Shown: positions 1 through 64,000 of the stretch, one piece after another
How positions within the stretch are numbered: the stretch's first letter is position 1
Layout of the letters: every line of letters begins with the position of its first letter
Origin: Siphonodentalium dalli
Taxonomy: Eukaryota > Mollusca > Scaphopoda > Gadilida > Siphonodentaliidae
Length of the DNA: 64,000 nt
NCBI GenBank assembly: GCA_032622095.1
Contig: CP136061.1
Span: 24,058,991-24,122,990 of the forward strand
Direction: 5' to 3'
Position numbers and translations under genes: made by a program
The notes under the pieces: model-generated
What the model was told of the DNA's origin: nothing
Databases searched by the model: none
What the model saw: only the letters and a program-made list of their open reading frames with translations

Positions 1-433
1 AGAACAGACTGCATATTGTCATTAATTGAACACTAAATATATGCTTGGGATATTTCAATATGCGATAAGCCCGCCTTATGCTTATTTTAGCAATTCGTGT
101 TGAAAATAACACAAATAAACCAACCCAAGACTTACCATGCAGATGTCAGCCTGGTCTCGTGAAAATAAGCACATACCAATATGATATTGGCCCGTGTTGT
201 GCTTGGTCTCGTGAAAATAAGCACATACCAATATGATATTGGCCCGTGTTGTGCTTATTTTCACGAGAACAGCTAGGCTGGAAAACAAGACGATTAAACA
301 ACTCAACATTTACCATGCAGAGGTCATGCTTTTTTCTTGAAAATAAGCACTTAATTTTATTCATATAAGCTAATGTTGGCTTATTTAATCGCAATATATA
401 TAAGCTCTATATTGACATAAAACACGGTGTTTA
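1..433. repeat. AATAAGC-rich inverted-repeat element remnants with a 52-bp tandem duplication
   Basis: No gene is visible. The stretch is rich in the words AATAAGCACATA and CAATATGATATTGG, which recur in the 5.5-6.8 kb element. A 52-bp segment is duplicated back to back (about 153-204 and 205-256). The second copy runs into its own reverse complement near 253-273 (CTCGTGAAAATAAGC against GCTTATTTTCACGAG), so the piece can fold back. It looks like debris of the same family as the elements at 434, 3252, 4331 and 5551. Small open frames here are by-products of AT-rich repeats. Confidence 0.6.
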
Positions 434-960
434 AAACTAACATATCCTCCCATAAATACGCACATAATCGACCTATAATGTGAAATAGTTACGTATTGTG
501 ATTATTTGATTCTCAAATAAGCATATACTGGAGTCATAGCCGTGATTTCGTATTATGGCGCGGGCCACAGTGAAAACACATATTAAAGAGCGTACACCTG
601 AAAAGCCATGGGTTCGCTTATTTGTTTCATTGTCCACATATAATCTGCTTAGAATAGCCTCATTATGAGTCGATATTATTCCTAAAATGTTCTAATTTTC
701 AGCACATTACCGACTTAATATGAGGCGATTCTAAGCAGATTATATACCTAAAAAGCTTTATTATAAGCAGGTAATGTGCGGATTTTAGGGAGAACAGGCT
801 GTTTAAAACAGAACAATATGGGACTATTTACATACAAAATAAGCCTAGTGAGCTTATACCCGCTATTCAGTTGAATGACGCGAACCGTAGTAAAACACAT
901 TTGCACTAGAATGCACCCATCACACATATGGCATGTTTTGTGATATCTTGCCAACAGCAG
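434..960 (+). mobile_element. Copy 1 of a TIR element (5' part), with internal hairpin
   Basis: It begins ACATATCCTCCCATAAATAC and matches, in the same orientation, copies at 3252-3600 and 5551-5950, with a shorter match at 4331-4482. Shared landmarks are GCACATAATCG, a GGCGCGGGCCACAGTGAAAA block and a hairpin at about 639-744 (TAATCTGCTTAGAAT paired with ATTCTAAGCAGATTA). The block TAAAACAGWACAATATGG is also shared with the 5551 copy. There is no coding capacity, so it reads as a non-autonomous DNA element. The right end of this copy is not clear. Confidence 0.6.
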
Positions 961-1959
961 TTTGAACCACGGGTGCTGTGCCCTCTTTTGAGAGATCGAT
1001 AGAGAATCTAGATATCAAATTTCAGTTCATCCATCGCTGAAATATTTGTGTGTACGGACTGAATATCTCTGTTATCTCCAGTTGATCTATTACACTAATT
1101 ATGGTCTTAGTAATGACGTAAGAGTTGTTTGACATATTTATAGAACAATATAGACATCGCTCATATGAAGAGTGTGAATACGATTGGTTGCCGCTGATGC
1201 TATATATTATATACCAATTGGGTTACATTACTAGTTTGACTAGAATGCTTTGTGTATGTCATTGCACTTCAGCGGCAAAAAACGTCAAAGTCAATTCCGA
1301 CACAAATAAATAAAAGACACGCGATCATTGGTTAGTCTTTGATTATCAATGTGTCAATGTGAACATGCCCTTATAGCGACTGATCTACGGTCTTCGGGAA
1401 CATATCATCAAAATGCCAATTGCTTTGAGAATGAGAAAGCTTGTTTTCCCAGTTAATTAATAAGGCGCTTTAATAATCCATGTTTCAACATATGTTTCAG
1501 TACAATTTTGTCTAGAACCATGCGCTCGATCGTTTGGCCGGACATGGTTTATATGCACCTGCGTCTTTCGGAAATGTTTTGAACGTCGAAGAAAGTTTCC
1601 AGAAATTTGTTCGCACATCATTTTCTATGCGAGAAAAAAAAACGATTCCGCACGCATCTTTTAGACTCGATCTCAAATAATTTTCCGAGTTTCAAAGAAA
1701 GCAATCTTTCAATTTTGTTCTTTTATGAACGATTTATTACCAAAATAAAACGAGATAACAATGCAAATTTAGTATAAATGTGGATTTAAATTACAATTGG
1801 TGCCATCATTTCATATTAGCGCATGTGCATTCTTTACATTCTGTACTTCCGGTATGACGTAACATATTCGTGGAAGGACAGACAAATAAACAGATAAACA
1901 GAGATCCTGACCGAAAACATTGCTTGCGCCCAGCATAGACTGGCGCAAGTAAAGAGCGT
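961..1959. other. AT-rich stretch without recognised genes or repeats
   Basis: The longest open frames are about 60-100 codons, lack recognisable motifs and have no convincing splice context. No tandem or long inverted repeat was noticed here. Confidence 0.4.
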
Positions 1960-1977
1960 GATATGTCCTGTCACAAG

Positions 1978-2780
1978 CTCCATGAATTCCGTTCCCAGTT
2001 CCCAGTTCCCCTAAAATTGCACCTTTCGTTACTAAATCGGATGCGTAGCCAGAGTCATGGTGGCCACCCGGGAATCCTTGTATTTTCGTGCGGTGCCACC
2101 CAGCTGGCATCTATAGGAAAGGGACGCGACCATGCAGCCCCTTCCAAATTTTCGAAAATCGGGCTGAAGTCGTGCATGGGGTGTCAATATAGCACTTTTC
2201 GTTACTAAATCGGCTGCGTAGCCAGAGTCATGGTGGCCACCCGGGAATCCTTGTAGTTTCGTGCGGTGCCACCAAGCGGGCATCTATAGGAAAGGGACGC
2301 GACCATGCAGCCCCTTCCAAATTTTCTAAAATCGGGCTGAAGTCGTGCATGGGGTGTCAAAATAGCACTTTTAGTTACTAAATCGGCTGCGTAGACAGTC
2401 ATGATGGCCACACGGGAATCCTTGTATTTTCGTGCGGTGCCACCCAGTTGTCATCTATAGGACAGGGACGCGACCATATAGCCCCTTCCAATGTTTCGAA
2501 GATTGGGCTAAAGTCGTGCATGGAGCTCAAAATCGCACTTTTTGTTACTAAATCGGCTGCGTAGCCAGAACCATGGCGACCACCCGGGAATCCTTGTATT
2601 TTTGTGCGGTGCCACCCAGCGCGCATCTATAGGACAGGGACGCGGCCATATAGCCCTTCCACTTTTTTGAAAATTGGGCTGAAGTCGTGCATGCATGGAG
2701 CTAAAAATTGCATTTTTTTTGTTGCTAAATCGGCTGCGTAGCCAGAACCATGGCGGCCACCCTGGAATTCCTTGCATTTT
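1978..2780 (-). repeat. Left arm: tandem ~173-bp satellite monomers
   Basis: About four to five monomers spaced ~173 bp apart, seen from the recurrent phrases GTTACTAAATCGGCTGCGTA, CCACCCGGGAATCCTTGTAT and GTGCGGTGCCACC near 2030, 2205, 2375, 2550 and 2725. They are the reverse complement of the right-arm monomers. The monomers nearest the outer end are most alike, and the inner ones (2640-2780) have drifted. Open frames of 68-99 codons on the minus strand are repeat shadows. Confidence 0.85.
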
Positions 2781-3251
2781 ATGGGACCTAGTTTGTGATG
2801 TTTCGATGCACTATTGGTGGCACAAGAAGATTCCAAAAGGATAGACTCGTGGCAGCTACGGTTATGCCTACGCAGGCGATTTAGCAATGAGAAATGATTT
2901 TTTTTCATTATTTTGACCCCACGCACGACTTACGCCCAATTTTTGAACAACTGGACAGGCTTATGTGACTATGTTTGTGATTTTTAGATGGACTAGTGGT
3001 GGCATAAGAAGCATCCACAAGGATACCCACGTGGCTGCTATGTGTATGCCTACGCAGGCGATTTAGCAACGAAAAATTATCCTTTTTTTCATTATTTTGA
3101 CCCCACGCACGACTTACGCCCAATTTTTGAACAGCTGGACAGGCGTATGTGAACTAGTTTGTGATTTATAGATGGACTAATTGTGGTATAAGAAGAATCC
3201 ACAAGGGTAGCCCCGTGGCTGCTATGGTTATGCCAACGCAGGCGATTTAGT

Positions 3252-3600
3252 AACATATCCTCGCACGAATACGCACAAAACCGACCTAAATTTTAATTAG
3301 GTACTTAAAGTGATTATTTGGTTATGAAATAAGCAGATAATGGAGTCATAGTCGTCATTTCGTGTTTTGGCGCGTGCCACAGTGAAAATACATGCTAATG
3401 AGCGTACACCTGAAAAGTTTGGTTATTATTTTTGTCATTGTCAGCACATAATTTACTTAGAATCGCCTCTATATGAGTCGATAATTTGACTAATAGGAAC
3501 TCATTTTCAGCACATTGTCGACTCAAAATGAGGCGATTCTAAGCAGATTATCTACCTAAATTATTGTTTCTTCTCAGCAAATAATGTGCTGGTTTTCAGG
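3252..3600 (+). mobile_element. Copy 2 of the TIR-element 5' part, inserted inside the core array
   Basis: A ~348-bp block interrupts a monomer. The array stops at GATTTAGTAAC and resumes at GATTAAGCAAC, with the element start AACATATCCTCGCAC at the junction. It contains the same GGCGCGTGCCACAGTGAAAA block and hairpin (about 3447-3553) as the copies at 434 and 5551. The near-repeat of the 11-bp junction word could be a target duplication or a shared junction created when the array expanded. Confidence 0.65.
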
Positions 3601-4330
3601 ATTAAGCAACGAAAAATGTCATATTTTTACCCCACGCACGATTTACGCCCAACTGTTGAACAGCTGGACAAGTTTATATGACATATTTTGTGATTTCTAG
3701 ATGGACTTGTAGCGGCACAAGAAGAATCCACAAGGATAGCCCCGTAGCGTCTATGGTTATGCCTAAGCAGGCGATTTAGCAGCGAAATTTTTTTTTTTTT
3801 CATTATTTTAACCCCACGCACGACTTACGCTCAATTTGTGAACAGCTGGACGGGAGCATGTTAATTGATTTGTGATTTCTAGATGGACTGGTGGTGGCAG
3901 AAGAAAAATCCACACGGATAGTCTCGTGACTGCTATGGTTATGCCTACGCAGGCGATTTAGCAACGAAAAATGAACTTTGTTTCATTATTTTGACCCCAC
4001 GCACGACTTACGCCCAATTTTTGAACAGCTGGACAGGCGTATGTGAACCAGTTTGTGATCTCTCGATGGACTAGTGGTGGCATAAGAAGAATCCACAACG
4101 AGAGCCCCGTGGCTGCTATGGATATGCCTACGCAGACGATTTGCAACGAAAAATGACATTTTTTTCATTATTTTCATCCGATGCACGACTTACACCCAAT
4201 TTATTAACAGCTGGACAGGCATATGTGAACCAGTTTGTGATTTCTAGATGGACTAGTGGTGGCCAAAGAAGAATCCACAAGGATATAGCCCAGTGGCTGC
4301 TATGGTTATGCCAATGCAGGCGATTTAGCA

Positions 4331-4482
4331 ACATATCCTCGCACAAATACGCACATATTCGACCTATAATTCCAATTAGCTTATTTCTTGTCATTGTTCG
4401 CACATAATCTGCTTAGAATCGCCTCTATATGAGTCGATATTGTGACTAATAGGGTCTCCTTTTCAGTACATTATCGACTAAC
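4331..4482 (+). mobile_element. Shortened copy of the same TIR-element end inside the core array
   Basis: It starts CATATCCTCGCACAAATACG directly after a monomer's GATTTAGCAA and ends with one arm of the family hairpin (ATAATCTGCTTAGAATCGCC), before the monomer resumes at ACGAAAAATG. It sits at the same point of the monomer as the longer 3252 copy. The internal part present in the other copies is missing. Confidence 0.6.
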
Positions 4483-4610
4483 GAAAAATGTCCTATTTTG
4501 GACAAGTTTATGTGACCTAGTTTGTGATTTTTAGATGTAATAGTGGTGGCACAAGAAGATTCCGCAAGGATAGCCACGTGTCTGCTACGGTTATGCCTAC
4601 GCTGGCGATT

Positions 4611-5543
4611 TAGCAACGAAAAGTGCGATTTGGAGCTCCATGCACGACTTCAACCCAATTTTCGAAAAATTGAAAAGGCCTATAAGGTCTCGTCCCTGTC
4701 CAATAGATGTCTACTGGGTGGCACCGCACGAAAATACAAGGATTCCCGAGTGGCCGCCATGGTTCTGTCTACGCAGCTGATTTAGTAACAAAAAGTAAAA
4801 AAAAATAACTCCATGCACGACTTCAGCCCAATTTTCAAAAAATTGGAAGAGGCTATATGGCCGCGTCCCTGTCATAAAGATGCCCGCTGGGTGGCACCGC
4901 ACGAAAATGAAAGAATTCCCGGGTGGCCGCCATGGTTCTGGCTACGCAGCCGATTTAGTAACAAAGCGTGCTATGTTTAGCTACATGCACGACTTCAGCC
5001 CAATTTTCGAAAAATTGGAAGGGGCTAGATGGCCGCGTCCCTGTCCAATAGATGCCCGCTGGGTGGCACCGCACGAAAATGCAAGGATTCCCGGGTGGCC
5101 GCCATGGTTCTGGCTACGCAGCCGATTTAGTAACGAAAAGTGCTATTTTGACACCCCATGCACGCCTTCAGCCCGATTTTCGAAAATTTGGAAGGGGCTG
5201 CATGGTCGCGTCCCTTTTCTATAGATGCCCGCTGGGTGGCACCGCACAAAAATACAAGGATTCCCGGGTGGACACCATGACTCTGGCTACGCAGCCGATT
5301 TAGTAACGAAAAGTGCTATTTTGACACCCCATGCACGACTTCAGCCCAATTTTCGAAAATTTGGAAGGGGCTGCATGGTCGCGTCCCTTTCATATAGATC
5401 CCCGCTGTGTGGCACCGCACGAAAATACAAGGATTCCCGGGTGGTCTCCATGACTCTGGCTACGCAGCCGATTTAGTAAACGAAAAGTGCAATTTTAGGA
5501 GAATAGGGAACTGGGAACTGGGAACGGAATTCATGGAGCTCGT
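4611..5543 (+). repeat. Right arm: tandem ~173-bp satellite monomers
   Basis: At least five monomers with a period of 172-173 bp, for example the repeated GATGCCCGCTGGGTGGCACC at about 4880, 5052 and 5225. Two neighbouring monomers differ at only a few positions. The array ends in GTGCAATTTTAGGAGAATAG and then GGGAACTGGGAACTGGGAAC, the mirror image of the left-arm end. The monomer length is close to nucleosome spacing, as for many satellites. Confidence 0.85.
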
Positions 5544-5550
5544 GTCACAA

Positions 5551-6532
5551 CATATCCTCGCGCAAATACGCACATAATCGGCCCATAATGTGAAATAAGT
5601 ACATAATATGATTATTTAATTGTGAAATAAGCAGATAATAGATCATATCGTTATCTGGTTCTATGGCGCGGGCCACATTGAAAACACATGTTAAAGAGCT
5701 TACACTTGAAAGTCGTAAGTTGGCTTATTTGTGTCATTTTCCGCACACAATCTGTTTACAATCGACTCATTGTCAGTCGATAATGTGACTATGCTCTCAT
5801 TTCTAGCACATTATCGACTCAAAATGAGGCGATTCTAAGCAGATTATCTACCTAAAAAAATATTTATTATAAACAGATAATGTGCCCGTTTTTTTTTGGG
5901 AACAGGCTGTTTAAAACAGTACAATATGGAACTATTTACATACGAAATAAGCCCATATTGGCATTATTTAATCTAACCTTTTTCCATCAACACGACTTAC
6001 CAAAGCTACGCTCTTTGTACGGTGTTCTCACTGTGGCTCGCGCCAATCAACGGAATAAGGGTTTAAGCTTAATATGTGCTTATTTCAGAATCAGATTATG
6101 GGCTTATTTTCTCAAGAACAGGCTGAAAAATAACACGAATAAACCAACACAAGACTTTCCATGTACATTTCATCCTCGTGAAAATAAGCACATAACGGTT
6201 TTATTTTAATGTGCGAAATAAGCTCATATTGGCGTTATTTAATATAAGCTTTATATATGGACCTAAAACGCGTTTTTTTTAAACAGTCCAATATGGGACT
6301 ATTTTCGTACGAAATAAACCCATATTATTATTATTAATCTAGCTTTTTTCATCGACATGACCAATATCAGATGCACACTCTTTATGTTTTATATATGCGA
6401 CCCTCGTGATTCAATGGCGTAATGGCTATAAGCCCACTGTGGGCTTATTTCTGAATCAAATAAGTCTATTGAATCATATGTTGATATTTATTTCCACTAT
6501 GAACCTATTTTTGTGAGGATATGTTACGATCA
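5551..6532 (+). mobile_element. Most complete copy of the AACATATCCTC terminal-inverted-repeat element
   Basis: It starts AACATATCCTCGCGCAAATA and ends with the inverted form TTTGTGAGGATATGTT, about 980 bp apart. This supports a small DNA element with ~20-bp imperfect terminal inverted repeats. It holds the family hairpin (about 5745-5848) and repeated AATAAGC/CAATATGGGACT words. No transposase is encoded, so it would be non-autonomous. It abuts the right end of the foldback composite. Confidence 0.6.
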
Positions 6533-6794
6533 AAATCGGTAGATTTAATAATACCAATATGGGCTTTTTGCGTCCGGAGATAGTCCCATATTCGACTGTT
6601 TTAAAAACTGAATTTTAAGTCCATATAGAGCGTATATTGTGATTAAATAATACCAATAGGGACTTATTTCGCTCATTTAAATAAGACCGTTGCGTGCTTA
6701 TTTGTATGGAAATCATGGTCCCATATTGGACGTTTATCTCCACACAGAGCCTATATTGATATGAGCTTATTTCGCTCATCAAATGCAATTTAAT
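6533..6794. repeat. Related AATAAG/CAATATGGGC repeat debris
   Basis: The phrases AATAATACCAATATGGGCTT and CTTATTTCGCTCAT recur in both orientations and resemble the interior of the preceding element. No gene is visible. The satellite locus begins right after it. Confidence 0.45.
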
Positions 6795-8769
6795 AATACC
6801 AATTAGACCATGAACAAACAAATATTCACCTCCCCACTGAGACCAAAATCCCTTTCATGTGGCCAAATTGTTTTGTTCAGTGCCTGCCTATATTCTAAAG
6901 TCAAATGTGGAATCATTTTCAGAATGAGTAGAGTCTGAGACTGACCCCAAAATATTATTTCATAATCACAGGTGTTGCATGGTCCATTGGAATTTATCAT
7001 GGGTGCTGCAGGTGTTGGGCCAGCTCCGTGCCCTTCAATCTCAACCAGGAGCTCAAACTTCAGTAAATATTTTATGCAGATGCAGATCTATCCATTAACA
7101 AATTAATGGGTACTGGGCCCAATTCAAGTTAAAAAATACCCAATCGACTTTAAACACAAATATTCACCTCACCTGAGCCCAAAATCCCTTCAACGTGCCC
7201 AAACATTAAATGGGTTACTGGGCCCAATTCAAGTTAAAATTATCCATTTGACTATTATACACAAATATTCACCTCCCCCTCAGCCCAAAATCCCTTCCAG
7301 GTGCCCAAATAAATTTTTTTTCGGTGTCTGAGATGACACTGACCCCAAAATATTATTTTATAGGTACCAGTGCCATATGTTTTATCATGGGTGGTATGGG
7401 TGTTGGACTGATTCCTAAGCCTAAAATACCAATATGGCTATTAAAAACACAAATATTCCTCTCCCCTCGCCCAAATTCCCTTCCAGGTAACAAAATATTT
7501 TCTGTTGATCGCCTGCCTATACTCTAAAGTCATATGTGGAATCATGTTTCATAAATGAGTGTTGTCTGATTGAACACTGACCCCAAAATATGATTCTATA
7601 GGCACAGATGCTGTATGGTTTACCATTGGTGCTGTGGGTGTTGGGGTGGCTCCATACTCTTAAATCCAATACGGGAAATCATTTACATAGGTGCTTACCT
7701 ATTCAATAACACTAAAAGCCCTGGATGTAGATATCAATAATGGCACAATATAAGTTAAATATACCAACTTGACTATTAAAATTCCTAATATTCCACTCCC
7801 CTTGACCAGAGCCCAAAATAACTTCCAGGTGCCAAAATATATCATTTTCAGAATGGGCATAGTCTGAGACCCAGAAAAATGATTTTATAGGCACGGGTGC
7901 TGTATGGTTTCATCATGGGTGCCGTGGGTGTTGGGCTGTCACCACACCCTTAAAACCCACTGAGGAGCCCAAACTTTTGCACATCTTCTTAAATAGATGA
8001 ATATATTTCCAAAAACACTAAAAGTACTGGAAGTTGATATCTATAATGGGTCACAATTCAAATTAAATATACCAACTTAACTATTAAAAAACCCAAATAT
8101 TCCCCTCCCCCTGACCAGAGCCCAAAATACCATTCAGGTGCCCAAAGAATTGTTTTACCATTGCCTACATATATTCTGAAGTAAACTGGATTAATTTTCA
8201 GAATAGGTATAGTCTGAGAGAACACTGACCCAGAAATATGTTTTCATAGCCGCTGTATGGTTTCATCATGGGTGCCGTGGGTGTTGGGCTGTCACCATCT
8301 CCTAAAAACCCACTGAGGAGCCCACACTTTTGCACATATTCTTATACAGATGAAACACTAAAAGTACAGGAAGTAGAAATCTATAATAGGTCACAATTCA
8401 CGTTAAATATACCAATTTAACTTTTAAAATACCCAAATATCCCCCCCCCTGACCAAAGCCCAAAATCCCATTCATATGCTCAAATAATTTTTTTTCTCAT
8501 TGCCTATATATATTCTAAAAGTCAACTGTAGAGTAATTTTCAGAATGGGTATAGTCTGAGAGATCACCGATTCAGAAATATGTTTTCATAGGCACGGGTG
8601 CTGTATGGTTTTTTCATGGGAGCTGTGTGTGTTGGGCTGTCTCCATAACTTTAAAACCCACCGTGGAGCCCAAACTTTGTGCAAACCATTTGTATAGATG
8701 CATAGTTGCATACCTATCCAAAAACTATAAAAGTGCTGGAAATAGATACCTATAATGGGTCATATGACC
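6795..8769 (+). repeat. Diverged ~290-350-bp monomers at the left edge of the satellite
   Basis: The same ordered phrases recur with many differences: AAATATTCACCTCCCC, then AGCCCAAAATCCCTTCCAGG, then TATTCTAAAGTCAAATGTGG, then TATGGTTTTATCATGGGTGC, then GTTGGGCTG, then CCAATTCAAGTTAAA. The anchor CTGTATGGTTT lies near 7610, 7900, 8250 and 8601, spaced 290-350 bp. Each is a single monomer, not the fused 538-bp unit found further right, so this edge seems to preserve the older form of the repeat. No protein-coding gene was found. Confidence 0.8.
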
Positions 8770-8805
8770 CAATTCAAGTTAAATATACCAATTTAACTTG
8801 AATTG
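8770..8805. repeat. First copy of the unit's perfect 36-nt hairpin
   Basis: CAATTCAAGTTAAAT, then a 6-base loop ATACCA, then ATTTAACTTGAATTG: a perfect 15-bp stem. The same hairpin occurs once in every 538-bp unit, exactly where the short sub-unit joins the next long one. In single monomers further left only the first arm (CCAATTCAAGTTAAA) is present. The hairpin therefore appeared with the fusion that made the 538-bp unit. Confidence 0.9.
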
Positions 8806-9039
8806 TCATGGGTGCTGTGGGTGTTGGGCTGTCTCCATACCCTTAAAACCCACTAAGGAGCCCAAACTTTTGCAAATCTTCTTATACTGATGCAGATATT
8901 TCCAAAAACAATAGGAGACCTAGAAGTATATACCATTACAGGACCCAATTCCAGTTAAATATACCAATTTAACCATTAAAAAAAACAAATATCCCCCCTG
9001 AATAGAGCCCAAAATCCCATTCAGGTGCCCAAATCATCT

Positions 9040-12000
9040 TTTCCCATTGCCTCTATATATTCTAGAGTGAAATGTGGAATCATTTACAGAATGGGTATAG
9101 TCTGAGAGATGGCTGACTCAGAAATATGTTTTCATAGGCACGGCTGCTGTATGGTTTTATCATGGGTGCTGTGGTGTTGGGCTGTCTCAATACCCTTAAA
9201 ACCCACTGAGGAGCCCAAACTTTGTGCAAACCATTTGCATAGATGCATAGCTATCCACAAACAACAAAAGTGTTGGAAGTAGATACATATAATGGGTCAT
9301 ATGGCCCAATTCAAGTTAAATATACCAATTTAACTTGAATTGTCATGGGTGCTGGGCTGTCTCCATACCCTTAAAACACACTAAGGAGCCCAAACTTTTG
9401 CATATCTTCTTATAATGATGCAGATCTTTCCAAAAACACTAGGAGACCTAGAAGTATATACCTATAATGGGTCACAGGACCCAATTCCAGTTAAATATAC
9501 CAATTTAACCATTAAAAAAAACAAATATTCCTCCCTGACCAGAGCCCAAAATGCCATTCAGGTGCCCAAATCATCTTTTCCCATTGCCTCTATATATTCT
9601 AAAGTGAAATGTGGAATCATTTTCAGAATGGGTATAGTCTGAGAGATGGCTGACTCAGAAATATGTTTTCATAGGCACGGGTGCTGTATGGTTTTATCAT
9701 GGGTGCTGTGGGTGTTGGGCTGTTTCCATACCCTTAAAACCCACCGAGGAGCCCAAACTTTGTGCAAACTATTTGCATAGATGCATACCTATCCACAAAC
9801 AACAAAAGTGCTGGAAGTAGATACATATAATGGGTCATATGGCCCAATTCAAGTTAAATATACCAATTTAACTTGAATTGTCATGGGTGCTGGGCTGTCT
9901 CCATACCCTTAAAACCCACTAAGGAGCCCAAACTTTTGCATATCTTCTTATAATGATGCAGATCTTTCCAAAAACACTAGGAGACCTAGAAGTATATACC
10001 TATAATGGGCCACAGGACCCAATTCCAGTTAAATATACCAATTTAACCATTAAAAAAAAAATTATATTCCCCCCTGACCAGAGCCCAAAATGCCATTCAG
10101 GTGCCCAAATCATCTTTTCCCATTGCCTCTATATATTCTAAAGTGAAATGTGGAATCATTTTCAGAATGGGTATAGTCTGAGAGATGGCTGACTCAGAAA
10201 TATGTTTTCATAGGCACTGGTGCTGTATGGTTTTATCATGGGTGCTGTGGGTGTTGGGCTGTTTCCATACCCTTAAAACCCACCGAGGAGCCCAAACTTT
10301 GTGCAATCTATTTGCATAGATGCATACCTATCCACAAACAACAAAAGTGATGGAAGTAGATACATATAATGGGTCATATGGCCCAATTCAAGTTAAATAT
10401 ACCAATTTAACTTGAATTGTCATGGGTGCTGGGCTGTCTCCATACCCTTAAAACCCACTAAGGAGCCCAAACTTTTGCATATCTTCTTATAATGATGCAG
10501 ATCTTTCCAAAAACACTAGGAGACCTAGAAGTATATACCTATAATGGGTCACAGGACCCAATTCCAGTTAAATATACCAATTTAACCATTAAAAAAACCC
10601 AATATTCCCCCCTGACCAGAGCCCAAAATGCCATTCAGGTGCCCAAATCATCTTTTCCCATTGCCTCTATATATTCTAAAGTGAAATGTGGAATCATTTT
10701 CAGAATGGGTATAGTCTGAGAGATGGCTGACTCAGAAATATGTTTTCATAGGCACGGGTGCTGTATGGTTTTATCATGGGTGCTGTGGGTGTTGGGCTGT
10801 TTCCATACCCTTAAAACCCACCGAGGAGCCCAAACTTTGTGCAAACTATTTGCATAGATGCATACCTATCCACAAACAACAAAAGTGCTGGAAGTAGATA
10901 CATATAATGGGTCATATGGCCCAATTCAAGTTAAATATACCAATTTAACTTGAATTGTCATGGGTGCTGGGCTGTCTCCATACCCTTAAAACCCACTAAG
11001 GAGCCCAAACTTTTGCATATCTTCTTATAATGATGCAGATCTTTCCAAAAACACTAGGAGACCTAGAAGTATATACCTATAATGGGTCACAGGACCCAAT
11101 TCCAGTTAAATATACCAATTTAACCATTAAAAAAAACAAATATTCCCCCCTGACCAGAGCCCAAAATGCCATTCAGGTGCCCAAATCATCTTTTCCCATT
11201 GCCTCTATATATTCTAGAGTGAAATGTGGAATCATTTACAGAATGGGTATAGTCTGAGAGATGGCTGACTCAGAAATATGTTTTCATAGGCACGGCTGCT
11301 GTATGGTTTTATCATGGGTGCTGTGGTGTTGGGCTGTCTCAATACCCTTAAAACCCACTGAGGAGCCCAAACTTTGTGCAAACCATTTGCATAGATGCAT
11401 AGCTATCCACAAACAACAAAAGTGTTGGAAGTAGATACATATAATGGGTCATATGGCCCAATTCAAGTTAAATATACCAATTTAACTTGAATTGTCATGG
11501 GTGCTGGGCTGTCTCCATACCCTTAAAACACACTAAGGAGCCCAAACTTTTGCATATCTTCTTATAATGATGCAGATCTTTCCAAAAACACTAGGAGACC
11601 TAGAAGTATATACCTATAATGGGTCACAGGACCCAATTCCAGTTAAATATACCAATTTAACCATTAAAAAAAACAAATATTCCTCCCTGACCAGAGCCCA
11701 AAATGCCATTCAGGTGCCCAAATCATCTTTTCCCATTGCCTCTATATATTCTAAAGTGAAATGTGGAATCATTTTCAGAATGGGTATAGTCTGAGAGATG
11801 GCTGACTCAGAAATATGTTTTCATAGGCACGGGTGCTGTATGGTTTTATCATGGGTGCTGTGGGTGTTGGGCTGTTTCCATACCCTTAAAACCCACCGAG
11901 GAGCCCAAACTTTGTGCAAACTATTTGCATAGATGCATACCTATCCACAAACAACAAAAGTGCTGGAAGTAGATACATATAATGGGTCATATGGCCCAAT

Positions 12001-13343
12001 TCAAGTTAAATATACCAATTTAACTTGAATTGTCATGGGTGCTGGGCTGTCTCCATACCCTTAAAACCCACTAAGGAGCCCAAACTTTTGCATATCTTCT
12101 TATAATGATGCAGATCTTTCCAAAAACACTAGGAGACCTAGAAGTATATACCTATAATGGGCCACAGGACCCAATTCCAGTTAAATATACCAATTTAACC
12201 ATTAAAAAAAAAATTATATTCCCCCCTGACCAGAGCCCAAAATGCCATTCAGGTGCCCAAATCATCTTTTCCCATTGCCTCTATATATTCTAAAGTGAAA
12301 TGTGGAATCATTTTCAGAATGGGTATAGTCTGAGAGATGGCTGACTCAGAAATATGTTTTCATAGGCACTGGTGCTGTATGGTTTTATCATGGGTGCTGT
12401 GGGTGTTGGGCTGTTTCCATACCCTTAAAACCCACCGAGGAGCCCAAACTTTGTGCAATCTATTTGCATAGATGCATACCTATCCACAAACAACAAAAGT
12501 GATGGAAGTAGATACATATAATGGGTCATATGGCCCAATTCAAGTTAAATATACCAATTTAACTTGAATTGTCACGGGTGCTGGGCTGTCTCCATACCCT
12601 TAAAACCCACTAAGGAGCCCAAACTTTTGCATATCTTCTTATAATGATGCAGATCTTTCCAAAAACACTAGGAGACCTAGAAGTATATACCTATAATGGG
12701 TCACAGGACCCAATTCCAGTTAAATATACCAATTTAACCATTAAAAAAACCAAATATTCCCCCCTGACCAGAGCCCAAAATGCCATTCAGGTGCCCAAAT
12801 CATCTTTTCCCATTGCCTCTATATATTCTAAAGTGAAATGTGGAATCATTTTCAGAATGGGTATAGTCTGAGAGATGGCTGACTCAGAAATATGTTTTCA
12901 TAGGCACGGGTGCTGTATGGTTTTATCATGGGTGCTGTGGGTGTTGGGCTGTTTCCATACCCTTAAAACCCACCGAGGAGCCCAAACTTTGTGCAAACTA
13001 TTTGCATAGATGCATACCTATCCACAAACAACAAAAGTGCTGGAAGTAGATACATATAATGGGTCATATGGCCCAATTCAAGTTAAATATACCAATTTAA
13101 CTTGAATTGTCATGGGTGCTGGGCTGTCTCCATACCCTTAAAACCCACTAAGGAGCCCAAACTTTTGCATATCTTCTTATAATGATGCAGATCTTTCCAA
13201 AAACACTAGGAGACCTAGAAGTATATACCTATAATGGGTCACAGGACCCAATTCCAGTTAAATATACCAATTTAACCATTAAAAAAAACAAATATTCCCC
13301 CCTGACCAGAGCCCAAAATGCCATTCAGGTGCCCAAATCATCT
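9040..13343 (+). repeat. Four-unit (~2,152-bp) higher-order duplication inside the satellite
   Basis: Rare variants recur 2,152 bp apart. TTCTAGAGTGAAATG with CATTTACAGAATGG and CACGGCTGCTG occur at 9060-9150 and again at 11210-11300. TTCCTCCCTGACC occurs at about 9528 and 11680, AAAACACACTAAGG at 9372 and 11524, and GTGATGGAAG at about 10348 and 12498. This shows a tandem duplication of a four-unit block. Further right, shared variants (CCATTGAAAAAA at 14355 and 18662; CAAACGTTTGCA at 16392 and 21777) indicate offsets of 8 and 10 units. Confidence 0.85.
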
Positions 13344-16300
13344 TTTCCCATTGCCTCTATATATTCTAAAGTGAAATGTGGAATCATTTTCAGAATGGGT
13401 ATAGTCTGAGAGATGGCTGACTCAGAAATATGTTTTCATAGGCACGGGTGCTGTATGGTTTTATCATGGGTGCTGTGGGTGTTGGGCTGTTTCCATACCC
13501 TTAAAACCCACCGAGGAGCCCAAACTTTGTGCAAACTATTTGCATAGATGCATACCTATCCACAAACAACAAAAGTGCTGGAAGTAGATACATATAATGG
13601 GTCATATGGCCCAATTCAAGTTAAATATACCAATTTAACTTGAATTGTCATGGGTGCTGGGCTGTCTCCATACCCTTAAAACCCACTAAGGAGCCCAAAC
13701 TTTTGCATATCTTCTTATAATGATGCAGATCTTTCCAAAAACACTAGGAGACCTAGAAGTATATACCTATAATGGGCCACAGGACCCAATTCCAGTTAAA
13801 TATACCAATTTAACCATTAAAAAAAAAAATTATATCCCCCCCTGACCAGAGCCCAAAATGCCATTCAGGTGCCCAAATCATCTTTTCCCATTGCCTCTAT
13901 ATATTCTAAAGTGAAATGTGGAATCATTTTCAGAATGGGTATAGTCTGAGAGATGGCTGACTCAGAAATATGTTTTCATAGGCACTGGTGCTGTATGGTT
14001 TTATCATGGGTGCTGTGGGTGTTGGGCTGTTTCCATACCCTTAAAACCCACCGAGGAGCCCAAACTTTGTGCAATCTATTTGCATAGATGCATACCTATC
14101 CACAAACAACAAAAGTGCTGGAAGTAGATACATATAATGGGTCATATGGCCCAATTCAAGTTAAATATACCAATTTAACTTGAATTGTCATGGGTGCTGG
14201 GCTGTCTCCATACCCTTAAAACCCACTAAGGAGCCCAAACTTTTGCATATCTTCTTATAATGATGCAGATCTTTCCAAAAACACTAGGAGACCTGGAAGT
14301 ATATACCTATAATGGGTCACAGGACCCAATTCCAGTTAAATATACCAATTTAACCATTGAAAAAAACAAATATTCCCCCCTGACCAGAGCCCAAAATGCC
14401 ATTCAGGTGCCCAAATCATCTTTTCCCATTGCCTCTATATATTCTAAAGTGAAATGTGGAATCATTTTCAGAATGGGTATAGTCTGAGAGATGGCTGACT
14501 CAGAAATATGTTTTCATAGGCACGGGTGCTGTATGGTTTTATCATGGGTGCTGTGGGTGTTGGGCTGTTTCCATACCCTTAAAACCCACCGAGGAGCCCA
14601 AACTTTGTGCAAACTATTTGCATAGATGCATACCTATCCACAAACAACAAAAGTGCTGGAAGTAGATACATATAATGGGTCATATGGCCCAATTCAAGTT
14701 AAATATACCAATTTAACTTGAATTGTCATGGGTGCTGGGCTGTCTCCATACCCTTAAAACCCACTAAGGAGCCCAAACTTTTGCATATCTTCTTATAATG
14801 ATGCAGATCTTTCCAAAAACACTAGGAGACCTAGAAGTATATACCTATAATGGGCCACAGGACCCAATTCCAGTTAAATATACCAATTTAACCATTAAAA
14901 AAAAAAATTATATTCCCCCCTGACCAGAGCCCAAAATGCCATTCAGGTGCCCAAATCATCTTTTCCCATTGCCTCTATATATTCTAAAGTGAAATGTGGA
15001 ATCATTTTCAGAATGGGTATAGTCTGAGAGATGGCTGACTCAGAAATATGTTTTCATAGGCACTGGTGCTGTATGGTTTTATCATGGGTGCTGTGGGTGT
15101 TGGGCTGTTTCCATACCCTTAAAACCCACCGAGGAGCCCAAACTTTGTGCAATCTATTTGCATAGATGCATACCTATCCACAAACAACAAAAGTGCTGGA
15201 AGTAGATACATATAATGGGTCATATGGCCCAATTCAAGTTAAATATACCAATTTAACTTGAATTGTCATGGGTGCTGGGCTGTCTCCATACCCTTAAAAC
15301 CCACTAAGGAGCCCAAACTTTTGCATATCTTCTTATAATGATGCAGATCTTTCCAAAAACACTAGGAGACCTAGAAGTATATACCTATAATGGGTCACAG
15401 GACCCAATTCCAGTTAAATATACCAATTTAACCATTAAAAAAACCAAATATTCCCCCCTGACCAGAGCCCAAAATGCCATTCAGGTGCCCAAATCATCTT
15501 TTCCCATTGCCTCTATATATTCTAAAGTGAAATGTGGAATCATTTTCAGAATGGGTATAGTCTGAGAGATGGCTGACTCAGAAATATGTTTTCATAGGCA
15601 CGGGTGCTGTATGGTTTTATCATGGGTGCTGTGGGTGTTGGGCTGTTTCCATACCCTTAAAACCCACCGAGGAGCCCAAACTTTGTGCAAACTATTTGCA
15701 TAGATGCATACCTATCCACAAACAACAAAAGTGCTGGAAGTAGATACATATAATGGGTCATATGGCCCAATTCAAGTTAAATATACCAATTTAACTTGAA
15801 TTGTCATGGGTGCTGGGCTGTCTCCATACCCTTAAAACCCACTAAGGAGCCCAAACTTTTGCATATCTTCTTATAATGATGCAGATCTTTCCAAAAACAC
15901 TAGGAGACCTAGAAGTATATACCTATAATGGGCCACAGGACCCAATTCCAGTTAAATATACCAATTTAACCATTAAAAAAACCAAATATTCCCCCCTGAC
16001 CAGAGCCCAAAATGCCATTCAGGTGCCCAAATCATCTTTTCCCATTGCCTCTATATATTCTAAAGTGAAATGTGGAATCATTTTCAGAATGGGTATAGTC
16101 TGAGAGATGGCTGACTCAGAAATATGTTTTCATAGGCACGGGTGCTGTATGGTTTTATCATGGGTGCTGTGGGTGTTGGGCTGTTTCCATACCCTTAAAA
16201 CCCACCGAGGAGCCCAAACTTTGTGCAAATTATTTGCATAGATGCATACCTATCCACAAACAACAAAAGTGCTGGAAGTAGATACATATAATGGGTCATA

Positions 16301-19300
16301 TGGCCCAATTCAAGTTAAATATACCAATTTAACTTGAATTGTCATGGGTGCTGGGCTGTCTCCATACCCTTAAAACCCACTAAGGAGCCCAAACGTTTGC
16401 ATATCTTCTTATAATGATGCAGATCTTTCCAAAAACACTAGGAGACCTAGAAGTATATACCTATAATGGGTCACAGGACCCAATTCCAGTTAAATATACC
16501 AATTTAACCATTAAAAAAAACAAATATTCCCCCCTGACCAGAGCCCAAAATGCCATTCAGGTGCCCAAATCATCTTTTCCCATTGCCTCTATATATTCTA
16601 AAGTGAAATGTGGAATCATTTTCAGAATGGGTATAGTCTGAGAGATGGCTGACTCAGAAATATGTTTTCATAGGCACGGGTGCTGTATGGTTTTATCATG
16701 GGTGCTGTGGGTGTTGGGCTGTTTCCATACCCTTAAAACCCACCGAGGAGCCCAAACTTTGTGCAAACTATTTGCATAGATGCATACCTATCCACAAACA
16801 ACAAAAGTGCTGGAAGTAGATACATATAATGGGTCATATGGCCCAATTCAAGTTAAATATACCAATTTAACTTGAATTGTCATGGGTGCTGGGCTGTCTC
16901 CATACCCTTAAAACCCACTAAGGAGCCCAAACTTTTGCATATCTTCTTATAATGATGCAGATCTTTCCAAAAACACTAGGAGACCTAGAAGTATATACCT
17001 ATAATGGGCCACAGGACCCAATTCCAGTTAAATATACCAATTTAACCATTAAAAAAAACAAATATTCCCCCCTGACCAGAGCCCAAAATGCCATTCAGGT
17101 GCCCAAATCATCTTTTCCCATTGCCTCTATATATTCTAAAGTGAAATGTGGAATCATTTTCAGAATGGGTATAGTCTGAGAGATGGCTGACTCAGAAATA
17201 TGTTTTCATAGGCACGGGTGCTGTATGGTTTTATCATGGGTGCTGTGGGTGTTGGGCTGTTTCCATACCCTTAAAACCCACCGAGGAGCCCAAACTTTGT
17301 GCAAACTATTTGCATAGATGCATACCTATCCACAAACAACAAAAGTGCTGGAAGTAGATACATATAATGGGTCATATGGCCCAATTCAAGTTAAATATAC
17401 CAATTTAACTTGAATTGTCATGGGTGCTGGGCTGTCTCCATACCCTTAAAACCCACTAAGGAGCCCAAACTTTTGCATATCTTCTTATAATGATGCAGAT
17501 CTTTCCAAAAACACTAGGAGACCTAGAAGTATATACCTATAATGGGTCACAGGACCCAATTCCAGTTAAATATACCAATTTAACCATTAAAAAAAACAAA
17601 TATTCCCCCCTGACCAGAGCCCAAAATGCCATTCAGGTGCCCAAATCATCTTTTCCCATTGCCTCTATATATTCTAAAGTGAAATGTGGAATCATTTTCA
17701 GAATGGGTATAGTCTGAGAGATGGCTGACTCAGAAATATGTTTTCATAGGCACGGGTGCTGTATGGTTTTATCATGGGTGCTGTGGGTGTTGGGCTGTTT
17801 CCATACCCTTAAAACCCACCGAGGAGCCCAAACTTTGTGCAAACTATTTGCATAGATGCATACCTATCCACAAACAACAAAAGTGCTGGAAGTAGATACA
17901 TATAATGGGTCATATGGCCCAATTCAAGTTAAATATACCAATTTAACTTGAATTGTCATGGGTGCTGGGCTGTCTCCATACCCTTAAAACCCACTAAGGA
18001 GCCCAAACTTTTGCATATCTTCTTATAATGATGCAGATCTTTCCAAAAACACTAGGAGACCTAGAAGTATATACCTATAATGGGCCACAGGACCCAATTC
18101 CAGTTAAATATACCAATTTAACCATTAAAAAAAAAAATTATATTCCCCCCTGACCAGAGCCCAAAATGCCATTCAGGTGCCCAAATCATCTTTTCCCATT
18201 GCCTCTATATATTCTAAAGTGAAATGTGGAATCATTTTCAGAATGGGTATAGTCTGAGAGATGGCTGACTCAGAAATATGTTTTCATAGGCACTGGTGCT
18301 GTATGGTTTTATCATGGGTGCTGTGGGTGTTGGGCTGTTTCCATACCCTTAAAACCCACCGAGGAGCCCAAACTTTGTGCAATCTATTTGCATAGATGCA
18401 TACCTATCCACAAACAACAAAAGTGCTGGAAGTAGATACATATAATGGGTCATATGGCCCAATTCAAGTTAAATATACCAATTTAACTTGAATTGTCATG
18501 GGTGCTGGGCTGTCTCCATACCCTTAAAACCCACTAAGGAGCCCAAACTTTTGCATATCTTCTTATAATGATGCAGATCTTTCCAAAAACACTAGGAGAC
18601 CTAGAAGTATATACCTATAATGGGTCACAGGACCCAATTCCAGTTAAATATACCAATTTAACCATTGAAAAAACAAATATTCCCCCCTGACCAGAGCCCA
18701 AAATGCCATTCAGGTGCCCAAATCATCTTTTCCCATTGCCTCTATATATTCTAAAGTGAAATGTGGAATCATTTTCAGAATGGGTATAGTCTGAGAGATG
18801 GCTGACTCAGAAATATGTTTTCATAGGCACGGGTGCTGTATGGTTTTATCATGGGTGCTGTGGGTGTTGGGCTGTTTCCATACCCTTAAAACCCACCGAG
18901 GAGCCCAAACTTTGTGCAAACTATTTGCATAGATGCATACCTATCCACAAACAACAAAAGTGCTGGAAGTAGATACATATAATGGGTCATATGGCCCAAT
19001 TCAAGTTAAATATACCAATTTAACTTGAATTGTCATGGGTGCTGGGCTGTCTCCATACCCTTAAAACCCACTAAGGAGCCCAAACTTTTGCATATCTTCT
19101 TATAATGATGCAGATCTTTCCAAAAACACTAGGAGACCTAGAAGTATATACCTATAATGGGCCACAGGACCCAATTCCAGTTAAATATACCAATTTAACC
19201 ATTAAAAAAAAAAATTATATTCCCCCCTGACCAGAGCCCAAAATGCCATTCAGGTGCCCAAATCATCTTTTCCCATTGCCTCTATATATTCTAAAGTGAA

Positions 19301-22300
19301 ATGTGGAATCATTTTCAGAATGGGTATAGTCTGAGAGATGGCTGACTCAGAAATATGTTTTCATAGGCACTGGTGCTGTATGGTTTTATCATGGGTGCTG
19401 TGGGTGTTGGGCTGTTTCCATACCCTTAAAACCCACCGAGGAGCCCAAACTTTGTGCAATCTATTTGCATAGATGCATACCTATCCACAAACAACAAAAG
19501 TGCTGGAAGTAGATACATATAATGGGTCATATGGCCCAATTCAAGTTAAATATACCAATTTAACTTGAATTGTCATGGGTGCTGGGCTGTCTCCATACCC
19601 TTAAAACCCACTAAGGAGCCCAAACTTTTGCATATCTTCTTATAATGATGCAGATCTTTCCAAAAACACTAGGAGACCTAGAAGTATATACCTATAATGG
19701 GTCACAGGACCCAATTCCAGTTAAATATACCAATTTAACCATTAAAAAAACCAAATATTCCCCCCTGACCAGAGCCCAAAATGCCATTCAGGTGCCCAAA
19801 TCATCTTTTCCCATTGCCTCTATATATTCTAAAGTGAAATGTGGAATCATTTTCAGAATGGGTATAGTCTGAGAGATGGCTGACTCAGAAATATGTTTTC
19901 ATAGGCACGGGTGCTGTATGGTTTTATCATGGGTGCTGTGGGTGTTGGGCTGTTTCCATACCCTTAAAACCCACCGAGGAGCCCAAACTTTGTGCAAACT
20001 ATTTGCATAGATGCATACCTATCCACAAACAACAAAAGTGCTGGAAGTAGATACATATAATGGGTCATATGGCCCAATTCAAGTTAAATATACCAATTTA
20101 ACTTGAATTGTCATGGGTGCTGGGCTGTCTCCATACCCTTAAAACCCACTAAGGAGCCCAAACTTTTGCATATCTTCTTATAATGATGCAGATCTTTCCA
20201 AAAACACTAGGAGACCTAGAAGTATATACCTATAATGGGCCACAGGACCCAATTCCAGTTAAATATACCAATTTAACCATTAAAAAAAAAAATTATATTC
20301 CCCCCTGACCAGAGCCCAAAATGCCATTCAGGTGCCCAAATCATCTTTTCCCATTGCCTCTATATATTCTAAAGTGAAATGTGGAATCATTTTCAGAATG
20401 GGTATAGTCTGAGAGATGGCTGACTCAGAAATATGTTTTCATAGGCACTGGTGCTGTATGGTTTTATCATGGGTGCTGTGGGTGTTGGGCTGTTTCCATA
20501 CCCTTAAAACCCACCGAGGAGCCCAAACTTTGTGCAATCTATTTGCATAGATGCATACCTATCCACAAACAACAAAAGTGCTGGAAGTAGATACATATAA
20601 TGGGTCATATGGCCCAATTCAAGTTAAATATACCAATTTAACTTGAATTGTCATGGGTGCTGGGCTGTCTCCATACCCTTAAAACCCACTAAGGAGCCCA
20701 AACTTTTGCATATCTTCTTATAATGATGCAGATCTTTCCAAAAACACTAGGAGACCTAGAAGTATATACCTATAATGGGTCACAGGACCCAATTCCAGTT
20801 AAATATACCAATTTAACCATTAAAAAAACCAAATATTCCCCCCTGACCAGAGCCCAAAATGCCATTCAGGTGCCCAAATCATCTTTTCCCATTGCCTCTA
20901 TATATTCTAAAGTGAAATGTGGAATCATTTTCAGAATGGGTATAGTCTGAGAGATGGCTGACTCAGAAATATGTTTTCATAGGCACGGGTGCTGTATGGT
21001 TTTATCATGGGTGCTGTGGGTGTTGGGCTGTTTCCATACCCTTAAAACCCACCGAGGAGCCCAAACTTTGTGCAAACTATTTGCATAGATGCATACCTAT
21101 CCACAAACAACAAAAGTGCTGGAAGTAGATACATATAATGGGTCATATGGCCCAATTCAAGTTAAATATACCAATTTAACTTGAATTGTCATGGGTGCTG
21201 GGCTGTCTCCATACCCTTAAAACCCACTAAGGAGCCCAAACTTTTGCATATCTTCTTATAATGATGCAGATCTTTCCAAAAACACTAGGAGACCTAGAAG
21301 TATATACCTATAATGGGCCACAGGACCCAATTCCAGTTAAATATACCAATTTAACCATTAAAAAAACCAAATATTCCCCCCTGACCAGAGCCCAAAATGC
21401 CATTCAGGTGCCCAAATCATCTTTTCCCATTGCCTCTATATATTCTAAAGTGAAATGTGGAATCATTTTCAGAATGGGTATAGTCTGAGAGATGGCTGAC
21501 TCAGAAATATGTTTTCATAGGCACGGGTGCTGTATGGTTTTATCATGGGTGCTGTGGGTGTTGGGCTGTTTCCATACCCTTAAAACCCACCGAGGAGCCC
21601 AAACTTTGTGCAAACTATTTGCATAGATGCATACCTATCCACAAACAACAAAAGTGCTGGAAGTAGATACATATAATGGGTCATATGGCCCAATTCAAGT
21701 TAAATATACCAATTTAACTTGAATTGTCATGGGTGCTGGGCTGTCTCCATACCCTTAAAACCCACTAAGGAGCCCAAACGTTTGCATATCTTCTTATAAT
21801 GATGCAGATCTTTCCAAAAACACTAGGAGACCTAGAAGTATATACCTATAATGGGTCACAGGACCCAATTCCAGTTAAATATACCAATTTAACCATTAAA
21901 AAAAAACAAATATTCCCCCCTGACCAGAGCCCAAAATGCCATTCAGGTGCCCAAATCATCTTTTCCCATTGCCTCTATATATTCTAAAGTGAAATGTGGA
22001 ATCATTTTCAGAATGGGTATAGTCTGAGAGATGGCTGACTCAGAAATATGTTTTCATAGGCACGGGTGCTGTATGGTTTTATCATGGGTGCTGTGGGTGT
22101 TGGGCTGTTTCCATACCCTTAAAACCCACCGAGGAGCCCAAACTTTGTGCAAACTATTTGCATAGATGCATACCTATCCACAAACAACAAAAGTGCTGGA
22201 AGTAGATACATATAATGGGTCATATGGCCCAATTCAAGTTAAATATACCAATTTAACTTGAATTGTCATGGGTGCTGGGCTGTCTCCATACCCTTAAAAC

Positions 22301-22747
22301 CCACTAAGGAGCCCAAACTTTTGCATATCTTCTTATAATGATGCAGATCTTTCCAAAAACACTAGGAGACCTAGAAGTATATACCTATAATGGGTCACAG
22401 GACCCAATTCCAGTTAAATATACCAATTTAACCATTAAAAAAAACAAATATTCCCCCCTGACCAGAGCCCAAAATGCCATTCAGGTGCCCAAATCATCTT
22501 TTCCCATTGCCTCTATATATTCTAAAGTGAAATGTGGAATCATTTTCAGAATGGGTATAGTCTGAGAGATGGCTGACTCAGAAATATGTTTTCATAGGCA
22601 CGGGTGCTGTATGGTTTTATCATGGGTGCTGTGGGTGTTGGGCTGTTTCCATACCCTTAAAACCCACCGAGGAGCCCAAACTTTGTGCAAACTATTTGCA
22701 TAGATGCATACCTATCCACAAACAACAAAAGTGCTGGAAGTAGATAC

Positions 22748-22960
22748 CTAACAGTGATGGAATAGGTTATGTACAGTGCCCAAATTGGAGTTAAATGAAT
22801 GATACTAATTTTAATATTTAAAAAAAAACATATAGTTGCCTTAGGCTACCCTGAGCCCAAAATCGGTTCTAATAAGTTATATGTGCCCAAGTCATAATTA
22901 TAGATCCCAAGTGAACCAGTTTTCAACATATGTAATATATGACACAAAACCCCCCTGCCA
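22748..22960 (+). repeat. Degenerate right edge of the satellite
   Basis: After TAGATACCTA the homogeneous array stops. A worn partial unit can still be followed (AGTTAAATGAATGATACTAAT, GAGCCCAAAATCGG, GTGCCCAAGTCAT). Only about half a unit remains before unique sequence. Confidence 0.65.
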
Positions 22961-23293
22961 ACTGTGACTATAAACATGGCCTAAACGAATATATATATCT
23001 GGTAATTGTTTGTATTATTTTGATTGCAACTGTACTACTGATAGTATAGGCGTTATCATTGCATTCGTAGTAAAATATCATATCAGATCTCGTATTGCGC
23101 ATGTGCTAGCGGATGTTTTCATTGTGTGTTTATATTATTTGTTGTGGGTGGGTGGTTGGTCTCCCGTCTGGAGCATTCCCTATTAGAAAATCTGAGACCG
23201 ATTTCCAAAATTCAAGGTAAATAAAAATGTGACAAAATCAGACTCATAAATTGTGTGAGAATTGGCACAAATGTTCGATATAATATAATAAAT
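22961..23293. other. Unassigned spacer
   Basis: No gene, tandem repeat or long inverted repeat was recognised. Confidence 0.35.
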
Positions 23294-23426
23294 AATGAAT
23301 GCCTTGTCGTTGACTATGTCAAAATAGTGGTCCTCGATGAGGAATAGTCCACTCGCCTGCTGCTCGTGGACTATTCCTCCTCGAGGACCACTATTTTGGC
23401 ATAGTCAACTCCAAGCCATTCATTCT
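23294..23426. mobile_element. ~133-bp near-perfect foldback element
   Basis: The left arm from AATGAATGCCTTGTCGTTGA to GGAATAGTCCAC pairs with a right arm from GTGGACTATTCC to CATTCATT. That is about 57 bp with few mismatches around a ~13-base loop. The outer ~20 bp is less well matched than the inner part. It encodes nothing. It could be a small foldback transposon or a hairpin-RNA source. Confidence 0.75.
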
Positions 23427-23621
23427 CTATATAATAGTTAGGAACGTCCTATAGACATAATAGTCACGAACCTTCACAGTTGACGGATTACATTACAATG
23501 TGAACACGACTAGCATAAATATTTTAGCTGGCGATTAACAAGAAGGCAGCCAGTAGGTCAGTCAGTCGGACAGTCAGTCAGAATGCACCATGCCAGAGAA
23601 TAGTCCGGGAATGGACCAGGC

Positions 23622-23652
23622 CATCCCATATAAAAATGTACCTGGGTAAATC
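23622..23652 (+). repeat. 31-bp sequence repeated inverted at 38568-38598
   Basis: It begins CATCCCATATAAAAATGTAC and continues CTGGGTAAATC. The exact reverse complement ends the ACCTGGGT-rich block at 38598. Both copies mark the outer edge of a stretch rich in ACCTGGGT. They may be termini of two elements of one family in opposite orientation, or terminal inverted repeats of one ~15-kb unit. Confidence 0.7.
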
Positions 23653-24465
23653 CACCCAGGTTTTTTGGGCCGAAACCCAGGTAAAATCTATCTACCAAGA
23701 CATCCACCAACCATCAAGACCCCGCGAAACCTGGGTTTTTACCATGATTTACCCACCTGAAACTGGATAAAAACCCTGGTATTGATAAACCTGGGTGTAA
23801 TTACCCAGGTGACCACACCCAGGTGTACCATACCTGGTTGTTTCCCACCCAGGTGTACCCTGGTGTTTCCCACCTGGGTGTTTCCCCACCCAGGTGTACC
23901 ATGGTGTTATTCACCCAGGTTTACCCTGATGTTTCCTACCTGGGTGTTTCCCACCCAGGTTACCTTGGTGTTATTCACCCAGGTGTACCCTGGTGTTTCC
24001 TACCTGGGTGTTTCCCACCAGGTTACCTTGGTGTTATTCACCCAGGTGTACCCTGGTGTTTCCTACCTGGGTGTTCCCACTTTGGTGTTATTCACCCAGG
24101 TGTACCCTGATGTTTCCTACCTGGGTGTTCCCCACCCAGGTGTACCTTGATGTTTCCAACCCAGGTGTACCTTGGTGTTTACTTACGCCGGTGTACCTTG
24201 GTGTTTTCTTACCCAGGTGGATTTCCCATTGAGATGCACCTGGGTTAGAAAACCCCAAGGTACACCCAGGTAAGGAAACACCAAGGTACACCTGGGCAGG
24301 AAAACACCAAGGTACACCTGGGTAAGAAAACACCAAGGTACACCTGGGTAAGAAAACACCAAGGTACAACTGGGTGGGAAACACCAAGGTACACATGGGT
24401 AGGAAACACCAAGGAACACCTGGGTGAATAACACCAAGGTACACCTGGGTGGGGATACCAAAGTG
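23653..24465. repeat. Palindromic CCTGGGTG minisatellite
   Basis: From about 23800 to 24230 the plus strand repeats CACCCAGGTGTACCCTGGTG with TTTCCTACCTGGGTG in sub-units of ~21 bp that group into ~62-bp blocks. From about 24235 to 24460 the orientation flips and a ~26-bp unit (GAAAACACCAAGGTACACCT) repeats about eight times. The array is thus an inverted pair meeting near 24230. Open frames of up to 131 codons on both strands, rich in GVSYLG and PWCF, are translated repeats with no protein support. Confidence 0.9.
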
Positions 24466-25639
24466 AAATGATGAGGATGGCAATGAAGTAGATTTTGATG
24501 GGATGCAGGGGTATTGTTATCAATGGAGTTGTTTTAGTACAATAGAACATTAAGGAAACTGATTGTGCAGCAATACAAGTTTATTCAAGGACAACAAACT
24601 AACTAAAGATAAAATACATGTATAGAAACACATGTAATATATAAATATATAAACTCATTAAACTGCATGGGTTAAAACTTACTGACAACAAGAGTTGGGT
24701 TAAAATTTTGAATAAAAAACACTTGCAAAGTCCCTCTTCATACATGTATATGGTATGTTAGGCAAGTTACATGTACATGTAGTTGCAATGTATACCGGTA
24801 CATGACATACCGGTGGATACATAAATCATTATTTTAGTTCCAATGTCATTTACCAGAATACATGTACATGTTGTACCTTGCAACTACATCTACAGTGAGG
24901 TAGTTTTGTCTCATTTAAACTTTCTAAATGGGTTTCTCCCTTTGAATGACATAAACTAATGTGAGTATACACATGAGCTGTGGTGTGAAATACACACCAA
25001 AAAATTATTTCTTAGTCTGAGGACATGTTTCCTGTCATTATCTTACTGCTTACAAATATAGATTTGTAATAATGTGCTGTAATGCTCCAGAAATAGTCAT
25101 ATTTTGTCCTGGTTCATAAGAACATATTATTTCTTAGTGTTAGAAGGACATGTTGTCTGTTATTATTTGACTCATAAACCCCCAAATGTACATGTAAACA
25201 GAACATTTGGGAAAGAGACACACCATCTTTATCCTTTTTTATATCAGTACTCAGTAGCAATATTGATCAGATAGCAAAATATGCTACAAATAGATTTCAG
25301 ATGGTAGAGATTAAACAATCACATTAATTGCACCAACTCGAAACAGTTAACATACCCTGTAGAATACAGACTATAATCAAGGAAGGTGTCACACACACCC
25401 CCACCCCACTTTGGTATGCGATATTCAAGCCATTTTCAGGTGGTATGCTATATACATGTACATACCCAATGTTATCTGGTACTAGGATTTCACACGGCAA
25501 TATAACCGGCATTCACGATTCAGCAAAAAGGCTAGTATGCAGATATAATAGCAGAAAATTATACAAATTTTGAGTATTTTCCAGCTTAAACAGACCCAAG
25601 TGATATATTTTTATCTAATTCAGTCTAATGGCTCTTGAT
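24466..25639. other. Unassigned AT-rich sequence with many TACATGTA motifs
   Basis: No gene was recognised. The palindromic word TACATGTA and its extension TACATGTACATG recur (near 24617, 24743, 24770, 24862, 25190 and 25451). This is a known compositional habit of several mollusc genomes and carries no specific function here. Confidence 0.4.
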
Positions 25640-26044
25640 ATATTGATGTTTTGGATACTATTTCAGCAAATGTGAGAAAAAGTGGCTTCATTGGGGCATC
25701 AGCTTGTCTGAAAAATATATCAAGGTCCCCTAAATCCGATACTACATTTCAGAACAATCCAACAAGTGTCCCATGAAATGGTGGATAATAAACTATCATA
25801 CCAAATTTGATTCAGATTTGATCACACAAACCAAAATTATGATGCGGAAACCAGAAATTAACACGATTCTAAGTCGAAAAAGGGCCATAATTCTCGCAAA
25901 AATGGGCGGAGCACACCCATATTCGAACTTGACCTGTATTTTGGTCTCATAAACTTACATACCACTTACCATTTGGTTCAGATATGATCACACAAACTGA
26001 AGTTATCATCCGGAAACCTACAATTTTCAAAGTTTAAATGTCTA
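25640..26044 (+). repeat. Dispersed-repeat-like stretch with internal duplication
   Basis: Two diverged copies of CCAAATTTGATTCAGATTTG followed by ATCACACAAACC and GCGGAAACC lie about 170 bp apart (25800 and 25970). Between them is AAGGGCCATAATTCTCGCAA, a phrase resembling interspersed repeats common in bivalve DNA. No RNA polymerase III boxes were identified with confidence, so it is not called a SINE. Confidence 0.4.
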
Positions 26045-26047
26045 TTA

Positions 26048-26435
26048 GGCGACACCAATTTTTAAGTCTGGTTTACGAACATGTGGGCTGATGTGGGGAG
26101 AACAAAAGTAGATGCAGGAGGGAAAAAAAATAAAAATAAAAAAAATTGTCCCCCCAATTTATATCAAGTAAATCTTGAAATTTTACATAAATTTTACAAA
26201 AATTGTGAAAAAAAACTTTTCGAATGAAATTCTGAACCAAACAAGACATTTATTGTCATGAAATACATGAAAATATGGATCTGCAAATGATCATAAGCAG
26301 AACCGGATGCGACAGCACATGAAAATCAGTACGCATGTAATTATTTTTGGGACAAAAAAGTTAAATTTTTTTTCATGAAATGGAAAAAAAGTTGTAGGAG
26401 GTGTTCGTAAACCGGACTTAAAAATTGGTGTCGCC
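26048..26435 (+). mobile_element. PIF/Harbinger-like miniature element, copy 1 (388 bp)
   Basis: The terminal inverted repeats begin GGCGACACCAATTTTTAAGT and the element ends with ACTTAAAAATTGGTGTCGCC. It is flanked on both sides by TTA (26045-26047 and 26436-26438). A TWA target duplication is the habit of PIF/Harbinger transposons. The interior (AAAGTAGATGCAGGAGGG, CCCCCCAATTTATATCAAGT, GCAGAACCGGATGCGACAGC) matches the 33577 copy in inverse orientation. No transposase is present, so it depends on a helper. Confidence 0.85.
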
Positions 26436-26469
26436 TTATGTGTATATAACTCATATAGCTAACTATTAA

Positions 26470-27001
26470 AGGTGCTCAATCAGATTCGATGGTCCCCATA
26501 TAATTAGATTCCAACAACAACATTTTTTTTAGAAATGCTGCTTCAGTTATCAGAATCGATTAATTGCCCAAAAATAATGCTAACCACTGTCAACTACATG
26601 TATAGTATAAAATTGCCTGATACGTTATATTTATCAACATGCTGTTCGACGAAGTTTGACCTTATTATCAACACAAATCCTCTTCATTTTAGAGTTATCC
26701 ATCTTCATCCGCAATTTGGTCTGAGACCGTCGGCTCGTCAAATTTTTCTGGGCCACTATTAAGTATCGATGGTGATAAATATTAAAATTTCAAAAATCGA
26801 TATCTAATAACTCTGAGCTTTGATACATGTAGGTGGGTCCCTCGACTTGATTAAAATATGTATACTTTAGTTGACAGTGGTTAGCATTATTTTAGGGCAA
26901 TTAATCAATTCTGATACCGTAACTGAAGCAGCCTTTCTAAATACAAATGTATAATGTTGGAATCTGATTATATGGGTATCATCGAACCGGATTGAGTACC
27001 T
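26470..27001. mobile_element. piggyBac-like miniature element with TTAA target duplication (532 bp)
   Basis: It starts AGGTGCTCAATCAGATTCGA and ends GGATTGAGTACCT, flanked by TTAA on both sides (26466-26469 and 27002-27005). The inverted arms are ~135 bp each and well matched (for example TGCTAACCACTGTCAACT at 26577 against its complement near 26872). The ~265-bp middle holds no transposase. TTAA duplication is characteristic of piggyBac transposases, so mobilisation by one is the likely origin. Short arms with TTAA can also occur in unrelated elements. Confidence 0.75.
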
Positions 27002-27005
27002 TTAA

Positions 27006-27677
27006 AATGAACTGTATCCAGTATAAACATGTTAAACCTGATAATTAATTAGAGCATGCAGTCCCTGTTGACATGCGGTATCCGCTGGTAATCTTACCAC
27101 AGTAATATGTGTTAACTGTGATAACCAAGTTAATTGTTTTTACCACAAAAATTCTGAATGCTATCTAGACATTTTGAAACAATAAAAAAAAATTCTGGTG
27201 TGGTTACAATGTCAACTTTAAAACAAAATTCATATAAACATCGCATGAAAAATACAGCCTAACTGCAAATGTGAGGTGGACCACATTCTGCGGCAGTATA
27301 ACTGACTGCGGTTGATCGCATGAACACGCCTGAATACTGCAGTATTACCCGGTGGTCAACCTTTATAAGGCGAGTTGATTAATTAAAGCATAGCTGTAAT
27401 TTTACATGTATGTTCTATAGACTTTGTTGGGAAAGAGAATATAGCTGTGCGACAATGGATGATATTTCCCCACCTCAGCAGGTGTCGAGTACAGAAAAAT
27501 ATACCAAACATACCGGTAGTCTGTTAATCCTGATGAGCTAAGTTAGAAATTTTTCAATCGAAACCTCATAAAAAAAAATATAAATTCAGTTCTCAATTTT
27601 CGAACACTTCTAGGAAATTGTTCAAAAATATTGTTAAAAGATGCCCATTCGATTTGACACTGTAAATATACCCTGTT
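27006..27677. other. Unassigned sequence
   Basis: No gene was recognised. There are weak inverted similarities (GCGGTATCCGCTGGTAATCT near 27074; GCAGTATTACCCGGTGGTCA near 27339), too short to define an element. Confidence 0.35.
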
Positions 27678-27801
27678 CAAGTGTTCCTGCTAATGTGCTA
27701 TTATGCGGTTGGGTCCTGCTTAATTGCTATGAATTGCACTACCCGCATCATAGCAATTCAGCAGGACCACCAGCATCATAGCATATTAGCAGGACCACTT
27801 G
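27678..27801. mobile_element. ~124-bp foldback element (TCCTGCTAAT)
   Basis: The left arm CAAGTGTTCCTGCTAATGTG continuing to GCTTAATTGCTATGA pairs with the right arm from TCATAGCAATTCAGCAGGAC to GTCCTGC-complement CTTG, about 50 bp per arm with scattered mismatches. Each arm itself contains the word TCCTGCT(T)AAT twice. It is non-coding. Confidence 0.65.
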
Positions 27802-28231
27802 GCCAGTGGTAAAATACTAAAATAGTTTGTTTTCCATACGGATATGTGTTTTCAAATAATCATGTAATGATATCTAACATACATGTATATGATCCTATTT
27901 ATAGGTTTTATTCATCACGGCCAGATAAACTTTGTATACAGACAGTTTTACCAAACTTAGAATTTTTATTAGGTGCTTTCATTGTAGCTGTAATTACTAG
28001 TATTAAAAGAGTGCTCAATAAAGTTTGTTTTATCATTTATGCTCATTTGAAATTTGGATGCTATTTAATTCTGTTTATCTATATAATTGGCTGCACTGCT
28101 AAATTTTGACTCATTTCAGTCATTTGATGTCAGTACATGTACATGTAGTTGTCCATCGAAATGGCGAACACAACCAAAGACAAATTACAAGAGGAAAGAC
28201 AACAAATAAATTTGATGTGCACTAAAACAGA
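27802..28231. other. Unassigned AT-rich sequence
   Basis: An 87-codon frame at 27846-28109 (+) is hydrophobic but has no family motif, no Kozak support and AT-driven composition. It is not called as a gene. Confidence 0.35.
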
Positions 28232-28233
28232 TA

Positions 28234-28395
28234 CAGTAGTGCCCTAAGAAATCGACCCCTTAACCACAGCAGAATTATGTGTAACTTTTCAGGATTTAGT
28301 CGGATATATGGCTTGTTGCCATTCATCGGAAAGCTCTCCCCGAGTTACCCGTAATTCTGCTGTGGTTAAGGAGTCGATTAATTAGAGCATTACTG
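28234..28395. mobile_element. Tc1/mariner-type miniature element, copy 1 (162 bp)
   Basis: The ends are CAGTAGTGCCCTAAGAAATC and the inverted GATTAATTAGAGCATTACTG, flanked by TA on both sides. The long arms (TCCTTAACCACAGCAGAATT) nearly meet in the middle. The same arms make up the 30421 element. CAGT termini with a TA duplication fit Tc1/mariner-derived miniatures. Confidence 0.8.
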
Positions 28396-28397
28396 TA

Positions 28398-29000
28398 GTT
28401 ACAAATGTATGTCTAGCCTCTTGTGAAGTGTTGTGTCACTAATAAGATCTTTAATTCACATACACATGTACTATATACCCGTTCAAGCGTTTACAAGTGT
28501 CACTGTGTTAGTATAGAGAAACTGACCAAAAGTTTTGGTAGTATATAATATAGGCTAGCACTGCACCTGGGCTACATGTACATGTACTGTAAGTGATTTT
28601 ATTACACGATCCTACCATTATTCCATTCAATAAACCCATTCTATAAATTGTGATATTAAACGTTCGTTTAATAACAGGAAATAGTGCCAGGTGACCTTTG
28701 ACTTCCGGTTTACCGTCTTTTAACATTCCGTACGCTACGTCTCAAAAATACTATGACTTCCAATATTTTTCCAACAAACTATCATGACTGAAGAATTTGA
28801 AAAGTTATGTTATTAAATATACGCCATTAAAAGCGCCAAAATAGTCTTTATTTATATGGGACTATTTCTTTACGCGGGCAAACAACGAATAGTTACGTGA
28901 AACGTCATCGCATGTCTTATAGAAGCCGATGTTAGTTTCTCGTTCCATTTGTTGATTTAAGTATGTTTTGTCGATGTTTTGGATCATGTAATAAATAGAA
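28398..29000. other. Unassigned sequence
   Basis: A 72-codon minus-strand frame (28508-28726) shows no family resemblance. No repeat was identified apart from TACATGTACATG words. Confidence 0.35.
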
Positions 29001-29132
29001 TCTACAACTCGTCCCCAGTTTATAGCGGAAATTACAAAACTCGTCCAGTAAATTAGGTCTGGACCTCGCCAAAGACCTAATTTACTGGACTCGTTTTGTA
29101 AATTCCGCTATAAACTGGGGACTCGTTGTAGA
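29001..29132. mobile_element. 132-bp near-perfect foldback element
   Basis: A 60-bp arm starting TCTACAACTCGTCCCCAGTT and ending GTAAATTAGGTCT pairs with a 60-bp arm ending ACTCGTTGTAGA, leaving a ~12-base loop. Only a few mismatches are seen, mostly at positions of the repeated word ACTCGT. No coding content is present. The recurrence of ACTCGT at two places per arm hints that it grew from a smaller palindrome. Confidence 0.8.
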
Positions 29133-30418
29133 TCCTCTATATAATGTACTATTTTTATATTCTGCCGTGAAAGTGTTGCTGAATGAAATTTAAGATTACC
29201 CCGATATTCTAAGTCCGCTCGACTAAGATGGGGTTTTTCTCGAAAACTGATATCTGAATATACATGTCGTCTTCCACTGGTTGGTATTCCCTCTAAATTG
29301 ACTAATTTTAACTGATTAGATTACCCCTGATATGGAAAACTCTAACTGTTATAGCCCGATGAGCGGTTTACTGCCAACAGCGGTGATGATATGATGACCA
29401 GCGTTGTGCATGGCATATGTTGATCCAGGTAAGAATGCTACCATACATTCCAAACATTCATTAAATATCTTATTAATAGTAACCCAAACTACACAAGAGA
29501 CTAGTATAACTAAGATTGGGCTCGATTAATGATGTGACACTTTCAGTACTTCATTTACTAGTAGCCTGGTACTGGTGGGCCTGGCTACAGATATTTGTTT
29601 GGCGTGTTTGAGGCCTGTGGCACAAGGGCAGCAGAATCAATTAAAATTTCTCTTATTGTAGTGTAGTACATGTACATGAATAGTACCGGTAGTACAGCAC
29701 ACAAAGAGGTATATATAGTACCGGCACATGTACATGTATTCTCTCTGTTTTCACACATGTTTTTTTTCAATTTAACAACATGAGTCTTTTATGACACATA
29801 ATAAAGTGAAAGTAGGCCTACATGTATATAATGTGCACACAGTATACCGGTACATGTACTGATATATTACATTGCAATACAGTCCGAGTACAATGATATA
29901 GCAAAATTATGCATAGTAGAATAACAACCTTTTGTACAAACAGTCCTGACAATGATATACCGGGATATCATGGTGATAGTTCATACATTTGGAATTAGCG
30001 AATACCCGAGTTTGTGGTTAGACCGCTTCATGCGATGTTTATGTGAATTTTTATTTTTAAGTCGGCATTGCATACGGTAGTCCTATAAACCACACCAGAG
30101 AATAGCAAATGTCGGTCAGTGACCAACTTCTTATGTTTATGCAATCGATACAATCAGGTTCTGCTTTTGATGTCCAGTTCGATATTTGTGGTGTGTTCTT
30201 GTACAAAAATATAATTCTAACTAATGCGCCAAAAATCAGGTTTATAAATTTATCCATTCTTGAGCAAGAGCAAATCGTAAAACTTGTATGGTATAACATT
30301 CCAAACTGAGTATTTCTGCTATCGAACCATATGATAATAATGTTGAACCGGACATCGAAATCTGAACCGCATTTATGGATTGCAGCACGTGATGTTGAAT
30401 AAACAGTTATAGAGGATA
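29133..30418. other. Unassigned sequence with dense TACATGTA/ACCGGTA words
   Basis: No gene was recognised. Words such as ACATGTACATG and TACCGGTACATG recur near 29667, 29690, 29728 and 29845. Overlapping open frames of 60-80 codons on both strands at 30057-30309 lack motifs. Confidence 0.35.
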
Positions 30419-30420
30419 TA

Positions 30421-30637
30421 CAGTAATGCTCTAATTAATCGACTCCTTAACTACAGCAGAATTATGGGTAACTTTTCAGGATTTTGGTCGGAAATATGGG
30501 TTGATGCCATTCATCGGAAAGCTCTCGGTGAGAGCTTCCGATGAATGGCAACAAGCCATATTTCGGACTAAATCCTGAAAAGTTACCCATAATTCTGCTG
30601 TAGATAAGGAGTCGATTAATTAGCTCTAGAATTACTG
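30421..30637. mobile_element. Tc1/mariner-type miniature element, copy 2 (217 bp)
   Basis: It starts CAGTAATGCTCTAATTAATC and ends with the inverted form GATTAATTAGCTCTAGAATTACTG, flanked by TA (30419-30420 and 30638-30639). The arms are longer and better paired than in copy 1 and include AACTTTTCAGGATTT and GCCATTCATCGGAAAGCTCT, giving an almost full-length fold-back. The larger size shows that copy 1 has lost internal sequence or arisen from a different palindrome state. Confidence 0.85.
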
Positions 30638-30639
30638 TA

Positions 30640-31736
30640 ACATGGTTTATAATATACAAATGTATACTGTATGGGAAACATCAGAGGTTTACAAAGTAAT
30701 AAAAACAGTTGATTTGTTCTTTATTCTTGTGGTTATATACACATACATGTATTCTAAAAATAAATGTCCTTTACAACGTGGATCAATGAAATGCGGTTGT
30801 TGCATTTAAAATGCATTGAGGGTGCATTGTGTCACGCCACTTTGTAAATGCCTTAATGACAGCATTTAAATTAAATGCACTGCATTGGGAATAATCGCAG
30901 TCGCATTGAAATTACCGATCATTGCTCCGAAAAAGTATACTAGTATGAACACCCAAATAACGATACGATAGTGTATTTTGCAATTTTAGTTTTAATTTTG
31001 TTTAATTTAAATTCACATCTGAATAATTCTGTGTTATTTTCCCACTCCTGGTGTACATGTATATGTTCGGAATCGGACATTCATGATGTAGTTTTCCATT
31101 CAAAATGGAATAAACATAAATAAACACTGTTGACATTAATTGTTTTACAATCAGAATCTGAGAATCATGATTCTCATTTTGATTCTAGTAAAAAGTCTTG
31201 ATTCCCTGTAGAAAGTGAAACACTAACATTTTGATTATTGCAAAACATCTGATGGATTTTAAGGCCTGCATCAAGACATTTGTTTGTGAATAAATCAAGG
31301 TAAATGTGTTAAAATATGAACGCATTTACAAATGCGTTGCTCCAAAATCGCAAAGTAGATTTGAACATGTGGTCGCTTTTCTAAGAAATTTGTGAGTGGT
31401 CTGTACATGTACATACATGTAAGTTACTTGACCAACTACACGAGGAGTCGAGGGACACAATCAATGAGGACGTTTGTACTAACAAATATTTTTTTACGCA
31501 AGGAACGAACACAAGGCCAATTTCTTAATTTATATTATGAGCCAACAAGACAGATCGTAAATCGCTGTTATATGACAATATATGTGGCCATCATAATGGT
31601 CGACAGGCATGACCCAACAAAAACCAATCTGTCAGGCCAATATAAAGAAGTCGCGACTTATTGCTGGTGGAACCTATTAAAGGCATCGTTCCATTTCGTT
31701 AATAACAACTTACATGTAACATTCACCTCCACCTCT
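30640..31736. other. Unassigned sequence
   Basis: It includes a cluster of GCATTTAAA/TGCATTG words at 30795-30920 that may be a worn short repeat. The 121-codon frame at 31392-31757 (+) has no recognisable domain and runs into the next element. Confidence 0.35.
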
Positions 31737-32674
31737 TTACTCTTGGGCTCCAAATAAACATGCATGCACCAGCTGCATGCACGTTTATTATTTTTCTTGG
31801 GAAATCCCACCCCCCCCCCCCCTGCACAGTGCTTATTTGGGTCTGCACGTTTATTAATATTTTGAAGCTATGAAAATTTAAATCAGCACAAATTCAAGAT
31901 TTCTCTATGATTCAGATGTAAAAATGATCAACACGTCTACATTAGTTACTAGCTAAACAAGACATTTTGTCATATGTGTATACTTTACTGTGAAATTGCG
32001 TTTCTTCCGTTCTCCATGAACGGATTCTCAAAATGTTTGGTTTTCCAAAAAACAAGGATTCGAACTGTCTGAACTGAACTCCATGCGTTCGTTTAAATAG
32101 ATGCATAAATAGTGGGAAAGACATACAATCCTAGTTCATAATGAATTTAAGTATATAAATATAAATAATAAACGGCGGATTCAACGTGGTCATGGGTTTT
32201 GACCGCGTTAAAAAAATCAGCAAACTCTGCATGAACCCCGAAGTTTGCTGATTTTTTCTCGCGGTCAAAACCCCATGACCGCCGTTCATTTCTTATATGA
32301 ATAACACAATTTAAGATTGGTGAATTATTTCTTTTGGTTAATTTAATAAACGTACAGGACCAAATAACGATCGTACAGGTGGGAATTTTACCTCAATTTT
32401 AATAATCGTACATTAGGCACTCAAGAGTACATATTCAAGTATGTGGCAAACCAAAAAAACACCACATGATACATACATGTACCTGTACTACATGTTGACT
32501 CGTATACTTGAACCTGCTATAAAAATTATTTGGTTAACCTGAAACCACAGCTGATGTTTTGCTCAGAGTTCCCCCTGCACTATTATTTGGGTATGTACTT
32601 TTATTAACTTTCAATGGAATTTCCCCCCTGCACTATTATTTGGGCCTGCACTTTTATTTGGAGCCTGAGAGTAA
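31737..32674. mobile_element. ~940-bp element with ~90-bp inverted ends (GGCTCCAAATAAA)
   Basis: The left end TTACTCTTGGGCTCCAAATA and the inverted right end TATTTGGAGCCTGAGAGTAA match, followed inward on both sides by TGCACGTTTATTA/TGCACTATTATTTGGG and poly-C (31811 on; 32628 on). The inward repeats CCCTGCACTATTATTTGGG are duplicated on the right side (about 32573 and 32628). The middle carries another foldback element. No coding frame was recognised. Confidence 0.6.
32171..32287. mobile_element. ~117-bp foldback element nested in the previous element
   Basis: Arms GGTCATGGGTTTTGACCGCG plus AAAAAATCAGCAAACT pair with AGTTTGCTGATTTTTT plus CGCGGTCAAAACCCCATGAC around a ~14-base loop, with AACGGCG/CGCCGTT at the outer edges. 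It lies inside the 31737-32674 element, so it is probably the younger insertion. Confidence 0.75.
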
Positions 32675-32710
32675 GTTGCATTGACATTTATTTTCACGAA
32701 TTACCATGCC

Positions 32711-33403
32711 AAGGCCAAAGAAAAAAGATTGTATGTTTCCGGTAACATAGCGAAAAAATTAGGGTAGGTAGGTAGGGAATTTTTTTTATTTTATTTTATT
32801 TTGATATTTTTTATCCAGCTGCAGAAATATTGAACTACCTCAACCAAAGTGACATAAAATGCCAACCCGTGCCATGGGGAAAGTATTACTTGATCAACAC
32901 AGTGGAAATATACATTAAGATTGATAAAAAATCAAACTTACTTCATGCTTACGTATGTTTTTTATTATTCACATACCACATTTTCATAAGTTTGGCTATA
33001 AACTTGGTACAAAATTGATGTCACTAACTTTTTATAAGAATTTTACCAATAATACCGCAATTATACCGTACATGTATTGTGACGATTACATCCCATTGTC
33101 TGGGGGTAGCCAGTACGCCCGAGCATGCCTGGTTTTTGGAAACAGTAGCTACATGTATACCCCTAATATATGCAGTGATAACCTCTTTACATGTATATAT
33201 ACAGATACACACCCACCATGTCTGTTGATAGTGTTCCATAAGTCCCAAACAAGACATAAAGCAGGCAGGAGATCCACTCTCAGGAAATTAAAATTGCGAA
33301 AATTTTGACTTTTTCTCAAAATATCAATAAAAAGTTTAGGGTCGGCGGGTTATTTTTAGGGTCGGTCGATGTACGGAAACATAGTATCTTTTTTCTCTGG
33401 CCT
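32711..33403. mobile_element. ~690-bp inverted-repeat element (GGCCAAAGAAAAAAGAT)
   Basis: The left end AAGGCCAAAGAAAAAAGATT, followed by GTATGTTTCCGGTA, mirrors the right end TATGTTTCCG-complement, ATCTTTTTTCTCTGGCCT. Inward lie GGGTAGGTAGGTAGGG on the left and AGGGTCGGCGGG and AGGGTCGGTCG on the right. The interior has open frames of 62-117 codons without motifs. It is probably a non-autonomous DNA element. Confidence 0.55.
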
Positions 33404-33576
33404 AAGGAACATTGCAACTGGTTTGAAGTAACATGACCGCGTTGCGTCAACACTGGAACTGCATTGATGGTAATTTTCAACATGGTCTCACTGAGGTTCT
33501 ATCAAATATAAATACTAGTATGGTTGAGGGAGACAATATTTTGAGAATATGTGAACCTGTGTTAACATGAGCCTAA

Positions 33577-33925
33577 GGCGACACCAATTTTTAAGTCTGG
33601 TTTACGAACACCTCCTACAAAATTTAACTTTTTTTGTCCCAAAATATTTTACACGCGTACTGATTTTCATGTGCTGTCGCATCCGGTTCTGCTTATGATC
33701 ATTTACAGTTTCATGTATTTCATGACAAGATATGTCTTGTTTGGTTTGAACAGAATTTCATTCAAAAACATTTTTTCACAATTTTTGTAAAATTTATGTA
33801 AAATTCCACGATTTACTTGATATAAATTGGGGGGACAATCTTTTTTATTTTTATTTTTTTCCCTCCGGCATCTACTTTTTTTCTCCCCACATTATCGTAA
33901 ACCAGACTTAAAAATTGGTGTCGCT
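33577..33925 (-). mobile_element. PIF/Harbinger-like miniature element, copy 2 (349 bp)
   Basis: It has the same termini as copy 1 (GGCGACACCAATTTTTAAGT), here flanked by TAA on both sides (33574-33576 and 33926-33928). The interior is the reverse complement of the 26048 copy, about 40 bp shorter. The terminal CGCC is CGCT at the right end. Two copies with different TWA duplications are good evidence of independent insertions of one family. Confidence 0.85.
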
Positions 33926-33928
33926 TAA

Positions 33929-34499
33929 ATATCATCTGATGGAGTCAAAATCATTGAACCGTCACTTATGCATGCACACGGAACAACTGTATGGCATCGT
34001 ATACTGTTATCTTCCGAGTAAATATGGAGTCTTTAATTCTTTTATCAGTCACGCATCTACTCATCAAATAGTATAATCCTTAAATATTTGTAGTCTAGGT
34101 GATCTCGACTGCACAGTACATGTATAAACATTCATCTGCAGTGTGTTTTAAATTTCTTTGCCGTGTAACAACTGTTGTCCCAAGTTTCAATGCCTTGTCC
34201 TCCTGGTACATGTATGTAGGGATTACCAATTTACCATTGCCGTGTTTTAATTTGCAATTTTGATGATGACGCTCACTTGTTGATAATTTTCTTTGTCGTG
34301 TAACAACTGTTGTACCAAGTTTCTACGCCGCGTCCTCCTGGTATTTAGGGATTACTGGTGCCTTTAATAGTGATGCATCATTGCCAGTTAATGTACATTA
34401 GAGTGGAACTGAATTAACAATGTCACATTGACACAGTACTCAGTTAACTTGAGCTAAGACCAGTAAAACAGCAAAAGTAGTATTATTGTACAGCAGGCT
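33929..34499. repeat. Mostly unassigned; contains a ~137-bp-spaced direct repeat
   Basis: TGTAACAACTGTTGTCCCAA with CCTTGTCCTCCTGGTA and AGGGATTACC occurs at about 34165-34230 and again, diverged, at 34302-34356. The two copies are about 137 bp apart. Nothing else was recognised. Confidence 0.55.
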
Positions 34500-35278
34500 T
34501 TATATCACTATCAGTACTTACTACATGTACAGACCCCTTACTATCGTGGATCAATCTGAATCTGAATGGTTACGCTGCAGATCCCAATTCTGGTAATTTT
34601 GCAGCGGGCGAGAGAGTCTCAGATCTTTTCCCTCAGCGCACTCTTGAAGGAATCCACAGGCTGTTGTTGTAGGATTAAGGATTCCTCCAGCTGATTCCAG
34701 TCGCATATAGTTCGAACAAATGTGGAATTAGCAAATTGAGCTGACACGTATGGTATAGCCTCGTAACACTGACTGTTGTTCCTTATTAGGTGCCGAGGAA
34801 TTTGGCTGGTGACGTAGCCTGTCAGAACTTTTCTCTGCGATCTAAGACGCCTTGTTTCGGGTGTAAAGTATTGATTAGGGGGTATAGCCGGGACCAATCC
34901 GCCCACCACCTTACTCATGAATCCCAGCCGATTTATTTTCCGCCGTTTCTGCGATGTTGGTAAATCTAGCTCGTAGAGGATCTTGGTCATATATCCATCT
35001 TCTTTGCTCTTATAGTCTCTTTTAATGAAACGGGCTGCTCTACGCTGGATTCTTTCCAGCTTGTCGATGTGATTTTGTTGGTAGGGGTCCCAGATGGTGT
35101 CTGCGTAGTCCATGATCTTCAATTTCAAACTTCTCAATTCTTCTTCTTCTGGACAGGTGCATGAGCACTGTGAGCAGGCCACTGGCACTACATCATGCTT
35201 GTACCGGTACCAGAAATTCAATTTTGAGACAATATTTTGGTTATGGCCAGATGGGCAGGTAGCTGAGGTACTGTTCAA
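34500..35278 (-). pseudogene. 5'-truncated CR1/Jockey-superfamily LINE: reverse transcriptase C-terminus
   Basis: The minus-strand frame at 34619-35278 has 219 codons. From about residue 54 it matches the thumb and C-terminal region of APE-type LINE polymerases: DYADTIWDPYQQNHIDKLER, IQRRAARF, then SQKRRKINRLGFMSKVV, and near the end CDWNQLEES with VDSFKSAL. The catalytic palm motifs are absent, so it cannot be active. The first ~53 residues (including CSQCSCTC and EEEE) do not belong to the LINE and the frame opens at TTG rather than ATG, so this part is probably chance readthrough of flanking DNA. The 3' flank reads GATTCAGATTGATCC on the minus strand, a short tail repeat. Confidence 0.8.
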
Positions 35279-35869
35279 TACTATAGTTGATCCGTTTCGT
35301 TATCGTAACTTAATTCTTACTGTTCCGGGAATTGAAATTTGTTTAGTCACATGAAATTCAGTCTTTTTCGATATTTGCGCACATCCATGCGGAAAAATCG
35401 GAGAATCTTATATATAAGTCCACAGTTTATCCGTTTGTAGCCAATACACCATTTCCTTCTGTCAATCCGCGTTGATTCGCGACAAAATTAACTCAAAACA
35501 CCACAAGGAATTATCCGCGCTAGATTTTGAAGAACGGTATTAACTAAAAGTTAAGATTGTAATTTGGCTGCAGAAACGAAACGAAACGAATTTTGAAACA
35601 CAATAATTGTATTCACTAATATTTTCCTGTTGGTATATGGTCTACTATAGTATATGCAATCATTTATTTGATATAATAAGTATCACTTAGAGAATAATTC
35701 TTACTGATAATTAGAAATATCTTTATTTTGTATCCCTTTAATATTAAATAATGGCCCTGAAAATTGTCTGTTTGTCAGTTTAATGTTCACTAATTATAGC
35801 TAGGCTGTTAGATAAAGTATGATATTGCTTCATTTGTCCGGGGTAGTGTATTGTCATACTGTCATAATA
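35279..35869. other. Unassigned sequence
   Basis: No gene or clear repeat was found, apart from a short AACGAAACGAAACGAA run at 35574-35590. Confidence 0.35.
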
Positions 35870-38262
35870 AACTTCAAGTAATAAGGTAACTACTCGTCAA
35901 TGATGCTTGAATACATAAATGATTAATAAGGTAACAACTACCCGTCAATGATCGACGTCTTAATATAGAAAGGTTTTATAAGGTAACTAACTACACGGCA
36001 ATGGTACTTATTATAGAAGGTTAATAATTTAACTTCTTGTCAATGATGCTTTAATATAGAAAGGTTTAAAAAGGTAACTACCCGTCAATAATGCTTTAGT
36101 GTATAAATGGTTACTAAGGTAACTACATGTCAATGATGCTTTAATAAAGAAAAAGGGTTAATAAGATAAAGTTCTACACGTCAATGATGCTTAAATATAG
36201 AAAGGGCTAATAGGGTAACTACACGCCAATGATGTTTTAATATAGAAAGGGTTAATATGGTAATTACACGCCAATGGTGCTTTAATATAGAAAGGGTTAA
36301 TATGGTAACTACCGTCCATGATGCTTTAATATAGAACTGGCTACTATGATAACTACATGTCAATGATGCTTTATTGTAGAAAGGGTTAATAATGTAACTA
36401 ATCACCAATGATACTCATTATAAAAAGGGTTAATAAGGTAACTACCTGTCAATTATAGAAAGGGTTAATAAGGTAATTACACGCCAATGGTGCTTTAATA
36501 TAGAAAGGGTTAATATGGTAACTATCAGTCAATGATGCTTTAATATAGAAAGTGTTATAATATGGTAACTGCACGTCAATGATGCTTTGATACAAAAATG
36601 ATTAATAAGGAAGGTAATTACCCGTCAATGGCGCTTTAATATAGAAATGGTTTATAATGTAACTACTCACCAATGATACTTAGTATAGAAAGGGTTGTTT
36701 AATGTAACTACCTGTCAATTAATGCTTTAATATAGAAAGGGTTAATAAGGTAACTACATGCACGCCAATGATACTTAGTATAGAAAGGATTAGTAAGGTA
36801 ACTACACGCAATGATACTTTAGTATATAGAGGGTTAATTAGGCAACTACCCGTCAACGATGCTTTAATGTAGAAAGGGTTAACATGGTAACTACACGTCA
36901 ATGATATTTTAATAAAGAAAGGGCTAATAAGGTAACTACATGTCAATGCTGCTTTAATACAGAAATGGTTAATAAGGTAACTTCACGTCAATGATGCTTT
37001 AATATTGAAAGGGTTAATAATGTAACAACTCACCAATGATACTTAGTATAGAACGGGTTAATAAGATAACTACCCAGCAATAATGATGCTTTAATATAGA
37101 AAGGGTTATAATAAGGTAACTACAAGTCAATGATGCTTTAATACATAAATGGTTAATAAGGTAACTACCCGCCAATGGCGCTTTAATATAGAAAGGGTTA
37201 ATAATGCAACTACTCACCAATGATACTTAGTATAGAAAGGGTTGTTTAATGTAACTACCTGTCAATTAATGCTTTAATATAGAAAGGGTTAATAACGTAA
37301 CTACACGCCAACGGTACTTAGTATAGAAAGGGTTAATAAGGTAACTATACGCCAATGATACTTAGTATAGAAAGGGTTAGTAAGGTAACTACACGACAAT
37401 GATACTTTAGTATATAGAGGGTTAATTAGGCAACTACCCGTCAACGATGCTTTAATATAGAAAGGGTTAACATGGTAACTACACGTCAATGATATTTTAA
37501 TAAAGAAATGGCTAATAAGGTAACTACATGTCAATGCTGCTTTAATACAGAAATGGTTAATAAGGTAACTTCACGTCAATGATGCTTTAATATAGAAAGG
37601 GTTAATAATGTAACAACTCACCAATGATACTTAGTATAGAACGGGTTAATAAGATAACTACCCAGCAATAATGATGCTTTAATATAGAAAGGGTTAAAAT
37701 AAGGTAACTACAAGTCAATGATGCTTTAATACATAAATGGTTAATAAGGTAACTACCCGCCAATGGCGCTTTAATATAGAAAGGGTTAATAACGCAACTA
37801 CTCACCAATGATACTTAGTATAGAAAGGGTTAATAAGGTAACTACCTGTCAATTAATGCTTTAATATAGAAAGGGTTAATAACGTAACTACACGCCAACG
37901 GTACTTAGTATAGAAAGGGTTAATAAGGTAACTATATACGACAATGATACTTTGGTATATACAGAGTTAAGGAGCCAACTACCCGTCAATGATGCTATAC
38001 TATAGAAAGGGTTAACATTGTAACTACACATCAATGATATTTTAATATAGAAAGGGTTAATAAGCTAACTTCACATCAATGGTGCTTTAATATAGAAAGG
38101 GTTAATAATGTAACTACTCACCAATGTTACTTAGTATAGAAAGGGTTAATAAGGTAACTAACTACCTGTCAATTAATGATTTAATATAGAATGGTTAATA
38201 AGGTAACTACACGCCAATGATGCTGTAATATAGAAAGGGTTAATAATGTGACTTCAATGCAG
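35870..38262 (+). repeat. 45-bp minisatellite array, roughly 50 units
   Basis: The unit is about GGTAACTACACGTCAATGAT followed by GCTTTAATATAGAAAGGGTTAATAA. It repeats with a 45-46 bp period (for example CCAATGATG at 36226, CCAATGGTG at 36271, TCCATGATG at 36315). Variants include CTTAGTATAG, TTTAGTATATAGAGG and ACTCACCAATG. Minus-strand open frames such as SYLINPFYIKASLT are translated repeats. There is no gene. Confidence 0.95.
36640..37816 (+). repeat. ~588-bp higher-order repeat (13 minisatellite units)
   Basis: The ordered variant string (TTGTTTAATGTAACTACCTG, TAGAACGGGTTAATAAGATA, CCCAGCAATAATGATGC, CCAATGGCGCTTTAATATAG) occurs once within about 36640-37228 and again 588 bp further on, nearly identical. 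A third, more diverged pass starts near 37816. This is a block duplication of 13 units, not unit-by-unit growth. Confidence 0.85.
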
Positions 38263-38598
38263 ATTGTACAGTTTATCAAAATAGCACAGGTGTATATATC
38301 CGGGTGAACACTGTAGTAAATACCTGGGCGAAACCCTGGTGTAAATACCTGGGTGTAAATACTCCGGATAACCTGGGTCTAAATACCCGGGTGTGACAGC
38401 GTCTTCTAAATTATATCCGTAAAAACCCGGGTAAACTGGGGTTTATACCTAACATATATCGAACACACCTGGGTAAATCTATATAAATCCCTGATTTACC
38501 TGGGTGTGACCTGGGTGGAACCAGGGTAAAACCTATATGTACCGGGGTATACCTAGGTAAACACCAAGATTTACCCAGGTACATTTTTATATGGGATG
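38263..38598 (-). repeat. ACCTGGGT-rich terminal block, inverted relative to 23622
   Basis: Repeated AAATACCTGGGTGTAAATAC and CCCGGGT words end in GATTTACCCAGGTACATTTT and TATATGGGATG. The final 31 bases are the exact reverse complement of 23622-23652. The block directly follows the 45-bp minisatellite array. Confidence 0.75.
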
Positions 38599-38708
38599 CG
38601 CACGGGTGTAGATACGAACCAATATGTGATCCTCCGTAGGATAGGGTATCATATAATATGTGATCCTCGTCTCAGGAGTCACTCGTGGCTCAATGAAGGC
38701 AGGATCAT

Positions 38709-38774
38709 ATATCAAAATGAGAGGATATGGTGATCTCATGAAAAGGGGATCACCATATCCTCTCATTTTGATAT
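38709..38774. repeat. Perfect 27-bp hairpin
   Basis: ATATCAAAATGAGAGGATAT and GGTGATC pair perfectly with GATCACC and ATATCCTCTCATTTTGATAT around a 12-base spacer. Just upstream, ATATGTGATCCTC occurs twice (38622 and 38658), so it sits in a small cluster of related words. Confidence 0.8.
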
Positions 38775-38779
38775 GTGAT

Positions 38780-41290
38780 GGTAAAATAAGAAAATATTTT
38801 TATTAACTAAATAACGGAGATATTTGAAGAAGTGTTTTTGACGAAATAAAGGAAATATTTGAAGAAGTGTTTTTAAGATAATTTCAATCAAAAAAGTGGC
38901 GACTGAAGTAATTTGACCAAAACTGTCTACTGATAAACCGGTTTGGTAGCAGCGTGGAAATTGGTCTTTGCACGACGTACCGTCTCTTTGATTTGGTGAG
39001 ATAGAATGCTATTTTATCGAAGAGATCATTGTTTCTTTACAGTATAATAAGCAGTGGGCTATATGTGTGTGGTTTATGTGTATTATCACGGAGAGTGTTA
39101 AACGGAAATGTAAATAGTATTTATACCGCAAGGGTATAGTTTGGTTCCTTGTGGGGATTTAGGAAACCATATGTTTTTGCCATTGTTTGTAAACATCCTT
39201 TAGATATATTTACTCCAATAAAGGATACTTATCAACTGCACATGAACCACTGATTTTTCTGTGGACGTTTAACAGTTTCACCAAACAAGAAGCTCATCAA
39301 TGTTTAAAAGAGAACTCAAAATGCTAGTTTTGTCCCAAAATGCACCAGCCAAGCTTCACAGCACTCAGTGTGATAGCTCAAATTCATAGCCTATACTAGC
39401 AGTCGAGTGTATTAACACAATATCGAGACTGGCCGGACTAAAGCATGACACTTGGAGCACATGTTCTTTGATCAATGTGAAATCCTTTTTGGCGGGGGTT
39501 CCCAGACAACCTGATACTGGTAAGCCGTAAATGTTATTTCCATGACAACGGCATATACATGTAGAACATTGGAGAAAACAAGAAAATACCTGTGTTTTTG
39601 TGAAACTAATTTGTATTGTTTGATATTATTAGTATGTATGTTGGTAGTGCAAGTGAAGGTGTTGTCGAGTTCACTCAATAAGGTCAATGCCATTTGATGA
39701 AAGTTTATTTGAGACAGTTAATTATAGATTCACATGCAGTCCAGAAATTCACATGTTTCGCAAATAACCCCAACCGCGTGGTGGAAGTATAATCGCATGT
39801 TTCTAACATTTAATTTAAGTATTAGATGTATCTAGATGTATTCCTTTTTCCAATTTTAACTTGTCAATGTCATACCCGGGACCTGAAATTTCATAATGGT
39901 TTGTCATGCTGCCTATTTAGAGCAGTATATGATCAGCAAGTTTAAAAGTGAACATATAGGTATAAACATGCATGTATACTTTATAGATATCAGCGTATCG
40001 TGAATCAGTTTAATTCCTTGTTATGGCATAATAAATATGGTAATACCAAATCGAGTATACGTACTGGCATAACCTCAAAATGTTTACGATATGTGGATTA
40101 CCGTTGTTTAAAATAATTGGAACTTAGTTTTGTGTGGCACCACCATGCAATTATAGCATTGCAACTTGGAGAACAAGAGTTCAGTGTTTAATATCTAACA
40201 TAATCTAAATTAACAATTTGCTATCTGTCTCAACTATTTTGTTCAGAATATATAGATATTCAAATTTTCAGGTGTGTTCTGAATCACGATATATTCTCTC
40301 TTTAGTTTGGACACTATTCTGACCAGGTTATGGCAGTCTATTTATATACCGACCGAGCCACTTATGACCACGATATACATGTATCAACTGAATAATTGGG
40401 TGGCACGATTCGATATAGTTTGAATTTATAAACTTATGATTTCAAAGAGCTAATATAATTGGACGCTGGGGAATGTTTGAGCTGCAATACGATTCCATCA
40501 AATAAAAAGAACGGTTACATTAATTTTGTAAAAGAAACTGGAAATAGAAGAATTAAGTGTCTTATCAACGAGCTTCAACGCGAACTTCTGTTGTATGGGA
40601 TATATAAATTCGAGCACATCCGATTCCGAAACTTATCACGTGGAGTCTGTAATGCTCCCCTCGAATGTACTTATGTAGTACACCTTGCTCTATTTAGTCG
40701 TGAAACTTCCGCCTTCTTTTGAATCATTTGGGGCCACAAAAGTATCGGGAGAACGTTTTAAACTTGATAGCTGCTGACGCGCGAGATGATGGCAGGGAAC
40801 CCACTCAGAAATTGTCTGAATAATTAAACACTATGAGCCATTGATTTCTGACTAATTGGTACTCATCACATGACAGTGATGGTTTAGAATACTCATTCAA
40901 CGTACACTGAAATAGCATGCATTCATGTAAAACACAAACACAACCACTTTATTGCGAGTTTCTTTTCTGTGAGCACAGCACTTTATCTCATAAGCTCCAG
41001 AAGAAAGACGTTGAGGGTAGCTGCTTGCACTATTCAGTCGAGAAACTCCCATCATCGGTGGAATCAATCGAAGCCTTAAATGTCTCGAGAACATGTCACA
41101 AGATAGTGTTTGGAATATGAAAACCACTAACCGTACTGAATATAGTACCAGTCAAAAGAAGGTGTTTGAGCTAACGATTGTCACATTGGTTAGATTATAG
41201 TTTGTGAAATATAAAACACAATATCCATTCTTTCTATATGTTGATCGATTTAGAGGGACACTAACAATCACTAAAGCAGCAACAGTGGTT
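38780..41290. other. Unassigned 2.5-kb stretch
   Basis: No gene was recognised. An 87-codon frame at 40459-40722 (+) opens at TTG and has no family motif. A weak similarity between 40670-40735 and 41030-41090 (TTTAGTCGTGAAACTTCC against TTCAGTCGAGAAACTCCC) may be an old repeat. No tandem array or long hairpin was seen. Confidence 0.35.
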
Positions 41291-41790
41291 GTGTATATTA
41301 AGCGCGCTATTTTCGCGCGTAATATCGCAATAATATTGCAAGTGAAACGCTTATAAGCGCGCCGATTGCGCTATTATTGCAATATTTTGCGCTTAATGTC
41401 GCAATATTTCGCGCTTTATATTGCGATATCGCGCGCTTAATATTGCGACATCTTCCGCTCGAAATTGTGAAATTAAAGCAAAGATTGCTTCTTCCATATT
41501 GTTTGACATAAATAGAGACAATGTTTTAGATTTGTATATGATTATAGTTGTAAATGCTATATGTACGCTATATATACACAATATGCACAGTCTTTATATA
41601 ATATAAATACAACACCATCGCGTCTGTATGCAATGTTGCCGCGCTCAATATTGCGACAATGCGCGCTTGATATCGCAATATTCTGCGCTCAATATCGCAG
41701 TAATAAGCACGACATAGTTTTGGTATTGCGCTATAATCGCGCCTTTTTCGAAATTAAGCGCGCTCAGTATCGCAATAATATACCATTTCT
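41291..41790. repeat. Cluster of degenerate GCGCTTAATATCGCAATA motifs
   Basis: Two groups (41300-41465 and 41636-41785) contain about a dozen degenerate copies of a ~20-bp word combining GCGC with AATATCGCAATA, in both orientations. The CpG/GCGC density is unlike the surrounding AT-rich sequence. The ~170 bp between the groups lacks the word. The small open frames across it are shadows. Confidence 0.7.
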
Positions 41791-41949
41791 TCTGATTGGT
41801 ACTGTACCATGTCGTGTTCTTGAGAAGGACAGTGGCGCCATGCATTACGCTTCAATGTGGATTATACGTTCAAGGTGGATTATTCCAGTTACACTGTTGA
41901 TATGTAATTATGCGATATATTATCTGTGATGGAATGGCGTTAATAAAAA

Positions 41950-42295
41950 TAATAATGAAGAGAGGAACGTTTCATTGAAAGAGTCGGAGAAACTTTCAAA
42001 ATATAAGGACCTTGCGATCGAGATCAGTCGTATGTGGCACATGAAGGTTACCACCATCCCGGTTATTGTACGGGCCCTCGGTATGATCAAGAAGGGCATG
42101 AGCGAAAACATCCATAAGCTCCCCGGGAAATGTTCCATTGGTGAAATCCAGAAAACCACCCTCCTTGGCACTTCACACATTCTTAGAAGAGTACTATCTA
42201 TCACCTAAATATACCCTTGGACCTCAGAGATCCTGGTTGGATCTCCGGTCGTACAAAGATACGCACTTAATGCAGCAAAGAACTAAATAATAATA
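41950..42295 (+). pseudogene. R2/R4-type LINE copy A: C-terminus of the restriction-like endonuclease
   Basis: The frame from about 41958 to the stop at 42206 reads RNVSLKESEKLSKYKDLAIE, then ISRMWHMKV, IPVIVRALG and QKTTLLGTSHILRRVL. This is the conserved C-terminal end of LINEs with a restriction-like endonuclease (R2/R4 superfamily). All upstream domains are missing (5' truncation next to TAATAATAATG). A ~90-bp 3' UTR ends in (TAA)n at 42276-42297. The reading frame has no internal stop. Confidence 0.8.
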
Positions 42296-42360
42296 ATAAT
42301 AATAACTCATGTGGGTTTGACCACACCCATAATGAGCGGGTTCCCAACTTGGCGGACAGG

Positions 42361-42376
42361 GGAACGGCCTAATGTT
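42361..42376 (+). repeat. Left target-site duplication of the L1/Tx1-type insertion
   Basis: GGAACGGCCTAATGTT. The partner at 44331-44346 is GGAACGGCCAAATGTT, with one mismatch in 16. It lies directly before the poly-T run that marks the 3' end of the minus-strand LINE. Confidence 0.85.
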
Positions 42377-44330
42377 TTTTTTTTTTTATTTAGCAGAAAG
42401 AATGACAAAGGAGGAAAGACAAAAATTCACACACACTATTCTCTCAACCCAAGGCTTGGAAGTTGAGGCTACGATGGTATAATTTTTTCCAGAAAATGGG
42501 CTTTATTTGCTACAACAATGCTGATAAGAACAATTATTCTTTTTCTTCAGAATAATTTTATATTTCACTTTCAGCTATATTATTTGGTTATATATAGTAT
42601 TTAATGTTTGTATAATCAAAGTTCCAAACACTATGTGCAGTTTTAAATATTTTTACATTCTGAATTTACCAAAAACAATATAAATAGACAATTTAACATA
42701 TTGCAACTGTATTATACATATTGTAGTTGTTGTAATTATTGGTTCGACAGCACTCGTGGAAAATACACAACGCTCTCTTGACGTTTCCGACTGTGGCTGA
42801 AAAAACAGTTGTGGTATTGTTAAGCAAACCAGTATATCTATTGACGTCTCGGGGAATATGATTGGAAAGTAAAAATTATCGGTGTACTGAAATTGTACAA
42901 ATATTGTATACATATCTGCAGCTCGTATACCGGGTAATTGATTTATTTTGTGTGTCGTCCAGTCACTGTTAAGATCGGGGTGTACTTTGTGCCTGAAAAA
43001 TCTGGTTTTCAAGTACACTATTATTTAATTTTTAAGGCGTTTCGAAGTGTCTGCCATTGGTTATCGAATTCATAGTTCATGTTAGATTTTGCATTGTATC
43101 TCTCGCAGTCATACCTAAATTGAAGATCACAAAGGAACGATCGAAGTGATAGTTGTGTGGGCTTGAATTTTGTTCTATATATATACTGTTTCAGCACTAG
43201 TAGGAACAGATTGCTTTTTGAATTTTTGTATTCATGATCTATGCCGATAATGATATTCTATGTTGTTAGATCAATGGGAAATATGTTGATTCTTGCCCAT
43301 GTTTCAATTTCTTTCAGAAAGGTATGTACGTGGGACAATCCCAGAAAATGTGAGAAATGGTTTCCTGTACGTTATGACAACGATTGCAAAAATCGTCGAC
43401 TCGAAGGTTAGCCACCTTCAGAAATGTATTGGTACTAATAGTGCGTGTGTTTATTCTGAATTGGAGCCACTGTAATTCGTATCCGTTGTCGTTTTAAAGG
43501 ACATGCTCAAATATTCTTCCCAATTTTCTATTTTCTCGCAAATTTCGGATTTCCATTTTTGACATGCATTCGGCATAAATTTCTCATTTGATAGAATTTT
43601 ATAAAATAATTGACAGCCTTTTACACACGGAGTATCGGAATGAGATTGTTGGGTATACATGGGTAGGGTATACGGATTAGGGGTTGATTAAGAGAACTTG
43701 CCAAAGACATAATCTGACGCTTTATGCTGTTGATTGCTATGAAATCAACGCGGATGTTGAAAGTTACATAAACTATGCGTGGGGTATGGAATGTATTATC
43801 TGATTGGAATAGATCATTTATAAAATATATTCCGGCATCTCTCCACGATTTAAAGTTGATCGACCAACCTCCGATTTTTATTTTCGGATTATTCCATACA
43901 GTTGAGGCCATAATAGTATTATTTGAATATTTAATCGCATAAATTTAAACCATGCGGAGAAAACATCGCTCCAGAATGGATTTGCGAACTTGTCTGTTTG
44001 CTTTATAATTTGGGTGATAAGTGAGAAAGAGTAAAAGGATTGGCATTGCATAATGAGGCCCATTTCGATTGTTTGCAAACCAAGCATCTAATCCAGCTAA
44101 TTTGCATGGCGCTATCAAAGTTTTCAACATTAATCATCTTCAAACCTCAGTGCATATATTCGGCACATAATTGTTTTCTTTTTATTCTATCGCGTTTGGA
44201 ATACCAAATGAAATTATATAGACTGGTATGTATGGTCTTCAAAAATGCTGTATCTGGACTTGGGAGAGTTATAAATAGGTGTGTCAATTTTGGTAAGATA
44301 AGGGATTTGACCAGTGTTATTCTACCTAAC
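42377..44330 (-). mobile_element. L1/Tx1-type LINE 3' portion inserted into LINE copy B
   Basis: The minus strand ends in a poly-A tail (T run at 42375-42387). Reading back from 44341, the protein pieces are GRITLVKSLILPKLTHLFIT with FLKTIHTSLYNFIWYSKRDR (44147-44341), VWNNPKIKIGGWSINFKSWR with YFINDLFQS (43621-43911), KGCQLFYKIL and WEEYLSMSFKTTTDTN (43451-43660), and an overlapping C-terminal LQFRINTRTISTNTFL with CNRC...HIFWDC (about 43290-43460). These match the post-polymerase region of L1/Tx1-clade LINEs. The polymerase palm and endonuclease are absent (5' truncated), and frames are interrupted several times. Confidence 0.8.
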
Positions 44331-44346
44331 GGAACGGCCAAATGTT
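44331..44346 (+). repeat. Right target-site duplication of the L1/Tx1-type insertion
   Basis: GGAACGGCCAAATGTT, pairing with 42361-42376. Downstream sequence continues the interrupted LINE copy B. Confidence 0.85.
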
Positions 44347-44414
44347 AGTATCACTAGGTTAGCTGTGATTATCTCAGATAAACAGTTCCGGTCCAAAAAA
44401 GATTTAACAATCAT

Positions 44415-45780
44415 GATGGTACATCCAAAAAAGAAACGCACACAGGCTGGGGCGTCGACCTGTACAAAAAAAGGTTTCCTCTCCCTGAGAACGAGTCGAC
44501 TCAGGAACTAGGGAGTCTAGTCGGCTTATTGGAATCGAACCCTGGTTTCCCAAGCACTGATCAAGGAAACATCCCATTGAATACAACGATAGAACCAACA
44601 TTGTTCAGCAGAACGCTCCTGCTCACTCACATGAGTCAGAGCAGGGAACTACTAGTATTCCTCCCCATGCACTTGCTGCTTGTCATTCAGTGGTACAGTC
44701 TGATTTTATGCAATCAACTACCAGCTCTAGAAATGACCCACAAGGCATCCCGGAACAATCTTCTCGCAAAACAGCCGAAGGCAAATTATGTACAGACGAG
44801 GAGTATGAGGAGGTAATGCTCAGCTTTTTCATTTGGAAACACCATTTTCCTGATGTTCCCGTGACTAATAAGACGTTTGAAATATGGCGTCTTAGAAATC
44901 CTGACCAAATATGAAAGCTATAATAACTTGGCAGATACAATAAGTTGGATCACACGTACTGACAATATATCACAAGCTAGACTCAGAAGTTTAGAACAGT
45001 TTGCATCTGGACGCACGTTATCACAACTGCATGTAAGTCAAATACAGAGCATAGACAATGTAAGACAAAATATGAACAACGAAAGACAGAGCATAGACAA
45101 TGTAAGCCAGAACATAGCAAATGTAACGCAAATGCAACCACAGCGTGAGACACAACAACAGCAACATAACCCATATCACAGTCAATACGACAAAACACAG
45201 AACCAGCACGTATAACCAACATCAAATATATCACAGACACACGATGCAGAACTTATCAATGAAAATATTAGTGAACTTGAGAACAACACGTATATCCAAG
45301 AGGACGCACTAGATGCGATCGATCTACACAAGTATGTCCAAGAGATCGAATCAAGACTTAATTTTCAGCTTCAGAAAGGTGTAGAAGGCAGAGATCCCCC
45401 ACCTAAGCTGAATAAGAATAAGGTTGTTAGAAAGCAAACAAATTTGGGAAACAAAGCAATAGCGATAATATTGAACAGACAACAAATGAGCATAACAGAG
45501 ATAAATACTGTGATGTACATTGCCGCATAACTGATATATGAAAAGGTGGACGCAAAGGTTCGACCACACAAGCAAACACAAAATCAAGAACCAAAGTGGA
45601 AGGTGCTGATAAAGAGAAAAAATTATTAATTTCTAGCAGATTTATGAACACTAACTGAGTTGAAAAATGAGACATTAAATGAAGGTAAAACGAGGAAAAT
45701 ATGTAATTAATAGCGAAATGGAAGAAGTGATTGAAACACTCAGACAAAAAATCCAGGCAAAGTCACAGCGAATACGTAGA
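44415..45780 (+). pseudogene. LINE copy B: N-terminal region
   Basis: Translated fragments include an acidic stretch TDEEYEEVMLSFFIWKHHFP (44690-44914), a Gln/Asn-rich segment with repeated QSIDNVRQNM and ETQQQQHNPY (44877-45215) and a conserved block with ALDAIDLHKYVQEIESRLN, KGVEGRDPPPKLNKNK and IAIILNRQQMSITEINTVMY (45250-45530). These match the region upstream of the polymerase in R4-like LINEs of animals. Stops lie within the block (for instance after the frame ending at 45215 and near 45528). Beyond 45600 the frame becomes hard to follow until IQAKSQRIRRHERR near 45755. Confidence 0.7.
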
Positions 45781-46189
45781 CACGAAAGAAGGTCAAAGTA
45801 GTTTAGACAGAACAAGACATTTGCTAATAACACAAAGAAGTTTTATAGATATGTGAATGAAACTAAAATAACAATTACAATGCATCCCGAGAAAGTAGAA
45901 CTATAAACATTATGGAAGGGTATATGGTAGAGGAACAAGAAACATAATGCTGAAGCTGAATCACAAAGGAGATTGTGAGAAATGCGGATATCAATGAACA
46001 GTACTGGCATAATATTATACAAGAATAAGTCTATTATGCTATCAGGAAAACGCACAACTGGAAAGCAGCTGGAATAGACAATATCCAAAATTATTGGTTG
46101 AAGCAGTTTATCAACTTGCCATCCACACATTGTAAGATCGTTCAGTGACTTGATTACAATACCTGACGAATCACCAGACTGGCTATTAA

Positions 46190-47313
46190 AATGTGTCACT
46201 CCCCAAAACCAGTGACACATCAAACCCGAAAAATTATCGACCCATCACCTGCGTACCTACTCTCTACAGAATTCTCACATCCGTTCTAACTGAGAGATTG
46301 CACAAACATCTCTCCCATAACTACCTTATTCCAAAGGAGCAGAAGGGCTGTTGTAAAGGAAGAATGGGCTGCAAGGATCAGCTCCTTCTTAACAAAATGG
46401 CGATGGAGCACTGCCGCAACACAAAGAGAGACTTGAGCACCGCATGGATCGACTATAGAAAGACTTTTGATAGTGTTCCTCACAGTTGGATCGTGCAGTC
46501 ACTCAAGATTTATAAAGCTAATTCAACCATGATAAATTTCCTGGACAATGTCATGCAAAAATGGCAAACAACAATGCATTTGACACACAGTGAGGGTGAG
46601 ATTGTATGAGGTGACATTCGCATTAGAAATTGCATCTTCCAATGAGGTTCTTTGTCCCCTCCTCCTGTTTTGCATAAGAATTTGCCCAATGAGCTCTGAG
46701 ATCAACTCGTTGAATACTGGGTACTCCACCAGGGGGCAGCAGGGTGAGACAAAACTATCGCACCTGATGTATATGGATGATATTAAACTATATGGGTGCA
46801 ACGAACATCAATTGGAGCAACAACTCGACGTGGTGAGATCTTATAGTGAAAAATATAAGAATGAAATTCAGCTATGACAAATGTGCCAAACTGACTCGTG
46901 TTAATGGTAAAATTGAAACAAATGGTGATTTTACATTAGACGAGAAGGGCACTATAAAGGAACTAGACCAGACAGAAGTGTATAAATATCTTGGAGTTGA
47001 CGAATATGATGGAGTAGAACATGCAAAAATGAAAAGCAAAATAACAGCAGAATACAAAAGAAGATTCCGACCGATTTTTAAATCAGAATTGAATGCCAAA
47101 CATAAGATCATGGCTATAAATAGCTTAGAAGTCCCAGTAATCAGTTACATCTTCGGTGTTTTTGACTGGATGATGAACGAAATAACACAATTAGACAGGA
47201 AAACAAGAATGTTATTAACAGCCAATAGCATGCATGACAGTAAGGCAGATGTGGACAGGATATACTTACCAAGAAAAGATGGTGGCAGAGGTTTAATAGG
47301 CGAGTGCCTATAA
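46190..47313 (+). pseudogene. LINE copy B: reverse transcriptase
   Basis: 46193-46609 carries NYRPITCVPTLYRILTSVLT, EQKGCCKGRMGCKDQLLLNK and the motif A region STAWIDYRKTFDSVPHSWI. 46590-46877 carries LLLFCIRICPMSSEIN, NTGYSTRGQQGE and the catalytic motif C YMDDIKLYG. 46846-47313 carries VYKYLGVDEYDGVEHAKMKS, SYIFGVFDWMM and KADVDRIYLPRKDGGRGL. This order and wording are those of R4-like elements. At least two frame changes separate the three pieces, so no functional enzyme is made. Regions further 3' (47314-47560) continue the thumb in broken frames. Confidence 0.85.
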
Positions 47314-47689
47314 AGTGGCAGTGGTTGGTCTTGATAGATATATCAGGAATCGCAGTGATGTGTACATAAAATGCCTCCAACGACATGAATATAACAAAAA
47401 GAAATATTCCATAACTAAACAGGACCTGCAGTTCAGAACATAATTTGGTATCGAGACACGAGTAGGGAATGGACAAGAAACGGAGGAGGCCAAAAAGTTG
47501 AAACTAGAACAGAAGAAAACAAAATGAAAGACAAACGGACAGAGCGATATGAACTGAAACTGATAGCAGTTCAACATTCAGATAGTTGCAGAATGCATCT
47601 TGAAGGCTCAGACCGAGTCCCTTATTGCTGCTCAAGATCAAGCCATTAGTACCCGTTACTACCAAAACAAGATCCTTCGGATGAATATT

Positions 47690-48324
47690 GATCATACATG
47701 TAGAGTATGCCACCAACACCCTGAGACAGTAGAACATATTATATCTGCTGGCCAAGATTAGCGAGTTCAGAATACTTTGAACGCCATAATAACGTTGGGC
47801 GATATGTTCATTGATCCATCTGTAAGCATTATAACATGCAATCTGCAGAGAACTGGTATGAACACTCTCCTCAGAATGTAATATCTAGAGACAACATGGG
47901 TGTAAACAGTATATATTCCATATTATTCAAATAGACAAGAGACAACATTACAGTCATTTGTGACACCCAGATTCACACTGGCCGAACCATCCCGTGTAGC
48001 ATACCAAACATAATCGTCAAGAACAGGGACGACAACACGTGTCTGGTCATAGATGTTTCGATCCCAAGTGACTATAATGTCATCCAAAAAGAAACAGAAA
48101 AGGTAAGGAAGTATATTGACCCACAAATAGAGGTGAGTCGTATGTGGCAAATTAAAACTTCCATCATACCTATAGTGATTGTTGCAACTGGGGCAGTGAG
48201 CAACAATATTAGCAAATGGCTAGCCCTACTTCCTACCTCCATAGATGTTGCTCACCTACAGAAAACTGCACTTCTTGGCACTGCCATAATACTGCGCAAA
48301 ATAACATCCATGCATACTGTCTAA
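47690..48324 (+). pseudogene. LINE copy B: zinc knuckle and restriction-like endonuclease
   Basis: A CxxC-H-H knuckle (CRVCHQHPETVEHIISAG, about 47699-47752) has lost its last cysteine, where these LINEs normally read ACP. From about 47940 the PD-(D/E)xK fold appears: IPNIIVKNRDDNTCLVIDVS then IPSD, KETEKVRKYIDPQIEVSRMW, and QKTALLGTAIILRKI before the stop at 48324. The usual PD of the active site reads PN here, another sign of decay. The domain normally nicks the target DNA before reverse transcription. Confidence 0.8.
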
Positions 48325-48539
48325 TGAGTATTGCTACGGCTGTGGCTCAGCCGCCAATACACCATTTATACACCTGCAAGAGAGTGACCTTACGGAAAAA
48401 ACACTAATAATAATATTACAGTTTATAGCCACGATATGTGCTCTCGGGTTTTACAAAAAATAATATATATCATACATGTCCAACATGTTACTATTGAATT
48501 ATTGACATGTTGTGTGACCGAATGCCATTTTGAACAAAT

Positions 48540-48760
48540 GACAATTTAAAGCCGCTTTAAACTGATCGATAGGTTGCTATTCTTTAAATTCCAGACCCTG
48601 GGACCGGCCAATGAAAATACGCGGTCGCCGCATGTTACTAGATTGCCAGGAGTATGTATTAACAAGTTCAACTGTGCAGACCTAAGTGGTATGGGTGGTT
48701 GATACGTACAACGATATCGGATAGGTAAGAATGGTGGTGCCAAGCCTTTAAACACTTGTA
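48540..48760 (-). pseudogene. L2-like LINE C-terminal scrap
   Basis: The 69-codon minus-strand frame (48546-48755) reads FKGLAPPFLPIRY, then LRSAQLNLLIH and CGDRVFSLAGPRVWN. This is the recognisable end of L2/CR1-type LINE polymerases (the family's GDRAFSVAAPRLWN block). Everything upstream is missing. It lies just 3' of LINE copy B in opposite orientation. Confidence 0.75.
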
Positions 48761-49069
48761 AACGATTACAATTGTTTTAAAATGGCGTTCATCTGAAGTT
48801 TCCAGAGGGCATAATCAATAAGACAATGAACTGTGAACTGTGTGCAAAATTAGCTTTAGCTTTAGATGTGTTCAACTCGCCGTCTCTCACACAATGCTTC
48901 AAACACAGAACATCTGAAACGCAATATAACTATACCTGGTTTAGGGAACCTTATGTGGCTGGGACTCAGATCTGATAAAGATATTCAATGGTCAAAAGGA
49001 GCAGATATATGAGACTCCCCGAAAGTTTTAAACGCATCGTCAAAGAACTGAGCGCAGCGATATTCCCTA
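48761..49069. other. Unassigned spacer
   Basis: No gene or repeat was recognised. Confidence 0.35.
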
Positions 49070-49287
49070 TCACTAACTCGCGGCCATTTTGGATCCACCA
49101 GGTCCGGTTCCGTGGTTTCATAGATTCACCCATCACCGGTTCCGTGGTTTCAGTGCTACATGTCCACATTTTGGAGTAGCATTTCCATATATGGAGCTTT
49201 TGAATTAGTCATGACTTCCATATATGGAAAGTTAAGTAAAACAACGGAACCTGACCTGGTGGATCCAAAATGGCCGCGAGTTAGTGA
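49070..49287. mobile_element. 218-bp miniature element with ~35-bp inverted ends and TA duplication
   Basis: The left end TCACTAACTCGCGGCCATTT, continuing TGGATCCACCAGGTC, is mirrored by the right end GACCTGGTGGATCC... to CGAGTTAGTGA. TA flanks both sides (49068-49069 and 49288-49289). A direct repeat CCGGTTCCGTGGTTTCA (49108 and 49137) and a CCATATATGG palindrome pair (49188 and 49219) lie inside. TA duplication suggests a Tc1/mariner-type helper. Confidence 0.75.
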
Positions 49288-49289
49288 TA

Positions 49290-49919
49290 TTATTACTCTG
49301 ACAACTGATTGAACTATCTTTGGTTGACCGATTGAGATTATGATTTGATCCACTTGGTCGAAAACGGGTGGTGGTATGAAGTGAACTATGTTAATTCCAA
49401 AAGATAATTGAAACTATTATATAATTTCAAACCATTTGAACCGTTCACTATTGATATACCAGATTTTTGAGACATTAATTCATTGTGATTATTCATTGCT
49501 GCAATATATGATATAGCCTGGCTTAGATCGCATGGGATTACATGCATATTTAAGGGTAAGGGTGAGGGCTTTGAAACAACAATACATTTCAAACTAAACT
49601 AACGTTTAAGCTGAATCTGATGAATGAAATTTATAGACGCACTAACTCAAAATGAGTGTTCATGCTTCAATTTTGAATAAATTTCATTCGGAACTGAATC
49701 TGAATGGCACATTGAGATGTCTCTCAACTCATAATTGCGATGTTGATATCGGCGACCTCTCCACCTCGGCTATGGAGAATTAATTGAAAATACTCTATAT
49801 ATAACAAACCATTTTAACCGTTCAATATTGATATATCATAACATAGATAAGGTGTTTTTTTTACAGTTACAATATGTTTTAAACTGTTACAAATATAGGC
49901 ACAAAGGTATTTAGTAAAC
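49290..49919. other. Unassigned AT-rich sequence before the next LINE
   Basis: No gene was recognised. Short echoes of GAACCGTTCA(A/C)TATTGATAT occur at 49438 and 49816, so a ~380-bp-spaced weak direct repeat may be present. Confidence 0.35.
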
Positions 49920-51495
49920 AAATTTGCATAAGGTTGTAAAACCACTGAAGATATGCCAAGGAACGCGACAAGGAGCCGTGTGCTCGCCGTTTTTCTATTT
50001 AGTGTATATAAATAACCTAATCAAAGACCTCTCATTCACAACCGATGGCTTAAAAATGGATGGAATTTCTTGTGCTGCTCCCACAACCGCTGATGATATA
50101 GCGTTACTATCATTAACAAAGAGTGGGTTGGACTCAGTGATGTCTAAATGCTTAGAATACAGCGTAAAATGGAGATTCACGTTCTCTTCTACAAAGAGCC
50201 AAACCGTTGTATTCAACGAGTCCACTCAGAAACACGACCGTTCTAATAGAGCGTGGTCTCTCGGTGGGACGCTTATCCACGAGGGCATAGAATGCACCCA
50301 CCTCTGTATCCTGCAAACCAAATTCAAAACGGCGACAAAACGAGCAGAACTCATGTCACAAAAAAATGCGTCGGATATTTTTCCTTATCAGGGAAGCAGA
50401 AATTACAGGCTAGCACACCCACAACGACGATTAAGCTCTTCAAATCAATTGTGCTACCAAGAGCTCTATATGGTGCGGAACTTTTCCCACTTGACAATCA
50501 GTCCGCCATACAAACTATTGAGAAGTCTTTCCGTTCATGTATAAAGAACTGTCAATCTTTACCAACTCGAACCAGATCATATGTTTCTCTAAGTCTTCTC
50601 GGCATTATGCCTGTGTCAAGAGAACTACACGTGAAAAAACTTTTATTCGTTGAGAAGCTTGTTCATCTTCCACAGGGCCATCAGATTCCACTGCAACTAT
50701 TTTTGCTAAAATTGCACCAATATGTCTTCTTTAATCGCCAATCTTCTGGTTTCGTCGCAGATGTCATGCCCTTGCTCCGCCAGTACGACCTTATCAATGT
50801 TCTCCTAGAATACATGGATACTGGTTTCTTCCCAAGTAAAGTGGAATGGAAAAAAATCCTGAAATCTTCAGTTGCAACTCACTACAGACTGGAGTGGTTA
50901 AACTCTGTTTCATCTGACGCTGATCTCTCTTTATTTCTGAAATGCCACGCCGATCCGCTGTCTTCCTGGCGAATATCGTCTCTGCTTTCGCACAACCGTC
51001 ACCGATCGAGAGAGCTGCGTCATCTGGTACTTCTATTAAATAAAACCACATATCCAAATAGACTGTGTTGTTCTCAGTGCGGCTTATTTTACGACAATGA
51101 GATTACCCACGCGCTATTCTCATGCAAAGCAAGTATTTTGATACATCTACGTGATATCTTTTTGGAGAGAATTATTGACGTTTTCGGGATCCGGGCTTTC
51201 GATCGCCTGCAATCCCTATCATGTCTGAACCTAACGGCTCTACTTCTAGGAAGTACTACCCTGTGTGAATGGATAGATGTCTGTTGTAACTCCGGCGAAC
51301 TGATCGTAGACGCCGCTGTGTTCCTTCTGCATGCGTGCAACGTTATGCGGGGCATTCGGTCCTAATGCAGTGCGTTCTTTCGCACGTGTTCCGCTTGTCT
51401 TTGTTATGTATCCTTGTGCATATATTGTATTTTCTATACGTGTACAGTGTATATAAGCTGACTCTCCACAGAGGAGATATTAAAGATATATATAT
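49920..51495 (+). pseudogene. I/Nimb-like LINE 3' half: RT palm, thumb and zinc knuckle
   Basis: The first frame (49924-50360) has CQGTRQGAVCSPFFYLVYIN, NLIKDL, then TADDIALLS (motif C, where ADD is kept) and YSVKWRFTFSSTKSQTVVFN. The frame then shifts by one near a run of seven A at about 50365 and continues to the stop at 51365. That part has KTTRAELMSQK-like overlap, LFKSIVLPRALYGAELFP, a ~250-residue thumb/connector and a C-terminal knuckle CCSQCGLFYDNEITHALFSC. The fingers and endonuclease are missing (5' truncation). A short 3' UTR ends around GAGGAGATATTAAAGATATA. Only one frameshift was seen in 1.4 kb, so it is fairly young. Confidence 0.8.
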
Positions 51496-51807
51496 GACAT
51501 ACCTTCCTGCAAATTGTGTGTTACCCCCCCCCCCCCCCCCCCGTGTTAGCCGGCATTCAGAATTCAATCCGCAGTTAGCCAGCATTCACTTTCCACACCC
51601 GTTGTTAATCTGCATTCGGGCATTGTTCCGCGTTTTTGATTTGGTGGATAAAACAGTGGGTTGTATATTTACCGAAATTAAATTACGTCTTCTACAAATG
51701 ATACCTGATGAGTGGGTTATATTACTAATCTTGGAAAATGTCCCCATGAAAAAAACATTGGATGTCACCGTTTGTGTTATATTGTTCGAATAGGACATTA
51801 CCCCTCG
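51496..51807. other. Spacer with a 19-C homopolymer
   Basis: Poly-C at 51524-51542. CCGGCATTCAGAATTCAATC and CCAGCATTCACTTTCC follow as near-repeats. There is no gene. Confidence 0.5.
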
Positions 51808-52060
51808 ATCTACTACAATTACCTAAAATAACTCGCATCGCGTAAAACTATAAACGTGTTGTTCTGCTAGATATCCCCATAGCTCCATTGACACGACCCG
51901 ATCACACTGGCAATATACACCCATAGAGCGTAATACTACAATTTCCTAAAATAACTCGCATCGCGTGAAACCCTAAATGTGTTATTCTGCGATATATCTC
52001 CATAGCGCCATTGACACAATCAGATCGCACTGACAGACAGTGGCAGTATACGCCCATAAT
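51808..52060 (+). repeat. Two-copy tandem repeat, ~123-bp unit
   Basis: CCTAAAATAACTCGCATCGC recurs at 51823 and 51944, followed in both by ATATMYCCCATAGCKCCATT, GACAC and an ATACRCCCATA box. The two units are diverged, so the duplication is not recent. Confidence 0.75.
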
Positions 52061-54459
52061 AAAGGGCATAATACAGCTGGTTTTGTTCTCATTTGGTGTG
52101 GAAAAATATTGAGAACAACATATCCAAAATCCACTAAATTCCGAATTGGGGAAACTTTGATATCCAATATGGCGTCCAGCATGGTTGTGTATATTACACC
52201 AGTTCTCGAAATAAGTCATTATACGTTATGTTGCGGCATAGGTATTACGCAGCTATACATGTCTGTGTGGAATTAGAATACGGGGGCGAACAGAGTGACA
52301 CGGACAGAAAATAATACAATCGCGGCCACGAAATGTCTGTCAAAATGGCCGCAACTCCAAGACATGCCACGACGAAAGCAACATATTGGATAACAACCTA
52401 GAAGTAAAAATACGTATTGCTAATTGTATACAAGTCTGTTGTTAAGTATTTTTAAAGGTACACCTATCATTGAACAAATCCATCTGAAGGATTTATTGGT
52501 CACTGCAGCGCAAGTCAAACACAATGATATACGTCTTTCTGCTTAAGCACAACTGCTTGAATTTATTTTAAAATAAACACCTATGCGTACCTTGCAATGG
52601 GATAAGACTTTTGGTTTGGGGCATCAATGTGTTTAAAAATCCTGCCTAAAATTTAGTTTAGTTTTCAGTTTATTGTCGTTGAAACGCCCTTAGATATAAT
52701 ACAATACTGCCCATATGTCTAAGTCACGCGTTATGACATTGAAGCAATGAACACTCATAGTAGTGAGCTAGTGTCCTCATGTAACTAAGACCTTAAAGCC
52801 TAGATCAGTGTGTGAATGGAATAAGAGCGAGTAGCTGTCTCGCACATTAATGTGACTATCAATGGCTAGAAAATAACTGTCATCAGTGCATCAAGCTAAT
52901 CAATGAATTATGTGCATGTTTATCAACTCAGATGATATGTTGATCTCACAACACCTAAAGTATCCAAGTATGGCATAGTGACTGCTTGTCATTTAGTATA
53001 ACATAAGTTGGTTGCTCCAGTAGATTAACAAAAGTAGTGTGGAATAATGCTAGATAATGGGCTGGTTGACAGACTAATAAGGAAATAGTAAGAACTGAGA
53101 GAATTGTATTTTACTGCACAATGACCAGGTATCAGCAATTTATAAAATTTCCAATTTCCAATTGCAGCCTTGCAAACACTGTGTAGGAACTGTTACATCG
53201 GATGTCGTTCTATCGCCGGAATTGTGATGGTTCTTGACTGATTTGTTACGGTTCCTTATGATTAAAAATAATCATTTTCGGGACAAAATCACGCATATTT
53301 TTAGATATCTTGAATGTATTATACTTTCCTGAATGAACAGAGGCTGCAAAAGTGCCGTATTGTCGAAGCCTGAACTCGAGATTACAATTAACTCGGAATT
53401 AGCGAGTTAACGCGTAAATATCAACATGTTATCACTGAAAATCAAGCCAGGTAAACGCAATTTCTTACTCGAAAATCCCACCAAAGGGATATTTACGCAT
53501 GTTTGTCGCCCATACATGAACATATCTTCATACCTTACACTAGTTTGGTTGGAAATTTCACACCAACAATATGTTGAAATTGTTCCCTCAGTTTGATTTT
53601 ACAACAATGTGTTTGTTTAAAGTGTAATTGTCCGCCGCGTTCATTTAAAATAATACTAGCAATATTTAATTCCTATCTAATCATCGGGGCCGACTTCTCT
53701 CAGCTCGACTTCATATGAGGTCGACTTCAAATGGTCCAGACTTCACTTCTACTCTTTTGACTAATAGTCACTTGATTTTGTAAAACTTCCATTGGCTGAT
53801 TGGGTTACTTTTAAAGGTTTATAGTATTGGTACCCGTATTTACATTCCGGAATATCACTGAGGATGCGTGACTACTCATGCGCAAGACCAGTTGCCCCGG
53901 TGTGATATTGCATGTTCGGTGCGACTGCTATAGTAAGTCAAAGGCGGTGACCAAATAATTTTTGCTTTCACTTCATCCAGTTTTTAATATTACAAAAGAT
54001 AGCCTTTAATAGTATAAAACAATTATTCCCTCTTACAGGCGAGTAGATTGATTGGTGATTGGTTGTAATCGGATATCTCTTAACAGGAATCTGAGTGGCG
54101 TGGCTTCACTGTCTTAATGCTTAGAAGTTAGAACAAACCTTGAGTGATTGCCGGTCAAATTATCCTGAACCACAGAACAAGTGCGATAAAGAAGTAACGA
54201 GTGCTAGCACCTAACCTATATAATCAGCATCCAGCAAGCGGATGCCCAACATAAACTTCATAAATTGCGTAATAGGACGTGGTTGTTTGAGTAATGTAAT
54301 TGGTCGCGAATAGATCTGCGTTGTGTTAATACGCACCTTAAAAAACGCGGCGATTTATCGCCAGCGCGTGTGCAATATGAATAGACCCTAAGTCTGAGAG
54401 TTATCCCACATGCATGCTGGCTGTGAAAGAACGATCGGTCTATTTTAGTCGGACCTTGC
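52061..54459. other. Unassigned 2.4-kb stretch
   Basis: No gene was recognised on either strand; frames are short and motif-free. A small cluster of CGACTTC words (53691-53750) is the only local repetition seen. Confidence 0.4.
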
Positions 54460-54765
54460 TATTATAGATCGATTGTTAATCACCCAGACCTGTTGAAGAG
54501 GTCTGACTTATATGTATACGGTTCAAGCCCATTAGTGCCAACGCATAAAAATACATCTGTGATAAATCACAAACCATTGCGATTTACCGCAAACATTTGT
54601 GATCAATCGAAAACATTTGCACTAAATCGCATATATTTATTGCAAAGTAGTTTGCGATTCACAAATGTTTGTGATTTATCGCAAGGTAGTTTTTTATTTA
54701 TCGGGCTATTTTAGATCGATTGGGGTTTCACCCAGACCTGTTTAAGATGTTTGATTTATAATGTT
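54460..54765 (+). repeat. Direct repeat (~245 bp apart) around a GCGATTTATCGCAAA cluster
   Basis: TAGATCGATTG...CACCCAGACCTGTTGAAG...GACTTATA at 54466-54513 recurs diverged at 54711-54760. Between them, degenerate copies of a short dyad (AATCGCAAACATTTGTGATT and its complement) repeat about six times at 54556-54690. The outer duplicates suggest a duplicated flank around the small array. Confidence 0.6.
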
Positions 54766-55034
54766 TACTTTAATATTATTGCACACAAATTAAGAAATTG
54801 GACGATTATTTTAGTCAGTCAGACAAATTTTACTCTACATGCAGGGAACAGTTCGGGAAAATCCTAAAATCGAGATATTAAACCTTGAATTAAGTACAAA
54901 AACACGATCAAGGTTCTATACTAATAAAAGTAATATAATTCGGAGTATTTCATTTAGGATAGGATAATTTATTTACAATACACACATGAATAATACAATG
55001 GAAGTAACACATAAAAGGTAATGTTGTATATTGT

Positions 55035-55079
55035 TGGGGGTTAGCCTAGCCCTATCGGGCTGTCTTCCTGCTACCCCCT
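55035..55079 (-). repeat. 3'-UTR hairpin of the LINE
   Basis: On the minus strand, GGGGGTAGC pairs with GCTAACCCCC and, inside it, AGCCC pairs with GGGCT around GATA. Such 3' stem-loops are commonly recognised by the LINE's own reverse transcriptase, so the position inside the 3' UTR is meaningful. Recognition in this family is inferred. Confidence 0.6.
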
Positions 55080-55591
55080 ATATCACTATAAATAATTGAA
55101 TCGATGGCTTGTATTTCATATCCACTCACACGTACAGACTATAATCATATACATATAAAAGTATCTAGAACATAGTATTTAGGGCATATCACAAACAAGT
55201 ATCGGTGTGGTTGTGAGACAATCCAGACTAGTTATAAGATCGATAATACATTATCTCTCCATAATAATGTTTTGAACTTTTCATATTTTCTAACACATAT
55301 GAACAGTTTCGATTCCAGTTCCATGGGTATTTTAAGAACAAAGTATTTAATTTTTATAAGAGGAATCTATATAGATCGCCGGAAAGTCTTTTTGTTGAGT
55401 GAGGCTTAGGGATAATTCAAATTAACAGTACAAATATATAATGTTTATATGTATGTCTAGTGGTATAGGGTCATTGTTAGAGAAATCCTAATGATGTACG
55501 GTATTATGATGCATGGTAGTATATGGGCATTTTTAGGAACGAGAATGCGATAGTGTGAACACCGGTGTGAAGTATACAATGAATGTTCGTA

Positions 55592-58500
55592 TTATTTAAG
55601 AGCACAGTCGGGACATCCTTTGTTTTTACATCGTACATTTTCTGGGTAATTTCTCAGCATGGCTATCTGTAAGCGCTTCTTCAATGTGTGCCTGCTTTGG
55701 CAAGATGTATAATCTTTTTCCATATTGTTCCATGTTGTGGGGAAGGCGTGGTGGGGTAGTTTTCCTGACCAGTCAGTTCTGGGTAGTTCTAATAGTACGG
55801 GATTCGGGTGTCTAGGTGTTGATTTTGCTCGTTTGTTGTACATCATTCCAAAAGACGCGGGCAGGCGATTATAACACCAGTCATGCATGAAAATTGACGA
55901 ATTGAGAGTGTGTAAGTCATATATTTTCAAGATTTTCTCTTTTTTAAAGAGTGGATCTGTGTGACTCCTGTACTTCTTATTGCATATTATACGCAATGCT
56001 CGTTTTTGTAATAGGAATACTTTCTTGACTTCCGGGACATGACCCCATATTTGGATACCATAAACTAGGTGGCTTTGAATCAGTGCATAGTACAATGTTT
56101 TCAATGCTTTCCTTGGGAAAAAGTTTTTCACCTTATTGATGCAATATATTGCATGTGATATTTTGGAGCAGAGTATGGATATGTGCTTTTTGAATGTCAA
56201 GTTTTCACCAATGTGGATACCTAGAAATCGTGTCGATGATTCACGCCCAAGATTCCATATCCGGTTCAATTGAATGTTATTTAGCTTTATTGTCAAAGTA
56301 TTCCATTTGTTGTCATTGTTTTGGGGGTGTAAAAGCATATAATTGCTTTTATTAATATTAATTGACAGTTTATTACAGCAGCACCAATCGGATACATTGG
56401 CTAATTCATTGTTGACATAACTTTGTACTAGTTCGCCATCTTTACCGCTTGTGAATAGTGTAGTGTCATCTGCATACGATAAAATGTCCATTGTTGTAGA
56501 ATTTACCATATCATTCACGTATATTAAAAAAATAATCGGCCCAAGAATTTAGCCTTGGGGGACTCCGCAGGAAGTATTCATAAGGTGAGAAGTACTCCCA
56601 CTATATTCAACGTATTGCCTCCTCTCATTCAAGTAACTATGGAACCATGACATTGCTACACCCCTGATGCCATAGTGGTCAAGTTTCGATATCAGTATGT
56701 CGTGGTCGATCGTATCGAATGCTTTAGATAAATCAATAAATACAGCTAAGGTGGAATCCCGTGTCGGTTTATCATTATTTTTAACGAGATGGTCTAAAAG
56801 GTGCATAATCGGATGAAATGTTGAGTGATTTGGTCTAAATCCATATTGGTGTTTATACAAAATTTCATGTTCATTTAGAAAATCTACTAATCGTTTTTGC
56901 ATAATTTTTTCAAGTAGTTTAGAGAACGATGGCAGGATACTGATTGGGCGATAGTTTGTTATTTCCTTATAGTTATTTATTTTAGGAATGGGGACTACTT
57001 TGGAAATTTTCATTTTCATTGGGAATATTCCCTGTTCAAACGATAGATTAAATATATGCTTAAGTGGTGGAGCTATTATGAAGATACTCTCTTTCATAAG
57101 TGCGGTCGATATGCCGTTGTAATCTTTGCTCATTTTCCCTTTCATAGTATAACATGTCAATACTATTTCCTGTATCGATGTAGGTTCGATTTCAAATTCG
57201 TTTGTTCGCCTATTTCGAAGATAATCAGTGAAATTTGCGTCATTTTCAGTGTGTATATAGTTGCTGGTGTTTCGACCGATTGTTGAAAAGTAGTCATTGA
57301 ATTTTTCTGCTATTATGTTTGGGTCAGATAGCTCTGCATCGTTATCATTAAATGTCTGAGGGTAGTTGCATGATTTTAGATTTTTATTGATGGCATTTTA
57401 AAGAATTTTCCATTTGTTTTTTATATCATTCTTATTTTTTTCTAGACTATCGCAATAATAATTATTTTTACATTTCCTTATTAGTTTATTGTATAATTGA
57501 CGATAATTTAAATAGGCGAGTTTATTTGTTTCTGATGGTGCCTTCAGTTTATTAGAGTATAATTCTTGCTTAGTAATAGAGGATTTGATTAGTCCAGGTG
57601 TCATCCATGGTTCGCGCTTTATATATTTTTTTGGTACATTTCGTGTTATTAGAGGAAAAGCTAGATCATGCGCGTTCATATATATGTCCAAAAACAATTA
57701 ATATGCCTTATTAGGGGAGTTACAACTGAGAACTGAGTCGAATTTACATGATTTTAACATGTTTTTGAAAATGTTGACATTATTTGGGGTGTAGTTCCTG
57801 TACGTGGCTTGTTTATGAGGGGGTTTTATGGGTTTGTGTTTGTTTGATTCGGAGAGGAATATACCGAAATGATCGGAGATGTCGCAAGTAATTATCCCTG
57901 TTTGGTGACCACCTTGTACTTTGTTTGTATAGATGTGATCAATTAGGGTAGCAGAGTGCTCAGTCATTCTTGTAGGTTTCGTTATCATGGGCATAAATCC
58001 TCTAGTGAAGACATTGTTTATGAAATCGTTAGTTTTTTGATGCGTGTCGAAATTTAAGAGGTTGATGTTGAGGTCTCCTATTATGTAAGACTTGGCATTG
58101 TTCAATTTTTCTAATATATTATCGAATTTCAACATAAATTTGTCCAAGTCGGCCTTTGGTGCTGTGTTCGGTCTATAAATACATCCTATTATATAATTAT
58201 CGTTCGCTCCTCGGTGTATTTCTATAAATAATGTTTCTATTACGTGTGGTATAAATATTGTCAAATCTGGTCTGGGTTTATATTGAAGATTTTCCTTAAT
58301 ATAAATACCAACACCACCTCTGGCATCGTCACCATCAGGTCGAGATTTGAATTCTAAGGGGTGATATCCTGGAAGTGAAAAATCTGAAGAACTATGCACT
58401 TTGAATATTTCTGTTAGGGCTATAACATCGAACAAATTTTCTTCTGTTTTCAAATTACAAAGTAGGTTTTTTAGATCTCCATAATTTGCGTTAAGGCTTC

Positions 58501-58801
58501 TGCAGTTTAGTCCGAAGATAGAGAATTTTATATTATTTGAGAGCATTTTTTTACCCTGTGTAGGCGAGAAATATTGGCATGTATTTTGATTCCAAAGTTG
58601 GATGTTATCGGGATCGAATTCATCTCCTTCTATTTGAGACCATTTTGCCGCGAAATCTTGTGCACGCGTATCCCTAACCTCACTCAAAGTTATGCTATTT
58701 GCAGACATAGTTGAAATTTCTAAATTGTTGTAATGTACGCCCTGGTATCGCCATATGTTTATGTTGTCGTGCGGAAGATCGATACGTATGCGTGGAAACA
58801 A
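55592..58801 (-). pseudogene. LINE ORF2: APE endonuclease plus reverse transcriptase, three in-frame TAA
   Basis: One frame of about 1,070 codons, with no frameshift. The endonuclease part (58801-57698) shows FSIFGLNCRSLN, VIALTEIF (the family normally has TET), GGVGIYIKENL, YIIGDLNINLL, SATLIDHIYTN and CDISDHFGIF. The linker includes REPWMTPGLIKSS. The RT part shows ITNYRPISILPSFSKLLEK, YGFRPNHST, motif A VFIDLSKAFDTIDHD, SCGVPQG, then ILGPIIFLIYVNDM and motif C SYADDTTLF. The C-terminus has CINKVKNFFPRKALKTLYYA, LQKRALRIICN and a knuckle CKNKGCPDC. TAA codons lie at about 57695-57697 (after NKAY), 57395-57397 (after KWKIL) and 56546-56548 (between VPQG and ILGP, where the family has serine). 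The upstream stop is TGA at about 58811, and the annotated 5' codon is TTG, not ATG. Confidence 0.9.
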
Positions 58802-58930
58802 ATACGAATATCATTTTACCAAATATTAATTCAAGTTTTGGTGGAATTATATTAATATGAGGTTTATCATTTTGCACTATGCAAGGGAGTTCATGTAACT
58901 GATAACATGATCTCGAAGAACCTCGATCGT

Positions 58931-59040
58931 GGTTTTGTACTTAATTCGATGTTTAAACGCCGTAGCATCATTTAGAATCTAACATCCCACATTGTTAAAT
59001 TTGCCGTCGGTCATCTTTCGTAATTTCGAGTTCTTGGTAT
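58931..59040. other. Short unassigned spacer between LINE and minisatellite
   Basis: Nothing was recognised. Confidence 0.3.
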
Positions 59041-59480
59041 CTGGGCAGGTTCTCCACATAGTACCTATATGTTTGGTTCTCTGAAGTACCAAAGTGCTAG
59101 GTACTATGCATAGTACCTAAATAATTCAGAGTATCTGTCTTGATATTTGGTACTTCAGATAATATAATGGGCGTGTCAAGAAAGCGTGTGTGTGTATTTA
59201 TTGGCACTTCATATTGTGTGCGTCATGGTATCTGTGAAATAAAAACGTGGTTGGTATTATATGCATAATGCCCGGATAGGTACTCCACATAACCTAAATA
59301 TAGGTACTCCAGACAACCTAAATATATCGTTACTCCAGAGAACCTATATATTGGTACTCAAGAGAACCTATATATAGGTACTCCAGAATACCTAAATATA
59401 TAGGTACTCCAGAGAACCTATATGTAGGTACTCCCCCTGGGACAAAGCTTAGTACCTATATAGGTACTCTAGAGTACCTA
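59041..59480. repeat. GGTACTCCAGAGAACCTATA minisatellite upstream of the lectin gene
   Basis: From 59275 to 59480 the unit GGTACTCCAGAGAACCTATA plus TATA recurs about seven times at 24-30 bp spacing. An outlying group at 59055-59160 has the same words in both orientations (TAGTACCTATATG, GGTACTATGCATAGTACC). It ends ~185 bp before the start codon of the gene that follows, so it may lie in or near its promoter. Confidence 0.8.
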
Positions 59481-59665
59481 TTGCTTTAAGAGTGATATAT
59501 GACATAACCTACAATTTTGCAAAATCCGGCGATAGTTTAAGGATGGAACGGTAAGCTGGAAAAAGGAAGGGGTAACACCCTTATACGTATACCACATACA
59601 ATTATGCTCGCTGTTTCAGAAAATAGCGGACATTTCGACCGATAAAAAACACAGGAATCACAACA

Positions 59666-59980
59666 ATGCAACGCAAAGTGTTCTCACGGAAAGTGTCTCT
59701 GATTGCGTTTATGTCAGTGCTCATCTTCTGGGAACTTACGTTTGCTGAAATGTGCGAGCCGCCGACTTTGCTGCAGAAAGCTGTGGTTTCATCTCTGACC
59801 ATACAACTCAGCACCAGAAGCATTAACATTGCCAGATGTAGGCGGATGTGCGCGTATACCAAGGCATGCGTCAAGGTAGCATACAGTGCAAATAGTACGA
59901 CATGTCACCTCCTCCGAACCGGTAACGGCGAGGATCTGGATACTGAACCATCGATGGAATTCGCTAATAAAACTATTCTG
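59666..59980 (+). CDS. Secreted PAN/EGF/mucin/C-type-lectin protein, exon 1: signal peptide and PAN-like domain
   Basis: The exon is 105 codons from the ATG at 59666. Residues 1-9 are basic and residues 10-27 hydrophobic (VSLIAFMSVLIFWELTFA), a good signal peptide with likely cleavage after TFA. The mature part has cysteines at 30, 58, 62, 68 and 80 in the pattern CRRMCAYTKACVKVAYSANS followed by TTCHLL, typical of PAN/apple modules, which bind proteins or sugars outside the cell. NST and NKT are possible N-glycosylation sites. The exon ends at CTG before GTGAGT (strong donor at 59981), phase 0. The ATG lies 7 codons before the hydrophobic core and no better upstream start is seen. The frame beyond the donor stops 27 bases later. 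It is the first exon of a gene continuing at 61094. The family assignment to PAN is by cysteine pattern only. Confidence 0.8.
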
Positions 59981-61093
59981 GTGAGTAAGCATGTGCGCGT
60001 ACTTTAACCCTTCCATGACTAGAGCTTCCTGTATTTTTACGAAAACCCTGTGCCAATGCATTCCCATAGGGAGTCTCGCATATATAAGAGAAAATATTGG
60101 CCTTTAATATTTAACTTGACATTGTAAGCCAGTACATTCTCTTATGTAAGCGAGGCTCCCTATGTGAGACTCGCATAGTCAAGAGAATACACTGGCGCTG
60201 GATATTTAATGCTGCACCAGCGCAGCTCCCCTCATGATGGGGTTAGTTCTAAACTTAGAAAGTAACCTTACTTCACTAAATGGATTCTACCATCAATTAT
60301 GAAATTATGCATTGGAACTGTTAATTATTCATTTGGATGGGTGTAAAATATAAGACGACATACAGACGAAAAGATAGTAAGTACAACATGTAATGCAGAA
60401 GTGTTCTTTTTAACTTGTGAGAAAATTCAGGTTCAAATAATAAGTTAAATGGCCGTTTCGTGAACTAATAATCTGAACATTTCCTGAGGGAACTACTCGC
60501 ATAATTCAATGCATATACAGTCATCCGCAAACTTCTTACACAACGATGTTTGCATTGGGCAATCGGTTATTATAACCCCAATTTTGGTGTAATGTCTTAC
60601 TGTAATATGACGATCTTCTGTTATATATCTCCAATTCTCCGAAAACCATTAATCCCAACCCTTCCTTTCTGAACTGTACCCCCTTCCTCACTTATTGTGG
60701 ACGTGCAGCCAAAGAGGAGAATACTTTCATATTGCATATATGTGCCATTTGTATAGTATGTTTTTCGTTTGGATTTGGAAATAAAGATATGTTTTCGCTA
60801 ACTATCTGTGCCCAAACACTCATCATTTGTGTATTTACTGTACAATGTTTCATCGGGAAGATATGCCATACACGTACAAACTGTCTTATTTTTCATTGTA
60901 CGGACTAAAGGAATATTACAATGTTTTTGTTTCGGGCCCAGTGGCTCCAGTCTCAGACATGCCACGAGACACCGTGTTTTGACAAAGCGATCTGCTCATG
61001 ATATAGATATACACGGCCCGCCAGTTTTGCGCTGATTGTCATATGTTTGACTAACGCCAGTTGTTAGATTCAAATCGGTATTAAATGTTTCAG
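59981..61093 (+). other. Intron 1 (1,113 bp)
   Basis: Donor GTGAGT at 59981 and acceptor TTAAATGTTTCAG ending at 61093. It contains a fold-back sequence at 60065-60163. No additional exon with a suitable frame was recognised. A 75-codon frame at 60808-61035 has no motif. Confidence 0.65.
60065..60163. repeat. ~99-bp imperfect hairpin in intron 1
   Basis: CATAGGGAGTCTCGCATATA then AGAGAAAATATTGGC pairs with GCCAGTACATTCTCTTATGT then AAGCGAGGCTCCCTATG. A partial third copy (GTGAGACTCGCATAGTCAAG, AGAATACACTGGC) follows at 60163-60195. It resembles a small foldback element. Confidence 0.65.
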
Positions 61094-61481
61094 GACGAAT
61101 CCCACCCATGCCACATGACTCCATGTGGTAACAACGCGATCTGCGCACCTACCGAGTTGCCACAACCCAGATACCGATGCATTCCTTTCAAAAGTGTGGC
61201 AACTACAACGACATCAACGACAACGACAACAACGACAACAACAACAACAACGACGACCAAGACAACAGCAAAATTGACACCAACAACGTCAACAACAACA
61301 ACGACAACAACGACAACAACATGGACGACAACAACGACAAGAACAACAACAAGAACAACGACAACAACACCGACGACAACAACGACAACAACAACAACGT
61401 CAACAACAAAACAAACGACAACAACACGGACAACAACAACAACAACGACGACGACGACGACAACAACAACACATCCAGATG
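61094..61481 (+). CDS. Same gene, exon 2: EGF-like segment and threonine-rich mucin-like tract
   Basis: The exon begins after TTTCAG in phase 0 and reads DESHPCHMTPCGNNAICAPT then ELPQPRYRCIP: four cysteines spaced like the first part of an EGF module (C-x4-C-x5-C, then YRC). The usual last two cysteines are absent, so it is a shortened EGF-like segment. From about residue 35 it becomes a ~90-residue tract almost wholly threonine with occasional S, P, K, R and W, a likely O-glycosylated spacer. The DNA under it is an ACAACA/ACAACG microsatellite (61201-61470) whose other frames would give poly-N/D. The cysteine segment fixes the threonine frame. It ends at HPD plus one base before GTAAAT (donor at 61482), phase 1. 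Confidence 0.8.
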
Positions 61482-63751
61482 GTAAATAATTTGTTAAAGA
61501 CGTACATGTATTGTGCGTTTATTTTAATCAACCCCAATTGATGCGCCAGTACATAGGTACTATGCCGTCTGGACTCTAGAAGGGTGTTAAAATACACTAA
61601 TATCGCCGATAATTGTAACCAAATTAATCTTACCTTTCAGGAAGATAACACATCTGTAATACGCAATATTGTAGAAAGCAGAGTTAGCGTAATAAATCGA
61701 AAGGTCCCACAACCACGAAAAATGTGTATTAAAAAAACGAAATAATCACTCTTCGCCATATATATATGTTTACATGTATATATATCCAGTAAGTAATTCG
61801 GACGAATTTATTGCGGCTTAACGGACGGAATAGATTCCATCAATCGAGATTCATTACAAATAATTCATAGGTGTAATCATGATTTTGTTCGTCGGTTGAA
61901 AATGTAAATATAAACATATAATAATAACTAGATTGAGCTAGTTTTTGTTCTATTCGCATCCAGTATTACCCACGTAGAATGATTCAAACAACTTTAAGTC
62001 ACATAACATGATACCTATTGTCGGACTGGGTGTATACATGCAGATACATACTCAAGATAAGTTGTAACTGAGATATCGAATATATCTCGTCAATTAATGA
62101 GTTTCCCGTAGAAATCAGAATTAGCCGTAGTAAACAGAGTTACCCGTAGTCAAAAATCGAAAGGTAATGTGCGCTAAAAGGCGAAATAATCACTCTTCGC
62201 CTAATTGACGAATGAATAATCATTTCCAAGTGCACCTGGATATTCGGACTGATATATTGGGTTCAGGGACCTGGATAGATGGTATATTTTGCGGCGTCCA
62301 CCTTTGAATTTCATACTGCAACTCTCTCCCCCCCCCCCCCATTTTGAACGAGACCCAAATTCCACAGATCATGGATACAGTTGTAGAAATAATACTCCAT
62401 CAGTTTGAAACCTGGGAACTTTTTGATGTTGCGGCAGGGACGTTTATAACATTTAAACACAGTGCAGGTAATATATGTCTTAGTTAAAATATATGATCCT
62501 TATCAAATTTGGTACAAGCGATTATTGTGACACAATATATAGAACCATGCATCGACCCGTTGGCAATGATCATGGATTGAATAATATTTAAAATATCACT
62601 TTTTCAGGTGTCATGAACTTCTGTAAAGCGGATTTTTATTCAAAAGGGCTGTTCATATATCCATCCTATCATATCTGAAGATCATTATATAGAGGAGCAT
62701 TAGTTATTCTTGATTCGTGAAATATAATGATCATTTTCGTATAAAAAGGCAACAACTTGTACATAATTTTATATATTTGAGAATTTTCATGTCATACCTG
62801 TTGATCAATGAAAAATTGGGCTGAGATGAGGTCTGGGCCATGGATTCATAACCAAGTAACCAATTCCAATTTATTTATCCCTGTTTGTGTGGACCACATG
62901 GCATATTATTATATGTTTTCATTGAGCTGGACTATTTGTGACTGCTTTGTTCTGCATTATAGTGTATGGGGTGTGATGTTATATTATGAATTTAAAAATT
63001 AACGCAACATTATGATACAAATGAAGCATCCCCCAATAGAGCCAATGTAATAAGCTATTTGGTGATTGGAGTGTTTGTGAAATTATTAATTATTCTAGTA
63101 GTTCTTGGTACCAAAAGGGACAAAATAAAATAATATTTTCAACCTGTCAAATGTATTAAAATGTATTGTTATTGACGTCTCCTAATATTTGCTCAGATAC
63201 TATATACAATGAAGATGATGATTTGATTTGATTTGAACACATAAACTACATATGATTTGCACCCTTGGGTCAGAATTCCAACTGGAACCTGAAACAGCCC
63301 TACATGTAATGGCTGGAAATTCAAACTTGACAGCCCTACATATAACGGCTGTAAATTAAAACCTGACAGCCCTACATGTAATGTTGGAAATTAAAACCTG
63401 ACAGCCCTACATGTAATGGTGGAAATTAAAACCTGACAGCCCTACATGTAATGTTGGAAATTAAAACCTGACAACCCTACATGTAATGTTGGAAATATAT
63501 GTAACATGATAGCCCTATATGAACCCTGACAGTCCTATATGTAATGACTGGGTAGTTGGCGGCAAGAACGAAAATATTCAACATTTTATCTAAAAACAAT
63601 AAACTGACATGTTAAATACTGGTTTGAAATTTAAACTACCAGCACAATTTCAAATCACTTTTGGTATAACATTTCCAACTGATGTTGTGTCAGATGTATG
63701 TCTACGAATGTTTGTAACATATTTATCATATACATTTTCTGTTTGCTTTAG
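61482..63751 (+). other. Intron 2 (2,270 bp)
   Basis: Donor GTAAAT at 61482 and acceptor TTTTCTGTTTGCTTTAG ending at 63751. It contains poly-C at 62327-62339 and a 35-bp minisatellite near the 3' end. No extra exon was recognised. A small additional phase 1-1 exon could have been missed. Confidence 0.6.
63291..63545 (+). repeat. ~35-bp minisatellite in intron 2
   Basis: The unit CCTGACAGCCCTACATGTAA followed by TGTTGGAAATTAAAA recurs about seven times, best preserved at 63360-63480 and worn at both ends. Each unit contains the TACATGTA word common elsewhere in this genome, showing one way the word is amplified. Confidence 0.85.
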
Positions 63752-63949
63752 ATTGCCCAGAATCCCTCGGATATTCGAATCATACTCTGGGCGGCCAGGA
63801 ATACTGTCTGAGGTACAGCTCCGCATATGTTACACGTCATATGGCACATGTTGACTGCTTTAATGACGGGGCGCACCTAATTCTTGTCAGAAGTAGACAG
63901 ATCCTCAACGATTTGGCGGGTTTCCTCGCGAAATCTGGCTACACGGGAG
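63752..63949 (+). CDS. Same gene, exon 3: start of a C-type lectin domain
   Basis: The acceptor TTTGCTTTAG is followed by 198 bases that begin and end in phase 1, fitting exon 2. The translation DCPESLGYSNHTLGGQEYCL, then RYSSAYVTRHMAHVDCFND and GAHLILVRSRQILNDLAGFL, has the hallmarks of a C-type lectin-like fold. It shows the opening CP, the C of the CY/CL position, the central C before NDGAHL, and the following amphipathic helix 2. NHT is a possible glycosylation site. The donor GTAAGAA is at 63950. The rest of the domain, including any calcium/sugar-binding EPN/QPD and WND motifs, lies beyond the window, so sugar binding cannot be judged. The joined CDS in view is 901 nt. Confidence 0.85.
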
Positions 63950-64000
63950 GTAAGAAAGATATCAGCGACTACTGTTATGAATCTGGAGTACATTTGCGAT

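What the first reader, a model, noticed from the sequence alone, without database searches (positions are those of the whole stretch)
59666..63949. Secreted mosaic lectin: PAN-like, shortened EGF, ~90-residue Thr tract, C-type lectin
Seen: three exons with sound splice sites and matching phases (0/0, 1/1), a clear signal peptide, cysteine patterns for PAN and EGF modules, an extreme threonine tract and a C-type lectin start. Established: C-type lectins with mucin-like stalks act in invertebrate mucosal recognition. Inference: the combination is a secreted or mucus-associated recognition protein. The exact architecture is unfamiliar to me.
Basis: partly seen in the sequence, partly recalled or inferred. 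Interest (0 to 1): 0.7.

Follow-up and report, generated by a model that had tools for sequence, protein, structure and literature searches.

The report
Modular PAN-EGF lectin gene family
This is a convincing animal gene for a secreted, lectin-like recognition protein, and it belongs to a large family in the same genome in which one constant front end is joined to different recognition ends, much as in snail immune lectins.

Summary
The three exons are as described; a fourth, 12 kb past exon 3 (window-scale 76014-76225), ends the C-type lectin domain and the 370-aa protein. Pfam supports the lectin and, narrowly, PAN; the EGF module has 4 of 6 cysteines and stays below cut-off. A model of the PAN exon matches apple folds.

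The gene is one of a family. Of 29 close exon-1 copies (itself included), 29 have the EGF exon downstream and 16 a lectin exon found so far. Four of 4 distant EGF exons read lack the Thr stalk and show a donor of the same phase. Distant heads lead to other ends: of 89, 13 fibrinogen-like, 5 WSC, 5 C-type lectin, none with two classes; flipped-strand control for the first two 0 and 0. Lectin exons are more diverged than heads, and trees disagree; evidence for positive selection is suggestive only. WND is absent in 15 of 15 exon-4 relatives parsed.

Best reading: a modular secreted recognition family that works like snail FREP/CREP/GREP but with a PAN-EGF head. Function is inferred; expression untested.

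The parts
59666..59980 (+). Exon 1: signal sequence (about residues 1-27, by eye) plus 5-Cys PAN/apple-like module; phase-0 donor
   Evidence: 28 further copies at 61-95% identity
61094..61481 (+). Exon 2: 4-Cys shortened EGF-like module, then 90-residue Thr stalk; phase-1 donor
61200..61471 (+). ACN trinucleotide array that encodes most of the Thr stalk
63752..63949 (+). [quoted passage not shown] The second half and stop are exon 4, outside the window at window-scale 76014-76225 (G000:C1:24135004-24135215)

Best explanation
The gene encodes a secreted 370-aa protein made of a constant head (PAN/apple plus a half EGF), a Thr-rich and probably O-glycosylated stalk, and a C-type lectin-like recognition end. 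It is one member of a lineage-expanded modular family in which the same kind of head, followed by a phase-1 intron, is joined to C-type lectin, fibrinogen-like or WSC ends. Most likely mechanism: the head oligomerises or docks the protein (an odd, conserved cysteine count could allow a disulphide-linked dimer), the stalk sets reach, and the variable end binds foreign or variable ligands in mucus or body fluid. Shown here from genomic DNA: gene structure, family, shared head, different ends behind one head family, lectin ends more diverged than heads. Inferred: splicing and secretion, oligomerisation, glycosylation, ligand and immune role.
For: Gene model; no hydrophobic stretch after the signal (highest 19-residue mean 0.77). 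Heads and EGF exons pair in 29 of 29 close and 62 of 89 distant copies. Distant heads lead to a fibrinogen-like exon in 13, WSC in 5, C-type lectin in 5 of 89, never two classes; for the first two classes the flipped-strand control gave 0 and 0 and random places means of 0.17 and 0.17. Pfam names the fibrinogen and WSC exons; the best acceptors of the two read are phase 1, matching phase-1 EGF donors. Exon 3 has the larger dN in 63 of 66 gene pairs and the larger dN/dS in 15 of 15 pairs of the first six genes and in 31 of 37 pairs with unsaturated dS. In a subgroup of 4 genes exon 3 has mean dN/dS 2.12 (bootstrap share with dN<=dS 0.036) against 0.60 for exon 1. Exon 4 of the query and its nearest copy differ by 6 nonsynonymous and 0 synonymous changes in 69 codons. 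Grouping the query with g27641, g24225 and g27947, as in the exon-1 tree (support 87/90, not starred), is rejected by exon 3 (AU p 2e-42).
Against: No expression, protein or binding data. Over all 66 pairs the median dN/dS is about equal (0.29 exon 1, 0.27 exon 3), because exon-3 dS is high or saturated (13 pairs at the cap): the ends are more diverged, which alone does not show selection. In the four-gene group that holds the query exon 3 is at 0.57, with no sign of dN above dS. Single-pair Fisher tests in the dN/dS 2.12 subgroup are not significant (p 0.11-0.48), and that subgroup was picked after seeing its values. Exon 1 does not firmly reject the exon-3 clade (p 0.09), and the clades tested were named after seeing the data. 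66 of 89 distant heads and 13 of 29 close ones have no assigned end; three assigned ends lie 40-58 kb from their head. Only 20 of 88 lectin exon-3 copies have a listed head within 60 kb upstream, so this lectin type also occurs apart from the head or the heads were missed.
Confidence: 0.6

Rival explanations
1. Reproductive or self recognition: the family diversifies through gamete or individual recognition rather than immunity.
For: Diverged ends on a constant head fit gamete proteins as well. The rotifer lectin survey notes that a C-type lectin serves as a mate recognition pheromone (PMC8878817, section 2.2, read).
Against: 118 listed heads with three kinds of end is more than I recall for gamete recognition (recalled, not tested).
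Confidence: 0.15
2. Structural or adhesive mucus protein, or biomineral matrix protein: the Thr stalk makes it mucin-like and the lectin end ties it to glycans of the matrix.
For: Thr stalks vary from 42-43 to over 238 residues between paralogs; usual sugar-site residues are changed.
Against: Four of 4 distant EGF exons read lack the stalk, so the stalk is not the core of the family; lectin ends are more diverged than the heads.
Confidence: 0.12
3. Inflated count: many copies are alternative haplotypes or pseudogenes and only a few functional genes exist.
For: Two arrays on C1 (about 23.9-24.4 and 27.6-28.1 Mb) pair up at 93-99% DNA identity; exon 1 of g24287 and g28020 and exon 3 of g24225 and g27947 show no difference; one of the 30 close EGF exons has an in-frame TAG (C1:230443497).
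Against: The flank at window 52300-54300 has no listed copy near C1 27.6 Mb, though only 40 of 8893 candidates were scored. The 29 close heads lie on C1 (14), C9 (12), C8 (2) and C5 (1), 29 of 29 without a stop inside.
Confidence: 0.08

Closest known systems
Snail variable immunoglobulin and lectin family (VIgL: FREP, CREP, GREP)
   Same: One kind of N-terminal head joined to different lectin ends (fibrinogen-like, C-type lectin, galectin); plasma lectins (abstract, summary and introduction passages of PMC5433772)
   Different: Head there is one or two Ig folds; here PAN plus a 4-Cys EGF module and no Ig match. WSC ends appear here; galectin ends were not looked for.
Rotifer EGF plus C-type lectin proteins and a Thr/Ser-rich bdelloid C-type lectin
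   Same: EGF-like domain before a C-type lectin domain; separately, a long Thr/Ser-rich region before a C-type lectin domain (PMC8878817 section 2.2, read)
   Different: That section names no PAN module and no shared head over several kinds of end; it says the EGF plus lectin combination had not been described before in Lophotrochozoa
Single C-type lectin domain proteins (Pfam PF00059)
   Same: Profile match over cut-off; six cysteines at the expected places (recalled) plus one extra
   Different: NPS in place of EPN/QPD and MAD in place of WND (motifs recalled)

Membership tests
C-type lectin-like domain (PF00059) | Profile match over the curated cut-off | tested here: met
   28.6 bits for the domain, 24.4 in the full protein, cut-off 22.6
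C-type lectin-like domain (PF00059) | Usual Ca-dependent sugar site: EPN/QPD plus WND (motifs recalled) | tested here: not met
   Query NPS and MAD. Of 17 exon-4-type loci held, 15 were parsed: WND in 0 of 15; QPD or QPN in 4 of 15, none of these four shown to have a PAN head. The five from PAN-headed genes read NPS, NPS, RPY, RPF, KPD. For contrast, 6 of 8 best lectin loci matched a pattern that itself asked for W-x-D, 4 of them WND; 2 did not match
PAN/apple domain (PF00024) | Profile match over the curated cut-off | tested here: inconclusive
   22.4 bits on residues 1-141 but 19.7 on the full protein, cut-off 21.4; a distant paralog scores 22.5
PAN/apple domain (PF00024) | Fold | tested here: met
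PAN/apple domain (PF00024) | Cysteine that ties C-terminus to N-terminus (recalled) | tested here: not met
   Exon 1 codes for five cysteines in the mature part, invariant in 23 of 23 aligned rows (18 close, 5 distant; L017 and L020 were not put in). A partner in exon 2 is not excluded
EGF domain (PF00008) | Profile match over cut-off | tested here: not met
   16.4 bits alone, cut-off 21.5
EGF domain (PF00008) | Six cysteines | tested here: not met
   Four cysteines in 9 of 9 close copies aligned and in 6 of 6 further exon-2 copies read, 4 distant and 2 from the edge of the close group; fold search only weakly EGF, best E 1.7
VIgL lectins (FREP/CREP/GREP) | N-terminal Ig fold | tested here: not met
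   No Ig family among Pfam matches of the N-terminal 141 aa up to E 10
VIgL lectins (FREP/CREP/GREP) | Same head on different lectin ends | tested here: met
   C-type lectin, fibrinogen-like and WSC ends behind one head family, by position and strand in the genome, not by transcripts
VIgL lectins (FREP/CREP/GREP) | Plasma protein with immune binding | not testable with these tools
   No transcripts or proteins of this animal at hand

The most novel reading that the evidence does not exclude
An undescribed, independently evolved counterpart of the snail VIgL system: a repertoire of over 100 secreted recognition proteins built by phase-1 exon exchange on a PAN-EGF head, with C-type lectin, fibrinogen-like and WSC ends, clade-specific growth of Thr stalks, and diversifying selection on ends that no longer use the usual sugar site.
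Probability: 0.35. Interest if true: 0.8.

Novelty: new variant of a known kind. Interest (0 to 1): 0.6.

Why it matters
Diversified immune lectins with a shared head and different ends are known from snails. A second design on a different head would show that modular, germline-diversified recognition arose more than once, and this genome offers concrete genes, exons and paralog pairs to test exon exchange, stalk growth and selection directly.

Tried and rejected
Phylum: not established. A hemocyanin model (PF14830, molluscan by recall) gave no match, but its control genomes do not ring either; a ferritin exon matched many ferritins without named organisms; a paper search by chromosome number and size did not help. 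I call it an animal only; a spiralian is a guess.

Whole-haplotype duplication of the C1 array: the upstream flank tested has no listed copy near 27.6 Mb (capped scoring), so a simple haplotig copy is unlikely but not excluded.

The EGF model gave only weak matches. By eye, among open frames of about 38-45 aa or more, 5 kb downstream of these heads showed no recognisable end: L075, L077, L078 of the close group; L087, L090, L092, L093, L094 of the distant group; for L087 and L090 the family lists place a fibrinogen-like and a WSC exon farther on. Exons between 63949 and 76014 were looked for only among open frames of 45 aa or more. A first impression that the usual sugar motifs are lost throughout was wrong in part: 4 of 15 exon-4 relatives keep QPD or QPN, though 0 of 15 keep WND.

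Papers: no PAN plus EGF plus C-type lectin family, and no one head with fibrinogen, WSC and lectin ends, showed in the titles and abstract starts listed. These listings showed only part of the papers found (for example 20 of 486, 15 of 54, 12 of 54), and only open papers are held. Of PMC10140915, PMC5433772 and PMC4581086 I saw passages only; of PMC8878817 passages and section 2.2.

Full report
Observation. The window lies at G000:C1:24058991-24122990 of an unnamed 2.23-Gb assembly in 9 contigs. The gene runs past the window: a 212-base exon at window-scale 76014-76225, with a pyrimidine-rich acceptor that fits the phase-1 end of exon 3, completes the lectin domain and stops. An earlier AG (exon from 75960) also keeps the frame and would add 18 residues. 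[quoted passage not shown] After the signal the most hydrophobic 19-residue stretch averages 0.77, so no membrane segment is expected.

Family. Exon 1 has 29 copies at 61-100% identity including itself, on C1, C5, C8 and C9, and 89 more with E up to 8e-4, at 28-50%. Exon 2 has 30 copies at 64% or more. Each of the 29 close exon-1 copies has an exon-2 copy downstream on its strand; randomly placed heads gave 0.12 of 70 on average. A listed lectin exon follows in 15 of 29, and a 16th was read in L076. The Thr stalk differs strongly among paralogs: 42-43, 58, 60, 81, 89 and 158 residues where the end was found, and over 238 where cut by the locus end; one (L024) seems to end after about 15 residues, but its border is unproven. 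In distant members the EGF exon shows a phase-1 GTGAGT donor six codons after its last cysteine, in 4 of 4 read. So the stalk most simply grew as an ACN repeat between the EGF module and an existing phase-1 splice site.

Other ends. Reading downstream of distant heads showed a fibrinogen-like exon (L089) and a split WSC domain (L088), named so by Pfam, the first WSC half below its cut-off and the second above. Cross-matching 89 distant heads with capped genome-wide lists gave fibrinogen-like ends in 13, WSC in 5, C-type lectin in 5 and none assigned in 66; no head had two classes. For the first two classes the flipped-strand count was 0 and 0 and the random mean 0.17 and 0.17; no such control was run for the lectin class. 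Three assigned ends lie 40-58 kb away and are less sure. The best acceptors of the two new ends read are phase 1, like the lectin exon. A further C-type lectin half follows one more distant head (L091). Conversely, only 20 of 88 lectin exon-3 copies have a listed head within 60 kb upstream.

Evolution. Across 12 genes with exon 1 and exon 3 in hand (66 pairs), exon 1 has median dS 0.23, dN 0.072 and dN/dS 0.29; exon 3 has median dS 1.22, dN 0.319 and dN/dS 0.27; exon 3 has the larger dN in 63 and the larger dS in 51. So the ends are older or exchanged as well as more changed. Where exon-3 dS is below 1.5 and both dS values exceed 0.02, exon 3 has the higher dN/dS in 31 of 37 pairs, and in 15 of 15 pairs of the first six genes; pairs are not independent. 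The query and g24225/g27947 have nearly the same head (dS 0.10-0.14) but exon 3 at dS 1.7; exon-3 data reject grouping them with g27641 (AU p 2e-42), though exon 1 does not firmly reject the exon-3 clade (p 0.09), and the clades were named after seeing the data. This points to exchange or homogenisation of the head relative to the ends. In a subgroup of four genes exon 3 shows dN/dS 2.12 with a bootstrap share of 0.036 at or below 1, chosen after the fact; single pairs are not significant. In the group that holds the query exon 3 is at 0.57 and exon 1 at 0.17. Between the query and its 98-99% identical copy, exon 4 has 6 nonsynonymous and no synonymous changes.

Comparison. The layout works like the snail VIgL lectins, in which FREPs, CREPs and GREPs share an Ig head and differ in the lectin end (PMC5433772, passages). 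It is not a member: the head here is PAN plus half EGF. The rotifer survey PMC8878817 (section 2.2 read) reports EGF plus C-type lectin as new for Lophotrochozoa and a Thr/Ser-rich region before a lectin in a bdelloid; that section names no PAN head. My open-literature listings showed no such family.

Limits. Gene models rest on genomic sequence alone. Most family lists are capped at 150 scored rows and are lower bounds. Copy number may include haplotype copies. The species, and hence the breadth of the family in other animals, is unknown.

Noticed in passing
window 8431-22738: Satellite array of about 538-bp units, 27 copies, 24 of them 97-100% alike, with two interleaved variants.
   Followed up: no
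window 55595-58810, minus strand: LINE-like remnant with endonuclease- and reverse-transcriptase-like frames (my reading by eye) broken into several pieces.
   Followed up: no
window 60912-61000: A degenerate second copy of the EGF exon with a stop lies just upstream of exon 2; similar stop-bearing extra copies sit beside exon 2 of several paralogs.
   Followed up: partly
window-scale about 64144-72000 (L009, L010): Intron 3 of the lectin gene holds a long tandem array seen as a repeating open-frame peptide.
   Followed up: no
window 59276-59434 and 63294-63496: Tandem repeats just upstream of exon 1 (24-bp unit) and in intron 2 (35-bp unit).
   Followed up: no
L078, C1:230443497: EGF exon match of one close paralog carries an in-frame TAG, so that copy may be a pseudogene.
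   Followed up: no
genome-wide: At least 150 fibrinogen-like, 150 WSC and 150 C-type lectin matches were scored in this genome, all three lists capped.
   Followed up: partly
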